Below the pieces are notes generated by a model, which had not been told where the DNA came from, ran no database searches, and saw only the letters and a program-made list of their open reading frames with translations. DNA of 64,000 nucleotides from contig NC_016631.1 of the NCBI RefSeq assembly GCF_000178955.2, positions 2,604,001 through 2,668,000 of the forward strand. Direction: 5' to 3'. Shown piece after piece: positions 1 to 64,000 of this stretch. The stretch is from Granulicella mallensis MP5ACTX8 (GTDB lineage: Bacteria > Acidobacteriota > Terriglobia > Terriglobales > Acidobacteriaceae). The translations under genes were made by a program, and so were the position numbers. Every line of letters starts with the position of its first letter. Within the stretch, counting starts at the first letter, position 1.

Positions 1-1
1 T

Positions 2-2314
2 GCTTTACTGTTTGCCTTCAAATTTCGGAAAGACGCTTCAACCTGGAACTGGCGCCGATTCGGAAGCGCGATTTTACTCGGGTTGGCTATTCCAATCATG
101 CACTATGTCGGAATGGCCGCCGTTAGTTTTCACCTCATGCCAGGAAAAGACTCCAACCTGGTGAATGTAGTTAGAGCGAGTGATCTTAACACCGCCGGAA
201 TTGTAATTATTACCCTGGCCCTACTCGGCATTGTCATCTTGACCTCTGTACTGGATCGCCGTTATTCCCTGCAGGCTGTACAACTTGAATTAAGCGAACA
301 GCGTTACCGCATGATCGAAGCCGAAGCTGCGGGACGAGAGAGAGTCAGGGCTGCCGAGGCCAGCAGCCAGGCGAAAAGCGAATTTCTCGCGAATATGAGC
401 CACGAAATTCGCACTCCCCTTAATGGAATTATCGGAATGACCGATTTGGCTCTTGAGACGGAGCTAACTCAAGAGCAGAGAGATTATCTGGAAACGGTTA
501 AGCTTTCAGGCGATGCATTGCTCAATGTAATCAATGACATCCTCGATTTTTCAAAGATTGAAGCCGGAAAGATCGAGTTGGAAGAGATTGACTTCAACCT
601 CTGCAACTGTATTGAGGGGACGCTCAAGACCCTTGCTTTGCGAGCGGATGAAAAAGGTCTCGAACTTTTATGCGACGTCTCTCCGCATATTGCGGAGGTG
701 GTGTCCGGCGATCCGGGACGGCTGCGGCAAATCCTTCTTAATGTGATCGGAAACGCTATCAAATTTACAAGCAAGGGAGAAATTTCGCTCAAAGTAAAAT
801 CCGACCTTATCGAAGAGAAAAAATCCATCCTTCATTTCATCATTACCGATACCGGGATAGGTATCGCTCCTGAAAAACTGACGACGATCTTCGATTCGTT
901 TAATCAAGCGGATACATCGACAACACGTGAATTTGGAGGCACTGGTCTTGGACTCACAATATCCAGATGCCTTGTCGAGATGATGGGGGGCAAGCTCTGG
1001 GTTGAAAGCGAAGTTGGCGTCGGTTCGCAGTTTCACTTCACCATTCCTATGAAATATGTCGATACACCCATCGAAGTCGACCACATTGTTCAGGACAAGG
1101 CTCTGAATGGAGTGAAAGTCTTGATCGTTGACGATAACCGGACGAATCGGCGCATCCTGGAAGGACTTTTGACACGGTGGGGTATGGTTCCGACTGTTGT
1201 TTCTGGTGGTGAAGAGGCGTTAGCTAAGCTGCATGCTGCAGTTCAGTCTGGAGTTCCGTACGATCTGGTTCTAACCGACATGCAAATGCCTAATATGGAT
1301 GGGTTCGGTCTTGTTGAAAATATAAAGCAGAAAGCCGACATTTCGACTGCAACCATCATGATGCTGACCTCAGGTAGTAAGCGTGGTGACACGGCGCGAT
1401 GTGCCGAGTTAGGCATCGCAGCCTACTTGCTGAAGCCGGTGCGTCAAGTCGAGCTGCGGCAGGCGATCTTACGCGTGCTCCAGGCGAAGGAGCAGCACGG
1501 GGAAGAAGGTAATATGGTGACCCAATCCACCTTGCGTGAGGAACTAAGTTCCGCAAAGGTTTTGAACATTCTCCTCGCGGAGGACAATGCCATCAATCAA
1601 AAGCTTGCGAAGCGCCTTTTAGAAAAACGCGGTCATAAGGTTTCGGTGGCGGAGAATGGAAAAGAGGCACTCGCCGCGCTCGAAAAATCTTCGTTTGATT
1701 TGGTCCTGATGGATGTTCAAATGCCGGAGATGGATGGCCTCGAAGCCACGAGGACACTTCGTGAACGAGAGAAGCTCACTGGATTCCATTGCCCTGTTGT
1801 CGCAATGACTGCATTAGCAATGAAAGGCGATCAAGAACGTTGCCTGGAAGCAGGTATGGATGGTTATCTCTCTAAGCCGATCAGTTCTCAGGCACTTGAT
1901 GCGATGCTCGAAGGCTATACGGCCTCAATCGCTCCTCTATCTACGCAATCGGAATCTGAATCTGCTGACACCTCTATCAATACTGAAGAACTGATGGCGA
2001 GAATCGATGGCGATCAGGTGCTCCTTGGAGAATTGACAGAGATCTTTAGTAAGGATTACCCCCAGCAAATTCAAATTGCGCACGCAGCTCTAGTGACAGG
2101 AGATAGCAACGCAATCCGCCGGGTAGGGCATGCACTCAAGGGAGCTATGGCGAACCTTGCTGCGCCAAACGCCAGCAGGCTGGCCGAAACGATGGAAGCG
2201 ATGGGTAACTCAGGGGATCTGTCGCTTCTGCATTCAACTTTGACAGAACTCCAGAGGGAGTTGCAGAAGGTGGAAATCAGGCTACAGGAGCTCTGCACGG
2301 AGCCTGTCCAATGA
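2..2314 (+). CDS. MHYT-domain hybrid sensor histidine kinase with two receiver domains and HPt (5' end missing)
   Basis: The reading frame is open to the first base of the window, so the gene starts upstream; a TTG at 83 is not a credible start because it lies inside the membrane domain. The visible N-terminus carries the end of an MHYT membrane sensor domain (IMHYVGM). Next come a short coiled linker and a HisKA domain with the H-box [10 protein letters not shown] (His codon at 401). The HATPase part shows an N-box ([10 protein letters not shown]), G1 (DTGIGI) and G2 (GGTGLGL). Two receiver domains follow, with phospho-acceptor Asp codons at 1277 ([11 protein letters not shown]) and 1712 ([11 protein letters not shown]). 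The C-terminal HPt has its His codon at 2129 (GHALKG). This is a complete internal His-Asp-His phosphorelay. MHYT domains are proposed to sense diatomic gases through metal ligands. The stop overlaps the next gene's start (ATGA), so the two are probably co-translated. The stimulus is unknown. Confidence 0.95.
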
Positions 2315-3252
2315 AGATATTAGTGGCTGATGACGACCCCGTTTCTCGTCGCTTAATGCAGAGCATGCTGGAGCGCGGCGGTTATGAGGTTATCGTTGCT
2401 GCGGATGGTCTAGCAGCATCATTGGAGCTATGCCGCCCAGATGGACCAAGGCTTGCAGTGATTGATTGGATGATGCCGGAGTTGGATGGACCTGAGGTTT
2501 GCCGCCGGGTCCGCTCTCGGCAGGACGCGCCATATGTCTTTATCCTGCTTCTAACCTCCAAACAGTCTAATGAAGATACTGTTGCGGGTCTGGAGGCTGG
2601 TGCGGATGATTACCTGACCAAACCATGCAATGCTGAAGAGTTGAGAGCTCGCTTACTGACAGGGCAACGCATTCTCCAATTGGAAGACACGCTGGTTGAA
2701 GCACGCGAAGCTATGCACTTTCGTGCGACGCACGATGGGTTGACTCAATTATGGAATCGCTCGGCTGTTCTCGCCTTATTGCAAAAAGCTATAGAGCGTT
2801 CCATGAATGGCGGCAACGCGATATCGATTTTGCTTTGTGACATCGACCATTTCAAGCAGATCAACGACGGGCATGGACATCCTGTGGGAGATGAGGTCCT
2901 GGAGCAGTTCGCCCTCCGGTTAAAGAATGGGGTAAGAGCAACCGATTGGGTTGGGCGCTATGGAGGCGAAGAGTTTCTGCTGGTGTTGAACGACTGTAAA
3001 GCTGCCCACTTATGGGCGCGGGCTGAGCACATACGCACAATTATTGCGCAAGAACCCTTCGCCACAAAAGCAGGTTTTCTGAATGTGTCTACCAGTATTG
3101 GTGCGATTACCTTTGATGGGTTAGCCAGTTCTATGTCGCTGGAATCAATGGTGAAGCAAGCTGATACAGCTTTGTATCGGGCAAAATCCCTTGGGCGCAA
3201 TCGTGTCCAGTTGGTAGACCAGCCTCTGGTGTTGACTAAATCTCAGGATTAG
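2311..3252 (+). CDS. Response regulator with diguanylate cyclase (GGEEF) output
   Basis: This 313-residue cytoplasmic protein has a receiver domain (about residues 1-118; acidic pocket ADDDP, phospho-Asp about residue 52 in [11 protein letters not shown], conserved Lys in LTKPC). A GGEEF domain follows with an intact GGEEF active site at about 218-222. It should make cyclic di-GMP from two GTP when phosphorylated, in a WspR/PleD-like layout with one receiver. An RATD motif lies exactly five residues before GGEEF; this matches the RxxD inhibitory site, so product feedback is expected. The start codon overlaps the stop of the upstream hybrid kinase by 4 bp, which suggests that the kinase's HPt domain is its phosphodonor. 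No EAL or HD-GYP phosphodiesterase is visible nearby. Confidence 0.95.
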
Positions 3253-3317
3253 TCATATCGACGTATTAGCCCTGTAAAAACGAGTATTCCAGACATAATA
3301 TATAGTCATGAAAACTC

Positions 3318-4835
3318 ATGCCTGAGCGCTCACAAGCTGGCCGGCAAGTCCTCGTCATAGCTGGCGTCCTAGGCTATCTGCTCGTGCACGGACTCGCGGC
3401 GTGCTTGCTGCCCGAATCGCTCTCGCCACTCTCCACTCTTGGCATTGTCATAGCTGAGTTGGCTGCAGTAAGCGCATGCTTAACCGTTGCAGGCAAGACA
3501 TCTGGACAATCCAGGATGCTCTGGTGTCTCCTCGCGCTTTCCCTCTTGCTCCATGTCACGGCCATGTCGCTCGACATGATCGCTGAGTGGCAGGGTAAGA
3601 CAGCGACTCTGGCTCCTGCACGGCAGGTCCTTTTGGGGACGCTTGATGGCGTGCCCCTTCTGCTCGTTGTATCGCTCCGAGCCGGAACACAGAGAGATCT
3701 CCTGTTCCGCATCATGAAGGTCGTTCTCTCGCTGGCTACCGGTGCTCTCTTCTATGTGCTTATTTTTTCTGTTCTACCGATTCACACTAACCCTGAGCCG
3801 GCAACGCTGGTCTTTATTTCGAATCTATTTGATGTGCTGGGAATCTTTCTTTGGATTGCGGCTATGATCCGCGTTTTTGGAGCGGATCAGGTAAATGAGC
3901 GCCGCTTCTTTGTCTGCCTCTCGATGTTTTTGGGAAGTAGCGCAATCCTGGACTCCGTCCACAACCGCATTCTCATGAAGCACGACTATGTGTGGCTGGA
4001 TCTTTTCCTGTCTGCGCCTCCCCTCTTGCTGGCTGGGATCATCTTCATGACTTCATCGCGTCCTCTGCCGTCGTTCTACGGTTCTCCGCGCATAGTCCGT
4101 ATCGTCCGCATCGGCAGTCCCGTATTTCTGAGCCTGGCACTCTTATTGCTGGGTCTTTTCGTTTCCCGGTCTGACTTCTACATCGGGACATCGGCCGTTG
4201 TATTATCGATCGGTTGCTACTGCGCCATGAATATCATCCTGCATGAGAGAGCGATCGAAGCTGAAGAATCTCTGGCCCACGCGAACGGAAGACTTACCGA
4301 ACTCGTCAGTACCGACGGACTTACCGGAGCGCCTAATCGAAGAGCATTTGATCAGAGGATCGACGTTGAAGTCCGCGCTGCGCATCGTTTTGCCCAACCG
4401 CTCTCTCTGTTGCTGATTGATGTCGATCACTTTAAACAGTTGAACGATGCAAAGGGACATTTGGCGGGGGATGACTGCCTGGTTCAGATTGCGCAAGCGC
4501 TCCATCGAGCACTGCCTCGGGCTACGGACTTTCTCGCACGCTATGGCGGTGAGGAATTTGTCGTCCTTCTACCAGCAACGGATGGTTTCGGAGCCGCGAC
4601 TGTGGCGCACACCCTTCATAGTGCGATTTCCAATCTCCACCTTGAGCACCCTAGCTCACCCTCAGGAGTGGTTACCGTCAGCATCGGAATTTCCACCTAT
4701 GATGGTTCCGTACCGCCCGATACACTTGAATTAATTCACACTGCGGATCAGGCTCTCTACCGGGCAAAAAGTCTTGGACGGAATCGGACCGAAATACTTG
4801 TGACGAGAGAGGTAGATAAGGCGAACCTTTCTTAG
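3318..4835 (+). CDS. Membrane-bound diguanylate cyclase (GGEEF)
   Basis: This 505-residue protein has about ten hydrophobic segments across residues 10-320. A short linker follows, then a C-terminal GGEEF domain with an intact GGEEF at about residues 410-414. An RATD inhibitory site lies five residues upstream, so the enzyme is predicted to be active and feedback-inhibited. The N-terminal membrane region resembles no named sensor domain that I can identify (not clearly MASE1, MHYT or 7TMR-DISM). The gene begins 65 bp after the response regulator and runs the same way, so the three genes may form one c-di-GMP signalling unit. Confidence is high for the catalytic domain and low for the signal sensed. 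Confidence 0.93.
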   Translation: MPERSQAGRQVLVIAGVLGYLLVHGLAACLLPESLSPLSTLGIVIAELAAVSACLTVAGKTSGQSRMLWCLLALSLLLHVTAMSLDMIAEWQGKTATLAPARQVLLGTLDGVPLLLVVSLRAGTQRDLLFRIMKVVLSLATGALFYVLIFSVLPIHTNPEPATLVFISNLFDVLGIFLWIAAMIRVFGADQVNERRFFVCLSMFLGSSAILDSVHNRILMKHDYVWLDLFLSAPPLLLAGIIFMTSSRPLPSFYGSPRIVRIVRIGSPVFLSLALLLLGLFVSRSDFYIGTSAVVLSIGCYCAMNIILHERAIEAEESLAHANGRLTELVSTDGLTGAPNRRAFDQRIDVEVRAAHRFAQPLSLLLIDVDHFKQLNDAKGHLAGDDCLVQIAQALHRALPRATDFLARYGGEEFVVLLPATDGFGAATVAHTLHSAISNLHLEHPSSPSGVVTVSIGISTYDGSVPPDTLELIHTADQALYRAKSLGRNRTEILVTREVDKANLS

Positions 4836-4856
4836 CCTCGATTCGCCGCACATTCT

Positions 4857-5062
4857 TTGCTCGGAATCCCTCGCATGATGTCCTTCATCACGAGTCAGTT
4901 TCTGTGCCGATCCAAGGGCGACCGCCCTGAAGTGGTGCTGGAAGGTCCAAAGAATTTGGCGTTCATGGGCCAGTTCTGTGAAATGCCCGACGATATGGTC
5001 TTTATTGGACCGTCTGCCCACATGAGCGCGCTAACGATTGGTTGCAATCGGTGTATCTGCTA
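4857..5062 (+). pseudogene. Oleate hydratase C-terminal fragment
   Basis: The plus-strand translation contains MMSFITSQFL, CRSKGDRPEVV and NLAFMGQFCEMPDD. These match the conserved C-terminal part of oleate hydratase (the myosin-cross-reactive antigen family, which adds water to the cis-9 double bond of oleate). The match decays right after DDMVF, where the family normally continues with an EYSVR-type segment, so a frameshift or junction is likely near 5010-5020. Full proteins are about 530-650 residues and only about 55 are recognisable here. This is a non-functional remnant. It is identified from family motifs by eye, without alignment. Confidence 0.7.
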
Positions 5063-5289
5063 ATGGGTAGAGATCGCCGGGAATTGCAAGCCGCGGAAGA
5101 ACGAATTAAATAGAGCGGTTACCGGTTCCGTTTGATCGTCGATGGTTCCTTTTCTCCGAATCATGGTAGCGAGAAGTCTGTTTCTTTCGTCGAGCGTCAA
5201 GGCTTCAGAGAGTTGATTTCGCGTAGATGGCTCTGTCAGCCGATGGGCGTCTTTGCCTAGCAGGAATGATCCGGCTAGAGGGAAACACC

Positions 5290-5505
5290 ATGAAGGACAC
5301 ATTGCAGGAGCGCAATAAGTCACTCGTACTGAAGGCCTTCGAGACGCTCTTCAACCAGCGCGATTATGAAACTGCGGAGCGGTACTGGTCTCCTCAATAC
5401 ATTCAGCACAGTGCCCATATCGAACCTGGGCGCGAAGAGTTCTTCAACCTTTTTAGACGCCGGCATTGTTCACTAGCACGTTCACCTTGCCCAGAGTCGC
5501 GCTGA
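5290..5505 (+). pseudogene. NTF2-fold (SnoaL-like) protein, truncated after about 55 residues
   Basis: An ATG at 5290 preceded by an AGAGGGA ribosome-binding site opens a frame beginning MKDTLQERNK. It continues with FETLFNQRDYETAERYW, YIQHSAHIEPGREEF and FNLF, the N-terminal half of SnoaL-like/ester-cyclase proteins (small alpha+beta barrels, usually about 120-150 residues). After about 5455 the family similarity stops, and the remaining codons run antisense through a short-chain dehydrogenase fragment. The gene has therefore lost its second half. The intact start and RBS suggest fairly recent truncation. Any product would probably not fold. Confidence 0.72.
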
Positions 5506-5515
5506 GCCGTGCAAG
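5453..5515 (-). pseudogene. Short-chain dehydrogenase/reductase fragment
   Basis: The minus strand encodes ARLSATLGKVNVLVNNAGV. This is the NNAG-motif strand-loop of classical SDR enzymes (adenine-ring binding and central sheet stabilisation). Only about 20 residues are recognisable. No Rossmann TGxxxGxG motif lies upstream and no YxxxK lies downstream, so this is a scrap joined to the truncated NTF2-fold gene on one side and a Fic fragment on the other. Confidence 0.6.
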
Positions 5516-5699
5516 TCGTATCAACTTGATTCTTGCCCAATGGCAACGGCAAGTAGCTGGCGAGCCCACCAATACCCCGTTGCGGATCGTCGATCTGCTG
5601 GCCGCAAATCCCTTCATTACCGCAACGGGCATCGCCGGCGAACTAGGCGTCGCCGGGCAGCTTGTTTGGTTCACTCATAGGGTTCAAGCGCGCAAATAG
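5500..5699 (+). pseudogene. C-terminal fragment of a Fic-family protein (winged-helix tail)
   Basis: The plus-strand frame reads SRINLILAQWQRQVAG, then PLRIVDLLAANPFITATG and IAGELGVA. This resembles the helical linker and winged-helix C-terminus of larger Fic (AMP-transferase) proteins, in which the line continues with a TAQRAI-like helix. Here it breaks after GVA and runs into unrelated residues until the stop at 5699. The catalytic Fic motif HPFxxGNGR is absent. It is one of four gene scraps packed into less than 1 kb. Identification is by eye from family pattern. Confidence 0.5.
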
Positions 5700-5794
5700 A
5701 ACCGCGTCGCTATTAGCGATATACAGGAAAATCGAAAATAGTGAGTTCGCTTATTAGCGCTGGGGGTGATCGAGATCGAGCAATCATTTCGACT

Positions 5795-5968
5795 GATCTG
5801 TCGTGCTCCACAGACTCTCCCTACTCGTCGCGGACCTTGTGGAGCACGATAGCTGCCAGTTGCTGTTTCTTAGAATCTTACCGATGCACCCTGCTTCTCA
5901 GCATTCACTTACAGTTGCGGTTACTTCAGTTCTTTCACGGCGGTAACGTGGGCCTCAATCCCGTAGTG
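5795..5968 (+). repeat. Left copy of the tRNA-Glu-derived direct repeat (att-like)
   Basis: This stretch matches 13540-13723 over its length. The last ~80 bp before the tRNA part differ at only about ten positions. It contains a 10-bp inverted repeat (GTGCTCCACA at 5803, TGTGGAGCAC at 5838). It ends with a degenerate tRNA-Glu 3' part: anticodon-loop CTTTCAC (5932-5938), GGCGG, TAAC, then a T-arm altered to GTGGG/CCTCAAT/CCCGT. The acceptor strand and CCA are lost. A recombinase N-terminal remnant begins 310 bp downstream. It is best read as a decayed attachment site left by an integrative element. Confidence 0.75.
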
Positions 5969-6026
5969 GAAATAAAATGCGGCGAAGTGCGCGGCGAAAT
6001 AGATCAGTGAGTGCCATTTTCATGGA

Positions 6027-6262
6027 TGGGGAATAGTTTGGGGAATGCTGTGGGAAAGCCTGCTATCCACTTTACTTTCAATGTCCGTGAATCCCTGGGG
6101 GCAACCAATACACCCATTTACCGATCTTCCTCGTACCTCTCTGAACATCCTCGCACGCGAGGATGTTCTTGTTTTTGCAAAGACTTACACGAAAATAGCG
6201 TGCGAAGGGGGCCGAGGGGGTGCGACCAGAGCCACCCTTTTCATTGGGGAATAAATTCCCCA
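6027..6262 (+). promoter_or_regulatory. TGGGGAAT repeats and palindrome upstream of the integrase remnant
   Basis: The octamer TGGGGAAT occurs at 6027, 6039 and 6245. Its inverse ATTCCCCA at 6255-6262 forms the palindrome GGGGAAT-AA-ATTCCCC (6246-6261), 17 bp before the integrase ATG. Repeats of this kind between a tRNA-end att site and a P4-type integrase gene commonly serve as arm-type recombinase or autoregulator binding sites. That role is inferred from position. Confidence 0.45.
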
Positions 6263-6278
6263 AACTTTGGGGCACACG

Positions 6279-6668
6279 ATGGCACTGACGATCAAAGAGA
6301 TCAAAAATGCGAAGCCGAAGGACAAGAAGTACAAGATGCTCGACGGAGGGGGGCTCAGTCTGCTGGTCTTGCCGACAGGCACGAAGCTTTGGCTTTGGCG
6401 CTATCAGTTCAATGGCAGCGAGAAGAACATGACATTTGGGGAGTACCCAGTTGTCGCTCCCAAGGAAGCTCGAGATCTTCACTTCGCGGCGAAGAGGCTA
6501 CTAGCTACTGGCATCAATCCGATGGCGGAACGCAAGGCAGAGGCCGAAGCGAAGCAGCAGAAGTTCAGAGCGCTTGAACGCGAAGCTGATAGCAGTTTCG
6601 CGAAGATCGCCCGAAAGTGGTGGGCATGGTGGTCGATTGGCAAATCTCCCAGGCACGCAAGCTCTTGA
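6279..6668 (+). pseudogene. P4-type tyrosine integrase, N-terminal fragment (DUF4102)
   Basis: The ATG at 6279 opens MALTIKEIKNAKPKDKKYK, followed by DGGGLSLLVLPTGTKLW, YQFNGSEKNMTFGEYP and EARDLHFAAKRLLATGINP. This is the arm-binding DUF4102 domain of P4-type integrases. The core-binding region begins (SSFAKIARKWW) but stops at 6668, about 130 residues in; intact integrases are about 400 residues. The catalytic R-H-R-Y domain is missing, and the DNA that follows (6669-6805) is unrelated. It lies just downstream of the tRNA-Glu 3' remnant and points away from it, the normal arrangement for this family. It is non-functional. Confidence 0.85.
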
Positions 6669-6807
6669 AGGTCCGAACGGTCAGGGTGGCTACGTACAGT
6701 TTGATTCAGTCAACGCGCTCGCGGAAGCAGGTGCTCATGTCGACACCTATCGTGCAACCGCGATAGATCGCCCCTACATGGCTCTAGCTTCACTGGACTC
6801 GTAACCC

Positions 6808-9800
6808 TTAGGGCCGCGTTCCGAGCGTGTTGTTGGTGGTGCCGGTTACGGTAGGTGTTACGACCGGAGCGGCACCGCCGATGATCTTGGTCACAGAGTT
6901 ATTGCCTTTGTTGGGTATCCATACCGAGCCTGAGTTGTCGATGATGATGCCGGTTGGCGTGCTAATGCCTCCGCCCTGGTATCCGGTGCTCGGTGTCACC
7001 GCTGTGCCGGTTGAGCTGAGAACGCTGACAGAGTTATTGGCATTGGCGGCCCAGACCTGGCCCAGGCCATCGATGGCCAGCGACGTCGGCTTATTGACTC
7101 CGGCCGCAGCGTTGCCGGGTACCGCGATGACTGTACCCGTACTCGTAAACTCGGTGACAGCACTGGTTCCGTTGGCAACAGCCCAGACATCGCCGGCGTT
7201 GTCGAAGGCCACGGCACCGTAGGTACCGACCGTACCCGCTGTGCCCGCGCTCCCAGCCTGTGTTCCGGTTTCGGAGAGGCTGTCTAATGTACCGTTCGCG
7301 TTGATCACCCAGATCAGGCCGCCTTCCACTGTGAGCGCCGCGGTCGCAGCGGCCCCTGTCGGGCCATTGCTGGAAGTGATTGTGCTGGTCGTGTCATTCG
7401 CAGTTTCTATCGTGTTGCCCTTCACTTGCACCGCTACAGAGCAGGACGAGTTCGCCCCCAGGATAGGCTCCGAGATCGAGAAGGTCCCGCCGTTGACGTT
7501 GAAGGACCCGCAGGTCCCAGCGAGGAACGACACGAACGTGATGCCTGAAGGCAGCGTGTCCGTGTACTGCATATTCGTGAGCGCTACCGCATTCGGATTG
7601 GTCACCGTGATGGTGAGCCGTGAAGTATCTCCCACAGGGATCGTCGTCGGATTGAAAGCCGCCGAAGCCACCGGCGCAGTGAGCAGGTTGAGGTCGAAGC
7701 TGGCGCTCTGTGCCTCAATCACCGCCGTGGGCGCATGGAGCGTCAGGCCCGCATTCAGCTTCAGCCCACTGACTGAGGTCGCATTGGTCGCGGTCAGCGA
7801 ATAGCTGGCCACACCGTTAGCCGTACTGGTGCTGGCCGAAACGGGCGAGCCGGAGAGCGTGGCGCCGCTGCTCAGCGTCACCGGGATGCTCTCGCTCGCG
7901 CCCAGGAAGGGACTGCCGCTTTCGGTCAGGGTAATGGCTACCGGGAAGGCTACGCCTGAAATCTCCGTGGCCGCCGGATCGGTGGTGAAGCTTATCGCAT
8001 AGTGGCTCTCCACCGCTCCTGAATCCTGGCACGTCGCCGTGCCGTAGCTCGTTGTGCGCGGATCGCCGCGCTGGTCGGTCCCCGTTGCCGTGGAAGGATT
8101 GATGTCACAGATCGCCGGCGACCCTGGCAGCGGGACCATCGTCTGGGTCGGCCCACCATAGCTGCCCAGCGACGACAGGGCGACCGTACCCCCTACGAGA
8201 TTGCCGTTGCTTCCATTGATGGGGCACGTACTTCCGCCACCGGCCCCGCAGTCGCCGCCGGTGTTGCCGGAGAGGATGGAATTCGTGACCGAGAGCGTTC
8301 CGTAGTTAAAGATTCCGCCCGCTGAGCCGGAGCTCGCCGAATTTCCGCTGAAAGTACTGTCCGTAATCGTGACAGTCGTTCCTGTATTAATGAACATGGC
8401 GCCGCCCGCATACGGTCCTAAGGCAGTGTTCCCGGTAAAGGTGCTGGAGCTAACGGTGACCGTTCCACTGCCTGCACTTACCGCGCCGCCTGGCGCGGAG
8501 GAGTTTCCGGTGAAGGTGCTCCCAGCTATGGCCAGGGTGCCTAACGTATAGATGGCTCCTCCACCATTCCCTCCGCCGGTGATAGAGCCCCCCGCATAGT
8601 TGTTGCTAAAGGTGGTATTCGTCACCGTGAGGACCCCGAGGTTATCGACCCCGCCCCCTTCGGCTGTGGTATGGCCGTTGGCGATGATCAGGTTACTGAT
8701 CGAAGCATTGGTTACGCCGCTGGCAACGCTGAACACCGGGAAATTGCTGCTCGATCCGCCGCCGCTCACCGTCACCAGGTTGGTCAGCGTCGTTCCGCTG
8801 CCGCTCGTCGCGCCGGTGATGGTCGTGCTCGAAGGAACGCTCAACGAGCTCGCCAGCGTAATCGTCTGCGGCGTCGCAAATACCGTTGGGTCGAAGGTGA
8901 CATTCCCCGCACCGAAGTCCGCAGCATTGGTCAGGGCCTCACGCAGTGTCCCCTGGCCGCTGTCCGCAGTGGAGGTCACCACAAAGTCGGGTACTGCAGA
9001 AGCCGTCAAAGCGGTGGCAATGGGGCCCTTGGTTGTAGAACCATTAACCGAGCCCGTATAGTTGAAGACCGGTGTGGCATCGAACGTTCCACTGCCGGCG
9101 CCTGATCCACCGGCGCCGCCTGTCGCACTGGCGCCAAGGGTACCGCTGTTTACCGTGATCAGAGTCCCCTGATTGACAAAGATGTCCGGGCCGGCAGCCG
9201 CGCCGCCACCACTGCTTCCATTGCCAAACGGAAATCCAGCAGACCCATTGCCTCCTGTTATCGCTCCAACGACAACACCTCCCGTACCGCCAGCGCCGCC
9301 CTCAGAGCCACCGCCACCGCCGCCAACGCCGCCAGCTCCACCACCGTCTTCGGCGCCGCCGCCGCCTCCGCCAAATCCGCCCTTACCTCCAGCCAGCACG
9401 CCGCCGCCTCCTCCTCCGCCAAATCCGCCGTTACCGGCGGCGTCAAGAGTCCCATTTGCGCCAGCACTGTTTGTCCCATAACCAGCCCCGCCTGTGCCTG
9501 GTGCAGATCCTGGGTTGCCATTCTCGTCTGCACCACCGCCTCCTCCAACGCCACCGGCGGCCCCATCTAATGTCGTTGTACTGCCATTTGCGCCCGGCCC
9601 CAGAACGCCGCCACCGCCACCATTCACGTAGGTACCGCTGGCGAGTGCACCATTTCCACCGTTGCCGCCTAAACCGCCGCCGCCTCCTCCGTCACCAGAG
9701 CCACTGGCGGAACAACCATTCCCACCGATCGCGCTGTCACTCGAAAAGTAGACATCACTCACCGTTACGGTAGCGGGCGCAGTGATGCCATTCACGAAGA

Positions 9801-10287
9801 GACCGCCACCCAGGCCGGCGCCTCCGCCTCCGCAGGCAATATGACCCAGTCCGCCATTGCCTCCCTTTCCCACCGCATTGCGTATGAGCAGGTTTTCCAG
9901 TTCCACCGTGCCGGTATCGACAAAGAACACGCGGTACGTGCCATTGCCGCTGATAATCACATTGCCCAGTGTCCCGCCATTGATCGTCAGGTTCTTCGTA
10001 ATGGACGGTAATGGACCGTTCAGCGTAATGGTGCACAGAGTTCCGCAGTTGAACAGGATGGTCGATCCGCTCGTCGCGTTCAGCAGGGCGTACCGCAAAT
10101 CGCCACTCTGCCCTGGACCATCCCCGGGATTGGTGGTCGTTGCTGCCGCGTCCGTGCTCAGCGTTACGGTCACCGTCTGTGCCGAAAGCGAGGTTCCCAC
10201 AGCCGCACAGATCGCCACAGTCACAATTTTCATGAGGGGGAAAATCCACTTGCTGCCGCCCTTACGGCCACATCCCATGGGACTCAT
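6808..10287 (-). CDS. Very large exported beta-helix/NHL-repeat protein with glycine-rich region
   Basis: This 1159-residue exported protein has a good ribosome-binding site (GGGAG) seven bases before the ATG at 10287, so the longer N-terminus with a basic stretch before the hydrophobic signal (VTVAICAAVGTSLSAQ) is preferred. After the signal, two blocks with LRYAL and LREAL motifs look like the start of right-handed beta-helix domains of surface proteins. They flank an extremely glycine-rich stretch (about residues 145-400). Next come Thr/Ser-rich beta-helix turns (TGN, NTTFSNN), a DUF11-like Ig domain (about 860-970) and a C-terminal propeller of NHL-like blades (IWVINANG, VWAVANG, VWAANANN, VWIPNKGN) ending in NTLGTRP. 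An adhesive or structural surface role is inferred. It lies inside the tRNA-Glu repeat-flanked segment and looks intact. Confidence 0.85.
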   Translation of the reverse strand: MSPMGCGRKGGSKWIFPLMKIVTVAICAAVGTSLSAQTVTVTLSTDAAATTTNPGDGPGQSGDLRYALLNATSGSTILFNCGTLCTITLNGPLPSITKNLTINGGTLGNVIISGNGTYRVFFVDTGTVELENLLIRNAVGKGGNGGLGHIACGGGGAGLGGGLFVNGITAPATVTVSDVYFSSDSAIGGNGCSASGSGDGGGGGGLGGNGGNGALASGTYVNGGGGGVLGPGANGSTTTLDGAAGGVGGGGGADENGNPGSAPGTGGAGYGTNSAGANGTLDAAGNGGFGGGGGGGVLAGGKGGFGGGGGGAEDGGGAGGVGGGGGGSEGGAGGTGGVVVGAITGGNGSAGFPFGNGSSGGGAAAGPDIFVNQGTLITVNSGTLGASATGGAGGSGAGSGTFDATPVFNYTGSVNGSTTKGPIATALTASAVPDFVVTSTADSGQGTLREALTNAADFGAGNVTFDPTVFATPQTITLASSLSVPSSTTITGATSGSGTTLTNLVTVSGGGSSSNFPVFSVASGVTNASISNLIIANGHTTAEGGGVDNLGVLTVTNTTFSNNYAGGSITGGGNGGGAIYTLGTLAIAGSTFTGNSSAPGGAVSAGSGTVTVSSSTFTGNTALGPYAGGAMFINTGTTVTITDSTFSGNSASSGSAGGIFNYGTLSVTNSILSGNTGGDCGAGGGSTCPINGSNGNLVGGTVALSSLGSYGGPTQTMVPLPGSPAICDINPSTATGTDQRGDPRTTSYGTATCQDSGAVESHYAISFTTDPAATEISGVAFPVAITLTESGSPFLGASESIPVTLSSGATLSGSPVSASTSTANGVASYSLTATNATSVSGLKLNAGLTLHAPTAVIEAQSASFDLNLLTAPVASAAFNPTTIPVGDTSRLTITVTNPNAVALTNMQYTDTLPSGITFVSFLAGTCGSFNVNGGTFSISEPILGANSSCSVAVQVKGNTIETANDTTSTITSSNGPTGAAATAALTVEGGLIWVINANGTLDSLSETGTQAGSAGTAGTVGTYGAVAFDNAGDVWAVANGTSAVTEFTSTGTVIAVPGNAAAGVNKPTSLAIDGLGQVWAANANNSVSVLSSTGTAVTPSTGYQGGGISTPTGIIIDNSGSVWIPNKGNNSVTKIIGGAAPVVTPTVTGTTNNTLGTRP

Positions 10288-10293
10288 TTGCTC

Positions 10294-11165
10294 GCTCCCG
10301 TAATACTGCGTATACCGAATCGTGCTTCCGGTTCTTCAGGCCCGATGAAACGGCCTTATTACGCCAAGGCCTGGACGCACGTTGTTGGAACCCAACGCAA
10401 AGTGGTTTTTGTGGAGAATGACGTCACCATTTTACTCAAACGGCGTTTTCGCACAATGGCTGGCGAAAAAGTTAGAGTCTCGCCCCGTTCCTCTCCGCAT
10501 ATGCTGTGGCGATTCAAAGCGCGGCAAGGAACGCATCGAGCTGGCGATTGCTCGTGCAAGGAATCCATCCAGCGGAACCCGACATTATTGGCCTGTTCGC
10601 GATTGTTCACCTCGCTCTGAAGCCAACAGTTTTACCCGAACTGCTCAGTGAGCTTCCTATGTCCGGGCTATGCCGCGCCCTGCTGCTCGGGAGCATGGGG
10701 ACTCGCTTTCCAGACGATTTTGGGAAGAAGCCGAGGTCATGAAATCTGCGTGAGATGTGCTCTTATGCCGCGATGCCGATCCGTTATCGGTGAGTGCATC
10801 GGGGATTTACCACCAATCGATATGGGACGGAGAGTGGGCGCAAGCCATGCGCAGTTGCAGAGAATAACGTTTTACCTGCACCACAAATCAATAAACCGGG
10901 CTTATGGTTTGAGTGGGATGCTGGCCCTAGCAGGCGGCAACCTTGGGACATGCGGTATCGTCCTCAGTATCGGAGGATTCACGCTGAGCATTGCCGGATC
11001 ATCCTGACGATCGGCTATTTTCAGAAATCATTCAAGAAGCGCTGGTAGACTTTTCGTCGTCCCTGACTGAACTCAACCCGGACCTCGTCAGGTATGACGT
11101 TCAATAGGTCAAGACACGCCGTTGCCTTGGGAGCGGCTCGACATAACGACAGAAGGAGAATGAAA
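10294..11165. other. About 870 bp with no gene I can support
   Basis: Several overlapping frames of 70-120 codons exist on the plus strand, but none has a convincing ribosome-binding site or a recognisable family pattern. The stretch before 11045 encodes a protein-like segment (GLWFEWDAGPSRRQPW followed by a basic tail) that may be the end of a decayed gene. Given the surrounding recombinase and toxin-antitoxin remnants, this is most likely eroded island DNA. It probably also holds the promoters of the large minus-strand gene (near 10290-10380) and of the OsmC gene. Confidence 0.4.
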
Positions 11166-11594
11166 ATGGCAGAGCTAAAGGCACAAGTTCACTATGGCGA
11201 GAATGATTTTTTTATCGGTATCAGTCCGGGTGGCCATGCCTCCATTATGGAAACCAACGGTGAGCGGGCCTCCGCTGCTACGCCGATGGAACTCCTGCTG
11301 CTAGCCGTTGGAGGTTGTATGGCCTCTGATGTGGTCGATATTCTCCGCAAGAAGCGCCAAAGGGTCACAGACTACAAGGTTGAAGTAACTGGCGATCGGC
11401 GTGAAGACTTTCCACGCAGCTTCAAGTCCATCAAGCTTCATCACATCCTGACCGGTGAATCGCTTTCGGAGGTCGCCGTCAAGCAGGCCATCGAGCTGTC
11501 CGATTCGAAGTATTGCAGTGTGTCAGCAACCCTGAGACCGACAGCAGAAATATCCGTCACGTATGAAATCGTTCCTGCATCAGTTGCAGCGTAG
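11166..11594 (+). CDS. OsmC-family protein
   Basis: The 142-residue product starts at ATG 11166, placed eight bases after the AGAAGGAG ribosome-binding site; the upstream ATG at 11160 is too close to it. The family's two redox cysteines are present: Cys51 in GGCMASDVVDIL and Cys117 in KYCSVSATL. OsmC-like proteins reduce organic hydroperoxides with dithiol donors, or act in related thiol chemistry. The short size and motif order fit the YhfA-like branch more than Ohr. It is cytoplasmic and monocistronic, and lies within the repeat-flanked segment. The family call is secure; the substrate is not known. Confidence 0.92.
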   Translation: MAELKAQVHYGENDFFIGISPGGHASIMETNGERASAATPMELLLLAVGGCMASDVVDILRKKRQRVTDYKVEVTGDRREDFPRSFKSIKLHHILTGESLSEVAVKQAIELSDSKYCSVSATLRPTAEISVTYEIVPASVAA

Positions 11595-11733
11595 TTTGAG
11601 TCATTCTTTGCGCTCGTTCACTCGCTATTGATACCTGTAGCTTGCGGCAGCAGGGCAGCAGGCGGCGGGCCATTTCATTCGTCGACTTTGGGAAGATTCT
11701 AAGGAACGTTCCCAAGATGTGCATTAACGAGGC

Positions 11734-12735
11734 TCATTTCTCAGTGTTGATTTTATGTTCCAACGAAGTCAAGCCAGCCAGAATCGCTCCAAATGTTGGA
11801 GGCTCCCGGTAGAACATATCGCGCATTGCACGGTAGTCTCTTTCGAGCGCGGGAAGTTGGCTATCGGGAGGACTCAGCCGGAATGAGCCGGGGATAGCCA
11901 AGTCGTAACGCGCCCAGGAAGAGTAGTAGAACCGCTCCTTGAATTCGACGACTGATTTCAGCAAGGTGAGGTTGGCAAGCGCAGCCCTCCTGATGGGGCT
12001 TTCGCTCAGCTTGTATAGGTCGTAGTAATGCCGCGAGTACCGTGCAGGAACAGCGCCGGGACGATGGGCTTACTGGTGGAGGATCGTTGCCTTTTCCCAG
12101 AACGTCCGCTCGGCATCAATCGCGATGACCTCAAAGGCAGGATTGGAGAAGGCGTCGGAAAAGGCTTGAGCAGCGTATGCCTTGATGCTGTGAGAGCTGG
12201 AAGGAACCCACGACGCAAGCGGCCCAATCTCCAAGCGGACTGCAGGCCGGATATATTCAGCCTCAAACGCTGCCGGGTAGAACACGTTGACAGTATGTGG
12301 GGCGGCGTCGTCGATTCTGGCGACTACGCTAGAGATCGAAGCGAAGAGGTGGTTGAGTTGAGAGAGCAGCGTGTCGCGGATGTACGCAACTGCCCTATCG
12401 TTCATCTCTTGGTTGTGACGGGTTTGCTGTGTCTTGGAGGAGGTGGCTTGGTAGGGATTGTTGACGCCCTCTTGGTCATAGCCAAGAAGGCGCCAGTCGA
12501 GAACCAAGTCGATGTCTTCCGAGAAGCGGTCAATCAGCCCGAAGACCTTGGAAAGGCTTGTGCCATCTTTGAAGACTATTTGATTCTTCAAAGCCGGCTC
12601 CGCAAAGAGGAGTTTGAGAATCCAGCAAACCCAAAAATCCTTCTCGACAATGGCGGGATTCATCCCGAGCCGGCTTGCCGACTCTCGGAATAGATCCCGC
12701 CTGTCCGAGGCTGGTCCAGCGGCAATCTTATCCAT
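11734..12735 (-). pseudogene. AbiEii-type nucleotidyltransferase toxin, interrupted by an in-frame stop
   Basis: The minus strand encodes an AbiEii/COG2253-type protein from 12735. It has an N-terminal VEKDFWVCW motif and the nucleotidyltransferase core GTSLSKVFGLIDRFSEDIDL, whose two acidic residues bind metal. It runs to ERTFWEKATILHQ. A TAA codon at 12070-12072 then interrupts it, and the same frame continues without a shift: HRP, YSRHYYDLYKL, and on to the stop at 11734. The full length of about 333 residues with that codon restored fits the family. AbiEii toxins are proposed to inactivate targets by nucleotide transfer. The upstream antitoxin-like gene overlaps by 8 bp. One nonsense mutation, a sequencing error or true decay are all possible; decay is favoured by the shortened partner. 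Confidence 0.8.
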
Positions 12736-13096
12736 GAACGGCCTCTTGAGTGATCTGCTGGATAGCGCTGTACACCCAGCCAGTCGCGGTTTTAGTATCT
12801 GCTAAAACTTTGGCCCGTAACGATACTGGGAGCCATGCCCGGATCTTCGAGACGATCTCTGAGGTAATTTGCTCCTGCCCAAGCGACTTGAGCGCCTGAA
12901 CGATCAGTCCGCTTTCCTCGAGGTTGAAGCCCGACTCCTTCAATGCCGTGTGCTCGAAAGCCAAGGTAGTATTCCCAACCCGATAGACCCGATCTGGTCC
13001 ATCCGAGAGATAGACGGTGCGGGCGGGAACCCGTGTATCTGCAAACTCAATATGAAGTTCCTGCGTGTTGAATAAGAGCACGTCTTGAAGGCACAA
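12728..13096 (-). pseudogene. AbiEi/DUF6088-like antitoxin, N-terminus lost
   Basis: The frame reads RVPARTVYLSDGPDRVYRVGN, then FEHTALKESGF, EESGLIVQALKSLGQ and a helical C-terminus. This is the C-terminal domain of AbiEi/DUF6088-type antitoxins, which normally follows an N-terminal winged helix. The only available start is a TTG at 13096, and a TGA in frame lies about 45 bp upstream; the winged-helix part is missing. It overlaps the toxin gene by 8 bp, as expected for a toxin-antitoxin operon. The truncation means that DNA binding and autoregulation are probably lost. Confidence 0.65.
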
Positions 13097-13539
13097 AAAC
13101 GCCGGGTATCTGCCGTGCGTATCCCACCGTGATCAACTGAGGGAAGAAGGGAAGTAAGCCAAGCTGGTTTGGTTCCCCGCGGACCAACCCGATGCCCACA
13201 TAGTGTGCTGTGGCTTTGTGGCATTTTTGTGGCAAATACCGCCATTTGGGCCGGTTTTACCGGTTTTGCCGTCTCATAAGTGCTTTGCCGTCAATACTTT
13301 GCTCCACGATAGCCACCTTCACACGGGGGAAGTCGTAGATTGCCATCCCGGAGGAGCTGCTCTTCAATCGCAAAATCAATTTTGTGCGAAGGTAGCGGAT
13401 ATCCAAGGGAAGCGACGCTCAAGGGCTCAACCATTCGTAACGATCCCAAGAGATCGATAATGTTTGGATCATCCCTCCATCGAGCCATAGTGGGCACTTT
13501 CGCAACCTGCGGTTAGGCGAAACGGGATGGAAAACGGCG
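13097..13539. other. Decayed stretch between antitoxin remnant and right repeat
   Basis: No gene can be supported. Short minus-strand frames exist but match nothing recognisable. Two copies of TTGTGGCA (13216-13223 and 13227-13234) lie close together and could be recombinase arm-type sites. The rest looks like eroded island DNA. Confidence 0.4.
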
Positions 13540-13723
13540 GATCTTTCATGCTCTACAGAAGCTCCGCGACCGTCGTGGAGCTTCTGTGGAGCATGACTGC
13601 TGTTAGCTACTATTTCTTAGAGTTTTACCGATGCACTCTACTTCTCAGCCGTTCGTTGCAGTTGTGATTTACTTCAGTTCTTTCACGGCGGTAACACGGG
13701 TTCGAATCCCGTCGGGGACGCCA
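13540..13723 (+). repeat. Right copy of the tRNA-Glu-derived direct repeat (att-like)
   Basis: This is the better preserved copy of the 5795-5968 repeat. It carries an 18-bp stem (13548-13565 with 13577-13594, one G-U position) with an 11-base loop. A conserved ~85 bp tract follows, then the 3' end of a tRNA-Glu. The element is directly followed by a minus-strand recombinase C-terminal remnant at 13783. The pair of direct repeats and recombinase remnants on both sides support a former integrative element of about 7.7 kb or a stack of such elements. Confidence 0.78.
13680..13723 (+). other. tRNA-Glu(TTC) 3' fragment (attachment-site core)
   Basis: Reading from the anticodon loop: CTTTCAC (anticodon TTC), stem GGCGG, TAAC, T-arm ACGGG-TTCGAAT-CCCGT, acceptor 3' strand CGGGGAC, discriminator G and encoded CCA. 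This is the 3' 44 bases of a bacterial tRNA-Glu. The bases before it do not form the 5' half (no CCGCC anticodon strand, no D-arm, no GTCCCCG), so it is not a functional tRNA. Integrases of tRNA-targeting elements carry such a 3' fragment as the att core. Confidence 0.85.
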
Positions 13724-13782
13724 AATCATTTCAACAACTTAGCGCAAATCCCTAAAATCTGCCACCGTCCGATAAGAAAAAG

Positions 13783-14097
13783 CTATTTTTCGGATGGAGT
13801 TTTGCCGACTGAAAAACCAGCCGGGTTACTTGCCCTGAGCCGCACGTTTGGTTCCCTGATGGCTTGGGCATACAGATTGAGGGTGATACTGCTATTGGCG
13901 TATCGCATCAGTTCCTGAACAGTCTTCACGTCCTCGCCATGCGACTTCAGGATCGTCGTGTAGGAGTGACGGAACGTGTGCCATCCCACCTTACCGGTGA
14001 TCATCGCTCTCTTTGAGAGCGGGCTTTCTTCCTTATTTGATGGTGTTTGATAAAGTTCGACGGTAGGACCCAATCCCAAAGGCAATCGCCTTCGCAA
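13783..14097 (-). pseudogene. Tyrosine recombinase, C-terminal catalytic fragment
   Basis: The minus strand encodes GWHTFRHSYTTILKSHGEDV and QELMRYANSSITLNLYAQAI. This is the end of a phage-type tyrosine recombinase: the HxxR box and the nucleophilic Tyr are present. The usual second His of the LxRHAN segment is Tyr (LMRYAN), which would weaken catalysis. The first catalytic Arg and the whole N-terminal DNA-binding part are missing; nothing upstream of 14097 continues it. It differs in type from the P4-like fragment at 6279, so two different recombinases have used this site. Confidence 0.82.
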
Positions 14098-14185
14098 CGA
14101 CCTGTTCTTTCAACAAGAAATGCAGGGTTATCACCTGTGGGGCGTTCATGCCGGGGCGTGCTATTTTCTGAAGAGGAGACTCTGA

Positions 14186-14800
14186 ATGTCCAAGGGGGCG
14201 CCCCTCAGTGCAGCACTAGAAGGTCGGGGTGATGTAACCAGTCTTCTCGCTCTCTGGAGTCGAGGAGATGATTCAGCCCTCGAACAACTCACTCCCATTA
14301 TTTACGACGATTTACTTCGCCTCGCCAAGGCAAAGTTGAGACGCGAGTATGGCGATTGCACGCTTGAACCAACGGGTTTGGTTCACGAAGCCTATCTCCG
14401 GCTGGCTGGCCAGAGCAAGGTACATGCTGAAAGTCGTATCCATTTCTATGCGATTGCAGCCAATACCATGAGACGCGTGCTGATTGAGCACGCGAGAAAC
14501 CATAACGCTCAGAAACGGGGCGGCGGGATGAGGATTACATTGCAAACGGGGATGGATATCGCCCAGGAGCGCCCGCCGGACTTTATCATGCTGGATGAAG
14601 CCCTTGGACGACTGGCACAAATTGATAAAAGGAAGAGCCAAACCATCGAACTTAAGTATTTTGGCGGTCTGAGTACGGAAGAAATTGGTCTGCATTTAGG
14701 GATTTCGGTGGCGACTGTCGGCCGCGAACTCCGCCTGGGACAAGCATGGATACGCCGCGAGATGTCAGGCGCTCTGATCGATAACAAAGATGAAAAGTGA
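14186..14800 (+). CDS. ECF-type RNA polymerase sigma factor, TIGR02999-like
   Basis: This 204-residue protein starts at an ATG with AAGAGGAG seven bases upstream. Region 2 contains LLRLAKAKL and LEPTGLVHEAYLRL, a hallmark of the ECF group common in Acidobacteria and Planctomycetes (TIGR02999). FYAIAANTMRRVLIEHAR follows, then a region 4 helix-turn-helix (LKYFGGLSTEEIGLHLGIS, VGRELRLGQAWIRREM). It overlaps the downstream kinase gene by 11 bp, so the two are translationally coupled. In this family no anti-sigma factor is usually adjacent, and the kinase is the natural candidate to control its activity. Regulated genes cannot be read from the window. Confidence 0.93.
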   Translation: MSKGAPLSAALEGRGDVTSLLALWSRGDDSALEQLTPIIYDDLLRLAKAKLRREYGDCTLEPTGLVHEAYLRLAGQSKVHAESRIHFYAIAANTMRRVLIEHARNHNAQKRGGGMRITLQTGMDIAQERPPDFIMLDEALGRLAQIDKRKSQTIELKYFGGLSTEEIGLHLGISVATVGRELRLGQAWIRREMSGALIDNKDEK

Positions 14801-17624
14801 TCGTTGGCAACTGATCGAGGAGATCTTTCAGGGAGCCCTGGACCGGCCATCGGAGGAACGGAAGCAGTTTGTCGAGCAGGCGTGTGGGAATGACAAGCAA
14901 CTACGCTCCGAGATCGAGTCTCTTCTTGCAAGCGACAATGACGCCGAGAGCGTACTCCATTCCGTGATAGCGAAAGACCTGAAGGAAATGACGAGTACTT
15001 CAGGCCCCTCGGAGATCGGACTGCGCCTTGGCCCCTATCTTCTGGTGCGCGAGTTAGATAGCGGGGGGATGGGGGTTGTGTACTTTGCTGTCCGTTCTGA
15101 CGATCAGTATTTCCAGATCGTGGCTATCAAAACGATTCGCAAGGGGCGCGACTCAGAGGAGATGGTTCAACAGTTTCGCATGGAACGGCAGGTTCTGGCG
15201 ACGCTAAACCACCCGAATATCGGTGCCATTCTTGATGGAGGCGAGACCGAAGATGGTCGTCCCTTCATCGTGATGGAGTATGTGGAAGGTCAGCCGATCA
15301 CGCTTGCCAGCAAAAACCACAACCTATCGATTCGGCAACGCATTGAACTATTTCGTTCAGTATGTTCCGCCGTTCACTACGCTCATCAGAAGCTGATCTT
15401 GCATCGAGACATCAAGCCAAGCAACGTGATGGTTACGCCGGAGGGCATGGTCAAGCTCATTGACTTCGGAATTTCAAAACCGCTGGTGCCGCAACCGATT
15501 CAAGGACATGTTTCCTCTGCGAAAACCAGCTCCAGAATGATGACTCCTGACTATGCAAGCCCGGAGCAGCTTCAGGGAAAACAACTGACCACTGCTACTG
15601 ACATCTATTCTCTGGGAGTCCTGCTGTTCGAGCTTCTGACAGGTTCGCGTCCCTATAAGCTTCAAAATCTGTCGGACGCCGCAGCGGAGCAAGTCGTTTT
15701 CAAGAAAGATAGCTGGAAGCTAAGCCTGGCTCCAGATCTGCCTCGCCGGATCCGAAAGGAGTTATCGGGAGACCTCGACGGGATTGTACTGAGGGCGATG
15801 GATCCCGATCCATCACGACGCTACCTGTCGGTTCAGCACTTTGACGAGGATCTGTTTCGCTACCTGGAAGGCAGGCCTGTTTCCGCGAGAAAGACATCCG
15901 CTGCCTATCGATTGAGAAAGTTGATGCAACGCCATAAGACAGCGGTGGTTGCGACATCTGCCGTCTCTGTAGCATTAATTTTTTCTCTCCTCATCGGTTC
16001 GAGGCAATCTCGCCTGGCCGATCGTCGAGTGCGGCAGGTTCGGACGCTTTCGGACTCCGCTATCTCGGATATGACCGACAAGCTCCAACATTCTTCCGCC
16101 TCCGCAGAGACACAGGCAGCAATTTTCCGCAGTGCGCTCCGGTATTTGGATGGACTGCAAAAGAGCACTGGAAACGACCCTCGATTATTGCTTGAACTGT
16201 CCAAAGCTTATGTGCGCGTTGGCGACCTGGAGGGGTCACCCTCGGTTGCCGATTTGGGCAACTCGGATGCTGCCATTACCAGCTACCAGGGAGCTTTGCG
16301 GGTTGCCATGGAAGCGAATAGCCGAACACCTGGTTACGAGAGCACTGAAGCTGTCATTGAAGCCTATCAACGCCTGGGCAGCATCGAAAAGTTTCTCGGA
16401 AGTCTGCATCAAGCGAATGATCATTACCAGCAAGGACTTTTGTTGGCACAAGATTTCTGGAAGCAAAGACCTGCCGATCCGACTCGTATACGGCTTTTGG
16501 CGATGAGCTATGCAGGAATCGGCGATGTCAATCTCGGGGGCTTGAATCCGGAGCAGGCATTAGATAGATATTCTGCGGCTTTACGGATATTCGGGGACAA
16601 TCCAAACGGCGCCGAAGATCATGATCGAATACTGATTAAGCTTTATCTTAACGAAGCGGACGCTCTCAACGAACTTGGCCATCAATCGGAGTCTCTAGCC
16701 TACGGTCGAAAAGCGGTGGCTCTTGCCGAGGCTTTAGTGCAAAGGTTTCCATCCTCGGCCCAAGTGCGGCGCGAGCTCTTTTTGGCGGACGAGAAGGTCG
16801 TCCTGGTTTTAGCTGGAAGAGACGCCCTGAATATAGGAGATTCCGCGCAGGCGCAGATCTACGCTCGAAAGGCACTTGCGATTGCGCAAATGCTCGTTGG
16901 GATCGACAGCACAAATGCTCAGGCAAATTTCGATCTGGCTCTCGCATACCAGGCGATGGGTGACTCTTTTCGCCTTGACAACATGCACATGGCCAGCGTG
17001 TGGTATCGAAGTTCGATTACTCTCACGAAGCGGTTGACTCCGATGTATGGCGCGGCCGCGCGGCACTTGATCGCGATACGGGATGAGGCGCTGGCGGAAG
17101 TGCTCCCCAGCGAAGCGGACGCGCCGGAGCGGCTGCGTCTTCTTCTGGAAGCAAATCTGATCAGGAGGGAATTGGCCGAGAGCAGTCCGCATGGGCGCCT
17201 CCATTTGATGGGATCGTACTGCAAGCTGAGCGATGCGGAACTCGCCGTGAAAGATCTTGCAAAGGCTCGCCAGTACTCGAATGCAGCGTTGCCCTTTCTC
17301 CATGAGTTCGGGACGGAGTCTCCCAGTTTGCTGGTTCTGAGAGACGTAGGGTCCTGCTATGAAAGTGAAGGAAATGCACAGTTTCACGCGGCATTGGACC
17401 CAACCCTCCCTCTTGCTGCTCGGCATGCTGCCGAAGCCGAGTCGAATGAGTGGTATCGGAACAGTGCAAAGGTGTGGGCAACGTGGAATAGACGAGGCGT
17501 AGCTACAGCGGAAAGCGAACAGGAACGGCAAAAGGTAGAACGGCTCCTCAAAAGATCGAGCGATCTCTCCCAGAGAGATAAAGAACAACTGAAATTAGTG
17601 GCAAAGGATGATCGAAAACCGTGA
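14790..17624 (+). CDS. Membrane-anchored Ser/Thr protein kinase with TPR-rich extracytoplasmic domain
   Basis: This 944-residue protein has a cytoplasmic Hanks-type kinase domain (about residues 80-370): glycine loop LDSGGMGVVYFA, Lys114 in VAIKTI, catalytic HRDIKPSN with Asp207, LIDFGIS and a SPEQ segment. One transmembrane helix lies at about 385-405 (AVVATSAVSVALIFSLLIG). The rest is helical, with tetratricopeptide-like pairs up to about 900. The N-terminal 70 residues form a small helical domain seen in acidobacterial ECF-linked kinases. It should autophosphorylate and phosphorylate partners in response to an external or envelope signal. The 11-bp overlap with the ECF sigma gene suggests that the sigma factor is a target. 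All key catalytic residues are present. Confidence 0.93.
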   Translation: MKSDRWQLIEEIFQGALDRPSEERKQFVEQACGNDKQLRSEIESLLASDNDAESVLHSVIAKDLKEMTSTSGPSEIGLRLGPYLLVRELDSGGMGVVYFAVRSDDQYFQIVAIKTIRKGRDSEEMVQQFRMERQVLATLNHPNIGAILDGGETEDGRPFIVMEYVEGQPITLASKNHNLSIRQRIELFRSVCSAVHYAHQKLILHRDIKPSNVMVTPEGMVKLIDFGISKPLVPQPIQGHVSSAKTSSRMMTPDYASPEQLQGKQLTTATDIYSLGVLLFELLTGSRPYKLQNLSDAAAEQVVFKKDSWKLSLAPDLPRRIRKELSGDLDGIVLRAMDPDPSRRYLSVQHFDEDLFRYLEGRPVSARKTSAAYRLRKLMQRHKTAVVATSAVSVALIFSLLIGSRQSRLADRRVRQVRTLSDSAISDMTDKLQHSSASAETQAAIFRSALRYLDGLQKSTGNDPRLLLELSKAYVRVGDLEGSPSVADLGNSDAAITSYQGALRVAMEANSRTPGYESTEAVIEAYQRLGSIEKFLGSLHQANDHYQQGLLLAQDFWKQRPADPTRIRLLAMSYAGIGDVNLGGLNPEQALDRYSAALRIFGDNPNGAEDHDRILIKLYLNEADALNELGHQSESLAYGRKAVALAEALVQRFPSSAQVRRELFLADEKVVLVLAGRDALNIGDSAQAQIYARKALAIAQMLVGIDSTNAQANFDLALAYQAMGDSFRLDNMHMASVWYRSSITLTKRLTPMYGAAARHLIAIRDEALAEVLPSEADAPERLRLLLEANLIRRELAESSPHGRLHLMGSYCKLSDAELAVKDLAKARQYSNAALPFLHEFGTESPSLLVLRDVGSCYESEGNAQFHAALDPTLPLAARHAAEAESNEWYRNSAKVWATWNRRGVATAESEQERQKVERLLKRSSDLSQRDKEQLKLVAKDDRKP

Positions 17625-17658
17625 TGCAGTGCGCATATAGGTAAAGAGGAAGATTCAT

Positions 17659-18303
17659 TTGCCGGAACCATCAGAACTTCAGCAGCTAACAGCAGCCGAG
17701 CTGGAGAAAGAATGTCGCCAGGGTGTTCTTATTTTGGACACAAGAGCCGCAGAACAATTTGCCACGTTCCATATTCCCAAAACGCTACAGATTGGCCTCA
17801 TGGGGCCTTTTGCAAGTTGGGCAGCGATCCTGATCAGGCCTACGCAGCAACTTCTAATCATTGCCGAAGATTCAAATAGTGCCTATGAGGCACAAAACCG
17901 TTTGGCAAGGGTAGGTCTCCAAAATGTGATCGGATATGCTCTCGCAGACGAAAAGGCGTGGCGTCGGCAAGGCTTCACGCTCATCAGTCTCCCTATACAT
18001 CGGTGTGACGATATACGCCAGGCTCTACAAGAAGATCGCCCACTGCAGCTCATCGACGTCCGTAGCCGGGCGGAGTGGTTGAAAGGGCACCTGCCTGGTG
18101 CGATCTCGATGCCTTTGCTTGAACTTAGTTCAGATGCCGCATCCGTCGATCTCTCTAAACTCAATGTTTTGTACTGCGAGGAAGGGCATCGAGCGACGAC
18201 TGCGGCTAGCCTTCTGCTGCGGAGCAACTCCGGCGATCTCGGTATTTTGATCGACGGAATGGAAGGATGGCGAGCCTCCGATTTGCCCCTGGAAACGTCA
18301 TAG
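17659..18303 (+). CDS. Tandem rhodanese-domain protein, one active and one inactive domain
   Basis: The 214-residue frame starts at a TTG (17659) with AAGAGGAAG just upstream. Domain 1 (about 5-110) has LILDTRAAEQFATFHIPKTL but an Ala-Glu loop in place of the Cys (IIAEDSNSAYEA). Domain 2 (about 115-212) has LIDVRSRAEWLKGHLPGAI and the active loop YCEEGHRAT with a Cys. The layout closely resembles the C-terminal rhodanese pair of MBL-fold/rhodanese sulfur-transfer enzymes (persulfide dioxygenase-like), but the beta-lactamase-fold half is absent. It follows the kinase by 34 bp, so it may be co-transcribed. Sulfurtransferase activity is plausible; the acceptor is unknown. Confidence 0.85.
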   Translation: MPEPSELQQLTAAELEKECRQGVLILDTRAAEQFATFHIPKTLQIGLMGPFASWAAILIRPTQQLLIIAEDSNSAYEAQNRLARVGLQNVIGYALADEKAWRRQGFTLISLPIHRCDDIRQALQEDRPLQLIDVRSRAEWLKGHLPGAISMPLLELSSDAASVDLSKLNVLYCEEGHRATTAASLLLRSNSGDLGILIDGMEGWRASDLPLETS

Positions 18304-18660
18304 ACGAGCGGACGCATCTCGTGTTGATGATTTGCCGGACGATTTCCCAAAAAAATGCAATCGGATGATCGATCTGTAGCCTCCTTTGCGCATTCTAAGC
18401 TGAGAAACAAAAACCGCCCTTGTTAAGGAGCAGCGTTTACTGGATCAGCTTGAATGATTGGGCAACTTGAATGGGTGTGGCCACCTGCTTATTCCAAGCG
18501 ATCGATTCGCTTTCTGTCAGAGAGCAAGCTGAACGCAGGTAAATAGAGGCATCCCAGTGTAAGCACTTCTCTAAAACTATGAATATGGCTGCAGTTATGT
18601 AGACATCCACGAATACTTCATCGGCGGTTGCCAAGTCATCATGATCGGAAGCTAATACTT
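18304..18660. other. Intergenic stretch before the second ECF sigma gene
   Basis: No gene can be supported. A minus-strand frame (18634-18437, 65 codons) exists, but its composition and lack of a ribosome-binding site make it doubtful. The stretch probably carries the promoter of the sigma factor gene at 18661. Confidence 0.4.
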
Positions 18661-19194
18661 ATGCTCTGCGAACACTACGGCTCAGTCGAGGCTTACAGCT
18701 CAAGCGTCGAACATATCAATGCGTTATATGGCTACGCGATGGTTTTGACTCGCAACTCTGCGGAAGCAGAGGATCTGGTACAGGAAACGTACGTGCGTGC
18801 CATACCGGCAATAAGCAGGCTCCGTGGGGAGAGCAATATAAAAAATTGGCTCTTTAAAATTCTCCGAAACGCATGGCTGAACCAACTGAGGAAACAGAGA
18901 ACCGGCCCTCAGATCGTTCAATTTGATATGGAGTTTAGTTCTGCAGGTGACTTAGTCGATCCTGGCAAACAATCCTATGAGAGCTATGTGAACAAGCTGG
19001 AAGCCGAGCAGGTACGAGCGGCGATTGAACAGTTACCTGCCGAATTCCGAGAGATTATTGTGCTACGCGAATTTGAAGAATTATCGTATCAGGAGATCGC
19101 TTATCTTCTGGATTGCCCTACAGGGACAGTCATGTCGCGTCTTGCAAGAGCGCGCTCTAAGCTTCGGGCATTGCTTTCACCAGCCTTTGCATGA
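18661..19194 (+). CDS. ECF RNA polymerase sigma factor (RpoE-like)
   Basis: The 177-residue product starts at ATG 18661; an in-frame TTG at 18628 has no ribosome-binding site. Region 2 reads YAMVLTRNSAEAEDLVQETYVRA and NIKNWLFKILRNAWLNQLRK, and region 4 reads LPAEFREIIVLREFEELSYQEIA followed by TGTVMSRLARARSKLR. These are textbook ECF features. No anti-sigma gene is adjacent; downstream is a GH2 fragment, so the original partner may have been lost. It could be controlled by an unlinked anti-sigma factor or at transcription. Confidence 0.92.
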   Translation: MLCEHYGSVEAYSSSVEHINALYGYAMVLTRNSAEAEDLVQETYVRAIPAISRLRGESNIKNWLFKILRNAWLNQLRKQRTGPQIVQFDMEFSSAGDLVDPGKQSYESYVNKLEAEQVRAAIEQLPAEFREIIVLREFEELSYQEIAYLLDCPTGTVMSRLARARSKLRALLSPAFA

Positions 19195-19197
19195 TCC

Positions 19198-19413
19198 GAA
19201 CCCATTCCACTCTGCGACGCGCTCGACGTCACTGGCCAGAACGAGTACGTCGGTTGGTATGGTGGATCCCCCGAAGACGCCGACAGAATTCACTGGAGTT
19301 TCCCGCAAAAGCTCGTCATTATGAGTGAGTTCGGTGCCGAAGCCAAGTACGGTAACCACGGCGTGACCAACCAGCACTGGACTAAAGAGCAACAGGTCTA
19401 CGTCTTCCAGCTT
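19198..19413 (+). pseudogene. Glycoside hydrolase family 2 fragment
   Basis: In the plus frame that includes ATG 19321, translation gives LDVTGQNEYVGWYGGSPED, then IHWSFPQKLVIMSEFGAEA and YGNHGVTNQHWTKEQQ. This matches the catalytic-domain segment of GH2 beta-glucuronidases and beta-galactosidases: NEY.GWY, and the EFGA motif whose Glu is the nucleophile. Intact enzymes are 600 residues or more; only about 70 are present. The frame begins inside the sigma-factor end and runs out antisense to YjbQ. It is an orphan relic, not expressed as a useful protein. Confidence 0.72.
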
Positions 19414-19416
19414 GGA

Positions 19417-19833
19417 TTATTCTCCCACCAGGTGAAGGACGATCTCTCGTCTGTGAGGATGCACTCTGTGCTCAAAAAGGTAGACACCCTGCCAGGTACC
19501 CAGTACGAGAGCGCCCTTCACCACAGGGATTGATAATTGAACCTGAGTCAGTGCCGTCTTCAGATGAGCCGGCATGTCGTCTGGACCTTCTGAGTCATGT
19601 TCGTACGCTCCATCTTCGGGTGCGATGCGGTCGAAGTATGCTTTGAGGTCGAGACGCACGGTAGGATCGGCATTCTCCTGAATCAACAGCGAAGCAGAGG
19701 TATGTCGGCAAAAGACCGTCAATAGTCCGGTCTGCACCTGCTGGCCGCTTGTCCACTGGCTAATACTCGATGTGAATTCGTAGAGACCCTGGCCTCGCGT
19801 TGTGATTTCAAGATTGTGCACTGCTTGCTTCAA
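19417..19833 (-). CDS. YjbQ family protein (UPF0047, thiamine-phosphate-synthase-like)
   Basis: This 138-residue protein spans the whole YjbQ/UPF0047 family. Conserved features are TGLLTVFCRHTSASLLIQEN, the acidic stretch following it, DDMPAHLKTAL and a C-terminal LGTWQGVYLFEHR. His and Glu in these segments line the putative active site. The family is described as a secondary thiamine-phosphate synthase by complementation, but its real role is unsettled. It is a cytoplasmic single gene that reads towards the GH2 relic. Confidence 0.93.
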   Translation of the reverse strand: MKQAVHNLEITTRGQGLYEFTSSISQWTSGQQVQTGLLTVFCRHTSASLLIQENADPTVRLDLKAYFDRIAPEDGAYEHDSEGPDDMPAHLKTALTQVQLSIPVVKGALVLGTWQGVYLFEHRVHPHRREIVLHLVGE

Positions 19834-19881
19834 TCGACTCTTCCTCCGCTTTCCTTAAATATTACTTTCCTGTGCCCGCAA

Positions 19882-21201
19882 TCAATGTCCAGTCTCAGGG
19901 AGACGATGACAGGCTACTACTTCGAAGGTATCGAGTGACGAGGCCATGGTATTTACGCGGAGCAGGATCTCAAACTGAGCATTGCGATCATAAACGTCGA
20001 TACCGTGCTCCTGAAGCACTCGGTCTATGGAATCCACATCTGTGACTAACCTGTAGGCCGCTTCCGTGGCTACAGCGTTGGAACCGGCAAGGATCAGAAC
20101 GTGCCCTGTTTGATTCGGATTCTCGAGCAATCCTATAATCGCAAATGCCTGCCCTGTTCCCCATCCTGGAGACGTAGGAGCATAAACGGATGTCTCTCCG
20201 TGTCCGACTCTTCGGTTATTAATAATTTCTTCATGCCGCTTTGGATCATATGTGAAATAGAAATCGAGCCGATCCTGGAAGAGAGCAACCCAGGGATCCG
20301 ACACTGGGCTGCCGAGTAGTATGAAGTTGTCTTCCGTCTTGAAGTCCTGGGATTGAAGCGCTCTGGCGCGATATGTGTTAATGGGCCCCGATGGGAGCAG
20401 ACTCCTGACACTGAGGGCGAAGTCGGCATCAATCATAGGAACGTTATAACCCTTGAAGAGCCGTTCTATAACGCTGGAAGGATGATCCAATAGCTGTTGC
20501 GTGGGTAAGTAGCGATGGTCTGCGTAGTCCGTGAGTGAAATCGCGCTCCCGGTGAGTCCTTGAAGAGCAACGATGTCGGGATCGCTAAATACAATCTTCA
20601 GTTGCTCTCGGCGCGGCAGCATAGCCGCCCACGGCAGACGGTCGGCTTTGGTCGACGGCATGCGGTAGTGATACACGCTCGCCAAAAGACCTAACACCAT
20701 CAAGGCCATCGCCACCGGCAGGAGGCGACGCCAGATGGAAGACCGTGTAGCCGGTGGTTGCGGAATCTCCTCTGGCTCGGATGGCTGTGGAGAGTTGGGT
20801 ATCTCTGGTGGGGCAGCCTGCTCAACGAACTCAATGACATAGGCCCCGGGAGGCAGGTCTAGACGGATGTCTGTTTCGACATCGTCATAGAAACGCTTCA
20901 GTCGTCTCCTGACGTCGGTCGCAGTCACGCGCACGATCGCATCCTCACCCGTATCGTAGGCAGGATCGCGGCCGAACAGCTGCATCCCAATCATGCGTTC
21001 CTTCAACTCGTCGTGCTGGCCCGCCAGCGTCTTATCCAGGAGATGTTGTAGAAACTCACAACTCCTGCGACTTCTGCTGAACGCTCGACTTGTTACGATC
21101 CGATCAACATGGTGCCGTAGCTCGTTCGCGCGCGAAACGATCAAATCGGTCCTGAGGGTGAACAAATCTTCATTCGATGGTTCCTGCTTTATCGGGTTCA
21201 C
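19882..21201 (-). CDS. Membrane-anchored acidobacterial regulator-like protein of unknown function
   Basis: This 439-residue protein has a basic, helical N-terminal domain (residues 30-110: SRSRRSCEFLQHLLDKTLAG, LFGRDPAYDTGEDAIVRVTA, VRRRLKRFYDD), a Pro-rich linker and one transmembrane helix at about 160-177. About 260 extracytoplasmic residues follow. I recognise this architecture only as an uncharacterised acidobacterial family often next to large TonB receptors. The N-terminal part resembles an intracellular interaction or DNA-contact domain, so a transmembrane regulator is an inference. It is divergent from the receptor at 21372, with 170 bp between the starts. Function is not established. 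Confidence 0.85.
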   Translation of the reverse strand: MNPIKQEPSNEDLFTLRTDLIVSRANELRHHVDRIVTSRAFSRSRRSCEFLQHLLDKTLAGQHDELKERMIGMQLFGRDPAYDTGEDAIVRVTATDVRRRLKRFYDDVETDIRLDLPPGAYVIEFVEQAAPPEIPNSPQPSEPEEIPQPPATRSSIWRRLLPVAMALMVLGLLASVYHYRMPSTKADRLPWAAMLPRREQLKIVFSDPDIVALQGLTGSAISLTDYADHRYLPTQQLLDHPSSVIERLFKGYNVPMIDADFALSVRSLLPSGPINTYRARALQSQDFKTEDNFILLGSPVSDPWVALFQDRLDFYFTYDPKRHEEIINNRRVGHGETSVYAPTSPGWGTGQAFAIIGLLENPNQTGHVLILAGSNAVATEAAYRLVTDVDSIDRVLQEHGIDVYDRNAQFEILLRVNTMASSLDTFEVVACHRLPETGH

Positions 21202-21348
21202 ACGGCGAACATATCAAATTCACGATTCATGACTGTTAAAACTCACGTTAGGAAATAAATCTCATATTTACAGTGACATCCCAAACTGTTACGAATCCGG
21301 TCCTAACTACCGGATCGACGGCTGACGTGTGTACATAGAGGAGGAACA

Positions 21349-21375
21349 TTGATTTCACTGCCAGCCGGGAGATGA
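21349..21375 (+). other. Eight-codon upstream ORF overlapping the receptor start
   Basis: TTG at 21349 follows a strong AGGAGG (21339-21344) and opens MISLPAGR. Its TGA (21373-21375) overlaps the ATG of the receptor gene (ATGA at 21372-21375). The receptor's own ATG has GGGAG directly adjacent, too close for normal initiation. Translational coupling through this leader, or initiation of the receptor at GTG 21378, would explain the layout. Confidence 0.4.
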
Positions 21376-24300
21376 AAGTGAAGATAAGCCGTCGAGGATT
21401 TCGGAATATCGTTTGGGCGCTGGTTTGTTTGATGGGCCTTCACATCTGTATGTACGGGCAGTCGGACACCAGCACGATTACAGGTTTCGTCAAGGATCCA
21501 TCGGGGGCGATGGTTTCCAACGCACAGGTTACAGCGATATCTGAGGCTACGCAGGAAAGCCATACGGTCACGACAGATAAGAGCGGATACTACTCGCTTT
21601 CAAACCTTTCAGCCGGATTTTATTCTCTGTCCGTTCACATACAGGGATTCAAGTCCTTTGAAAGCGTCCACAATAAGTTGGACGCACTGTCGACCTTATC
21701 GATCAATGCCTCACTGGCCATCGGTACTTCCAATGAGTCTGTTGAAGTGACCTCGAGTGCGGAGCGTATACAGACCGATTCCGGGTCGGTTCAGCACCTG
21801 ATCACCGGGGAGCAGATTCAGCATCAGGAACTCAACGGCCGGAACCCGGTCTTCATGGCGGAGTTACTGCCTGGTGTGATCACGGGATCTACACTTGGTG
21901 ACTTCAATTTCGGCGTTAGTAAGCCGGGCTTCTCCGTCAACGGCGCGGAGTCGACAAGCACAACGGTAACGCTTGATGGCGCGCCTGCCGTTCGTACTCG
22001 CGCAAACACGTACGTCATTGGCGCTCCGAACGTGGACTCAACCGAAGAAATTCAAGTGTTGACCGCGGCCTACTCGGCTGAATACGGTGGGGCCAGCGGT
22101 GCTCAGGTCCGCATGGTCAGCAAAAGTGGAACGACCGACTTCCATGGAACGGTATATGAATATTTGCGAAATTCGGCATTGAATGCGAATACCTGGTCGC
22201 GCAACCAAAGTCCGACAACAAGATTTGCATCACCTTTTCGCTATAACGACTTCGGCTTTGCCGCAGGGGGGCCGATCTGGACTCCCGGTCTGCCATCCAC
22301 ACTGCGCAGAAAGCTCTTCTGGTTTGTGGCCCAAGATTGGATCCGATACAGGTATACAGATACTAATTTTGAAACTGTCCCCACAAGCCTCATGCACATG
22401 GGTAATTTCAGCGAATTACTCGGGCCGAACCCGTTTTATAGCACCCCTAAGATCATCACCAACCCCTTTGATTGCACGACCACCAACGGAAAGAAGACCT
22501 GCGCGCCGTTTGCTGGAAACATCATTCCGCAAAATCTGTGGAGCTCCAACGGAATGGCTATCCTGAGCGTTTATCCGGAGCCTATTCCGGGGCTGCTCGT
22601 CAACGGAGATCAGAACTGGGAAGCTACGGCCCCTCATCCGATCAACCAGAGAAAAGGCACTTACGACTTCGATGTCATTGTGAACGACAGGCACCACATC
22701 TCATTTCGGCGAACAGACCTCTCCTATAACGAGTATTCGGCTCTCGATCAGGGGTTGGGGCTGACAGGTTTATTCAAGACGTGGCCGAACCAGACGAACA
22801 CTCTTTCCTGGGTCTGGAGCATCACACCCACAACGGTCAATGAGATGGGCGGGACTCTTAGCATTGACCGGGTATCACAGCAGGCCGATCTTGCGGATCC
22901 GGGCTTTAATCGAAGCAATTATGGAATCAACTATAACTACATCGTTCCCGGGGGTAAGGACCTCAACAAAATTCCGAGCCTAAGCCTGCCGAGTCCTTTC
23001 TTTAGTTTGAGTGGTGGGCCCTATCCATCGCACTCCGGTGGGCCGATCTATTCCTACAGGGATAGCCTGACGAAATCATCGGGGAACCATCTCTTCAAGT
23101 TCGGCTTTTCATATGACTATCGGGGCGAGGATGACGACGACCAGATCAACATTACAACGGTTCCCGGAGGCAGCAGCAACCAGAACGGAACCTTTACCCT
23201 CACCGACTCCTATGCGAATGGCAGCGGTTTAGGTCTCGCCAATCTGGCCCTTGGGCTGGCTGATAGTTATACCGAGATCGGACCGCGGGCATACACGATT
23301 TGGCGGGGCGCCATGTATGAATCGTTTGCCCAGGACTCGTGGAAGATTACCCCCAAACTGCACCTCGACTATGGGCTGCGCGATACGATTGCTTTCCCCT
23401 TTCACTCCCTGTGGGGGAACGCTGCCTACTTCGATCCCGCTCTGTATAACCCAGGGCAGGCTGTCAGTGTCAACCCCAAGACAGGCCTGGTCGCCGTGGG
23501 TAGCGGCAACCAATATAATGGAATGGTCATTCCGGGTCTCTCAGGCTTCCCGAACGGCGCCGCGCAACACGGGGTTTTTCAAGCTACCACTCCCGATGCT
23601 TACACGAGCTTGTTCAACCCTGGTTTGCCTCGTGGCTTGGTTGATGCTCAAAATGCCCTTCAGCCGCGCCTGGGAATTGCATACCAATTTACCGATAAGA
23701 CCGTGATTCGCGCTGGCGGCGGCCGGTTTCTCACTCGAATGGGTTTGCTGGACAACATCTTCCCCGGCGGGAACTCTCCATTCCAGCCTTTCGTCACTGT
23801 GTCGGGCATTTCGGTGGACAATCCAGGAGCTGGGTTGAACACTGCCACAGCGCCCACGTTGGCCGTGACAACGTATGACCGCAATATCAGACAACCGGAT
23901 GCCTGGAACTGGAACGTTACGGTGGAGAGGCAGCTTCCTTGGAGTTCGGTGCTATCCGTTGCCTATGTAGGTCGCCGCGGGTTACACCTCTGGGATTCGG
24001 CGGACATCAATGAGCCGCTCCCAGGAACCACGTATGCGAATCCTGGGGTTAACATAGCCGCTTTAGCTCCTTATAAGGGTTTCTCCTCGATTCTGATGGA
24101 GCAGAGTGTGGCCAGTTCGAGATACAACTCTTTGCAGATCTTCTGGGAGAGGCGGTTTGTCAGGTCTCTGGGCTTCTCGGCTGCTTACACGCTGGCCAAA
24201 AGCATGGACAATAGCTCCAGCTATAGTGACACTGTTCCGGATACGTACGACTCAAGCAATCTTTGGGGCCCTTCCACTTTCGATGTTCGTCAGGCTTTTG

Positions 24301-24854
24301 TTGCTACTTCTACCTATGACTTGCCGTTTCTGAGAGACAAGCGACGCCTCACCGACAAGATACTCGGTGGCTGGCGGCTCAGCCTCACCGCTCAATTTTT
24401 GAGCGGCGCCCCACAGAGCGTCTACACGACGAACACTGACTACGCTGGGGTGGGGGTTCCCGGCCTGCCTCAATTCTGGGTACTGAATGGAAAGCCTCGC
24501 TACCCACGCCAGTTCTCGACCGCCTCCACGAGTTCGAATACGTACTTCAGTACGACCACATCCAACGGTAGTCCGCTGTTTACCGCACCTACCCAGGGAA
24601 CCTTCAACCTGCAGCATGGAATTCGCGACGTAATCTACGGTCCCGGATATGAGGATTGGAACGCGGGGCTATTCAAGCAATTTGCCATCAACGAACGGAA
24701 TAACTTTGAATTTCGGGCCGAGGCCTACGACGTCTTCAATCATGCCAATTGGTCGAGTCCCGGCATCACTCCCGGTACTTCCACCTTTGGCAAGGTCACC
24801 AGCAAGACCGCTCTCTCCCGGCAACTCCAGTTATCGCTACGCTACTCGTTCTAA
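21372..24854 (+). CDS. Oar-like TonB-dependent receptor with carboxypeptidase-regulatory domain
   Basis: This 1160-residue outer-membrane protein begins with a basic signal peptide (SRRGFRNIVWALVCLMGLHI). A carboxypeptidase-regulatory-like fold follows (about 35-115: TITGFVKDPSGAMVSNAQVT, DKSGYYSLSNLSAG). Next come a plug with VTLDGAP and EEIQVLTAAYSAEYGGASGA and a long beta-barrel ending in LQLSLRYSF with a terminal Phe. This is the acidobacterial Oar/CarbopepD_reg receptor type, proposed to import large nutrients such as glycans or peptides, though most are uncharacterised. The Tat-exported GH92 mannosidase just downstream suggests a mannosyl substrate. A divergent membrane-anchored protein is the likely regulator. 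A strong hairpin follows the stop. The start could be ATG 21372 or GTG 21378. Confidence 0.93.
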   Translation: MKVKISRRGFRNIVWALVCLMGLHICMYGQSDTSTITGFVKDPSGAMVSNAQVTAISEATQESHTVTTDKSGYYSLSNLSAGFYSLSVHIQGFKSFESVHNKLDALSTLSINASLAIGTSNESVEVTSSAERIQTDSGSVQHLITGEQIQHQELNGRNPVFMAELLPGVITGSTLGDFNFGVSKPGFSVNGAESTSTTVTLDGAPAVRTRANTYVIGAPNVDSTEEIQVLTAAYSAEYGGASGAQVRMVSKSGTTDFHGTVYEYLRNSALNANTWSRNQSPTTRFASPFRYNDFGFAAGGPIWTPGLPSTLRRKLFWFVAQDWIRYRYTDTNFETVPTSLMHMGNFSELLGPNPFYSTPKIITNPFDCTTTNGKKTCAPFAGNIIPQNLWSSNGMAILSVYPEPIPGLLVNGDQNWEATAPHPINQRKGTYDFDVIVNDRHHISFRRTDLSYNEYSALDQGLGLTGLFKTWPNQTNTLSWVWSITPTTVNEMGGTLSIDRVSQQADLADPGFNRSNYGINYNYIVPGGKDLNKIPSLSLPSPFFSLSGGPYPSHSGGPIYSYRDSLTKSSGNHLFKFGFSYDYRGEDDDDQINITTVPGGSSNQNGTFTLTDSYANGSGLGLANLALGLADSYTEIGPRAYTIWRGAMYESFAQDSWKITPKLHLDYGLRDTIAFPFHSLWGNAAYFDPALYNPGQAVSVNPKTGLVAVGSGNQYNGMVIPGLSGFPNGAAQHGVFQATTPDAYTSLFNPGLPRGLVDAQNALQPRLGIAYQFTDKTVIRAGGGRFLTRMGLLDNIFPGGNSPFQPFVTVSGISVDNPGAGLNTATAPTLAVTTYDRNIRQPDAWNWNVTVERQLPWSSVLSVAYVGRRGLHLWDSADINEPLPGTTYANPGVNIAALAPYKGFSSILMEQSVASSRYNSLQIFWERRFVRSLGFSAAYTLAKSMDNSSSYSDTVPDTYDSSNLWGPSTFDVRQAFVATSTYDLPFLRDKRRLTDKILGGWRLSLTAQFLSGAPQSVYTTNTDYAGVGVPGLPQFWVLNGKPRYPRQFSTASTSSNTYFSTTTSNGSPLFTAPTQGTFNLQHGIRDVIYGPGYEDWNAGLFKQFAINERNNFEFRAEAYDVFNHANWSSPGITPGTSTFGKVTSKTALSRQLQLSLRYSF

Positions 24855-24861
24855 GAACAAG

Positions 24862-24896
24862 AACAGGGAGACGGATACTTCTTCCGTCTCCCTGTT
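24862..24896 (+). terminator. Strong hairpin after the TonB receptor
   Basis: A perfect 14-bp stem (24862-24875 with 24883-24896), loop TACTTCT, followed by TCTCTTT. It lies 8 bp after the receptor stop and fits a factor-independent terminator, so the GH92 gene probably has its own promoter or depends on read-through. Confidence 0.8.
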
Positions 24897-24931
24897 TCTC
24901 TTTAACGCTTACTCTCAAAGGAGTGCAGATC

Positions 24932-25078
24932 TTGCTTCGACTTTTGCCCTACTGTCCTATCTTCCTATTGCTCGCAGCATCTTCCCTGAGCCTGCTGTCA
25001 GTTGCCCAGACATCGCAAGCGCTAGGTTCTGGGGAGATTGGCCAGCGTGTAGTCGCCAGCGAGGGCAAAAAGACATAG
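24932..25078 (+). CDS. Small exported peptide upstream of GH92
   Basis: The TTG at 24932 has AAAGGAG eight bases upstream and encodes 48 residues. The sequence starts MLRLLPYCPIFLLLAAS and has a hydrophobic core ending at VAQ, then about 22 hydrophilic residues (SGEIGQRVVASEGKKT). It looks like a complete signal peptide followed by a very short mature part. The stop lies 4 bp before the GH92 start, so translation would be coupled. It could be a real small secreted peptide or the surviving front of a deleted exported protein. No family is recognised. Confidence 0.5.
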   Translation: MLRLLPYCPIFLLLAASSLSLLSVAQTSQALGSGEIGQRVVASEGKKT

Positions 25079-25082
25079 CATC

Positions 25083-27431
25083 ATGGTTATGGCACGCGAC
25101 GATCGTTTTTCAGCAGAGAATCCAACCCTCCCTTCCTCGAATCCCGTTCAACCAGGCAGACGACGTTTTCTCAAGGCCTCCGGTCTAGCTGCGGCAGCCA
25201 CCGCGATCAGCCCGGTAGCGTTTGCCGCTTCACCCGAACCACACTCAGGCGCCGGCACAGTTACAGATAGCAAGCCGATGTGGCCTCTCGATGCGGTCAA
25301 TCTTTTGCAGGGCTCGCAATCGACGCCGGTTTTCTCGCATGGCAACACGCTGCCCATTGCGACAGCACCATTCGGCATGGCGCACTGGACGATCCAGACT
25401 CAGGCAAACACTCCCTGGATGTTTCAGCCGTGGGCGCGGCGCACACAAGGGTTCCGCTGCACGCATCAGCTCAGCCCGTGGCTCGATGACTACGGCCATG
25501 CGGTCTTTATGCCATTTCGCGGCAACGTACATGCAGACGCCAGTCCACGCGCCTCGTCCTATATTCCGGAAGACGCGGTGCTCACACCGTATTCTCTCCA
25601 ACTCTTCCTGCTGCGCTATCGTGCCAAAGTCGAGCTGGTGCCCACCGAGCGCTGCTGCGTTCTCTCGGCCGACTTTGAAGCACCCGATCCGGCAGATACG
25701 GATCAGACGATTGGCCTGATCCTGGATGTTCCCGCGACTAGCTCCCCCATTACGGCACACAAGGAGCAGAAGCGGGTGCAGTTCACTTCGACCGCGAGTT
25801 CCGGGGGGACGCCCGATAACTTTGCGACTTACTATGTTGTCGAGTTCGCGGAACCGTGGGACAGTTTCGAAGTGCAGCCGCACTCCGACCGCCAGAAGAA
25901 GGAACAGCAGGTCGCCGTGGTGAAGTTCAAGAGCGGGACGAGGCTGGAGGCGCGCATCGGGACCTCGTTTATCTCGTTTGAGCAAGCGCTGTTTAACCTG
26001 CGCGAAGAAGTCGGCGAGCGGTCGCAATCCGCCGTCAAAGAAGCAACAGAGAAGCACTGGAGCGAGATGCTGGAACGCATCGAGATCGAAGGTGCGACGG
26101 CAGAGCAGCAGAGGACGTTCTACTCCTGTCTCTATCGCACGTTGTTGTTTCCCCGCACCTTTCATGAGCCTGTGCCCGGCGGCAAGGGCATGCATCACTA
26201 CAGCGCATTCACCGGCAAGATCTCGCCGGGAGTGATGTATGCCGATCACGGCTACTGGGATGTCTATCGCGCCTGGTATCCCCTGATGTCGATTGTTTTT
26301 CCGGAAAAGCTCTCAGAGATACTGCAGGCCTGGGTCAATGCGTTGAACGAAGGCGGCTGGTTTCCGCAGTTTCCGGCACCTGGGTACCGTGCCTGCATGT
26401 CCGGCAGCCTGATTGACTCGCTCTTTGCGGATGCGATCGTGAAGGGAATCGGGTCGTTTGACCGCGAGGTTGTTTTCGCCGGGCTGAAGAAGCACGCAAC
26501 CATGCCGGGCGATCCCGACAAAGGCTATGGACGGGTTGGCGTGGAGAAGTATATGAAGCTGCACTACGTGCCGGCTGACCAGATAGAACAGTCGGTTGCC
26601 GAGACCGCCGACGCGGCGTACGGTGACTTCTGTATCGCGCAGATCGCGAAGATTCTTGGCAAATCCGAAGACTACTCCACCTTCATGGAGCGAGCCGCTT
26701 ACTGGCGAAACGTGTATGACACGGGTGTCGGCTTCTTTCGTGGCAAGAACGCCGATGGTTCCTGGCTCTCACCATTCGACTCGTTCACCTGGGGCAGTCC
26801 CTATGAAGAGGGGTCCGCGTGGCAGCATCGCTGGGATGCCCCGCACGCGGTGAAGGATCTCTTTGAGGCGCTCGGCGGTAAAGCGGCGGCGGTGGATGCG
26901 CTCGAGAAGATGGTCACGCTTCCACCGATCTTCCACGTCGGCGTATACGGAGGGGAGATCCACGAGATGTCCGAAATGGCAGCTGTCCCCTTCGGTCAGT
27001 ACGCCCACTCGAACCAGCCTTCACACCACATGCTGTACCTCTTCGCTGAGGTAGGCCGTCCTGATCGGACACAGTTCTGGGTGCGTCGCACGTTGAACGA
27101 GTTGTACTCGCCGGACTCTTTTGCCGGCGACGAAGATACAGGTTCCATGGCCGCGTGGTACATCTTGAGCTCACTCGGCTTCTACCAGGTGTGCCCGGGT
27201 GTTCCAGAGTATACGATCGGAGCGCCGCTCTTCCCGCAGGCCACTGTTCACCTGCCAGGCGGTAAGACCCTGAAGGTGCGTGCCGAAGGAAACTCCGCGG
27301 ACACGGTGTACGTTGAAAAGGTTTCCCTTAATGGAGAAGCACGTACCGGCCGAAAACTCTCGCACCGGGAGATCGCTGCGGGCGGCACGCTTCTCTTCAG
27401 AATGACCGCCCAGGCACCGAAGACGAGCTAA
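25083..27431 (+). CDS. Tat-exported GH92 family alpha-mannosidase-like protein
   Basis: This 782-residue enzyme starts with a Tat signal (RRRFLKASGLAAAATAI). The N-terminal beta-sandwich carries GFRCTHQLSPWLDDYG. The catalytic (alpha/alpha)6 barrel has YADHGYWDVYRAWYPL, QFPAPGYRACMSGS and the signature AGDEDTGSMAAWYILSSLGF near residue 680, whose acidic residues act as general base and bind Ca in GH92. The family trims alpha-1,2-, 1,3- or 1,6-mannosyl residues by inversion. The N-terminal GTG-type motif is more divergent than in the GH92 at 55798, so specificity may differ. Its neighbours (TonB receptor, small exported ORF) suggest glycan uptake. The start may be ATG 25083 or 25089. Confidence 0.88.
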   Translation: MVMARDDRFSAENPTLPSSNPVQPGRRRFLKASGLAAAATAISPVAFAASPEPHSGAGTVTDSKPMWPLDAVNLLQGSQSTPVFSHGNTLPIATAPFGMAHWTIQTQANTPWMFQPWARRTQGFRCTHQLSPWLDDYGHAVFMPFRGNVHADASPRASSYIPEDAVLTPYSLQLFLLRYRAKVELVPTERCCVLSADFEAPDPADTDQTIGLILDVPATSSPITAHKEQKRVQFTSTASSGGTPDNFATYYVVEFAEPWDSFEVQPHSDRQKKEQQVAVVKFKSGTRLEARIGTSFISFEQALFNLREEVGERSQSAVKEATEKHWSEMLERIEIEGATAEQQRTFYSCLYRTLLFPRTFHEPVPGGKGMHHYSAFTGKISPGVMYADHGYWDVYRAWYPLMSIVFPEKLSEILQAWVNALNEGGWFPQFPAPGYRACMSGSLIDSLFADAIVKGIGSFDREVVFAGLKKHATMPGDPDKGYGRVGVEKYMKLHYVPADQIEQSVAETADAAYGDFCIAQIAKILGKSEDYSTFMERAAYWRNVYDTGVGFFRGKNADGSWLSPFDSFTWGSPYEEGSAWQHRWDAPHAVKDLFEALGGKAAAVDALEKMVTLPPIFHVGVYGGEIHEMSEMAAVPFGQYAHSNQPSHHMLYLFAEVGRPDRTQFWVRRTLNELYSPDSFAGDEDTGSMAAWYILSSLGFYQVCPGVPEYTIGAPLFPQATVHLPGGKTLKVRAEGNSADTVYVEKVSLNGEARTGRKLSHREIAAGGTLLFRMTAQAPKTS

Positions 27432-27450
27432 GCTGCTGTTTTACTCATGG

Positions 27451-27493
27451 AGCACTCTCTGCCTTGCACTCCGCGCAAGGCAGAGAGAGTGCT
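27451..27493. terminator. Bidirectional terminator hairpin
   Basis: AGCACTCTCTGCCTTG (27451-27466) pairs with 27476-27493, with a 2-base bulge. It lies between the convergent GH92 and membrane-protein genes, so it probably terminates both. Confidence 0.7.
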
Positions 27494-27496
27494 GCA

Positions 27497-28198
27497 TCAT
27501 CGCAGGAGATAGCTACCGATTTCGATCCACCAGGATGATTGGTGAACGTACGTATACTCGGCGATGATCTGCAAGAAGATCATTGCGGGGAGAGCATAGA
27601 GATAGACCTTGTGGATACGGCGCTCCACGATGATGTCTCGAATTACGCCTAAGAGAATCAAAGCATCCACTCCAGCGGGTGCGAAGACGGAGGGCAGACT
27701 CGGGATGCGTCCGAAAGCCGCTTCTGTGAGTGCGCACGTGGCGATCAACATAAGGCGGCGATGAAAATCCGGGCGTTTACGCCAATAGATCGCCAAAGCA
27801 AATGGAACTGCAAAGCAGACTAGTTCCATCACTTCAACGAAGAGGAAAGGCACGGTTGGGAAGGGAAGTTGGCGCTGAATAGCCAATCTCAGCACAGCGG
27901 TTGACGTCGTGTAGCCGAGGACGAGGATAGAGACTGCGAGACCGGTGCCTACCCAGCCCAACGTACGATGCAGGCGGACATTGTGTGAGCGGACAAGAGC
28001 GGATTGGAGGATGAAGAAGAGCACCCAGGCAGAGAAGACAACGGAGTGCACGTAAACGATCTGCGGAGGCTGGACACGAGGGTGGAGCAGATTCGGGTTG
28101 ATGGTAAAGCTAAAGCCGTAGACAACAACGACTGCATTCAACAATGACATGAAGAGATAGAAGTAGCGTTCCAGGATGCTCGTTTGCTTTGTTGTCAT
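27497..28198 (-). CDS. Multi-pass membrane protein of unknown function
   Basis: This 233-residue protein has about six or seven hydrophobic helices. Conserved-looking His residues lie in YVHSVVFSAWVLFFILQSAL and VRLHRTLGWVG, and later in DFHRRLMLIA. The paired His pattern recalls DUF2306/cytochrome-b561-like membrane proteins, but I cannot assign a family. It is downstream of a TetR gene on the same strand with a 145-bp gap, so the regulator may control it. No enzymatic motif is visible. Confidence 0.8.
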   Translation of the reverse strand: MTTKQTSILERYFYLFMSLLNAVVVVYGFSFTINPNLLHPRVQPPQIVYVHSVVFSAWVLFFILQSALVRSHNVRLHRTLGWVGTGLAVSILVLGYTTSTAVLRLAIQRQLPFPTVPFLFVEVMELVCFAVPFALAIYWRKRPDFHRRLMLIATCALTEAAFGRIPSLPSVFAPAGVDALILLGVIRDIIVERRIHKVYLYALPAMIFLQIIAEYTYVHQSSWWIEIGSYLLR

Positions 28199-28343
28199 AC
28201 ACTCCTATAGCCGTCTGGCTGGTCACTTGCTGTTCGCTGTGGATCTAAAACGGTAGGCTGCCACAACCGTTCGCTGAGAAAGCGACGGATGGTTCTTATA
28301 TCTCACAAACACCGTTGGCTGTTATTTATTCCCACCCAGTCCA

Positions 28344-28985
28344 TCAGCTGAGCCCTCGTTCGACCATCGTCACGAGTCGCTCGCCCAACGCTAGGATCGC
28401 CTCGTGTGGCATCCGATAAAGCGGCCCCTCGAGCACCAGAAGTGCCAGTCCGTGGACCGTCGACCATGCCAGGTACTCCGCATCGTTGCGGCTTTTCTTC
28501 GTGAGCAGGCCGCTCTCCAGCATGCGATCCAGGGCGAGCGAAAGCAGCTGAAAGGCGTTCAGCCCCATGGATGCGGTGTTTGCCGGGTTGGGCGAATCAA
28601 CTGGTGGTGGAATCGAGAATGCCGTACGAAACATCCCTGGTTCTCTCATCGCGAATCCCAGATATCCTATGCCCACCGCACGCAGACTCTTTCGCGCAAA
28701 CACCTGGGGGTCGCGTCCTGGACGGCACTTCTTCATTTCGTCTTCAATGGACGCGGCGACCCGCGACAGGCATGCCGACCGCACCGCATCCAGCAACTCA
28801 GCCTGGCCAGCAAAATGTCTGTAAGCCGCATTCGGAGAGACACCCGCCTGCCGTGTTGCCTCCCGCAGAATGACTGCCTTGGGTCCTCCAGCGCGGGCCA
28901 TATCGAGCCCGGCCGTCACGAGTGCGTTGCGTAGATCACCGTGGCGAAAGGTCTTGCGTTTTTCAATGGTGACGTTCTTTTTCAT
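28344..28985 (-). CDS. TetR/AcrR family transcriptional regulator
   Basis: This 213-residue protein has an N-terminal TetR helix-turn-helix (about 12-60: RHGDLRNALVTAGLDMARAG, LREATRQAGVSPNAAYRHF). The ligand-binding domain has a WSTVHGLALL helix near 180, as in the WHG-type C-terminal domain. It is a DNA-binding repressor of unknown ligand. The membrane protein downstream on the same strand and the divergent VOC gene (29106) are the obvious candidate targets; the region 28986-29105 would hold the operator. Confidence 0.92.
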   Translation of the reverse strand: MKKNVTIEKRKTFRHGDLRNALVTAGLDMARAGGPKAVILREATRQAGVSPNAAYRHFAGQAELLDAVRSACLSRVAASIEDEMKKCRPGRDPQVFARKSLRAVGIGYLGFAMREPGMFRTAFSIPPPVDSPNPANTASMGLNAFQLLSLALDRMLESGLLTKKSRNDAEYLAWSTVHGLALLVLEGPLYRMPHEAILALGERLVTMVERGLS

Positions 28986-29105
28986 TGTCCGTTCAAACTA
29001 GAGTGTACCGCGCAGGGGAGCATTGTAGACAGCATCCACTTAGCGGTGGTAGCGTATGTGGACGATGTTTACTTCGTAGCGATATATCCCAAATGGAGGT
29101 GCGAA

Positions 29106-29885
29106 ATGGCAGACGGATTCATCTGGTACGAACTTGTCACCAATGACATGGACAAGGCAGTCAACTTCTACAAGAAGGTCGTCGGGTGGGATGTCAAGGA
29201 CGCCGGTATGCCCGGCTTTACCTACATGATCTTCGGTAAAGAAGGCAAAGACGTTGGCGGCATGATGACCTGGGCTGGCGCGGGCGCGCCCGATCTTCCC
29301 ACTCAGTGGATGGGCCACATTCACACCGCAAAGCTCGACGAAGAGTTGAAGGCTGTGACTGCCGACGGCGGGACGATTGTGAAGCCCGCTCAGGACATTC
29401 CCGGCGTAGGCCGTTTCGCGGTCGTGCTGGACCCTCAACAGGTGAAGTACCTGCTCTTCGAACCCGGCAAGGGAGATGTTCCGCCTCGGTTGGATCAGAT
29501 GGCGGCGGGTAATGTGGGCTGGCATGAACTGCTTACAGATGACGCAGCAAAAGCCTTCGATTATTACTCCAGGCACTACGGTTGGCAGAAGGATTATGCG
29601 CACGATATGGGAGCCATGGGTGCCTACCAGACCTTCCGGACCGACCAACCCCTCTATACGGGCGGAATGATGAACCGTAAAGGGCCCGGCATGCCCGAAG
29701 GGATTCCCCCACACTGGCAGTACTACTTCCTGGTCGACGACATCGAGGCTGCGCAGAAACGTGTGATCGAGGCCGGAGGCAAGATCGTGCTGCCTCCTAT
29801 GGACGTACCCGGAGGCTCACGCATCCTGCAGGCCACCGACGACCAGGATGGTCACTTTGCTTTGATGCAGGGACCAAAATCCTGA
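29106..29885 (+). CDS. Two-domain VOC (glyoxalase-like) protein
   Basis: The ATG at 29106 follows GGAGG at the right spacing, giving 259 residues; the longer frame upstream has no initiation signals. Two vicinal-oxygen-chelate modules are visible. The first (about 5-125) has IWYELVTNDMDKAVNFYKKV and ends YLLFEPGKGD. The second (about 135-258) has GWHELLTDDAAKAFDYYSRH, WQYYFLVDDIEAAQKRVI and DQDGHFALMQ. Such CFP32-like proteins bind metals or small hydrophobic ligands; no substrate can be read. A second VOC-like gene follows at 29982. Confidence 0.9.
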   Translation: MADGFIWYELVTNDMDKAVNFYKKVVGWDVKDAGMPGFTYMIFGKEGKDVGGMMTWAGAGAPDLPTQWMGHIHTAKLDEELKAVTADGGTIVKPAQDIPGVGRFAVVLDPQQVKYLLFEPGKGDVPPRLDQMAAGNVGWHELLTDDAAKAFDYYSRHYGWQKDYAHDMGAMGAYQTFRTDQPLYTGGMMNRKGPGMPEGIPPHWQYYFLVDDIEAAQKRVIEAGGKIVLPPMDVPGGSRILQATDDQDGHFALMQGPKS

Positions 29886-29911
29886 CCGCGCTGAACTTCA
29901 TCACCGGCGAA

Positions 29912-29937
29912 GCCGTTCTTCCTTGCGGAAGAACGGC
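29912..29937 (+). terminator. Hairpin between the two VOC genes
   Basis: GCCGTTCTTCC pairs with GGAAGAACGGC around a TTGC loop (11-bp perfect stem), 27 bp after the first VOC stop. There is no T tract, so it may act as an mRNA stabiliser or attenuator rather than a full terminator. Confidence 0.5.
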
Positions 29938-29981
29938 CGCCGAACTTTACGGCGAACGTTAAAACCTGAGAGGAGAGCAAC

Positions 29982-30467
29982 ATGTCGGAGAAGATGATCA
30001 CCTGTCTGTGGTTCGATCACGGGAAGGCCCGCGAAGCAGCCGAATTCTATGCCGCCACCTTTCCCGACAGCCACGTCGGGAAGATAAGCGCCTCGCCCAC
30101 GGATACGCCATCCGGTCCCGAAGGTCAGGAACTCATCGTTGAGTTCACCGTTTGCGGCCGCAATTTCATGGGTCTCAATGGCGGTCCGCGGTTCGTCTCC
30201 AACGAATCGGTTAGCTTTGTGATTCTTACCGACGACCAGGCCGAGACCGATCGACTGTGGAACGCCATCGTCAGCAACGGCGGCCAGGAAAGCATGTGCG
30301 GCTGGTGCAAGGACCGCTGGGGCTTTTCATGGCAGATCACTCCGCGCGCGTTGCTGGCGGCGACGAAGGACCCGGATCGCGCTGCAGCCAAGCGCGCGAT
30401 GAACGCGATGATGACGATGCGAAAGATCGACATCGCTGCGATCGAGGCCGCGCGCACAAAACAGTAG
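29982..30467 (+). CDS. VOC family protein, PhnB/3-demethylubiquinone-methyltransferase-like
   Basis: The 161-residue product has CLWFDHGKAREAAEFYAATFP, VEFTVCGRNFMGLNGGP, SVSFVILTDDQAETDRLW and CKDRWGFSWQITPRALL. This is the PhnB-like branch of VOC proteins (misnamed after 3-demethylubiquinone methyltransferase domains). No catalytic residue can be assigned by sight. It sits 96 bp after the two-domain VOC gene on the same strand; a shared transcript is likely but separated by a hairpin. Confidence 0.9.
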   Translation: MSEKMITCLWFDHGKAREAAEFYAATFPDSHVGKISASPTDTPSGPEGQELIVEFTVCGRNFMGLNGGPRFVSNESVSFVILTDDQAETDRLWNAIVSNGGQESMCGWCKDRWGFSWQITPRALLAATKDPDRAAAKRAMNAMMTMRKIDIAAIEAARTKQ

Positions 30468-30608
30468 AAGATCATCCACTTAGAGGCGGAGAGCGGCTAC
30501 GATGAAAGATCTCTTTGTCATTACAAGGTCGTTGGGCCTCTGAAGACAGGATAGTTCTCAAACGACCCGGCTCGAACCGAGGCTGTCCAGGGGCCAGGAG
30601 AGAGTGCA

Positions 30609-30968
30609 ATGATCTCGGTTGTGCACATTGGGCTACCGTTGGCGCCACCATGGGTTCCTGCTGAAGAGTGCGAAAAGATTGCGTCGCGCCTGAGAGGCCT
30701 TCGGCAGAAAATGGAAGGCGCTGGCTACAGATATGAAGTGATGCATGCCTCCCCAGAAGGAGGACTGGCAGAGCTTCGCAGGCGGCTGCAGAGCGAGCCA
30801 TGCGATGCTGTGTTGATCGGCGGCGGGGTGGTGGCTGATGAGAAGCTCGCCGTTTTTAAGCAGCAGATTATTGAGGTTACAAAGGACGAGGCACCAGGGG
30901 CGAAGGTGCTGGAGTTTGACCATGCGGTGGATGTCCAGACTCTTCTGGAGCTTGCCTTCTCAATCTGA
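30609..30968 (+). CDS. Small hypothetical protein (119 aa)
   Basis: An ATG at 30609 with GGAGAGAG upstream opens a well-behaved 119-residue frame with alternating beta/alpha pattern. It starts ISVVHIGLPLAPPWVP, continues with a basic helix (EKIASRLRGLRQKMEGAGY), DAVLIGGGVVADEKLAVF and ends DVQTLLELAFSI. The GGG loop after a hydrophobic strand hints at a nucleotide- or flavin-like fold, but no family is recognised. It is followed by MscS at 31157. Confidence 0.7.
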   Translation: MISVVHIGLPLAPPWVPAEECEKIASRLRGLRQKMEGAGYRYEVMHASPEGGLAELRRRLQSEPCDAVLIGGGVVADEKLAVFKQQIIEVTKDEAPGAKVLEFDHAVDVQTLLELAFSI

Positions 30969-31156
30969 TTCAGGATCTTCCGGGCGGAGAAGCTGGGAGA
31001 CGACATACCGCAACTGGCACTCTGACAGCTTGTATACCAACATCAGAAGAAACTTCAGCCTCTGCTCTTTGTCCACATCTAGCATCCAATCTGTTGCGGG
31101 CGATCTAATCTGTTGGACGTGGGGTCAATCGATATCACCCGGGGATAGAGCACAGC

Positions 31157-32248
31157 ATGACGCATGCGTTTCATTTTCAGCACGACTGGTTCTTTGCCAT
31201 CTTCCTCTTCTGCACAGCCCTGGTTCTCGCCAACGTCATTCATTTCGTTCTCTTCCGCCTCCTGCGCCGCAAAGAGGCGGAGAATACCCATCTTGGGTGG
31301 GGGCTTCAGCGTCATCTTGGCGCACCGTCCCGTGCCGTCTTCTTTATCACCTGCCTGCTTATTGTGCTCCCGGTGATTCCGCGCCTGTCCGGCAAGCTGC
31401 AGGAGCTGCTGAATCAGATCTTCATCATGGCGCTCATCGCCGCGTTGGGATGGTTTGCGGTTGGCTGCGTCTACGTCTTGCAGAACGTATTCCTCCGCCG
31501 CTATGACCTCACCGCTGAGAACAACGTTCAGGCTCGCCGCATCCATACCCAGTTCCAGCTCTTCCGCCGCATGGTCATCAGCCTGGTCATCGTTATCGAT
31601 GTCGGGGCGTTGCTCTGGAGCTTCCACGATCCGCGCATCTGGCACTACGGCACTGGATTGCTTGCCTCTGCCGGTGTGGCTTCGCTGATCCTTGCCACTG
31701 CCGCCAAATCCACCGCTGCAAACTTTCTCGCGGGCCTCCAGATCGCCATCACAGAGCCTATTCGCATCGACGATGTCGTCGTCGTGCAAGGGGAGTGGGG
31801 GCGTATCGAGGAGATCACCTCGGCCTACGTCGTCATCAAGATCTGGGATCTACGCCGCCTGATCGTTCCGCTCAGCTACTTCATCGAAAACTCATTCCAG
31901 AACTGGAGCCGCGAGCAGAGCGATATCATGGGCACCGCTTTCCTCTATGTCGATTACTCCATTCCCGTTGAGGAACTCCGGGGCGAACTCAATCGCATCG
32001 TTCAAGCCTCTGCTCTCTGGGACAAAAAGGTCTGCGGTCTTCAGGTCACCAACCTATCTGAGCGCACCATGGAACTACGCTGCCTGGTGAGCAGCCACAA
32101 CTCAAGCCAGAATTTCGACCTTCGCTGCCTCGTCCGCGAGCAGATGACGGCCTTCATCCAAAAGAACTACCCCGACGCCTTCCCCACGACACGCTTCTCC
32201 GCCCACGCTACCAGTCCAGGTGACCCACCTGTGGCTGGACATCTCTGA
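31157..32248 (+). CDS. MscS-family mechanosensitive ion channel protein
   Basis: This 363-residue protein has about five transmembrane helices in residues 1-185. The last, GLLASAGVASLILATAAKST, is the Gly/Ala-rich pore helix. The MscS beta domain follows (EPIRIDDVVVVQGEWGRIEE, LIVPLSYFIENSFQNW). The cytoplasmic vestibule ends near 350. It should open on membrane tension to release solutes after osmotic downshift. There is no extra ligand-binding domain. Its stop faces the convergent phosphoesterase gene across a hairpin. Confidence 0.92.
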   Translation: MTHAFHFQHDWFFAIFLFCTALVLANVIHFVLFRLLRRKEAENTHLGWGLQRHLGAPSRAVFFITCLLIVLPVIPRLSGKLQELLNQIFIMALIAALGWFAVGCVYVLQNVFLRRYDLTAENNVQARRIHTQFQLFRRMVISLVIVIDVGALLWSFHDPRIWHYGTGLLASAGVASLILATAAKSTAANFLAGLQIAITEPIRIDDVVVVQGEWGRIEEITSAYVVIKIWDLRRLIVPLSYFIENSFQNWSREQSDIMGTAFLYVDYSIPVEELRGELNRIVQASALWDKKVCGLQVTNLSERTMELRCLVSSHNSSQNFDLRCLVREQMTAFIQKNYPDAFPTTRFSAHATSPGDPPVAGHL

Positions 32249-32360
32249 GACGGATTGGCTATCCGGAATAAGCTCCTGGGCCTTCACACCCAGCCATTGG
32301 ATTTCGGGTCAGGGTGTCGGGGTTAAAGCCGGATGGGAACTGGCGTAAATAAAGATAGAA

Positions 32361-32390
32361 GGGAAGTCGTGCGGCTGCTGACGACTTCCC
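32361..32390. terminator. Terminator hairpin between convergent genes
   Basis: GGGAAGTCGT (32361-32370) pairs with ACGACTTCCC (32381-32390) around a 10-base loop. On the minus strand it is followed by a T-rich stretch, so it serves the phosphoesterase gene and possibly both. Confidence 0.65.
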
Positions 32391-32405
32391 CTCCTCCTTG
32401 ATCGA

Positions 32406-33920
32406 TTACCGCTGGCCTTCGAGTTCCCCGGTATCTGGATTCAATACCAGTTTGCGTGCGGGAGAGAGCAGGCCGTTCAACGGGCTGAAATCGAAGACGT
32501 CCTGAATCGATCCAGCGATGGCATCGAAGGACTGATCGCCGATGCGGCCAAGATCCCAGTTGTCTTCGATGAAGCGAGTAATGGACGACTGGTCATTGAG
32601 TGTGTGCGACACATAGTTTTGCCTGGCATAAGGTGAGATCGCGACGAAAGGAAGACGCGGGCCGTAACCGCAGCGATCCAGGTACGCTCCGCTCCTGGAG
32701 GTGCCGCACAATCCCGAAGGCCCCAGCAGCGCATCATTGTTCGGGTCGCTCGAGGTGCTCACGATCGGCGCCAGTACATGGTCGTACCAGCCATCGGAGT
32801 CATCGTAGGTGATAAGAATCGCCATACTGTTCCAGTCCGGGCTCTGTTGCAGACGATTGATCGTATTCACCAGGAAGGTTTGCTCTGCGAGTGGGCTCGA
32901 CGTGGAAGGATGACCGGTTTCATTCGCCGGCGCCTTCAAGAAGGTGACAGCGGGAAGGTTATTGGCGGCCACGGCGTTCCAGAAGTCGGTGAGCGCATAC
33001 TGGTGGTTTGCCTGATCGGTCGTGCCGATCGTACGCACGGAGGTCGGCCGCAGATGATGAGGATTGGCGGTCGAGGCCCAGTACTGAAAGGGCGCATAGT
33101 GATCGTCATACTGGCTGGTGCACTGCGCCTTGCCTGCGACGTAGCTCGTCGGCGTCCAGTCGCCATAGAACCAGCCCCAGGTGACGCCCTTTGCGTTGAG
33201 CAGGTCGCCGATGTTCTTGCCGGACATCTCGATCGTCGTGCCGGTAGAGCAGTCGTCGTCGGTGGCATCGATGTTTGCGATGACGCTTCCGTTTGCAACC
33301 TTGCCGGAGACAGCGTTGGGAGTCGCACCGTGCGTCTGTCCCGCAATCAAGTTCAGGTGGCCCATCACCGTCGTGCCAAAGGTTGAGCCGAAGAAGTTGT
33401 CGCTTATGGCGAAATGCTGCGCGTAGTTCCAGATTGCCGTGACCGTGTTGCCGTCGTAGTAGCCCATCGACAGGTTCGGTGTGCAGCCCGTGCCTGTGCC
33501 GCTCAGCAACTCGGAGACCTGATCGATGAGTCCGCCGTTGTACGCCTTCTGCTCATCGGTATAGTGGTTGTCGTTGTCGCAGGTCACTGCCTCCGAGCGA
33601 TCAAGCCGAAAGGGCGCCACGGCGTCCGGATTCGCCTGAAGCAGAGTCGGTGTCAATCCGTTCGGTGCAGGGGTGCCCGGAAGTGCTGTGAAGCGCGGCT
33701 CTCCGGGAGGGTTCGTGGCATTCGGATAGGTGCCGAAGTAGTGATCGAAGGAGATGTTTTCGTCGTAGATCACGATGAGGTGCTTGATCGGAGTGGTCGT
33801 CTCAGCTGGCTTCGACGCAGGCTGTTCCGGCTGCAGGAACTGTGCGGAAGCGGACGAGATCGGAACGAGGAGAAGGAGGCCCACCGAAGCAATTTTTTGT
33901 AATGCAGTGAATCGTGGCAT
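32406..33920 (-). CDS. Exported phosphoesterase (AcpA/phospholipase C superfamily)
   Basis: The start at 33920 is chosen because it opens a clean signal peptide (ALQKIASVGLLLLVPISSASA) after a GAAAGG box; the longer frame to 34082 lacks one. The mature enzyme has the superfamily's catalytic/metal motif IYDENISFDHYFGTYPNA (usual form ENRSFDHYFG), GWFYGDW, ITYDDSDGWYDHV near the second metal site and RLPFVAISPYARQ. The length of 504 residues fits. Members are acid phosphatases or phospholipases C that cleave phosphate esters outside the cytoplasm. Substrate preference cannot be read from the sequence. It is divergent from the multicopper oxidase gene. Confidence 0.92.
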   Translation of the reverse strand: MPRFTALQKIASVGLLLLVPISSASAQFLQPEQPASKPAETTTPIKHLIVIYDENISFDHYFGTYPNATNPPGEPRFTALPGTPAPNGLTPTLLQANPDAVAPFRLDRSEAVTCDNDNHYTDEQKAYNGGLIDQVSELLSGTGTGCTPNLSMGYYDGNTVTAIWNYAQHFAISDNFFGSTFGTTVMGHLNLIAGQTHGATPNAVSGKVANGSVIANIDATDDDCSTGTTIEMSGKNIGDLLNAKGVTWGWFYGDWTPTSYVAGKAQCTSQYDDHYAPFQYWASTANPHHLRPTSVRTIGTTDQANHQYALTDFWNAVAANNLPAVTFLKAPANETGHPSTSSPLAEQTFLVNTINRLQQSPDWNSMAILITYDDSDGWYDHVLAPIVSTSSDPNNDALLGPSGLCGTSRSGAYLDRCGYGPRLPFVAISPYARQNYVSHTLNDQSSITRFIEDNWDLGRIGDQSFDAIAGSIQDVFDFSPLNGLLSPARKLVLNPDTGELEGQR

Positions 33921-34126
33921 GAGTTTGACCTTTCGGACCTGTTGTAGAGGTGGCATGACAATGCGTAAAAGACTGCGAGAATATCCTCCGCGCGAAACAT
34001 TGCGCTGGGATGAAATCTGGAGATGAAATTCTCTTTGTTCATGCCCATGCTTTTGAGTTCGCCAGGAAGGGGCTTCGTGCAATGTGGATTCACGGTACGT
34101 TCACACGGCATCCATAGTTTTCCTAC

Positions 34127-35833
34127 ATGCGTCTATGCTCCCTCCTGAGTCGGTGCGTGCTCGCCACAGCCGCCTGCGTGACTTTTTCCCTGGAGGCGCA
34201 AACTGCGTTATGTCGCCCGCCTGCACCCGGAAGCGTCGTCGCCGAGCCGGAGCAGGTGCGCAGCCGTAATGGACTCCTGGAGTTCGACCTGAACTTCAAA
34301 AACATGCAGGATGCCGACGGCCAGGAGGAGTACTGCTATCAATCGTCCAACGGCGGTCGATCTCCCACGTTGAGGGTTCAGCCGGGAGACAAGCTCGTTC
34401 TCCATCTCAAGAACTCGCTGAAGCTCGAGCCAGGCGCCGTGAATCCGATGCCGCACTCCGTGGGCATGCCGATCGAATCACCGTGCGCGGACGCGCAGAT
34501 GACGGCATCCTCGACGAACCTGCATTTCCACGGAATGAACGTTCCTGCTTCTTGCGGTCAGGATGATGTCATGCACACGGCGATCTCACCGAAGAACTCG
34601 CCGTTCACCTATCACTTGACGATTCCGGTCGACCAGCCCCCGGGATTGTACTGGTATCACCCGCATCTCCATGGGTTGACGAATGCGCAGGTGTCCGGCG
34701 GAGGTTCGGGCGCAATTGTGGTCGAAGGCATCGAGCGCGCGAACCGGCTGGTAGCGGGCATGCATGAACGCACCCTCGTGATTCGCGACCAGTACCTCAT
34801 CCATCCCAACTCGCAACAGACTGGGCCGGGACTTACGCCGCCCGTCTTTCGCGATGCTGAAGGGGACATTCTTAATACGGGGACGGGAGGAGGGAAGCCG
34901 TCGCGCGATCTCTCCATCAACTTTGTTCCAGTACCCTGGCCGGACTATCCGCCTGCGAAGATTCTCAGCAGGCCGAACGACCGGCAGTTGTGGCGCGTCC
35001 TCAACGCCTCGTCGCTTACGTTCCTGGATCTGCAGATCGTCGTGGCCGGCAAACCACAGTCGATTGGGGTAGTGTCGCTCGATGGAGTGCCCATCGACGA
35101 GAACGGGCTTACGCCGGACCGCGTTTTTTGGACGGACCATATCTTTCTGCCTCCCGCTGCACGAGCGGAGTTCATCGTTAAGGGGATGCCCGCAGGCACA
35201 CAAGCGCAGTTCATTACGCGCAGCGTGGATACGGGGCCTGCCGGTGAGAACGATCCCGTGCGCCCTCTTGCAGATGTCGTCGTTACAGACCAGGCGCCGG
35301 ATTTGCTCGCGCTGCCGTCCTCAGCGGATCCGAGGTCTCGCCCGAGTCAGATATGGATCGGCAACGTCCAACCCGCACGGACGCGCAAGCTCTACTTCTC
35401 TGAGCAGCCGTCCGACCCGAACCGGCCGGACAGCCCAACGGTCTTCATGCTCACCGTGGAAGGCAAGCCGGCTGCTCCGTTCAATCCGCACCAGACCGAG
35501 CCTGATATCGTCGCGCGGCAGGGAGACGTCGAGGACTGGGTCATCGAAAATCGTTCTACGGAAGCGCATGCCTTCCACATTCACCAGGTCCACTTCATGC
35601 TCACGCAATGGAACGGCGTTGCCGTTGATGAACCTTTTCTGCGAGACACCATCAACGTTCCGTACTGGCGAGGCCCCGGCACACCGTACCCGAGCATCAC
35701 CCTACGCATGGACTTTCGAGATCCGAATGTAGTGGGAACCTTCATGTATCACTGTCATCTCCTTGAACATGAAGATGGAGGGATGATGGGGGTGTTGCGC
35801 GTTTTGCCTCGAATGGATGACAGAACAAATTGA
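34127..35833 (+). CDS. Multicopper oxidase
   Basis: This 568-residue exported protein (signal CVLATAACVTFSLEA) carries all four copper-binding clusters of the family: HFHGMN, WYHPHLHG, the HAFHIHQVHF pair near residue 485, and MYHCHLLEHEDGGM near 545. The HCH with downstream His and Met coordinates the type-1 copper. It has three cupredoxin domains. It should oxidise phenolics, metals or other reductants, with reduction of O2 to water, in the periplasm or outside. There is no Met-rich CueO segment, so copper-detoxification is not specifically supported. The start is 45 bp from the divergent phosphoesterase frame. Confidence 0.93.
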   Translation: MRLCSLLSRCVLATAACVTFSLEAQTALCRPPAPGSVVAEPEQVRSRNGLLEFDLNFKNMQDADGQEEYCYQSSNGGRSPTLRVQPGDKLVLHLKNSLKLEPGAVNPMPHSVGMPIESPCADAQMTASSTNLHFHGMNVPASCGQDDVMHTAISPKNSPFTYHLTIPVDQPPGLYWYHPHLHGLTNAQVSGGGSGAIVVEGIERANRLVAGMHERTLVIRDQYLIHPNSQQTGPGLTPPVFRDAEGDILNTGTGGGKPSRDLSINFVPVPWPDYPPAKILSRPNDRQLWRVLNASSLTFLDLQIVVAGKPQSIGVVSLDGVPIDENGLTPDRVFWTDHIFLPPAARAEFIVKGMPAGTQAQFITRSVDTGPAGENDPVRPLADVVVTDQAPDLLALPSSADPRSRPSQIWIGNVQPARTRKLYFSEQPSDPNRPDSPTVFMLTVEGKPAAPFNPHQTEPDIVARQGDVEDWVIENRSTEAHAFHIHQVHFMLTQWNGVAVDEPFLRDTINVPYWRGPGTPYPSITLRMDFRDPNVVGTFMYHCHLLEHEDGGMMGVLRVLPRMDDRTN

Positions 35834-35849
35834 GTTGATACCGAAGCGT

Positions 35850-36641
35850 TTAGTTTTCCGTAGGCTGTTCCACGTGATCGATCACCAACGTATCTACCGG
35901 CCCCTTTCCGGGTTGCAGCTTCAGTCCAAGCTGCTCCTGGATCGCCGTAAAGAGGTTCGGTGGAGCATCAGCCGCACCATTGTCGGCTGCACCGTTCGCG
36001 ACGTTATCAGCGGTCCATTGCAGTCGAAAGTCGTATCGGCCCGTGAGGCCCGTCTTGTCGATCACCGTGCGATCCAGTGGAAAGGACAGGTTTCCCACCA
36101 GATCCGATAGCGTCACTCCTGTGGCAGCCATATCCGTATTGTGCACATTCATATTGCCGGAGCCTGCCGCATCCGGCGCAACTGCACTCACCTTAAGCTT
36201 CGGGCCGTTTTTTGCGACGACCAGTTCATACACAGGAAGCGTCTTGGGCTCAGTATGTGTTTTTAGATGAAAGCGGTCTACAAGAATGGCGGCGAGCATT
36301 GCCTGCCGCTGTTCGCGCGAAAGACTGCTCAAGGCCTTCATATCCGGATCTGTCACCTTGGCGTAGACGTCGAACCGCAACGAATCGGCCCATCCGGGCA
36401 GACCGGAGATCAGGCCTTCGCGAATTCCGTAGGCATTCACGAGTAGATGTTTGAGTGGCACATTTGTTGCTCGAAACCAGGCGTCGTCGCTATCCACGTG
36501 TGTGCCTCGTGAAAGGCCATGGTTCAGCTTGATCACAACGGCGTCATAGACCGGTAATGGAGGTGCGGGTTGCTGGGCGACACCGTTCCGGCAGCAACCC
36601 AGAGACGCTACGAAGATGAGCGAAAGCAAAAACTTCGACAT
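35850..36641 (-). CDS. TIGR03435 soil-associated protein
   Basis: This 263-residue exported protein has a short signal (LLSLIFVASLGCC, possibly a lipoprotein-like Cys) and the TIGR03435 pattern: YDAVVIKLNHG, LKHLLVNAYGI, GLPGWADSLRFDVYAKV, LLAAILVDRFHLKTHTE, LPVYELVVAKNGPKL, VIDKTGLTGRYDF and a C-terminal LGLKLQPGKGPVDTLVIDHVE. The family is greatly expanded in Acidobacteria and Verrucomicrobia and its function is unknown. It is sometimes found with bla-regulator-like genes. It stands alone here, convergent with the multicopper oxidase gene. Confidence 0.93.
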   Translation of the reverse strand: MSKFLLSLIFVASLGCCRNGVAQQPAPPLPVYDAVVIKLNHGLSRGTHVDSDDAWFRATNVPLKHLLVNAYGIREGLISGLPGWADSLRFDVYAKVTDPDMKALSSLSREQRQAMLAAILVDRFHLKTHTEPKTLPVYELVVAKNGPKLKVSAVAPDAAGSGNMNVHNTDMAATGVTLSDLVGNLSFPLDRTVIDKTGLTGRYDFRLQWTADNVANGAADNGAADAPPNLFTAIQEQLGLKLQPGKGPVDTLVIDHVEQPTEN

Positions 36642-36945
36642 GCCAACCTTACGCTGCGGAGAATCAGAAAGTTCCCGCTAGCTGGGGCCAGCTCTCAGTT
36701 AGTCCCCATAAGTCGTCTTATGGGCAGCTACTTCGGCCGACCAAGCACTCATGCAGTGTGCTTGGCCATCACCTTAGCAAGTTTATATCTCTATGCGATC
36801 CATCTTCAGTAATGACAGCAACAAGATTTTGCCTCAAATCGGATATGTGAAAGCCTGGCGGCGTTCCATGTCCGAATTTGCTGTATTCCTGTCATGGCGC
36901 ATGCCCCACAAAGACATTACAGTTGACGTCGAAGGAGCAACAACG

Positions 36946-37593
36946 ATGTCAAACTTATCCTCTGCTCTTACCCTTCCCGATTCCTTGCTTGCGAAAGAAG
37001 CCACTGATCTCCTGCGTGGGCATTCTACGGATCTGCTCTTTAATCACTCGATGCGTGTCTACTTGTTTGCGGCTGAGCTGGGCCGTCAACGAAAGCTTCG
37101 CTTCGATCCTGAACTTCTCTACGTCGCGGCCGCGTTTCACGATTTGGGTCTCATTAAAAAATTCTCTAGCCCAGACGAACGCTTCGAAGTTGATGGTGCA
37201 AACGCTGCCCGTCAGTTCCTCACAGCGCATGGGGTCCCTGAAGAGCAGATAGAAATTGCATGGGCAGCCATTGCTCTGCACACCACTCCCGGCGTCACTC
37301 AGTACATGCGCCCCGAAGTCGCTCTACTCTATTCGGGAGTCGGTCTCGATGTGCTTGGAAGAGGCTTCGATCAGTTTTCTTCGGAGTTGCGTGAGAAAAT
37401 CGTGGCCGAGTATCCTCGAAAGCACTTCAAGGCAGGCTTCATCCAGGAGTATTTTGCCGGCTTTGCGCACAAGCCCGGCACGACCTACGGCACCGTGAAC
37501 GCCAGCATCTGCGAGCGTCTCATCCCAGGTTATACAACTCCTAATGCCTGCGACGTGATAGCTGCATCTCCCTTTCCCGATTCCGACTACTAA
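36946..37593 (+). CDS. HD-domain hydrolase, cyanamide-hydratase-like
   Basis: The ATG at 36946 follows GAAGGAG at normal spacing, giving 215 residues; the frame is open to 36793 but lacks signals. The HD signature is complete: His in FNHSMRVYLFA, the HD pair in AAAFHDLGLI and a later His in IALHTTPG. The order and spacing resemble cyanamide hydratase-like HD proteins rather than dGTPases or HD-GYP enzymes. It is cytoplasmic, metal-dependent, with unknown substrate. The MDR oxidoreductase begins 27 bp downstream, so they are probably co-transcribed. Bases 36642-36945 hold the start region and no other gene I can support. Confidence 0.88.
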   Translation: MSNLSSALTLPDSLLAKEATDLLRGHSTDLLFNHSMRVYLFAAELGRQRKLRFDPELLYVAAAFHDLGLIKKFSSPDERFEVDGANAARQFLTAHGVPEEQIEIAWAAIALHTTPGVTQYMRPEVALLYSGVGLDVLGRGFDQFSSELREKIVAEYPRKHFKAGFIQEYFAGFAHKPGTTYGTVNASICERLIPGYTTPNACDVIAASPFPDSDY

Positions 37594-37619
37594 TACAGCA
37601 AGTTCCACGGAGTGAAGCC

Positions 37620-38540
37620 ATGGCAGAGATGAAAACAATGGAGTTTACAGACGAACTGAACCTGCAGTTGGTGAGACGTCCGGTCCCCGAACCGCAAGCG
37701 GGCGAAGTCTTGATTCAGGTCTCCGCCGTTGGCGTGACCCCTACAGAGAAGCTTTGGTATCCCACCAGCCACTATGCGGACGGTACAGCCCGATCCAAGG
37801 CGATTCCCGGACATGAATTCTCAGGCATAGTCGTGGGGTTAGGTACGGGAGTAACTAGCTACAGACGGGGTGATGCCGTTTTCGGCTTGAACGACTGGTT
37901 CGCAGAGGGGGCTACAGCTGAGTTCTGCATAACAAGGCCATCGAATCTTTCTCTGAAGCCATCTTCTCTCTCCCACGTCGAAGCAGCCTCAGCCCCGATT
38001 GGCTCGTTGACGGCATGGCAGGGACTGCATGTCCGAGCAAAATTACGGAAAGGCGAACGAGTCCTTATACACGGAGGGGCGGGGGCGGTGGGGCTTTTCG
38101 CCGTTCAACTTGCAAAATCGCAAGGAGCGTATGTGATCGCCACGTCGTCCAAGGCGAACATCGATTTTGTAAGGCAGCTTGGAGCCAATGAGGTCATCGA
38201 TTATCGAGAGCGCCGTTTTGAGGAGGCAGGTCTAGTCGATGTAATCTTCGATACCGTAGGAGGAGAAACCCTGGACAGATCCTGGGATCTTCTCAAGCCT
38301 GGTGGCAGGTTGGTCACGATTGCTGCGGATGCAGAATCGAGTACCGATCCCCGAGTAAAGAGTGCTTTTTTCATCGTCGAACAGGATGGAGAACAATTAG
38401 CCGCACTAGGCAAGCTTTTCGATTCCGGAGAGTTGAAAGCTTTTGTCAAAGCTGAGCTTCCAATGGAAGACGCAGACCATGCTTATAGTGGCTTGATTGC
38501 TGGCAATCCCGGCAAACTAATCATCCGTACGAAAGACTGA
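37620..38540 (+). CDS. Zinc-less MDR oxidoreductase (quinone-oxidoreductase-like)
   Basis: This 306-residue medium-chain dehydrogenase/reductase has the GroES-like N-terminus (GEVLIQVSAVGV, IPGHEFSGIVVGLG) and a Rossmann motif GGAGAVGLFAVQLAKSQGAY, typical of NADPH binding. The Cys residues of the zinc lobe are absent. It probably reduces enones or quinones with NADPH. It shares a transcript with the HD gene upstream (27-bp gap). Confidence 0.92.
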   Translation: MAEMKTMEFTDELNLQLVRRPVPEPQAGEVLIQVSAVGVTPTEKLWYPTSHYADGTARSKAIPGHEFSGIVVGLGTGVTSYRRGDAVFGLNDWFAEGATAEFCITRPSNLSLKPSSLSHVEAASAPIGSLTAWQGLHVRAKLRKGERVLIHGGAGAVGLFAVQLAKSQGAYVIATSSKANIDFVRQLGANEVIDYRERRFEEAGLVDVIFDTVGGETLDRSWDLLKPGGRLVTIAADAESSTDPRVKSAFFIVEQDGEQLAALGKLFDSGELKAFVKAELPMEDADHAYSGLIAGNPGKLIIRTKD

Positions 38541-38726
38541 TCCTCTGTTATCCGATGCAACGCAGCCGGAACGGAGCGAGTCAGTATTGAGAAGTCGCCT
38601 TATCGGAGTAATCGCTTCCGCCCCGGTATTCCTGCCGCAGCGCGAGTTTCTCAGACTGACGCAGGCGCCGGCCGAAACGATATCCGCTCGAAGGTCTGGC
38701 ATCAGCAAGGGGGTCTGTGTATTCTT

Positions 38727-40310
38727 GTGCGTGTGTCGAACCCAAACGAAAACCTGCTCTCGCTGAATGCCTCTGAGGCCGCGCCCTCCCGTGTCGGCCG
38801 TCGTGAATTTATCAAAACCAGCGCTCTCGCAGCCGGTGCCTTTGCGTTTGGCGCGCCTGCAATTGTGCGCGGACAGCATCTCAACAGCAAGCTGAACATC
38901 GCCTGCATCGGCATCGGCGGAAAAGGCCGCAGCGATACCGATGCCTGCGCTGGCGAGAACATCGTCGCGCTGTGCGATGTGGATGCAGGTTCCGAGGCCT
39001 ATCAGACGCAGACCAAGAAATATCCGAGCGCGAAGTTCTACAAGGACTTCCGTCAGATGCTCGATCAAATGGGCGATCAGATCGATGCGGTCACAGTCTC
39101 CACGGCGGATCACACGCACGCCATTGTGGCATCGGCGGCGATGAAGAGGAACAAAGCGGTCTTCTGCCAGAAGCCGCTGACGCAAACGATCTACGAGGCG
39201 CGCTACCTGCGGAACATGGCCCACGACCGAAAGCTCGTGACGCAGATGGGCAATCAGGGCAGTGCCTCGGACGGTCTCCGCCGCGCGGTGGAGACGATTC
39301 AGGACGATCTCATCGGACAGGTGCATGAAGTCCACGTCTGGACAAACCGTCCGATCTGGCCACAGGCCATGGAACGCCCCGCCGGAGAAGACCCCATCCC
39401 AGCCACCTTGGATTGGGACGCCTGGATTGGCCCGGCTCCCATGCGGCCCTATGTCGGTAGCCGGAACCCTAAGGACAGAAATGGAGTTTACACGCCATTT
39501 AACTGGCGCGGCTGGCAGGATTTCGGTACCGGGGCACTGGGCGATATGGCCTGCCACACGGTCAATATCCCCTTTCGCGCTCTCGATCTCGATTACCCCA
39601 CAGAGATCGAAGCCATGCCTTTCGGCCGGATGAACAAGGAGTCCTATCCTGTCGGTTCCAAGATCCGATTCGCCTTTCCCAAACGCGAAGCCCGCATTTC
39701 TCTTGAGCATCCGCATCTCTTCCACCATTACAAGAAAATCGAGCACGACGCGATGACACTCTGGTGGTACGACGGCGGCCAGCCTGACTCCACAGCTCGT
39801 GGCGGCCACGACCTGAGCAACAAGCCGCCTGCGGAACTCACCGCCGATATCGTCGCCCTGCTAGGCAGGCTTCCCGACAGCGGCTGCCTGCTCATCGGCG
39901 AAGGAGGCATGGTCTTTTCGCCGGACGATTACGGGAGCAATTTCTTCGTAAAGCTCAAGGGCGAGAAAGAATTCGTCAACTATCTCAAGCATCCGGCCAT
40001 GGCGCAATACCCGGAGCGCATCCCGCGCAATCGTCATGTCGGGGATTTTGGGCATGCCGAGAATGCCGCGGATCTCGGGCAGGCGCATGCGCTGGAATGG
40101 CTCGATGCCATCAAGGCGAACAAACCAGAGATGTGCTACTCGCGTTTTGATATCGGTGCGCGTCTTGTGGAGATCATGCTGCTGGGCTGCGTGTCCTTGC
40201 GCGTCGGCCAGAAGATCGAATGGGACGGACCGAAGATGGTTGCGAAAAACTGTCCTCAGGCTGCGCAGTTCATACAGCGGCAGGACCGCACCGGTTGGGC
40301 ACTTTCCTGA
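38727..40310 (+). CDS. Tat-exported Gfo/Idh/MocA family oxidoreductase
   Basis: The start is a GTG at 38727 or 38733. The N-terminus has a Tat signal (GRREFIKTSALAAGAFAFG). The Rossmann domain follows (NIACIGIGGKG, VALCDVD, VSTADHTH). The family's EKP catalytic-Lys motif appears as CQKPL, a variant typical of the exported subfamily. The C-terminal domain shows GTGALGDMACHT. Members oxidise or epimerise sugars or inositols with bound NAD(P); some exported forms act as glycosidases by redox steps. It is monocistronic, 527 residues. Confidence 0.9.
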   Translation: MRVSNPNENLLSLNASEAAPSRVGRREFIKTSALAAGAFAFGAPAIVRGQHLNSKLNIACIGIGGKGRSDTDACAGENIVALCDVDAGSEAYQTQTKKYPSAKFYKDFRQMLDQMGDQIDAVTVSTADHTHAIVASAAMKRNKAVFCQKPLTQTIYEARYLRNMAHDRKLVTQMGNQGSASDGLRRAVETIQDDLIGQVHEVHVWTNRPIWPQAMERPAGEDPIPATLDWDAWIGPAPMRPYVGSRNPKDRNGVYTPFNWRGWQDFGTGALGDMACHTVNIPFRALDLDYPTEIEAMPFGRMNKESYPVGSKIRFAFPKREARISLEHPHLFHHYKKIEHDAMTLWWYDGGQPDSTARGGHDLSNKPPAELTADIVALLGRLPDSGCLLIGEGGMVFSPDDYGSNFFVKLKGEKEFVNYLKHPAMAQYPERIPRNRHVGDFGHAENAADLGQAHALEWLDAIKANKPEMCYSRFDIGARLVEIMLLGCVSLRVGQKIEWDGPKMVAKNCPQAAQFIQRQDRTGWALS

Positions 40311-40497
40311 TGCAGTCATCCTCCACAACCGAATAGACTGCTGCTTGCGCCTGAACAGTGGACGAAGGGCGCTCCCGGTCACTTCGGGAGAATCAGAACC
40401 TTTCGACTGCCGGGAACCGGCGCAAGCTTCGGGGCAGACGGCAACGTTGTGGGATCGGTAACGGTTGCCAACGTGGCTGCGTCTGCAAAGTAGTTAT

Positions 40498-40527
40498 ACA
40501 GAGATAGACAGCATCGTCTGTCTCTGT
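40498..40527 (+). terminator. Imperfect hairpin after Gfo/Idh/MocA gene
   Basis: ACAGAGATAGACAG (40498-40511) pairs with CTGTCTCTGT (40518-40527), with two unpaired bases. It lies 190 bp after the stop and before the convergent TRIC gene; a terminator role is plausible. Confidence 0.45.
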
Positions 40528-40582
40528 ACGTCAGCTCATATGCCAGACCAAAAAATGCCTCGGATGGAGCAGTGAACTGAAT

Positions 40583-41248
40583 TTAGTGGCCAGCCAGCCT
40601 GGGCAGGTTCCAGTGCCGCCAGACGCTGACCATGCGGAGCAGGAAACATACGGAGATTCCACAGATGGCGACGGGCGTTCGAGGAAGCTTTAGCCGAAGG
40701 CCGATCACGACGACCGCGGCTCCGGCGAGGGCAGCCGTGGCATAGACGTCGGCTCGCAGGACGGTGGGTACCTGGGCAAGCAGGACATCGCGCACCGTAC
40801 CTCCTCCAACGCCGGTGATGCCGCCCATAAGGATGGCGAGGAAAGGATGGATCTTATAATTCAGGGCCTTTTCCGCGCCTGCTACGGCGAATAGGGCCAA
40901 TCCGGCGGCATCGAGCATGGTCAGGAAAGACGCTGGAATTTCGAGCACAAGCGAGTGCATAAAAAAGGCTACGATCGCTCCGAAAAAAGCGATAGCTCCG
41001 TAACGCCAGTCACGGATAGAGTTGGGCGGAATGGCCCCAATGAGCACATCGCGGATGATTCCGCCGCCCAGCGCCGTGACGAAGGCCAGCACTAAGGCGC
41101 CGAGCAGGTCGAGGTTGCCTCTAGCCGCCGCCACGCCGCCCTCGATGGCGAAGACCAACGTGCCAAGAAAATCGACCGCCAGAAGAAGTGTGTCCGATGT
41201 AGGCCTGAGCAAAGCGGGATAGGACAGAACGCGACGGATCGTGGTCAT
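40583..41248 (-). CDS. TRIC/UPF0126 family membrane protein
   Basis: This 221-residue protein has the two inverted UPF0126 repeats, each with a Gly-rich kink followed by RDV: TALGGGIIRDVLIG and GVGGGTVRDVLLAQ. Seven transmembrane helices are visible. Prokaryotic TRIC proteins form trimeric cation channels; some members are linked to glycine transport (YadS). It is monocistronic. Confidence 0.92.
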   Translation of the reverse strand: MTTIRRVLSYPALLRPTSDTLLLAVDFLGTLVFAIEGGVAAARGNLDLLGALVLAFVTALGGGIIRDVLIGAIPPNSIRDWRYGAIAFFGAIVAFFMHSLVLEIPASFLTMLDAAGLALFAVAGAEKALNYKIHPFLAILMGGITGVGGGTVRDVLLAQVPTVLRADVYATAALAGAAVVVIGLRLKLPRTPVAICGISVCFLLRMVSVWRHWNLPRLAGH

Positions 41249-41557
41249 AACGGGTCTCGTTTGAAGATTAGCTCAATCGGCTTCTTCGTACTCAATATTC
41301 ACGCTCAACCTGTCGTTCGCGAGAATGCTCGCGAATTCTGACGCGTTCGACCTGGGCAAGGATCGATAAGTCGGCATCACGTCATGGATCATTGCTGACG
41401 ATAAGCACGTTTGAGGCATTAATCTTCCTTCCGAAGCTCAACCGTGTTCAATGAGTGCTACGCCTTGAAGGCGCCCTACATCCTCTTCAGAACTGCATAC
41501 TTCCAGACCTCTATTCCCTCAGGCGCTCATCACTGTTGCTGAAGCCAAGACTCGAGC
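41249..41557. other. Intergenic stretch with one palindrome
   Basis: No gene can be supported. A perfect inverted repeat TTCGCGAG-AATG-CTCGCGAA sits at 41316-41335, about 70 bp upstream of the TRIC start; it could be an operator or a terminator-like hairpin. Confidence 0.4.
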
Positions 41558-41734
41558 ATGAGCCGACTGGATGGGGTCACATCACTGCCGGGAGTTTTAC
41601 TGTATGAGACGAACCTAGGCTCTGAAACGGCTCTCATGGCGCGTGTCCGGGAACAGCGCACTCAAGAGGATCTGCGTTTTGGCAGGGAATTGCTTCTGTT
41701 AAAGAATCAGTTGCTATCAGAAGAGCCAACGTAA
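41558..41734 (+). CDS. Possible small protein or gene tail (58 aa)
   Basis: An ATG at 41558 opens 58 codons to the TAA at 41732-41734: MSRLDGVTSLPGVLLYETN, then a charged helical end RVREQRTQEDLRFGRELLL. Composition is protein-like, but no ribosome-binding site is clear, so it may be the remaining end of a decayed gene. No family is recognised. Confidence 0.35.
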   Translation: MSRLDGVTSLPGVLLYETNLGSETALMARVREQRTQEDLRFGRELLLLKNQLLSEEPT

Positions 41735-41861
41735 AAATGAAACGCCTGGCATGGAAGAGATTGAGTGGGTCATTCATATTGACATGCCTTTGTACCGCGA
41801 ACTACAAGGCTCGTGGAATTTACAAAGACCATTCATAAGTACAGAAGGCTTAGGAGGCCCC

Positions 41862-44800
41862 ATGTTTTCGAAACAAGGTTGGCTAGCATTCTTCGCAATC
41901 CCGTGGCTTTTCATCCTGCTGATCAGTGCGACGGTCAGTCATGCCCAAGTCACCTACACGACATCGTGGGTAGGCAACTCGTATTCGACGATCCCCACGT
42001 ATGTAGGGAACGGCATGCGGTCCATGTGGGTGGCGCCGGAGGGCGTCGTCTATACCTCGTCCGATTGGGACGAGAGCCAGGGAAGTATCAACGTCTACCA
42101 GAACGGCCAAAAAACAACCACCTTCAGCGCTCATGGGGAAGCCCAGGGCGGAGCGGTCGGCGGAGATTCTACCCATCTCTTCGTCGCGTTGCAGTTCAAT
42201 ACCACCCTTGGCGGCAGTGGCTTTGTGGGTCGCTATAACCGGAGCACCGGGGTGCGGGATCTGACGTGGTCGGCGAGCTCGGACTTGACCGAGCGGCGCG
42301 CGGACGTCATCACAGGCATCGCCGACACCGGCACGCTGGTTTACGTCAGCGACCATCCCGACAACCTGGTGCGGTGTTACACCATCGCCGGGGTGTGGCA
42401 ATCGGATTGGAACCTCACGGATCCCGGCGCGGTTGCCGTCGACGGAGCAGGGAACATATGGGTCGCCCAGATGAGCGAGGGGACGATCCAGGAGTTCTCT
42501 GCGTCAGGGACCAAGCTGAACACCATCAACATGGGGTCCAGTTCGCGGCCTTCGGCGCTGTACTATGACAGCGTCAATAACCAGTTGATGATCGGCGACC
42601 AGGGGCCGAACATGAACATCCAGATCTACGGAAATCTGGCGAGCACTCCGTCGCTGGCGAGCTCCTTCGGCGTGCAGGGCGGCTATCTGGACACGACTAC
42701 CGGAAACAAGGGACAGACCGGGAGCAAACGCTTCACACGTGTCGTCGGTATTGGAAAGGACACTTCCGGAAACCTGTATGTCCTCAATAATCCCTGGGGT
42801 GGAACCTGGGATCTGGGACGAGATGGGAAGACCGATCTTCATGCGTACAACAGTGCCGGCGTGCTGCAGTACACGCTGCAAGCGCTGAACTTCGAAGGCA
42901 ACGCCGCCTTTGACCCCGGCACAGACGGCGCCGACTTATATGGCGGTCAGGACGTCTTCACTGGTTCGGGCGGGGGTGGATACGTTGGCAACAGCGTCGA
43001 CTCGCTCGACAATCCCACCGATCCGCGCGTGGACATCACCAGCAACAGTCGAGGGTTTGACTTTGGCATTATGACCAGCGTCAACGGCCATCGAATCCTC
43101 GCGGCCGCCGGCCAGAATTCGGATGGTTTCCTGTTTTCGTACTTTCCCACCAATCAGTACGCGTCGATACCCTTCGGCACTCTGCCTGGCCAGACCTCTC
43201 CGGCAGGCTACACCAACTACTTCAATACGCTGGCCCGGGTCCGCAACGGGTTTGCCCTCGATACAAACGGGGATATCTGGGTGGGGTTGGACAAGACCAA
43301 CGCGATCACCCATTACCCACTGACCGGCTTCGATGCCAATGGCATGCCGCTCTACGGAACGCCGACGACCACGCCGACACCGTCGACCATCGCGCCTCTG
43401 GGCGGCATCGAGTACATACCGTCCACCGACACGATGATCCTGTTGCAAGCCAATGGCACCGATTGGACTTCTCTGGGCAGCAGGGTTGAGGTGTATCACG
43501 GTTGGAAGGCGGGCAACACGACCACCCCCAATCAGGTCATTACGCTGAAGAGCAGCCAGAGTCCCAAGGGGCACGCGGCGGCGGGCAACTATCTGTTCAT
43601 CTCGTATGTCCATACTGTGCCCGATATCGACGCCTACAACCTTACGACCGGCACCGACGATCTGACGATGACCAGCGCCAATCCTAATGTGGCGGTGGGC
43701 AACGATGTGGATTCGATGTACGGCATTCGGGCTTACCAAAAGAACAATGGGCAGTATCTGATCAGCAAGGACAACTACAACAACAACTCGATCGTCATTC
43801 ATACGATGTCTGTCGGTACTCCACCGCCTGACTTCAGCCTCTCGGACACGCCGGGTTCGCAGACGGTGACGCAGGGCAATAGCACCACGTACACGACGTC
43901 GATCAGTGCGCTGAACAGCTTCACCGGCACAACGACTTTGAGCGTGAGCGGATTGCCTTCTGGTGCGACGGCAAGCTTCAACCCCGCGACGGTCACCGGC
44001 TCCGGGAGTTCGACGCTGACGATCGTGACGGCGTCGACCATTGCAGCGGGCACCTACGCGCTGACGATCACGGGCACCAGCGGTACGCTGTCGCACTCGG
44101 CGACAGCGACGTTGATCGTACCGGGACCGCCTGACTTCGGCGTCTCGGCTACACCGAGTTCTCAGATAGTGGCCCAGGGGAGCAGCACCACCTACACGAC
44201 GTCGCTCAGTGCGTTGAACGGCTTCACCGGGACAGCGGCTTTGAGCGTGAGCGGCTTGCCAACCGGGGCAACGGCAAGCTTCAGCCCTACGTCGCTCACT
44301 GGCTCCGGGAATTCGACGCTGACGGTCTCGACAGCGTCGACAACTCCAACGGGCACGTACCCTCTGACGATCACGGGCACCAGCGGTACTCTGTCGCACT
44401 CGACGACAGTGACGTTGGTCGTGCAGGGGCCTGACTTCGGTCTCTCGGCTACGCCAAGTTCGGCGACGGTGCCGCAGGGGAATAACGGTGCCTATACGGC
44501 GTCGCTCAGTGCGCTGAACGGCTTCACTGGCACGGTGAGCCTGAGCGTAAGCGGACTGCCTGCCGGGGCCACCGCCAGTTTCAGTCCGGCGTCGGTTGCC
44601 GGTTCGGGGAGTTCAACGCTGACGATCTCGACAACGGCAACAACTCCAACGGGGACGTATGTCCTGACGATCACGGGGACCAGCGGCAGCCTGTCGCACT
44701 CGTCTACTGTCACTCTGGTGGTCAATATCCCCGCAGGAGGTAATCTGCCGTCGGGTTGGACGGATCAGGATATCGGAAGCGTGGGCGTTGCCGGCAGCGC

Positions 44801-45299
44801 CAGCTATAGCAATGGTACGTTCATTGTGAACGGTGCCGGGAGCAGCATTACCGGCACGACCGAGCAATTCAACTATCTGTACCAGGCCGCTACTGGAACA
44901 AGTTATACCGTTACGGCCCGGGTGCTCAGCATGACCAACACCAACAGCGGGGCGCAGGCCGGCGTGATGATCCGTGAGACGCTTGCCACGGGTGCGACGA
45001 TGGCGGATATCAATCTCACACCTGGGAACGGCGTGACCTGGCTCGAACGCACGACCACCAATGGCACTGCGAGCGGGAGCAGAACCCCCGGCCTCGTCGC
45101 TCCTTATTGGATTCGTGTCGTGCGCAGCGGCAGTACCTTTACCGGTTATTTTTCACCGGATGGGGTGAACTGGACGCAGGAGGGCACGGTCAGCGTATCG
45201 ATGGCGAGCAATGCATACATCGGACTGGTGGTCAGCAGCAGGAACACCTCTCAGTTGTGCACGGCGACCTTCGATAACGTGTCCATCACCACGCCTTAG
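41862..45299 (+). CDS. Large exported propeller/Ig-repeat protein with C-terminal sugar-binding-like domain
   Basis: The start at ATG 41862 is chosen for its AGGAGG and for the signal peptide it opens (AFFAIPWLFILLISATVSHA), giving 1145 residues. The N-terminal ~620 residues form a propeller-like region with repeated NIWVAQ, GNLYVLN and DIWVGL segments. Three tandem Ig-like repeats of ~100 residues follow (DFSLS, SVSGLPSGATASF, LTITGTSGTLSHS). A C-terminal ~190-residue beta-sandwich contains VMIRETLATGA and YFSPDGVNWTQ, as in exported carbohydrate-binding modules. No enzymatic motif is visible, so a surface binding or adhesive role is inferred. A 13-bp hairpin follows the gene. Confidence 0.85.
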   Translation: MFSKQGWLAFFAIPWLFILLISATVSHAQVTYTTSWVGNSYSTIPTYVGNGMRSMWVAPEGVVYTSSDWDESQGSINVYQNGQKTTTFSAHGEAQGGAVGGDSTHLFVALQFNTTLGGSGFVGRYNRSTGVRDLTWSASSDLTERRADVITGIADTGTLVYVSDHPDNLVRCYTIAGVWQSDWNLTDPGAVAVDGAGNIWVAQMSEGTIQEFSASGTKLNTINMGSSSRPSALYYDSVNNQLMIGDQGPNMNIQIYGNLASTPSLASSFGVQGGYLDTTTGNKGQTGSKRFTRVVGIGKDTSGNLYVLNNPWGGTWDLGRDGKTDLHAYNSAGVLQYTLQALNFEGNAAFDPGTDGADLYGGQDVFTGSGGGGYVGNSVDSLDNPTDPRVDITSNSRGFDFGIMTSVNGHRILAAAGQNSDGFLFSYFPTNQYASIPFGTLPGQTSPAGYTNYFNTLARVRNGFALDTNGDIWVGLDKTNAITHYPLTGFDANGMPLYGTPTTTPTPSTIAPLGGIEYIPSTDTMILLQANGTDWTSLGSRVEVYHGWKAGNTTTPNQVITLKSSQSPKGHAAAGNYLFISYVHTVPDIDAYNLTTGTDDLTMTSANPNVAVGNDVDSMYGIRAYQKNNGQYLISKDNYNNNSIVIHTMSVGTPPPDFSLSDTPGSQTVTQGNSTTYTTSISALNSFTGTTTLSVSGLPSGATASFNPATVTGSGSSTLTIVTASTIAAGTYALTITGTSGTLSHSATATLIVPGPPDFGVSATPSSQIVAQGSSTTYTTSLSALNGFTGTAALSVSGLPTGATASFSPTSLTGSGNSTLTVSTASTTPTGTYPLTITGTSGTLSHSTTVTLVVQGPDFGLSATPSSATVPQGNNGAYTASLSALNGFTGTVSLSVSGLPAGATASFSPASVAGSGSSTLTISTTATTPTGTYVLTITGTSGSLSHSSTVTLVVNIPAGGNLPSGWTDQDIGSVGVAGSASYSNGTFIVNGAGSSITGTTEQFNYLYQAATGTSYTVTARVLSMTNTNSGAQAGVMIRETLATGATMADINLTPGNGVTWLERTTTNGTASGSRTPGLVAPYWIRVVRSGSTFTGYFSPDGVNWTQEGTVSVSMASNAYIGLVVSSRNTSQLCTATFDNVSITTP
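43827..44729 (+). repeat. Three ~300-bp tandem repeats encoding Ig-like domains
   Basis: Units start at 43827, 44130 and 44430, each opening with CCTGACTTC and being 300-303 bp. They are clearly similar at DNA level, with the third slightly more diverged. They lie in frame within the exported protein gene, so copy number could vary by recombination. Confidence 0.85.
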
Positions 45300-45318
45300 C
45301 CGGGCGAAGACAGGGCAG

Positions 45319-45355
45319 CCCCGAAATCTCGTTCGACTTGGGCGAGATTTCGGGG
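45319..45355 (+). terminator. Terminator-like hairpin after the Ig-repeat gene
   Basis: CCCCGAAATCTCG (45319-45331) pairs perfectly with CGAGATTTCGGGG (45343-45355) around an 11-base loop, 20 bp after the stop. No clear T tract follows. Confidence 0.6.
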
Positions 45356-45506
45356 GAGCGCTTATCTCATCGTCTGATCGGAATGTGGCCCAGATCGTGC
45401 CATCGACATGTCAAACCAGCGTTCTTGTCCATGCTGAGCGCCAATCGCTCGAATTGAGTCACTGCTCCCCGTAACGTGTATGCCTGCGCTACGATGGGAG
45501 TGGCTG

Positions 45507-46964
45507 ATGACAAAACGCATGAATCGTAGAAATTTTGCCCGACTACTCGGCTTGTCGGCGAGTGTTGCCGCCCTACCGGCAACTGCAGTGACTCCTTCCT
45601 CCCCCCTCACTAGCGCCACGCGAGAGCGTGGATTCCCAAAGGGATTTTTGTGGGGCACCGCGACCTCGGCCTATCAGATTGAAGGCGCGCCCACGGAAGA
45701 CGGTCGTGGCCCCTCGATCTGGGACACGTTCTCGGATGTAAAGACGAACACCTACACGGGTGACAACGGCGATATGGGCGCCGATCACTTCCACCGCTAT
45801 CGCGAGGACATTGCGCTGATGCAGGAGCTGGGCGTGCAGACGTACCAGTTCTCGGTGTCCTGGTCGCGCATCTTCCCAGAAGGGACGGGAACTCCTAACC
45901 CACGAGGGTGGGATTTCTACGACCGTATGCTCGACACCTTATTGGCTGCCGGTGTTCAACCGTTTTGCACGCTGTATCACTGGGATCTGCCGCAGGCGAT
46001 GATGAAAGTCGGCGGATGGCAGAGCCGGGACACCGCGAAGGCGTTTGCGGATTACTCAGCTTATGCCGTGAAACATCTGAGCGACCGGGTGAAGCACTTC
46101 ATCACGATGAGCGAGGTGTCTCAATTCGTTGATGGGGGGTACAGATACGGAAGCGATGCCCCTGGACTCAAACTGTCGGATGCCATCGTCGCGCAGGTAA
46201 CGCACAATGTGCTGGTGGGGCATGGGCTGGCTGTGCAGGCGGTACGAGCGAATGCGCGCGCGGGAACGAAGGTAGGAATTGCTGACAATGCTGTGAGCAC
46301 CTGCCCGGTGATTGAGACGCCGGAGAATATCGCAGCGGCACGGAAGGCATACCGCGAGATGAATGCGCGATCGCTGACGCCGATCATGGAGGGCCGCTAC
46401 TCCGAGGATTATTTGAAGGGCCTGGGAGCGAATGCGCCGAAGTTTACGGCTGAGGATATGAAGCTCATCAGCACGCCCCTGAATTTTATTGGGCTGAACG
46501 TCTATGAGCCAACCTGGATAAGAGCGAGCGCCGATCCAGGAGGATACGAAATCGTGGACATGCCAAAGAGTTATCCGATCATGGCGGCGAAATGGCTGGA
46601 ACTGGGGCCGGATGGAATGTATTGGTCGCCAAAACATCTGCAGGCGTTGTGGGGTGTGAAGGAGATCTACATTACCGAGAACGGAGCGGCAAGCCTGGAT
46701 GTACCGACCAAAACCGGCGAGGTGCTGGATGTGGACCGCATCCTTTTCCTGCGCAGCTACCTGGAACAATTGCAGCGCGCGGTGAGCGAAGGCGTGCCTG
46801 TGAAGGGGTACTTCCTGTGGAGCCTGATCGACAACTATGAGTGGTCCGATGGCTATGCCATGCGCTTTGGCATTACCTATGTGGACTACAAGACAATGAA
46901 GCGAACGATCAAGCTTTCGGGGCAATTTTATAAAGAAGTGATCGCAAGGAATGGGCTGGCGTAG
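45507..46964 (+). CDS. Tat-exported GH1 beta-glucosidase-like enzyme with altered acid/base motif
   Basis: The ATG at 45507 has GGGAG six bases upstream and opens a Tat signal (MNRRNFARLLGLSASVAA); 485 residues. GH1 landmarks are FPKGFLWGTATSAYQIEGA, FSVSWSRIFPEG, YHWDLPQ and nucleophile Glu391 in YITENGAA. The TFNEP acid/base motif reads TMSEVSQF, with Glu203 retained but the Asn and Pro replaced. The Asn normally contacts the sugar 2-OH, so substrate range or mechanism may differ. A retaining glucosidase/galactosidase role outside the cytoplasm is likely. It lies alone downstream of the Ig-repeat gene. Confidence 0.9.
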   Translation: MTKRMNRRNFARLLGLSASVAALPATAVTPSSPLTSATRERGFPKGFLWGTATSAYQIEGAPTEDGRGPSIWDTFSDVKTNTYTGDNGDMGADHFHRYREDIALMQELGVQTYQFSVSWSRIFPEGTGTPNPRGWDFYDRMLDTLLAAGVQPFCTLYHWDLPQAMMKVGGWQSRDTAKAFADYSAYAVKHLSDRVKHFITMSEVSQFVDGGYRYGSDAPGLKLSDAIVAQVTHNVLVGHGLAVQAVRANARAGTKVGIADNAVSTCPVIETPENIAAARKAYREMNARSLTPIMEGRYSEDYLKGLGANAPKFTAEDMKLISTPLNFIGLNVYEPTWIRASADPGGYEIVDMPKSYPIMAAKWLELGPDGMYWSPKHLQALWGVKEIYITENGAASLDVPTKTGEVLDVDRILFLRSYLEQLQRAVSEGVPVKGYFLWSLIDNYEWSDGYAMRFGITYVDYKTMKRTIKLSGQFYKEVIARNGLA

Positions 46965-47009
46965 GAGCGTTCTCTCAATGGTCACTTCATGAGTGAAGTT
47001 ATTCACCGA

Positions 47010-47039
47010 GCCGTCTTATGACTTTTGCGCTGAGACGGC
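47010..47039 (+). terminator. Hairpin after GH1 gene
   Basis: GCCGTCT (47010-47016) pairs with AGACGGC (47033-47039) 45 bp after the GH1 stop, before the convergent small gene. It is modest in strength. Confidence 0.4.
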
Positions 47040-47060
47040 CCGAGGCCACCCTGAACATCT

Positions 47061-47255
47061 CTACGAGGAAGCATTCTCCAGGAAATGGACTTCCAACTTG
47101 TCCGCACGAACAACGTCCAGCACTTTGACGACTCGTTCTGAACCGGGAGCGAAGATCTCATCGCCTGACTTGGGTAAAGGCGCTCCGTGAGGATAGTCGA
47201 TTTCGTTGTTTTCCCCGGACGTTACGTCTTTGAATAGAACCAGTGGCATTTGCAT
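47061..47255 (-). CDS. Small hypothetical protein (64 aa)
   Basis: An ATG at 47255 with AGAGGT just upstream encodes 64 residues: MQMPLVLFKDVTSGENNEI, GAPLPKSGDEIFAPGSERV and VLDVVRADKLEVHFLE. The pattern suggests a short beta-rich cytoplasmic protein. It is the first gene on the minus strand in its gap and may be transcribed with the upstream DUF2520 gene. No family is recognised. Confidence 0.6.
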   Translation of the reverse strand: MQMPLVLFKDVTSGENNEIDYPHGAPLPKSGDEIFAPGSERVVKVLDVVRADKLEVHFLENASS

Positions 47256-47326
47256 TGACCTCTACGAATTAAGGTTATCACTGCGGCTCCTTTGGGGGAG
47301 CCATTTGTCTGATTTCCAGCCGTGTC

Positions 47327-48196
47327 TCAGATCGACCTCGCTAGAACTTCCTCGATTTGCCGAATCGATTCTTTGGAAGCCCGACCATTTTGTAGCGCAA
47401 GACGAGCCGCTAGCTTTCCCGAGCTGGCATAGGATGCGGCTATCTCGGGATCCCAGGCCTGTAAGGCCAGAAGTTGCGTTTCAACCACCTTTGTCTCTCC
47501 ACGAGAGATTGGACCGGTAAGGGCCTGAACAGGTCCAAAACGAAATAGATTTTCCAGGGCTTCGGTGGCGATGGGTTTCAGAATCTCAAAGGCGGTCGCT
47601 CTCGCAATGCCCGCTTCTACAAGGCAATCGATTCCTGCTGCGACGGTGCTTACAAGATAGTTATTCGAGAAGACGCTCCCCGCGTGGTATACGGCTTTGG
47701 CTGCTGGGTCGATGGTGAATCTCTTTCCACCAATCGCGTCCACGGCTTCCGCGAGAACTTGTACAGCGGTTGAATCTCCTTCGAGTGCGCAGAATGTGCC
47801 GGAAAAACTCTCGACTGCCAGAGACTCATCAGCGAAGCTCTTAACCGGATGCATGCTGGCGATGCTCGCCCCTCTCGCGCGGAGTGGCGCCAGGATCTCT
47901 GAAGAGATTGATCCACTGCAGTGAAACACCACGGATTCGGGTCCGATGCTTGCTGTTTTTGCAAGAGCAGCCGCGCAATCAGCGAGGGCTGAATCGGCGG
48001 TAGAGATCATGAGAACGTCGATTTGATCTATTTGACCGACTGTTCCTCCGCCAATGAAGGCGATCGCTTGCTCGGAGCTCTCAGGTGAGCGGTTGACCAC
48101 GTCTCCGATCTCAAATGCAGCATGTTCCTTCCATAAACGTGCCAGGGTCTTGCCAACCCTGCCTGCCCCCACGATGTCCAACCGCCTCTTGCTCAT
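47327..48196 (-). CDS. Rossmann-fold DUF2520 protein
   Basis: The start at 48196 (MSKRRLDIVGAGRVGKTL) follows a GGGAGA box; an in-frame ATG at 48208 is also possible. The N-terminal Rossmann domain has the VGAGRVGKTLARLW dinucleotide motif and VLMISTADSALADC. The C-terminal DUF2520 domain carries HPVKSFAD, YHAGSVFSNNYLVSTVAAG and LTGPISRGE. The fold resembles ketopantoate reductase/pyrroline carboxylate reductase-like dehydrogenases, so NADP-dependent oxidation or reduction is expected; the substrate is unknown. It is 289 residues. Confidence 0.92.
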   Translation of the reverse strand: MSKRRLDIVGAGRVGKTLARLWKEHAAFEIGDVVNRSPESSEQAIAFIGGGTVGQIDQIDVLMISTADSALADCAAALAKTASIGPESVVFHCSGSISSEILAPLRARGASIASMHPVKSFADESLAVESFSGTFCALEGDSTAVQVLAEAVDAIGGKRFTIDPAAKAVYHAGSVFSNNYLVSTVAAGIDCLVEAGIARATAFEILKPIATEALENLFRFGPVQALTGPISRGETKVVETQLLALQAWDPEIAASYASSGKLAARLALQNGRASKESIRQIEEVLARSI

Positions 48197-48369
48197 GTTC
48201 TCTCCCACGCCGTATACGATCGGTCTGTTTCAGAATTACACTCCGGAATATAGGGACGTCTGAAATCTCAGATTAAACCTGGTTTCAGAGTCGTCTCGTT
48301 CTACCGATGGATCCCTCGTTGCATCGAATCTACAATTGAACTGCGCTTTTGCGCATTGGAGCCTGAATA

Positions 48370-48918
48370 GTGCGTACGCCGCTTTTGATTCTTCCTGGCC
48401 GCAACAACTCCGGACCACAGCATTGGCAGACTCTATGGCAAGAGCGCATGCCCGATGCCGTACGATTGCAGACAGCGAGTTGGGCTGATCCTGATTTGAG
48501 CGATTGGATAGCCGCACTGGACCGAGCGATAGAAGCGTGTTCGGCCCCTCCGATTCTCATAGCCCATAGCATGGGATGCCTTTTAAGTGTCTGCTGGGCT
48601 CAACTGGACCGTCCGAACCTCTCGATCGCCGGTGCGTTTCTAGTAGCGCCCCCGAACTTCAAACGTGATGGCTTTCCATCTCCATCATTCACCCAGATTC
48701 CGGAGTCACCGCTGCCGTATCCTGCTTTGGTGATTGCCAGTACGAATGATCCCTACTGCTCGATCGAAGTAGCTGCCGGGTTGGCAAAAAGCTGGGAAGC
48801 AGGGTTCGTTTTGGTCGGGGCTCGCGGTCACATCTCCACGGAGCCAAACAATGGAGATTGGCAAGAGGGTTGGCTTCTGCTTGAAGCGTTCGCTGCTGGA
48901 CTTCGTGTACAGCTTTGA
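48370..48918 (+). CDS. RBBP9/YdeN-like alpha/beta hydrolase
   Basis: The GTG start at 48370 gives 182 residues. The catalytic triad is visible: nucleophile Ser in LIAHSMGCLL, Asp in STNDPYCS, and His in GARGHIS. The N-terminal LLILPGRNNSGPQHWQTLW is the family's oxyanion/lid motif. Members are small serine hydrolases acting on unidentified esters or peptides. It is cytoplasmic and monocistronic, divergent from the DUF2520 gene. Confidence 0.92.
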   Translation: MRTPLLILPGRNNSGPQHWQTLWQERMPDAVRLQTASWADPDLSDWIAALDRAIEACSAPPILIAHSMGCLLSVCWAQLDRPNLSIAGAFLVAPPNFKRDGFPSPSFTQIPESPLPYPALVIASTNDPYCSIEVAAGLAKSWEAGFVLVGARGHISTEPNNGDWQEGWLLLEAFAAGLRVQL

Positions 48919-48962
48919 TTAGAGACAGTGGAATCCATACCAATGACGGGTGGTATGGAACG

Positions 48963-48985
48963 CGGCTAGCCTCTGAGGCTAGCCG
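48963..48985. terminator. Terminator-like hairpin between convergent genes
   Basis: CGGCTAGCCT and AGGCTAGCCG form a perfect 10-bp stem around CTG, extended by one G-C pair outside. It lies between the RBBP9-like gene and the end of the S9 peptidase gene. Confidence 0.6.
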
Positions 48986-49008
48986 CTCTACAACTCCATC
49001 CAGGGCTC

Positions 49009-51495
49009 TTACTGGTTGGGGGCATCGCCGGGGTTCTCGACGCTGGTGGCGTCGGCAGAGAAGTCGTCGACGGAGGGACCACCGGCGGACGGGCCTTCGG
49101 CGGTGATGCGGGCGACCTCGGCGGGGCTGCGCATCTGGTAGTTGAGCGGCGGCGTCGCACCGGCCAGGTGGCGGACGAAGAAGTCCCAGCGGCGGCGCGT
49201 CATGTACTGTGAGGCCTCGCCGTAGCCGTGGTGCGCGTTGGGGATCAGGATCAGGTCGAAGTCCTTGTTGGCCTTGATCAGCGCGTCAACGACCAGCAGC
49301 GTGTTCGAAGGGGGCACGTTGTCGTCCATGGTGCCGTGTGCGAGCAGCAGATAGCCCTTCAGGTTGCCGGCATAGTTCTCGGCCGCCTGCTTCAGGTAGT
49401 TGTCCTGCGGGGTATCGTTGTTGACCTCAAGACCGCCCCACTTCTCGTCCCAGTCGTCCTCGTAGTCGCGGTTGTCGTGGTTGCCGCTTTCGGCGATGCC
49501 GACCTTGAAGAAATCGGGAAAGCCGAACATGGCCGTGGTGGTCGCGTTGCCGCCGCCGGAGTGGCCCCAGATGCCTACGCGGTCAAGGTCGAGGAAGGGG
49601 TATTGTTTCCCGAGGTCCTTCAGACCGGCTATCTGGTCGGGGATCGTGTTGTCGCCCATGGTCTCGGCGTGCGAGTAGAAGTCGTGGAACTTCTTGGAGC
49701 GCCACGGTGTGCCCATGCCGTCGATGCAGACGACGACGAAGCCAAGCTCGGCGAGTGCCTGGTCGTCACCGTGGGCCGCTGCGAACTGCCGAGAACCGCA
49801 GGAGCCGGTCTGCGGGCCTGGATAGACGTAGTCGACCACGGGATACTTCTTCGATGCGTCGAAGTTCGCCGGCTTCCACATGTAGCCGAAGAGCTCGGTG
49901 ACACCGTCGCGGGCCTTCATCTTGATGGGGGTCAGAGGCGTCCAGCCGGTAGCGGTGAGCCGGCTGATGTCCTGTTTGCCCAGTGTGGCAAGCACCTTGC
50001 CGTCGGCGGTGGAGCGCAGCACGGCGGTCTTGGGCGTCGTTGGCGTGGAGTAGATGTCGACGATGGTCTGGCCGTCGGGAGAGGGTGTAACGGTGTGGTC
50101 GGCGTCCTCGGGGGTGAGCAGGCGCTGATTTTTGCCGTCGAACGATGCGCGGTAGTAGTAGGTGAAGTAGGGGTCGCGCGTGGGGCTGTGGTCGGGGTCC
50201 TTGCCGCTTTCCTTACCGGTGGCCAGGAAGTAGACGACACGGGCCTTTTCGTCGACGTGGAGTACCTGCGTGACGGGGCCGTCCCCATGAGTGATCTGGT
50301 TCTTGAGCTGACCGGTGTTCAGGTCGTAGAGGTACATCTGGCCAAAGTTGGTGCGTTCGGAAAACCAGAGGAACTCGTTGCTCGCAGGCAGGTACTTCCA
50401 GTTCACCTTATCCGTGCCGCTCTCGAAGTAGCTGTCGACGTGCTCGTGGTAGACGTCGCGAATCTCGCCGGTCGTGGTGTCGGCGACCTTCAGCCAGGCG
50501 TCCTTGTGATCGCGCGAGCTGGAGACAAAGGCCAGGTGTTTGCCGTCAGCGGAGAACTGGACGTCGTCCCAACCGGAGCCGCCGCGACAGCTGACATCGT
50601 CGCAGATGGTGGAGCGATGCTGATCGGGCGACATCTTCAGGCGCGTCATCCCTCCGGTGGGCAGGTCGATGACGACGCGCTCGATCATGGTGACGTCCTT
50701 GTCGCCGAGCATCGGGCCCTTCCAGTGATCGAGCACCGGATGACGGTAGGTGACGGGCACCAGGTACATGTCGCCGGTCTTGCGCATGTCCTGCTGGAAG
50801 GTGGCGATCTTCTGAGAGTCGGGCGACCAGAGTACGATGGCGCGGTCGGAGTGGCTCCAGCCGGCGTCATCGGTAGCGTAGCCATAGTTCTCCACACCGT
50901 CGTGGGTCAGCTGCGTCTCCTGGCCGGTCTTCATGTCGTGGAGCCAGAGGTTCCAGTCGCGAATGAAGGCACCCTTGGTCTTGTCGGGCGAGACGTCGTA
51001 CAGACTGCGATTGCCGCGGCCAGCTGGCGCGTTGGCGGTGGCAGTATCGGGCGTGCAGGTAGTCACGGCGGCATCACATAGGACCTTGCGGCCGGAGACG
51101 ACGATGCTGAAGCCGCCACCGGGTTCGGGCGTGTACCCGGAAACCTGTAGCCGATGAGTATCCCCGTTGCTCGCGCCGCCCGCGGTGAGCGCTGCCGCCA
51201 GCTTCGCGTTGTCGAAGGCTGGCGTAACTGTGCCGTTCGGCGAGGCGATCCTGTAGACGACCTCGGTATTTGCGGGATCGCGGAAGAAGACGCGGCCATC
51301 AGGCAGGTAGCTGGGCGCGGTGATGGTATGGTCTACGAGCGGGTTGACGCTGTACCCCATCATCTTTTCGGCGCGGGCGTAGTCGGCAGCCGTATAGGTC
51401 TGCTGCGCGTGGGCGGCGCAGGCGAGGAACGCGAGCGGTGCTGCAAAGAGAAAAAGACGGCGGTGCGCGGGACAAGCGGAGAGCAGGGGCGTCAC
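49009..51495 (-). CDS. Exported S9 family (DPP-IV-like) peptidase
   Basis: This 828-residue protein starts at a GTG with AGGAA upstream and has a signal peptide ending at AHAQ. Residues ~60-560 form the eight-bladed DPPIV N-terminal propeller (repeated motifs such as VWSPDSQ, WDDVQFSADGKHLAF). The C-terminal alpha/beta hydrolase domain carries nucleophile Ser in IWGHSGGGNATTT, Asp in GTMDDNVPP and His in NAHHGYG. S9B enzymes cleave dipeptides after Pro/Ala. The GHSGGG loop replaces the usual GWSYGG. A disordered Asp/Ser/Pro-rich tail follows the catalytic domain. It is likely periplasmic or secreted. Confidence 0.93.
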   Translation of the reverse strand: MTPLLSACPAHRRLFLFAAPLAFLACAAHAQQTYTAADYARAEKMMGYSVNPLVDHTITAPSYLPDGRVFFRDPANTEVVYRIASPNGTVTPAFDNAKLAAALTAGGASNGDTHRLQVSGYTPEPGGGFSIVVSGRKVLCDAAVTTCTPDTATANAPAGRGNRSLYDVSPDKTKGAFIRDWNLWLHDMKTGQETQLTHDGVENYGYATDDAGWSHSDRAIVLWSPDSQKIATFQQDMRKTGDMYLVPVTYRHPVLDHWKGPMLGDKDVTMIERVVIDLPTGGMTRLKMSPDQHRSTICDDVSCRGGSGWDDVQFSADGKHLAFVSSSRDHKDAWLKVADTTTGEIRDVYHEHVDSYFESGTDKVNWKYLPASNEFLWFSERTNFGQMYLYDLNTGQLKNQITHGDGPVTQVLHVDEKARVVYFLATGKESGKDPDHSPTRDPYFTYYYRASFDGKNQRLLTPEDADHTVTPSPDGQTIVDIYSTPTTPKTAVLRSTADGKVLATLGKQDISRLTATGWTPLTPIKMKARDGVTELFGYMWKPANFDASKKYPVVDYVYPGPQTGSCGSRQFAAAHGDDQALAELGFVVVCIDGMGTPWRSKKFHDFYSHAETMGDNTIPDQIAGLKDLGKQYPFLDLDRVGIWGHSGGGNATTTAMFGFPDFFKVGIAESGNHDNRDYEDDWDEKWGGLEVNNDTPQDNYLKQAAENYAGNLKGYLLLAHGTMDDNVPPSNTLLVVDALIKANKDFDLILIPNAHHGYGEASQYMTRRRWDFFVRHLAGATPPLNYQMRSPAEVARITAEGPSAGGPSVDDFSADATSVENPGDAPNQ

Positions 51496-51522
51496 GGATC
51501 TTCCTGGGCTGAGATATCAGCG

Positions 51523-51540
51523 GTATACGAAAGTGTATAC
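51523..51540. promoter_or_regulatory. Paired GTATAC palindromes upstream of the S9 peptidase
   Basis: Two GTATAC palindromes (51523-51528 and 51535-51540) are separated by GAAAGT, 28-45 bp upstream of the peptidase start. It has the form of a dimer-binding operator overlapping the promoter. No regulator is identified. Confidence 0.4.
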
Positions 51541-51637
51541 GGAGACGTCAGGAGTCCCGCCCAGGTTTCACGTCCAGCCCATTCCGCTTACCTCGGCGCC
51601 ATGAGCTGCTTTACCATTACAGCCTTCCGTCCTGGCT

Positions 51638-51673
51638 GGTTCCATGCGCACTGCGGCTTGTGCGCATGGAACC
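51638..51673. terminator. Perfect 14-bp hairpin after the small exported gene
   Basis: GGTTCCATGCGCAC (51638-51651) pairs perfectly with 51660-51673 around an 8-base loop. On the minus strand it follows the stop of the gene at 51701 and precedes the peptidase promoter. No T tract is present. Confidence 0.55.
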
Positions 51674-51700
51674 CCACCCAGGGAGCAGGGAAGCCCTGAC

Positions 51701-52084
51701 CTACTTTGTATCTGTCTTTGTTGCTGTCTCTGTCTTCGTTGCTGTAAACGTTCCGTCGTAACCCAGAGGCTTTACGTCGATATCGCCGTTGAGTTCACCT
51801 TTGTCGTTATAGGTGCCGGTGTAAGTAAGTGTCAGGGGTTTTCCCTCATACTCGCCGCCATGAACAAAGATGACCTTCGAGCCATCGATCGTCACGGTCG
51901 TATCGTATGTCTTTCCATTGGACACGCATGAGCCGCCGATCTTGTCTGCAGTCTGCGTAAAGGTGCAGACTTCGCTGATGGCATAGCCCTGGACGTCCCC
52001 GGAGATCGTCCATGACCCAGGAACCGTTGGCTGTGCGAACAAGGCTGTCGTCGAGAGGAGAAACAGAGGCAAAACTAGCTTCAT
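51701..52084 (-). CDS. Small exported protein (127 aa)
   Basis: The ATG at 52084 follows AAAGGA and opens a signal peptide (MKLVLPLFLLSTTALFAQ). The mature part is beta-rich with two Cys (SEVCTFTQ, GSCVSNGK) probably forming a disulfide, VTIDGSKVIFVHGGEYEGKP and a lipocalin-like strand pattern. It ends in a Thr/Lys repeat (TKTETATKTDTK). It resembles small exported proteins common in Acidobacteria with no assigned role. Confidence 0.8.
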   Translation of the reverse strand: MKLVLPLFLLSTTALFAQPTVPGSWTISGDVQGYAISEVCTFTQTADKIGGSCVSNGKTYDTTVTIDGSKVIFVHGGEYEGKPLTLTYTGTYNDKGELNGDIDVKPLGYDGTFTATKTETATKTDTK

Positions 52085-52167
52085 AAAAGTTCCTTTAGTG
52101 CAAAGTCCCTCCAATATACATGGGGGAGATCAATAGATCGTGATTGACTCTGGGCGGAACTAAAAGT

Positions 52168-52497
52168 CTAGTTCCGATCATCCAGAATCATGATGCTGCC
52201 GTTCGTATTCGAGCGTCGACCGAAGAGGACAAATCGTCCGCCGGGAGACACCGAGAGTCTGTCGTTCACTGCTTGAGCTGCCTGGGAGAGAGCTTGCGAT
52301 TTACCCGATCTCATATCGAACCGGAATAGAGTGGTTGACGCTATGGAGGAGGACCGCTTCAGATAGAAAAGACCACTCCCGGAAACTGTCCATGCATGCC
52401 ACATCCCCGGTCCCAATGAGACCAGGTTTGTATCGTCATTCGGTGCGTCGAGCGATAGCCGTCGAATCTCGGTAGGACCGGCTAGCGGGGTCCTCAA
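52168..52497 (-). pseudogene. C-terminal fragment of a PD40/TolB-propeller regulator
   Basis: The 109-residue frame ends with LSVSPGGRFVLFGRRSN and SIMILDDRN, preceded by GLFYLKR and FDMRSGKSQAL. This matches the last propeller blades of acidobacterial winged-helix/PD40 proteins, which usually end in a similar SPDGRW..D.ML motif and exceed 650 residues. The N-terminal DNA-binding domain, membrane helix and most blades are missing; DNA upstream (52498-52693) has no continuation. It is a relic. Confidence 0.65.
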
Positions 52498-52693
52498 AAC
52501 TTGGTTTCATCTCGACTTTCGTGCAACCTTTGGTCCGAAGCCTGCGGTATCTGCAAATTTGCTTACGATCTGGGAATAAAAAAAATATTCACGTGTTGTA
52601 TCCGTGACGAATGGAAATAGAAACATAGCTTCAATCATTTACTGCGCTCAAGATCTGAATCTGTTTCCAAGCTCAAAAATCGGGAGTTTATAG

Positions 52694-54124
52694 GTGTTAA
52701 CTGCAATCGACACGACAGAATCAAAAGCATCTTCCGCACAGGTCGCATCCGCTTCAAATGAAGAACTCGCCGGTCCAGTGACAGCCACGGCGCCAGCAAA
52801 GCTTTCAGAGCGATTTTCCAGCATCGATGTACTCCGCGGGGTCGCCCTCCTTGGCATTCTCGTGCTAAATATCGATTACTTCGGTACCGTTCAGCTTGCG
52901 CACGATATTCCGGTCGGCACTCCAACCAACGATTTTGCCGGTCCCCACGCCCACTTGAATCTGATCCTGTTCATGATCAAGTGGATGTTCTTCGAAGGGA
53001 AGATGCGCGGACTCTTCTCCATGCTCTTCGGCGCTGGCGTCATTCTCATGACAACTCGCGCAGAACTTCGAGGAAGCAAGGACTCCGCTGATATCTACAC
53101 CCGCCGCAACATGTTCCTCATGTTCTTTGGCATCTTGCATAGCATTTTTATCTGGAATGGGGATATTCTCTTCGATTACGGCTTCGTGGCGTTGCTCTTT
53201 CTTTATCCATTGCGCAAGCTCAAGCCGAAGACTCTGCTCTGGTCGGGCACCCTTCTCTCCGTCTTCGTGGCGCCTCTCGGCGTCGTTCATCTCCTAGGCG
53301 CCGGTCAGGACCTCAGTCTCAGCCGCCAGGCGGCCTCCATTCAAGCCTCAAAAAAGGCAGGAAGCCTTATCACCGCCGAACAGAGCGACCTCCTGAAGCA
53401 ATGGAACGCTCGTGTCCAATCCCAAAGCCCGACGCCAGCTAAAACTCAGGCACACCTCAAAGAAGCTACCTCCAGCTATCTTCAACAGGTCGCCTCCAAC
53501 AGCGAAGGACTCCTCGACGGTTTCACGCCTCACCTCGATCTATTGATGGATGTCCTCTCTGCCATGCTCATCGGAATGGGGCTTATGAAGCTTGGTTTCT
53601 TCACAGGCGAGCTTTCCTATGCCTCCTACTGGTGGACCGCCATCCTCGGATTCTCGATCTCCGTCCCCTTTTATGCCCTTGGAGCTCTCAAGGTATACTC
53701 CAGCGGGTTCTTCTTCCTCGACCTTGAAAAGTGGCTCTTCTTCCCCTACTACCTCACCCGCGAGCCCGGCTCCCTGGCCATTGCCGCCTTCGTGATGATC
53801 ATCATCAAAAGTGGTTTATTCAAAATCCCGCAACGACTTCTTGCCGCTGTAGGACGAACTGCCTTCAGCAACTACATACTCACGAGCCTCATCTGCCAGA
53901 CTCTATTCGTCTGGGGTCCATGGAAGCTTTACGGCAAGTTGGGCTACTACCAGCTCATGTACGTCGTCTTCGCTGTCTGGACCTTCAATATTGTATTCAG
54001 CTTTCTTTGGCTGAAGATGTTCGCTTTCGGTCCACTCGAATTTGTCTGGCGATCTCTTACTTACGGAACTATGCCGCCAATGCGCCTGGGCCAAAAAAAT
54101 AACTTGGGGGCGGCACTCGCGTAG
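52694..54124 (+). CDS. DUF418 family membrane protein
   Basis: The GTG at 52694 gives 476 residues. After a ~35-residue cytoplasmic lead, FSSIDVLRGVALLGILVLNI starts the DUF418 membrane domain. FEGKMRGLFSMLFGAGVILM, YTRRNMFLMFFGILH and a C-terminal LAAVGRTAFSNYILTSLICQ are family features; about ten helices. The acyltransferase-3-like fold suggests transfer of an acyl group or transport of a lipid-linked molecule, but the function is unknown. It is monocistronic; a 14-bp hairpin follows about 100 bp later. Confidence 0.92.
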   Translation: MLTAIDTTESKASSAQVASASNEELAGPVTATAPAKLSERFSSIDVLRGVALLGILVLNIDYFGTVQLAHDIPVGTPTNDFAGPHAHLNLILFMIKWMFFEGKMRGLFSMLFGAGVILMTTRAELRGSKDSADIYTRRNMFLMFFGILHSIFIWNGDILFDYGFVALLFLYPLRKLKPKTLLWSGTLLSVFVAPLGVVHLLGAGQDLSLSRQAASIQASKKAGSLITAEQSDLLKQWNARVQSQSPTPAKTQAHLKEATSSYLQQVASNSEGLLDGFTPHLDLLMDVLSAMLIGMGLMKLGFFTGELSYASYWWTAILGFSISVPFYALGALKVYSSGFFFLDLEKWLFFPYYLTREPGSLAIAAFVMIIIKSGLFKIPQRLLAAVGRTAFSNYILTSLICQTLFVWGPWKLYGKLGYYQLMYVVFAVWTFNIVFSFLWLKMFAFGPLEFVWRSLTYGTMPPMRLGQKNNLGAALA

Positions 54125-54227
54125 CTGTAGTATTTGTTCCCGTCTGTATAGCCTGCGGCCAGTAGAGAGACGTCAAATTTCGTATATATAAGACAAATCC
54201 ACTGAGATGATCCAACCCGCATAGGCT

Positions 54228-54263
54228 GTTCGCTTCATGAGTGATCGCTCTCATGAAGCGAAC
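54228..54263. terminator. Perfect 14-bp hairpin after DUF418 gene
   Basis: GTTCGCTTCATGAG (54228-54241) pairs perfectly with CTCATGAAGCGAAC (54250-54263) around an 8-base loop. It lies between DUF418 and the convergent Zn-ribbon gene. There is no T tract; it may be a terminator or a mobile palindromic unit. The flanking stretch 54125-54414 holds nothing else I can support. Confidence 0.5.
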
Positions 54264-54414
54264 TCGGCTTCCGAAAAACCTGCGGCTTCTCTACTGCGCT
54301 TGCTCAACAACCCAGAAGGCTTCCTGCTGATGCATGAAGTTGATCCAAACAACCACGCCGGGCGTTTCTGTCCCATGCCTGCCCGGGACGTGCGTCTCTG
54401 GTACCCGCCAGGGT

Positions 54415-54657
54415 CTACCGACTAGCCCGATTGAAGTCGGGTATTGAAGGTGAGCACGAAGCCTCGAGCCACCGGCTGATATAGACACCGGCGTGGGCTT
54501 CGCCGCAGTAGTGGCGCGCGCCGTAGGCCGATGCCGCTTCGGTGTTCCACTTGAGAACCTTCAATTCCTCTGCATTGCACTGAATCATGAACCAGTGGAT
54601 CGGGTTCGAACTCTCGGTGCCGCAAATCTCACATCGGTACTGTATTACTGCCGCCAT
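54415..54657 (-). CDS. Small zinc-ribbon-like protein (80 aa)
   Basis: The ATG at 54657 after AAAGGGA gives 80 residues. It contains CEICGTESSNPIHWFMIQC and a second Cys-bearing part RHYCGEAHAGVY, so a zinc site from CxxC plus C/H ligands is likely. The length and layout suit a small cytoplasmic binding protein; a Trp-rich segment (IHWFM) is notable. The role is unknown. Confidence 0.7.
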   Translation of the reverse strand: MAAVIQYRCEICGTESSNPIHWFMIQCNAEELKVLKWNTEAASAYGARHYCGEAHAGVYISRWLEASCSPSIPDFNRASR

Positions 54658-54882
54658 GATGAGTCCCTTTCTTGATGGCAAAACCATCCCCTGTGCCGTA
54701 CGTTGTCCGTGGGTAGACCAAGGATAACTGAAACGGATGAATGGAGATGGCGGGCAGCGCGTCAGGCGGGCAGGACAGCCTTAAATCTCCATCCAAAGCC
54801 CCAAATTTCGCGAAAAATCCATCTGCGGTCTTTGTGGCGACCCAATTGAGAGCGCGGTCGCTCGGTCGGACAGCAATGGCCT

Positions 54883-55713
54883 TTACTTGGCGGCAATGGG
54901 AGCATACTTGTCGACGTATGGCTGGAGCGCGTCGGCCCATATGCGATAACCGTCGGCAGCGGGGTGAAGCATGTCGGGCATCATGTCGGTTGAGATCGTT
55001 CCATCATGTTGTGTGAGGCGAGAACTGATATCGACAAGGGTTACGCGAGGATCAGTCGTCTCGGTAAAGCGTGTAGCCAGTGCCTGATTGACCTCAGCTA
55101 ATTTCATGCGATTGGGGTCGGAGGGCGTCCTGCCTCGGGGAAAGACCGACATGAGGATGATGTGAGCCGAGGGGCAGAGGGTTTCGTATTGGCTGACGAT
55201 AGCCTCTACGCCGCTCGCAATTTCGCCAGAGGTGTTACGAACTACGTTGTTCGTGCCAATCATCAGCACGACTAACTTCGGGTCCACGCCTGTGACCTGG
55301 CCTTTTGACAGGCGCCACAGCAAATTCTCTGTACGATCTCCCTCGATGCCAAAGTCCGCAGCACGTCCGGCAAACTTTGCGTCCCAAACGGCTTTGCCCG
55401 TTATCTCCCAGCGATTGGTGATCGAATCGCCGTCGAAGAGGATGTCGGCGTGTTTGCCGCTGTACTTGTCAAACTTGTTCTGTACTGTAATCAACCACTC
55501 ATCACGAGGAGCAGCGTAAGCTGCTGAGTTCGAATCAGGAGGGACCGCGGGGACATAGACTCGCGCCTGCGCAAAACCTGCAACGGATGTGCCCAGGATG
55601 CAACTCGCAAGGAGCAGTCGACGCCAAAGGTGCAGGCGATCGAGGCTCGGTGCAACTGCCGCCTGGCGTCGTGTGGGCCAACGGAGAGTTTTATGGGCGA
55701 TTGTTGTCATCAT
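54883..55713 (-). CDS. Exported SGNH/GDSL hydrolase (PAF-acetylhydrolase-like)
   Basis: This 276-residue protein has an N-terminal signal (LLLASCILGTSVAGFA) and the SGNH blocks: DILFDGDSITNRWEIT with the nucleophilic Ser, the GIEGDRTENLLWRL Gly block, LVVLMIGTNNV with the Asn, and DMLHPAADGY with Asp and His. This is the platelet-activating-factor-acetylhydrolase IB-like branch, common in polysaccharide loci as carbohydrate esterases. It lies 84 bp downstream of the GH92 gene on the same strand, so it probably removes acetyl or other ester groups from the same glycan. A regulator is discussed with the GH71/99 operator. Confidence 0.92.
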   Translation of the reverse strand: MMTTIAHKTLRWPTRRQAAVAPSLDRLHLWRRLLLASCILGTSVAGFAQARVYVPAVPPDSNSAAYAAPRDEWLITVQNKFDKYSGKHADILFDGDSITNRWEITGKAVWDAKFAGRAADFGIEGDRTENLLWRLSKGQVTGVDPKLVVLMIGTNNVVRNTSGEIASGVEAIVSQYETLCPSAHIILMSVFPRGRTPSDPNRMKLAEVNQALATRFTETTDPRVTLVDISSRLTQHDGTISTDMMPDMLHPAADGYRIWADALQPYVDKYAPIAAK

Positions 55714-55797
55714 CGTAGCTGTGTTGTCTCCTCGAGGCGATTTGTGGGCGCTGTTTTCGTGCCTTCCATTCCTTTGTACCCGAAGTATGACCGGCGG

Positions 55798-58143
55798 TTA
55801 GGTCACATCCTGGCTATGCAAGCTAGCGGAAGGGGGCGCTAGCGCTGGATCTGCGCCTAGATTGCGGTTAGGAGCAGATCCCATCTTTATATGGAAGGAC
55901 GTTCCTGACTTCAGATCGTCATGCGTGAACCAGAGTTTTCCGTAATCATGGCCACTGCGGTCGATGGACTGGATGTAAACCTCATCCGGGTTCGATCGGG
56001 TGACGTTGATCACGAACTTTCGACTTTGCGTTGTGGCGATCGTGATGCGGTCGAACAACGGTGAACCGAACACATAGGCTCCGCTTGTCGGATCCGTCAT
56101 GTAAAAGCCCATGGCGCTCATCACGTACCAGGCAGACATCTGGCCGCAGTCCTCATTGCCCGCCAGGCCGTCAGGCTTATTGTCGTACATGGATTCAAGA
56201 AGCGAATGGATTCGTGGTTGCGTCTCGTATGGTGTGTCTGTGTAGAGGTATAGGTACGCAATGTGATGGCTCGGTTCGTTGCCGTGAGCATACTGTCCGA
56301 CGAGACCCGCGATGTCTGGTGGCGCATCGGGTGGAAGTTCTGAACTCGCGTTGAAGATTCCATCGAGCTTGGACTTCAGGGCGCTACGGCCGCCCATCAG
56401 TTCGGCCAGGCCAGCTGGGTCATGTTGTACCGCGAACGTCGCCTGCCAGGGGTTGGACTCCGCATAGTCACGCCACTGCTTGGAGTGCCCCATTTCATTG
56501 GGTGCAAAGGGAAGTGCCCACTCGCCGGTCTTCAGGCGAGGCCGCATGAAGCCAGTCTGCTTGTCGTAAAGATTGCGATATCCCTGGGAGCGCTTCTCCA
56601 GTGCAATCGAGGTCTCAGTGTCACCCGCCGCCCGCAGAACGCGCGAGACGGCCCAGTCGTCATAGCAGTAATCAAGCGAAACGCTGACGGACTGGGGAAA
56701 TATATCGCAAGGAATGAACTTGTTTTCTCGATACAGAGGGAGGCCGCGAACGTCGCTCTCAAGGGCCTCCTTGCGCATGACCCTGGCGGCTCTCTGCAGA
56801 TCGATGCCTGGAAAGCCCTTCGCCACCGCTTCGGCGATGACCACTGCCGAGTGATAGCCGGTCATGCACTTCGTTTCCTTCGCCTGCAGCGGCCAGATGG
56901 GCATTCCCATCGCACTCTGTTCGGCCATACGGATAAGACAGTTCATCATTGCCGGTATAAGTTCCGGCTTCACGATAGTGAGAAGAGGATGAGCGGCGCG
57001 GTATGTGTCCCAGAGAGAGAAGGTGCTGAAGTTATGTTCGCCGGTCTCCAGCGTGTGGTTCTGTCCATCCATGCCGCGATATCGTCCGTCTACATCGTCG
57101 AAGATGGTTGGTGCCAGCAAGGAGTGGTAGAGGGAAGTGTAGAAGATCTGTTTCTGCTTCAGCGTGCCCCCGTCTACCCGGATGCGTGACAGGTTTTCTT
57201 CCCAGGTCTGAGCAGCTTGTTCTCTCACCGCATCGAAGTTCCAATGGGGTGCCTCTGCTTCGAGGTTCTTCATCGCGCCCGCTTCGTCGACACCAGAGAC
57301 AGCGGTCTTCATCAGGATTTGTTCCTGAGCACTCGTCTTGTAATGAAGCACCGCCTGGATCGACTTGCCCTTCAGCTCGGCGGAATGATTGTCTACGCGT
57401 TGACCGTCGACGAAGATTTCAAGCGAGTCGAATGGTCGTGAGACCTTCATCGCGAAATAGATCTCGCGTCCGTTGGCCCAGCGAGCAGTGCTCTTTCCGC
57501 CGACCAATGTATCGTTGCCCTGGACCCGAAGATTGCTCCATCGCACGACGTTGGGACCGTCGTCGTAGCCATGGGCGAGATCGACGATGAAGTAGCTCTC
57601 ATCGCTTTTCGGAAAGGTATATCGATGCATCCCTGTTCGCTCAGTTGCAGTCAACTCCGCTGTGATCTTGTAGTCGCTGAGAAGAACGGAGTAGTAGCCC
57701 GGTGATGCTCGCTCGTCTTCATGATGAAAGCGCGAGCGGTAGCCCTCTTCCGGATGTTCGCGCGTTCCGGGAACCGTCTTGACGGCACCTGTGCAGGCCA
57801 TGACGAGGATGTCCAGCATGTCACCGATGCCAGTGCCACTGAGATGGGTATGACTGAAGCCCATGATGGACGAGTCTGAGTAGTTGTACCCGGAGCACCA
57901 GTCCCAGCCTCGGTTGTAGGTATCTGGACTGAGTTGCACCATCCCGAACGGCAGCGTGGCACCGGGATAGCAGTGTCCGTGGCCGCCTGTTCCAATGCGG
58001 ATATCAACGTATTGAGAGACCTTGGCGTTACTCTCCGAGTGGTCAGCATAGGTGTTTGCGATCGTGCCAAGGGATCGCGCTTTCGCAATTCCACTGCAAA
58101 GGCTAGCAGCGCTTAGGGCGGTGAAACGTCGCCGTGAAATCAT
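55798..58143 (-). CDS. GH92 family alpha-mannosidase
   Basis: This 781-residue exported enzyme starts with MISRRRFTALSAASLC (Tat-like). The N-terminal beta-sandwich carries the canonical IGTGGHGHCYPGATLPFGM, then LSPDTYNRGWDWCSGYNY and MGFSHTHLSGTG. The catalytic barrel includes FSLWDTYRAAHPL, MTGYHSAVV and the signature GNEDCGQMSAWYVMSAMGFY, whose Glu/Asp provide catalytic base and Ca ligands. It should trim alpha-linked mannose by inversion. It sits in a tight run with the GH71/99-like gene (30-bp gap) and the SGNH hydrolase. Compared with the GH92 at 25083, the N-terminal motif is much closer to the family norm. Confidence 0.94.
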   Translation of the reverse strand: MISRRRFTALSAASLCSGIAKARSLGTIANTYADHSESNAKVSQYVDIRIGTGGHGHCYPGATLPFGMVQLSPDTYNRGWDWCSGYNYSDSSIMGFSHTHLSGTGIGDMLDILVMACTGAVKTVPGTREHPEEGYRSRFHHEDERASPGYYSVLLSDYKITAELTATERTGMHRYTFPKSDESYFIVDLAHGYDDGPNVVRWSNLRVQGNDTLVGGKSTARWANGREIYFAMKVSRPFDSLEIFVDGQRVDNHSAELKGKSIQAVLHYKTSAQEQILMKTAVSGVDEAGAMKNLEAEAPHWNFDAVREQAAQTWEENLSRIRVDGGTLKQKQIFYTSLYHSLLAPTIFDDVDGRYRGMDGQNHTLETGEHNFSTFSLWDTYRAAHPLLTIVKPELIPAMMNCLIRMAEQSAMGMPIWPLQAKETKCMTGYHSAVVIAEAVAKGFPGIDLQRAARVMRKEALESDVRGLPLYRENKFIPCDIFPQSVSVSLDYCYDDWAVSRVLRAAGDTETSIALEKRSQGYRNLYDKQTGFMRPRLKTGEWALPFAPNEMGHSKQWRDYAESNPWQATFAVQHDPAGLAELMGGRSALKSKLDGIFNASSELPPDAPPDIAGLVGQYAHGNEPSHHIAYLYLYTDTPYETQPRIHSLLESMYDNKPDGLAGNEDCGQMSAWYVMSAMGFYMTDPTSGAYVFGSPLFDRITIATTQSRKFVINVTRSNPDEVYIQSIDRSGHDYGKLWFTHDDLKSGTSFHIKMGSAPNRNLGADPALAPPSASLHSQDVT

Positions 58144-58173
58144 GATGCTCCTGTCTAACGGGGGATTGAATTT

Positions 58174-59466
58174 TTACTTAGCTGGCTTAAGCGGAAGCTT
58201 TTTGGAAGGCGTCGTTTCTTCTACAAATATCTTCTTGATCTGCGTTGTTAGTTGAAGGTAGAAATCCGATGGAAGCTGTTTGCCGTCCGCATCCAGCGTC
58301 AGCCAGTAGCCTGGCGTTGGGGCATCGGCGCGACGCGGAGCCGCTTTAAAAATTGCGGTGCCTTCATTGACTTCATCGAACATGGCTATCTTCACCATGC
58401 AGGCACCCGCAGTCCGGGCGTTGTAGGCCTGTCGCCAGAAGAATTCACCGCCAAGCCGGGGTATCTGGTTAGCAGGGGACTCCGGCTTCAAGTTGTGCCA
58501 CGAGAATCCCGGAAAGATCACGGGCATATAGAGCTGATGATTCTTTTGTGTCAGGGCCACGTCAGGCTCCAGATGCGAAGTCTTCCAGTGATCGGCGGCT
58601 TCAGGAGAGTTATACCGGCCTACGGTCCAGGGTTGCACTACATCGAGCGCCGCATAGACACTTGCCCAATTCGGATCATGCGTACTGTCTCCAGAGAGGC
58701 TGCCCCAACCTGAAGGTGTTCCTCCGATGACGGCTGCTCCTTGCTGCTGGAACCAGCGGATGATCTTCAGCGCGAGTACTGGATCGACGATGTGATGCCC
58801 GTCTCCGAAGCCTAGTCCCCAGATAGCGATAACAGGTTTACCGTTCAGCCGCAGGTAGGCGTTGCTGCTGACAAAGCCGTCCCGTTGAAGGTAGGACCAG
58901 TCATCCTGGAGTTGTGCGAAGACCGTGTCGAGATGGGCCCCGCTCAGGTCGTACTCCACGGCAAACTTCCGGCCATGGTCTTCCGCCGCGGAGCGAATGT
59001 TGTGGAGGACGGCATCGCCCTCACGCATAAGGCCAGGTGTCGAGTTGATGAAGCGCTGGGCCAAAGCTCCATCGATTCCGTATTGCTGCATCCATGCGAA
59101 GTGCGTTTCAACGGTTTCTTTGCGATAGGAAGAGAAGACGTATGCCGGTTGACCATCGATGGTTGCGGCAGGAAGTTTGCATAGTGACTTCGAGTCAAGC
59201 TCTGAAGTATCGGGGTAAAGATCGATGGCCATCGTGTCTGGAGAGGGCGCGCCTTTCGACCAGTGACTCCATGTGTTCGCGGGAGAGCCGTCACCTGGAC
59301 ACCGAAACCATCCCTGGTATCCGACCAGTACAAGACCCTTGGCTGTGCCGCATGGTTGCTGTACAGAACTCTCCGCGACCGAAGGGAGGAATGCTGTTGT
59401 CAGTAATAGACCAGCACTCAAGGTGCGCAGAAGATCGAGGAGGGAACGTTCGAATAGCTTGATCAT
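58174..59466 (-). CDS. GH71/GH99-like glycoside hydrolase
   Basis: The start at 59466 opens a signal peptide (LLRTLSAGLLLTTAFLPS); the frame is open to 59538, but the operator-like site just upstream favours the later start. The TIM-barrel sequence has GLVLVGYQGWFRCPGDG, HFAWMQQYGIDGALAQRF, FAVEYDLSG, KPVIAIWGLGFGDGHH and MVKIAMFDEVNEGTA. Carboxylates in the last segment fit the end of a GH71/99 barrel. GH99 enzymes are endo-alpha-mannosidases or mannanases; GH71 are alpha-1,3-glucanases. Context with GH92 favours mannan. It begins the minus-strand run with GH92 and SGNH genes. Confidence 0.82.
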   Translation of the reverse strand: MIKLFERSLLDLLRTLSAGLLLTTAFLPSVAESSVQQPCGTAKGLVLVGYQGWFRCPGDGSPANTWSHWSKGAPSPDTMAIDLYPDTSELDSKSLCKLPAATIDGQPAYVFSSYRKETVETHFAWMQQYGIDGALAQRFINSTPGLMREGDAVLHNIRSAAEDHGRKFAVEYDLSGAHLDTVFAQLQDDWSYLQRDGFVSSNAYLRLNGKPVIAIWGLGFGDGHHIVDPVLALKIIRWFQQQGAAVIGGTPSGWGSLSGDSTHDPNWASVYAALDVVQPWTVGRYNSPEAADHWKTSHLEPDVALTQKNHQLYMPVIFPGFSWHNLKPESPANQIPRLGGEFFWRQAYNARTAGACMVKIAMFDEVNEGTAIFKAAPRRADAPTPGYWLTLDADGKQLPSDFYLQLTTQIKKIFVEETTPSKKLPLKPAK

Positions 59467-59542
59467 GGCAACTCTTGAGGGAACAGATTCAGAACAGAAA
59501 CGTGTGCTGAAAGATCGTGTGACCGCGCAGCGAGACAAGTGT

Positions 59543-59562
59543 ATATGGTAGCGATGTCATAT
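59543..59562. promoter_or_regulatory. Dyad operator site A (shared with 62477-62496)
   Basis: The 20-bp site has form ATATGGTA-N-CG-N-TGTCATAT with dyad symmetry around the central CG. It lies 77-96 bp upstream of the GH71/99-like start. It matches the site at 62477-62496 at 18 of 20 bases. The central CG flanked by A.T and TG..CA ends fits LacI-family operators. No LacI gene is in the window. Confidence 0.6.
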
Positions 59563-59581
59563 GCAATTGCGGATTTCAACT

Positions 59582-59626
59582 TTCTCGTGAGAGCACGAGA
59601 AGGGGCGCCCGATAGGCGCCCTTTTT
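59582..59626. terminator. Tandem hairpins between GH87-like and GH71/99-like genes
   Basis: TTCTCGTG-AGAG-CACGAGAA (59582-59601) abuts GGGCGCC-CGATA-GGCGCCC followed by TTTTT (59603-59626). The second has a classical plus-strand terminator form. For minus-strand transcription of the GH87-like gene (stop at 59640) the pair forms successive stems just before the promoter/operator of the next operon. Confidence 0.7.
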
Positions 59627-59639
59627 CGTTGTCGCTGCT

Positions 59640-62375
59640 TTAAGGGGTGAAGCCTGTATTTCCACTTCCGGTTGCGCTGAAGGCGGTGGAGGCGGAGTCG
59701 ATAAAGGGGCTAAAGCCGGTGGGAATGTCGAACACGTCGTTGTTGTCAAAGAGAGCATTCCCCTGGCTGCTCGGAAGGATTTCAATGCCATCCATGCCTG
59801 GCGAATTGATGACTTCGTTCGTGATCTGACCGTTTTGCATCGCGACGACTTGCAAGGCATTGAAGGTTGCGTTCACGATGCTGTTTCCCCGCAGGAGTTC
59901 ATTGGTGACCTGCGTTTCGTCGTAGCTCCAGTTATTACCCACGCCAGCGGTAACCGCGGGTTGTGGTGTGCCGCCGCGGTGCTTGCCGCCGTTCTGAAAG
60001 AGGATGTTGCCCTGGATCTTTCCGCTTTCGAATTTGCCGCCGATCGGAAAGAAGGGGCCTGAATCGATACCGTTCTGGCGTGCGCCGCCGGAGCCGATAT
60101 TATTTGCCACGTAGATGTTGGTGCCTCCATAGATGCCGTAACAATCTGCCCACCATGGGGCGACTACTGTGTTCTGCAACACAGTTGGGCTTTGCATTTG
60201 CACGAACGAAGTAACGGCTGGAGGATTGCTTGCGGCGTCATTCACTGCGATACCGTCATCGCCGGTACCACGTACGAAGTTATTGCGGGCAGTCAGGTCG
60301 TTTCCGGTATTGGACCCGGATGCGCCATTGCCATTATTGAGATTGATGCCGTCGGCGAAGGAGTTATTGATGCGATTATTCTGCGCCAGGCCACCAGTGC
60401 CCTGAACCCAGATGCTGGGCCCCGCGTGTTGAAGCCAAACGCTATCGATCTTCCAGTTGGTCCCCGATAGATTGAGGCCATACTTGTGAGCCTCGCGGTT
60501 GCCGTTGCTATCCATCGCGAAGTTCTCGAACGTTCCTCCCGGCCCGGTAATCTGGTTGTTTCCTGTGTAGTTGGCACTCTGGACGTTCCAGTAGAGCGTC
60601 GAGTACCACATGCCTGCCCCCTGGAGGGTGACACTGTTGACACTAAGCTGGCTGGACAGATAGTACGTGCCCTCTGGGATCCAGACACTTTCTTTTTTGC
60701 TGAAGGCGTCATTGATAGCGGCCTGGAAGAAGGGGGTGTTATCGGTGCCGCTGTTGTTGGGGACAGCACCGTAGTTGACTACCGACAGAGAGTTTGGAGG
60801 TTGTGACAGTGGCGCCGGTGGAGCCTCTAGATCGATGGCGTCGATGTCGTAATAGGCGGCGGTGTTCTGGGTATCGACGCGAAGCGCGATGGTGTCGTTA
60901 GGCTGCACCGCGGCTCCAGAGATGAAAGCATGTGCCTCGTCCCAGTACATGAAGGCTGATTCTCCTGCCCCGGGTGTTTCGGTTGAGCCGAAGTAGGTGG
61001 CGTCTGTTTCATAGGTCCAGGTCTGGTGGGAGTTCATCGGAATGGATTGGCGGAGCTGTCCGTTTACGTAGAGGTTGAGTGTGGCATCGATACCTCCTCC
61101 AGTGGGAGCATCTGGAATGGAGTAGCGAATATTGATGGCGGTAATGGGTCTACCCGTCAGGTTGGTCCACTGAACGGAAGATGCGGCTCCGGTAAGGTGT
61201 GCATACGCACGACCGGAAGCTTCGATCGCTGCGGTTACGAATTCGGTGGGCTGAGGAACGAGCTGAGAGATGACGGTTGCGCCGTTTTGCAAAGAACCCC
61301 ACTCGCCTTCATAGGTAACGAAGGGAGTAACTGCGCCGATCTGAACCGGCGTAAGAGTCCATTGCTGCGATGCGCTACCGGACGAGTTATTTTCCGATAC
61401 CAGTGAGCCGTTACTGGCACTAGCGCCACTGTCCAGATACAGCCCGTTTGAAACACCGGAGATCGTGTAACTACTCCCACTGAGCGGTGTGATGTTCCAT
61501 TGCTGGGTAGCCGTAGGAGCTGTGGACTGAGTTGTAGCCTCGACGGCCGGAGAACCGGTTGCCGTGGTGTTATTCGTATCCAACGCCAGACCGTTCGAGA
61601 GGCAGACCAGCGCATACTTGCCGTTCGGTAGTTTGTTGATCTGCCACTGTTGTCCCGTATTGCCGGCGCTTCCGCTGTACTGAATGACATTCGCTCCCGA
61701 AGTCATGGAGTTGTTATTGTCGATGTTCAAGCCTGTAGTTTTAGAGGTCAGCGTATAAACGCCGGTATTCAAGGTCGTTCCGGTGCTAAGCGACGGCAGG
61801 ACTTCGATGCCGTTGACCTGGGCCAGACCTGCTGCTCCATTGCTGAACTGCAAGGCGATGGTGCCCGTGCTTGATGCCGTCGCAGTGAAGGCTCGTTCTA
61901 CGGCCATGAACTCGCCGCCTGCTGCCGCGAAGATGTCAAAGTTCGACAGGATTTGCGCGCCATTGATCGCGACGTTGAATTCGCGCTGGCCCACTGCCGT
62001 CTTCTGAAACTCGGCGAAGTGCAGCTTCACGGGATAGATCGCACCCGGGGTAAGAGAGGAGACGGTGTACGTGAAGACACCGCTGCGTGCGGTTTGATAG
62101 ACCGCCTGGGGTGCGGGAACGGGATCGAGAGTGGTGTTGATGGCCGTGGTAGTGGATACGGCGGAAGAGCCGGAGCTATTGCTGAGACCGGTTTCGGCCG
62201 CCCAGAGACCGCTGGCCGAACCACCGGCGTGCATGCGTAGTACGGCAGGCACTGGCATAGGCAACAGGGTGGTGGTGGGTCCCTGTTGTGCAACTACCAT
62301 TCGAGCAACGCCAAAAAAAGCGAGAGCGGTAGTGGCAAGAAAGACAGCTTTTACGGGCACACGACTCATCTTCAT
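59640..62375 (-). CDS. Multidomain exported GH87-like beta-helix glycanase with malectin and ricin modules
   Basis: The start at 62375 opens a signal peptide (VPVKAVFLATTALAFFGVA); 911 residues. Domains in order: malectin-like (about 70-195: YPVKLHFAEFQKTAVGQREF), ricin-type CBM13 (about 200-335: QQWQINKLPNGKYALV, QQWNITPLSG, QQWTLTPVQ), a CBM35/6-like sandwich (about 340-510, ending YYDIDAIDLEAP) and a right-handed beta-helix (NYGAVPNNSGTDNTPFFQAA, FADGINLNNGNG, VRGTGDDGIAVNDA). The FADGIN and GDDGIA pair resembles the Asp triad of GH87 alpha-1,3-glucanase/mycodextranase. A pectate-lyase-superfamily enzyme of other specificity is possible. It shares an operator-like site with the divergent PL8 gene. 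Confidence 0.82.
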   Translation of the reverse strand: MKMSRVPVKAVFLATTALAFFGVARMVVAQQGPTTTLLPMPVPAVLRMHAGGSASGLWAAETGLSNSSGSSAVSTTTAINTTLDPVPAPQAVYQTARSGVFTYTVSSLTPGAIYPVKLHFAEFQKTAVGQREFNVAINGAQILSNFDIFAAAGGEFMAVERAFTATASSTGTIALQFSNGAAGLAQVNGIEVLPSLSTGTTLNTGVYTLTSKTTGLNIDNNNSMTSGANVIQYSGSAGNTGQQWQINKLPNGKYALVCLSNGLALDTNNTTATGSPAVEATTQSTAPTATQQWNITPLSGSSYTISGVSNGLYLDSGASASNGSLVSENNSSGSASQQWTLTPVQIGAVTPFVTYEGEWGSLQNGATVISQLVPQPTEFVTAAIEASGRAYAHLTGAASSVQWTNLTGRPITAINIRYSIPDAPTGGGIDATLNLYVNGQLRQSIPMNSHQTWTYETDATYFGSTETPGAGESAFMYWDEAHAFISGAAVQPNDTIALRVDTQNTAAYYDIDAIDLEAPPAPLSQPPNSLSVVNYGAVPNNSGTDNTPFFQAAINDAFSKKESVWIPEGTYYLSSQLSVNSVTLQGAGMWYSTLYWNVQSANYTGNNQITGPGGTFENFAMDSNGNREAHKYGLNLSGTNWKIDSVWLQHAGPSIWVQGTGGLAQNNRINNSFADGINLNNGNGASGSNTGNDLTARNNFVRGTGDDGIAVNDAASNPPAVTSFVQMQSPTVLQNTVVAPWWADCYGIYGGTNIYVANNIGSGGARQNGIDSGPFFPIGGKFESGKIQGNILFQNGGKHRGGTPQPAVTAGVGNNWSYDETQVTNELLRGNSIVNATFNALQVVAMQNGQITNEVINSPGMDGIEILPSSQGNALFDNNDVFDIPTGFSPFIDSASTAFSATGSGNTGFTP

Positions 62376-62476
62376 AGGTGTTCTCCAGGTTCCAGCGATG
62401 GTCAACCCTTGGGGTGTCGGCCGGGATTTGATTCCCGCTCAACCTGGCCATCTTGGAACGCGAGGATTCTATACAA

Positions 62477-62496
62477 ATATGGTATCGTTGTCATAT
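62477..62496. promoter_or_regulatory. Dyad operator site B in the GH87-like/PL8 divergent region
   Basis: Same 20-bp dyad as at 59543 (two central differences). It lies 102 bp upstream of the GH87-like start and 38 bp upstream of the PL8 start, so one regulator could control both directions. Confidence 0.6.
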
Positions 62497-62533
62497 TAAT
62501 TTTAAGATATCGAAAAAGAGTGAGAATGTTGGT

Positions 62534-64000
62534 ATGAAGATTGTCATTGGACTCGTCTCACTGGCATTAGCCAGCGCTGCCTTGGCGCAATGTCCTCGCT
62601 CAGGCCAGGATTCGGTAGCGATTGTAAGGTGCCGTTATATCGAGGAGACTCTCCCCACAGATGCCAACGGGCGCGGACAACTGCAACAGCGGACTGAATT
62701 CTTGATGCGCTCGCTGCGGCCTGATGGGACATGGCCTGACGTCAACTATGTCTCGCCACTGCGATCGGAGTGGCCTGCGGCGCAACATCTGGTTCGTGTT
62801 CTTTCCATGGCCAAGACCGCGTATCTTGTGCGTTCGGCCGGCCATTCTGATCCGGCGCTCGAAGCCGCCGTCTTATCTGCTTTGCGCTACTGGGTCAAGA
62901 AGGATCCGACGAATCCTAACTGGTGGTGGAATGAGATCGGTACGCAACAACTGCTCGGGGAGATCGGGCTGTTGATGCGCCCCAGCTTGACGAACGATGA
63001 TATGGTTCGCATGCTGCCTATTCTGAAGCGCTCCAACTGGTCGACGTGGACAGGGGCCAATCTCGTTTGGGGTGTGACCAACCAGATTATGCGTGGTGTC
63101 CTGTATGATGACGAGCCTGCGGTCGCTCAAGGGTACGCCCGTTTGTATGAAGAGATTAACCAGGTACCCGCGGTGCTGCCCAATGGCAAGCCAGGGGAAG
63201 GGATTCAGGCTGACGACTCGTTTCATCAGCATGGGGCCCAGTTCTACTCGGGCGGATATGGCCTGGACTATACGAACTACGCTGCCCGTTACATCTCCTA
63301 TTCCTGGGGTACGCCGCTGCAGATTCCTGCCGAGAAGATGCAAACGTTCGCGAACTTTGTATTGGATGGCCAGCAGTGGATGGTGCGAGGTGAAGTCTTT
63401 GACTATGCCGCTGTTGGGCGTGAGATCACACGGAAGGATGAGGCGGCGGTGCAGCACGACTGGACGCATGGTCCTATCGCTGGATACGACGCGGCGTATA
63501 CGCTGGCAAACGTCATGACTCATCTGGCAGAGCAATCGGTACCTCGGCAGGGGGAGTTCCGAGCCTTCGCCGATCGCCTCAACGGACAAGCAGGTGCCAC
63601 TCCACTGACCGGGAACCGGATGTTTTGGGATTCCGATTATATGTCGCACCGGCGGGCGGGATACTCGACCTCGGTGAAGATGTTCTCTACTCGCATTCAG
63701 AATTCGGAGATTACGAACAGCGAGGGCAGATGGTCTACCCATCTTTCAGACGGCATGAATCTCCTGTATCGGACGGGAGATGAGTATCGCGGCATCTTCG
63801 CGGGCTGGGACTGGGCGCTTGTCCCTGGAACAACAGCGGCGCATGCCTATCGTCCCGATGGAGCACCGGATACGGGCGAACGCAGCATCATTGATGGCCG
63901 CGGCAAATCCGACTTTGTCGGAGGAGTCTCTGACGGGACCTATGGGGTTGCGACCATGAATCTCGAAAGAGGTACGCTCTCCGCCAGGAAGTCGTGGTTC
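62534..64000 (+). CDS. Exported PL8 family polysaccharide lyase (3' end outside window)
   Basis: The ATG at 62534 opens a signal peptide (MKIVIGLVSLALASAALAQ); 489 codons are visible and the frame is open at the window end, as expected for a ~750-residue enzyme. The alpha-toroid has NWWWNEIGTQQLLGEIG with the catalytic Asn, IQADDSFHQHGAQFYSGGYG with His231/233 and Tyr242, and NSEGRWSTHLSDGM at the start of the beta part. PL8 lyases cleave uronic-acid polymers (hyaluronate, chondroitin, xanthan) by beta-elimination. The actual polymer is unknown. It is divergent from the GH87-like gene with a shared operator-like dyad. Confidence 0.9.
   Translation, partial: MKIVIGLVSLALASAALAQCPRSGQDSVAIVRCRYIEETLPTDANGRGQLQQRTEFLMRSLRPDGTWPDVNYVSPLRSEWPAAQHLVRVLSMAKTAYLVRSAGHSDPALEAAVLSALRYWVKKDPTNPNWWWNEIGTQQLLGEIGLLMRPSLTNDDMVRMLPILKRSNWSTWTGANLVWGVTNQIMRGVLYDDEPAVAQGYARLYEEINQVPAVLPNGKPGEGIQADDSFHQHGAQFYSGGYGLDYTNYAARYISYSWGTPLQIPAEKMQTFANFVLDGQQWMVRGEVFDYAAVGREITRKDEAAVQHDWTHGPIAGYDAAYTLANVMTHLAEQSVPRQGEFRAFADRLNGQAGATPLTGNRMFWDSDYMSHRRAGYSTSVKMFSTRIQNSEITNSEGRWSTHLSDGMNLLYRTGDEYRGIFAGWDWALVPGTTAAHAYRPDGAPDTGERSIIDGRGKSDFVGGVSDGTYGVATMNLERGTLSARKSWF

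Follow-up and report, generated by a model that had tools for sequence, protein, structure and literature searches.

A predicted one-pass membrane regulator encoded opposite an Oar-type receptor in Granulicella mallensis MP5ACTX8, with a candidate operator between the two genes

Gene content and limits of the locus

The locus lies in a 64-kb stretch of the Granulicella mallensis MP5ACTX8 genome (hereafter the window) and begins with two divergent genes 170 bp apart, P0001 and P0002, followed on the P0002 side by a hairpin, a short reading frame, and a GH92 gene, P0003 (Table 1). A first-pass annotation had grouped these as a possible four-part unit, composed of a one-pass membrane regulator, an Oar receptor, an exported 48-residue ORF, and a Tat-exported GH92. 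Of these, the 439-residue protein, the receptor, and the GH92 correspond to real genes, and the micro-ORF is unsupported. The core of that proposal, a one-pass membrane regulator that faces and controls an Oar receptor, is supported by the pairing of family members with such receptors and by a conserved site in the intergenic region (see below). P0002 is a genuine gene and a full member of the Oar-type receptors, with barrel, plug, and CarboxypepD_reg domains (PF25183 588.6 bits, CarboxypepD_reg 62.6, and Plug 33.9, each above cut-off); nothing unusual was found in this receptor itself. The GTG start of P0001 has no clear ribosome site in the sequence, and may be off by about 20 codons.

Table 1 Features of the regulator–receptor locus and of the genes that follow it, with positions in the window
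Feature	Position	Strand	Basis
P0001, 439-aa regulator: winged-helix-like N-domain, one transmembrane helix, outer alpha/beta domain	19882..21201	-	ORF, model
Predicted winged-helix DNA-binding domain, residues 22-132	20806..21138	-	separate fold model, VIA-align
Putative recognition helix of P0001, residues 89-107, IVRVTATDVRRRLKRFYDD			assigned from fold model
Predicted single membrane helix, residues 156-180	20662..20736	-	model and hydrophobic stretch
Candidate outer (periplasmic) sensor domain, BcsB-like alpha/beta, residues 185-439	19885..20649	-	VIA-align
Candidate operator GTTACGAATCCGGTCCTAAC, imperfect palindrome	21288..21307	+	alignment, dyad and pattern counts
Candidate -10 box TACATA of the receptor promoter	21332..21337	+	TTG-N17..19-TAnnnT pattern common to loci
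P0002, Oar-type TonB-dependent receptor, 1160 aa, predicted target of P0001	21372..24854	+	Pfam
Hairpin of 14 bp downstream of P0002, likely terminator	24862..24896	+ (reported on -)	
48-aa reading frame, TTG start, no support as gene	about 24932-25078		
P0003, GH92 glycosidase, 782 aa, uncertain membership	25083..27431	+	Pfam

The hairpin stands between the Oar gene and both the 48-aa frame and the GH92 gene, and is likely a terminator marking the end of the unit, with the caveat that hairpin sites across the region as a whole are no more frequent than in shuffles. Two other loci, L060 and L061, retain the divergent receptor partner (98% and 80%, respectively); their DNA identity to the window ends at 24901 and 24907, and in neither does a GH92 gene come after the Oar gene. 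Other genes come after the receptor in the nearest strain, G. mallensis X5P3, and in L061. A 98%-identical homologue of P0003 sits at the start of another X5P3 contig, and upstream of it the DNA agrees with the window no further back than about 25032 (by eye). The receptor–GH92 junction is a strain-level breakpoint. Because the GH92 gene comes after both the hairpin and this breakpoint, its membership is uncertain, and we did not retain it as a constant member of the unit. The 48-residue frame exists in the window yet is missing from X5P3, and was likewise discarded as a gene. For P0003 itself, the family assignment stands (GH92 catalytic domain 481.6 bits, N-terminal domain 101.1 bits), but the Tat signal is weak, with one model under its cut-off (Pfam TAT_signal, 19.7 bits against 22.7) and one over (TIGR01409, 17.3 against 16.7).

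Predicted architecture and genomic distribution of the regulator family

The full-length model of P0001 (pLDDT 85.6) divides into an N-terminal and a large C-terminal domain, with a long helix (residues 156-180) between them. Modelled separately (pLDDT 91.6), the N-domain is predicted to be a winged helix of the OmpR/PhoB type: the best 12 VIA-align rows were all OmpR/PhoB-type DNA-binding domains, with a top Z of 7.7 over 89 residues (PrrA Z 7.7, PhoB Z 6.1, ToxR domain Z 4.7), alongside a weak Foldseek result (E 0.15). For the outer domain, VIA-align returned BcsB, the periplasmic subunit of cellulose synthase (Z 10.6 over 166 residues, rmsd 3.2, identity 10%), and the N-terminal domains of GH67, GH84, and GH115 enzymes (Z about 6 to 8.5); Foldseek matches to BcsB and others had E values of 5e-3 or worse, and a shared fold is no proof of function. 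The hydrophobic stretch corresponding to residues 156-180 runs across the family alignment, and basic residues lie N-terminal of the helix in P0001. The predicted topology has a cytoplasmic N-domain, a single inner-membrane crossing, and a periplasmic C-domain. Sequence comparisons did not recognize the family: P0001 matched 0 Pfam families at E 1 and no NCBIfam model, neither a PDB sequence search with P0001 nor N-domain and full-length profiles run against Pfam, NCBIfam, and PDB found it, and 46 N-domains of the family compared to Pfam gave nothing sensible, with PF00486 absent among the matches. When the N-domain profile was compared by hhalign with 20 PF00486 domains encoded in MP5ACTX8 itself, the result was a non-significant 2.2%.

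Acidobacteria, which are abundant heterotrophs in soil, carry Oar-type receptors by the dozen, and, to our knowledge, the substrates and control of these receptors are mostly uncharacterized. The MP5ACTX8 genome encodes at least 65 of them, along with 25 genes with a P0001-type N-domain. Contrary to the outcome that the first-pass annotation had named as its refutation, homologues of P0001 occur mostly beside Oar-type receptors rather than away from TonB receptors: 16 of the 25 are directly divergent from an Oar-type receptor gene, as are 30 of the 59 members in other genomes for which the 5' neighbor could be read, all of them acidobacterial. Many of the remaining outside members face glycoside hydrolases, and enzymes near family members include GH2, GH3, GH31, GH92, GH95, NAGLU, and GH99-like proteins. 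Given 65 receptors among 4,907 genes, the binomial probability of the pairing within MP5ACTX8 by chance is about 1e-24; for comparison, only 1 of 29 PF00486 matches in the same genome is divergent from a listed Oar gene within 1.6 kb, and 4 of 29 within 3 kb. Regulators and receptors also co-vary, both across 15 pairs of the MP5ACTX8 genome (Mantel r 0.43, with 8 of 5000 permutations equally high) and across 42 pairs of all loci (Mantel r 0.68, 0 of 5000 permutations). Pairing is not strict, because Bryobacterales regulators 44-46% identical to P0001 face receptors not closely related to P0002. In other Acidobacteria the family is represented by a few copies at most (6 of 40 genomes). The Fisher tests on loci ignored their kinship.

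Candidate operator and promoter of the receptor gene

The candidate operator is conserved among 10 aligned orthologous intergenic regions, and falls, at an activator position, inside the intergenic region 21202-21371 that the first-pass annotation had named. It belongs to a 17-20 bp palindrome, GTTA-N9-12-TAAC, found upstream of family genes, which was the most common 5-mer dyad in an unbiased count over 89 regulator 5' regions. The palindrome tracks one type of recognition helix, itself assigned from the fold model: it was detected in 30 of the 55 regions whose regulator carries the helix VRVTA[STN]DVR[RK]RL, compared to 2 of the 34 regions of regulators with other helices and 6 of the 76 control divergent regions. 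For these other helix types, which include most copies of the MP5ACTX8 genome, a shared dyad was sought and not found. A -35-like TTG directly follows the right half of the palindrome in about 22 of 28 cases, and of the TAnnnT occurrences, 19 fall at offsets 28-30 and 5 are spread over the remaining 38 offsets, these promoter elements pointing toward the divergent gene. A palindrome abutting the -35, with the -10 beyond and aimed at the divergent gene, has the geometry of an activator site as far as sequence can indicate. In the window, the -35 of the receptor promoter is degenerate (ACCGGA).

As a genome-wide marker, the short palindrome was dropped for being too common (15 places vs 43 for the reversed control; 2 vs 1.0 expected in the window). 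A scan of 120 genomes for the composite pattern gave 7 matches vs 6 for the reversed control; the places were read for these seven only, and all seven precede regulator, Oar, GH3, or GH92 genes, four of them at sites that had played no part in deriving the motif.

Proposed mechanism, alternatives, and related systems

We consider it probable that the pair spanning 19882-24854 forms a self-contained sensing and uptake unit, in which P0001 acts as a one-component transmembrane regulator activating the divergent receptor gene. The periplasmic BcsB-like domain would sense a glycan fragment imported by its own receptor, two DNA-binding domains of the liganded regulator would occupy GTTA-N9-12-TAAC just upstream of the -35, and the bound regulator would draw RNA polymerase to the operon of the divergent receptor, creating a positive feedback that requires neither the GH92 nor the micro-ORF. 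Here, we infer the membrane topology, binding as a dimer, activation over repression, and that the signal is a glycan. The opposite sign, i.e., a repressor that holds the palindrome beside the -35 and is released by its ligand, would suit the neighbor pairing equally well, and a site touching the -35 TTG could also block polymerase. However, the palindrome is located upstream of the promoter core rather than across it in sites with a -10 match, the poor -35 in the window suits an activator-dependent promoter, and the ToxR-like CadC is an activator (PMC5430869), so that we regard repression as unlikely. The palindrome may also be the site of another general regulator of glycan genes, with the 439-aa proteins travelling with receptors while acting otherwise, e.g., in envelope uptake machinery. 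This would account for four of the seven composite matches lying outside the motif discovery set, three of these preceding an Oar or GH3 gene in a 3-kb locus that has no family member, for the 25 of 55 regions that lack the palindrome despite a matching helix type, and for an N-domain that goes unrecognized by sequence. Nevertheless, the dependence on helix type and the concentration of the palindrome in 5' regions of family genes relative to controls make such a bystander role quite improbable.

As a local activator, P0001 would work like ToxR/CadC and SusR, but it falls outside both groups in sequence or layout. It resembles ToxR/CadC in its predicted N-terminal OmpR/PhoB winged-helix fold, predicted single membrane helix, candidate outer sensor, and location beside its predicted target gene, but differs from them in lacking a PF00486 match or profile-level similarity, in its outer domain, in its family being expanded and paired with TonB-dependent receptors, and in a palindromic candidate site, where CadC has a preference for AT-rich DNA (PMC5430869). 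SusR of Bacteroides is a membrane protein with a periplasmic sensor and a cytoplasmic DNA-binding domain that activates a receptor/glycosidase operon, and is described as unique to Bacteroidetes (PMC3878776). The proposed regulator would share with it a periplasmic sensor, a cytoplasmic DNA-binding domain, and a receptor as target. Unlike the C-terminal DNA-binding domain of SusR, with predicted sites that are long-spaced direct repeats (67 or 77 bp spacing; same source), the winged-helix-like domain of P0001 is N-terminal, and the conserved site found, with direct repeats covered for gaps up to 16 bp, is a palindrome. The contrast with a sigma/anti-sigma pair is that of the first-pass annotation; Bacteroides Sus itself has a membrane regulator (PMC3878776). 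No sigma or anti-sigma gene was named among the scanned neighbors of family members.

More tentatively, P0001 might represent an Acidobacteria-specific and undescribed family of transmembrane transcription factors that serves as the standard local switch of Oar-type receptors, with one regulator per receptor and an expansion to 25 copies within a single genome. The -35-abutting palindrome would be read by a strongly diverged winged helix, and the outer sensor would have the fold seen in BcsB and glycosidase accessory domains, or malectin or PD40 propellers in other members, making the family a counterpart to SusR and to the hybrid two-component systems that Bacteroides uses. A literature search, which extended to PMC3174227, found no published description of the family, which is weak evidence since most subscription journals fell outside its scope; PMC5900883 gave no hits for TonB, Oar, CadC, SusC, or regulator terms. 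If regulators of this kind act on their neighboring receptor genes as proposed, they would add a second, independent answer to a problem also faced by Bacteroides, that of detecting extracytoplasmic glycans by means of one protein, and would explain how dozens of glycan-feeding receptors are controlled in such bacteria. With a regulator, predicted site, and promoter beside it, each receptor could be tied to a glycan, and regulons could be predicted from sequence.

Alpha-mannan as the substrate is a plausible guess only. That 19882-27431 is, in its entirety, one alpha-mannan locus uniting regulator, receptor, and GH92, as first annotated, appears rather doubtful. The GH92 gene does adjoin the Oar gene here, the closest paralogue of P0002 in the genome (L048, 40% identical) is likewise followed by a GH92 gene, with a family member upstream, regulators 44-46% identical to P0001 adjoin GH99-like genes, and a GH99-like gene and a second GH92 gene occur together at 55798-59538 of the window. 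Against this, the hairpin separates receptor from GH92, other genes follow the receptor in X5P3 and L061, the junction breaks between strains, and the receptors of the GH99-like loci are not close to P0002, which weakens any transfer of an alpha-mannan substrate from those loci. The single-locus reading is compatible with the activator explanation of the regulator itself, and the likelihoods given here need not sum to one.

A predicted regulator family facing Oar-type receptors

The predicted membrane-anchored regulator P0001, the Oar-type TonB-dependent receptor P0002 and the GH92 gene were all found where the first-pass annotation had placed them, in a host genome consisting of one contig of 6,237,577 bases with 4,907 protein genes. 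P0001 is 96% identical in the nearest named relative, G. mallensis X5P3. It had no match in Pfam or NCBIfam at E 1, a PDB sequence search returned nothing relevant, and literature searches found no description of its family. Its N-terminal domain is present in 25 genes of the host genome (29 match rows, four of them second pieces; again 25 after merging the rows of a later family-profile scan), and most of these also share the C-terminal domain. Two short motifs from the three closest members, run against the genomes of 84,980 species, yielded 59 loci, all titled as Acidobacteria groups. Because the full family profile had matches in only 6 of 40 genomes sampled across the phylum, five of them with 1 to 3 matches against 26 rows in the host genome, the high copy number in the latter looks like a local expansion.

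Features of the regulator–receptor locus (window positions)
Feature	Position	Strand
P0001, 439-aa ORF	19882-21201	-
Candidate palindrome	21288-21307	
Candidate -10 box, TACATA	21332-21337	
P0002, Oar-type receptor	21372-24854	+
14-bp hairpin, 3' of receptor gene	24862-24896	
GH92	25083-27431	+

Of the 25 host-genome members, 16 have a divergent Oar gene on their 5' side and 1 has a divergent GH92 gene; a further 6 face some other divergent gene, and for 2 the 5' neighbour is on the same strand. In several cases of the third kind, the opposite operon has an Oar gene further in; the operon facing the family member reads GH2 then Oar at locus L054, and PI-PLC, Oar, then GH92 at L048. The binomial chance of this 16/25 pairing is ~1e-24, given 65 listed receptors among the 4,907 genes; as a yardstick, PF00486 matches of the same genome are divergent of a listed receptor in 1/29 cases within 1.6 kb and 4/29 within 3 kb. 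Outside the host genome, 59 of 65 members have a readable 5' side (6 lie at contig edges), with a divergent Oar gene opposite 30 and a GH3, GH2, GH95 or GH92 gene opposite several of the remainder. By these counts, homologues of P0001 do not occur mainly away from TonB receptors, the finding that would have refuted the first-pass proposal of a sensing/uptake unit.

The distances of regulators and receptors correlate within the host genome (15 pairs, Mantel r 0.43, 8 of 5000 permutations as high), a single-genome comparison and hence one without the effect of species' shared ancestry, and across all loci (42 pairs, r 0.68, 0 of 5000 permutations as high). The receptors nearest to P0002 are those of the X5P3 locus L060 (98%), L061 (80%) and L078 (48%) and the paralogue in L048 (40%); Bryobacterales regulators 44–46% identical to P0001 stand opposite receptors not close to P0002. 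Judging from these identities, the pairing is not strict.

Several individual genes depart from the common pattern. At L043 (G000:C1:1351000-1370900), the outer part of the member at 8863-10413 consists of malectin domains in place of the usual C-terminal domain, i.e., the same predicted DNA-binding domain is joined to another, sugar-binding type of sensor; it faces two large genes, and the one scanned also has malectin. The member at 7735-9987 of L039 (G000:C1:5197500-5217400) carries a PD40 propeller as its outer part, with an Oar gene divergent at 108 bp, while the one at 9251-10510 of L044 (G000:C1:1823000-1842900) is interrupted by an in-frame TAG, with an open Oar frame still opposite. 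Separately, two long proteins matching PF00486 (752 and 756 aa; G000:C1:5464808 and 4072125) lie 1.1 and 2.2 kb from Oar genes in divergent orientation, so that classical CadC-like proteins may govern a few receptors too.

Predicted fold of P0001

In the full-length model of P0001 (54 sequences, pLDDT 85.6), a helical N-domain is joined through one long helix (156-180) to an alpha/beta C-domain. When the N-domain was modelled alone (46 sequences, pLDDT 91.6), the top twelve rows of VIA-align were all OmpR/PhoB-type DNA-binding domains, including PrrA (Z 7.7 over 89 residues), SaeR (7.0) and PhoB (6.1); the ToxR domain scored 4.7. Since a Z under 8 can reflect a common arrangement and Foldseek alone ranked SaeR first at E 0.15, we consider the predicted OmpR/PhoB-type fold good but not certain. 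From the order of elements, we read the helix at residues 89-107 as probably standing where the recognition helix would; although a profile comparison against 20 of the genome's PF00486 domains was not significant (2.2%), it had this helix in the expected register. VIA-align scored the C-domain at Z 10.6 against BcsB (166 residues) and at Z ~6 to 8.5 against N-terminal domains of GH67, GH84 and GH115 enzymes, with unrelated rows at 4.5 and below.

P0001 would resemble CadC, ToxR and SusR in logic, as a predicted single membrane protein with its sensing part outside and its DNA-binding part inside. Unlike CadC and ToxR, it does not belong to PF00486 by sequence; from SusR, as described in PMC3878776, it differs in domain order and type of candidate site.

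Candidate operator and promoter

In an alignment of ten orthologous intergenic regions, GTTA and TAAC blocks are conserved amid otherwise diverged DNA. With no preset motif, a count of every 5-mer dyad across 89 regulator 5' regions put CGTTA/GTTAG dyads first; one such dyad, at a single spacing, occurs in 8 regions versus 0.0 expected in shuffles and 1 of 76 controls (divergent regions taken from these loci but lacking a family gene). The palindrome GTTA-N9-12-TAAC is found in 30/55 regions belonging to regulators with the helix VRVTA[STN]DVR[RK]RL, compared to 2/34 with other helices and 6/76 controls (Fisher p 1e-6 and 3e-9, loci treated without correction for relatedness). One of the six control palindromes stands before a GH92 gene at L087, a locus with a family member. 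This helix is over-represented among the 59 outside loci because they were retrieved with a motif taken from it. A search for a common palindrome among members with other helix types found none, so the evidence for the candidate site covers one part of the family only.

About 22 of 28 palindrome sites with enough sequence have TTG one base after the right half TAAC, and across the 28 sites TAnnnT occurs 19 times at offsets 28-30 versus 5 times over the remaining 38 offsets combined. The spacing is that of a putative sigma-70 promoter directed at the divergent gene, and the palindrome lies immediately upstream of it; we estimate that the centre of the palindrome would fall near -45, a usual place for an activator. 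The -35 of the window itself is degenerate.

Scanning 120 genomes of the family for the composite pattern (palindrome, TTG, -10) gave 7 matches in 4 genomes versus 6 for a reversed control, a number no better than chance. Unlike their count, the places of these 7 matches, the set for which places were examined, are telling: each precedes a glycan or family gene (a regulator plus GH3; a regulator plus a small gene; GH92 divergent from a regulator; GH92 following a regulator; Oar in two cases; GH3), and 4/7 lie outside the sites that yielded the motif. L146 (G071:C23) has, in addition to the divergent GH3 site, a second palindrome-promoter between the regulator and a downstream GH92 gene, which suggests a single regulator serving both sides.

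Extent of the unit and candidate substrate

Of the two further pieces previously assigned to the unit, the 48-residue exported micro-ORF is not supported as a gene, and the GH92 gene is probably not a fixed part of the unit. A hairpin follows the receptor gene, and DNA identity with X5P3 ends right after it, at window 24901 (L060 4307), marking a breakpoint between G. mallensis strains. The X5P3 homologue of the GH92 gene lies at the start of another contig, and DNA different from that of the window precedes it up to about 25032; that strain therefore lacks the 48-aa frame. The DNA following the X5P3 receptor is found at 4.53 and 4.56 Mb in the host genome. The micro-ORF is thus located in the junction between rearranged segments. 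At L061, the receptor is followed by other genes, namely a phosphoesterase, a copper oxidase and a GH38 gene.

Given the variety of enzymes near family members (GH2, GH3, GH31, GH38, GH92, GH95, NAGLU and PI-PLC), the family taken together is not linked to any single glycan. For the P0001/P0002 pair, alpha-mannosides are a reasonable first guess, because a GH92 gene is adjacent, GH92 also comes after the nearest paralogous receptor (L048), and GH99-like genes come after the receptors paired with the closest Bryobacterales regulators; counting against this, the latter receptors are not close to P0002. Among 10 GH99-like genes scanned in L062-L069, 2 reached the Pfam cut-off (L065, L069), 7 fell below it and 1 had no match. 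The sole GH99-like gene of the host genome (58174-59538) lies in the same window, beside a second GH92. The closest relatives of this pair (55798-59538, minus strand) among the loci are in L077, L071, L104 and L093, all with family regulators. A 921-aa protein with malectin, ricin-type lectin and alpha-1,3-glucanase-like domains is encoded at 59640-62405, also on the minus strand and upstream of the GH99-like gene.
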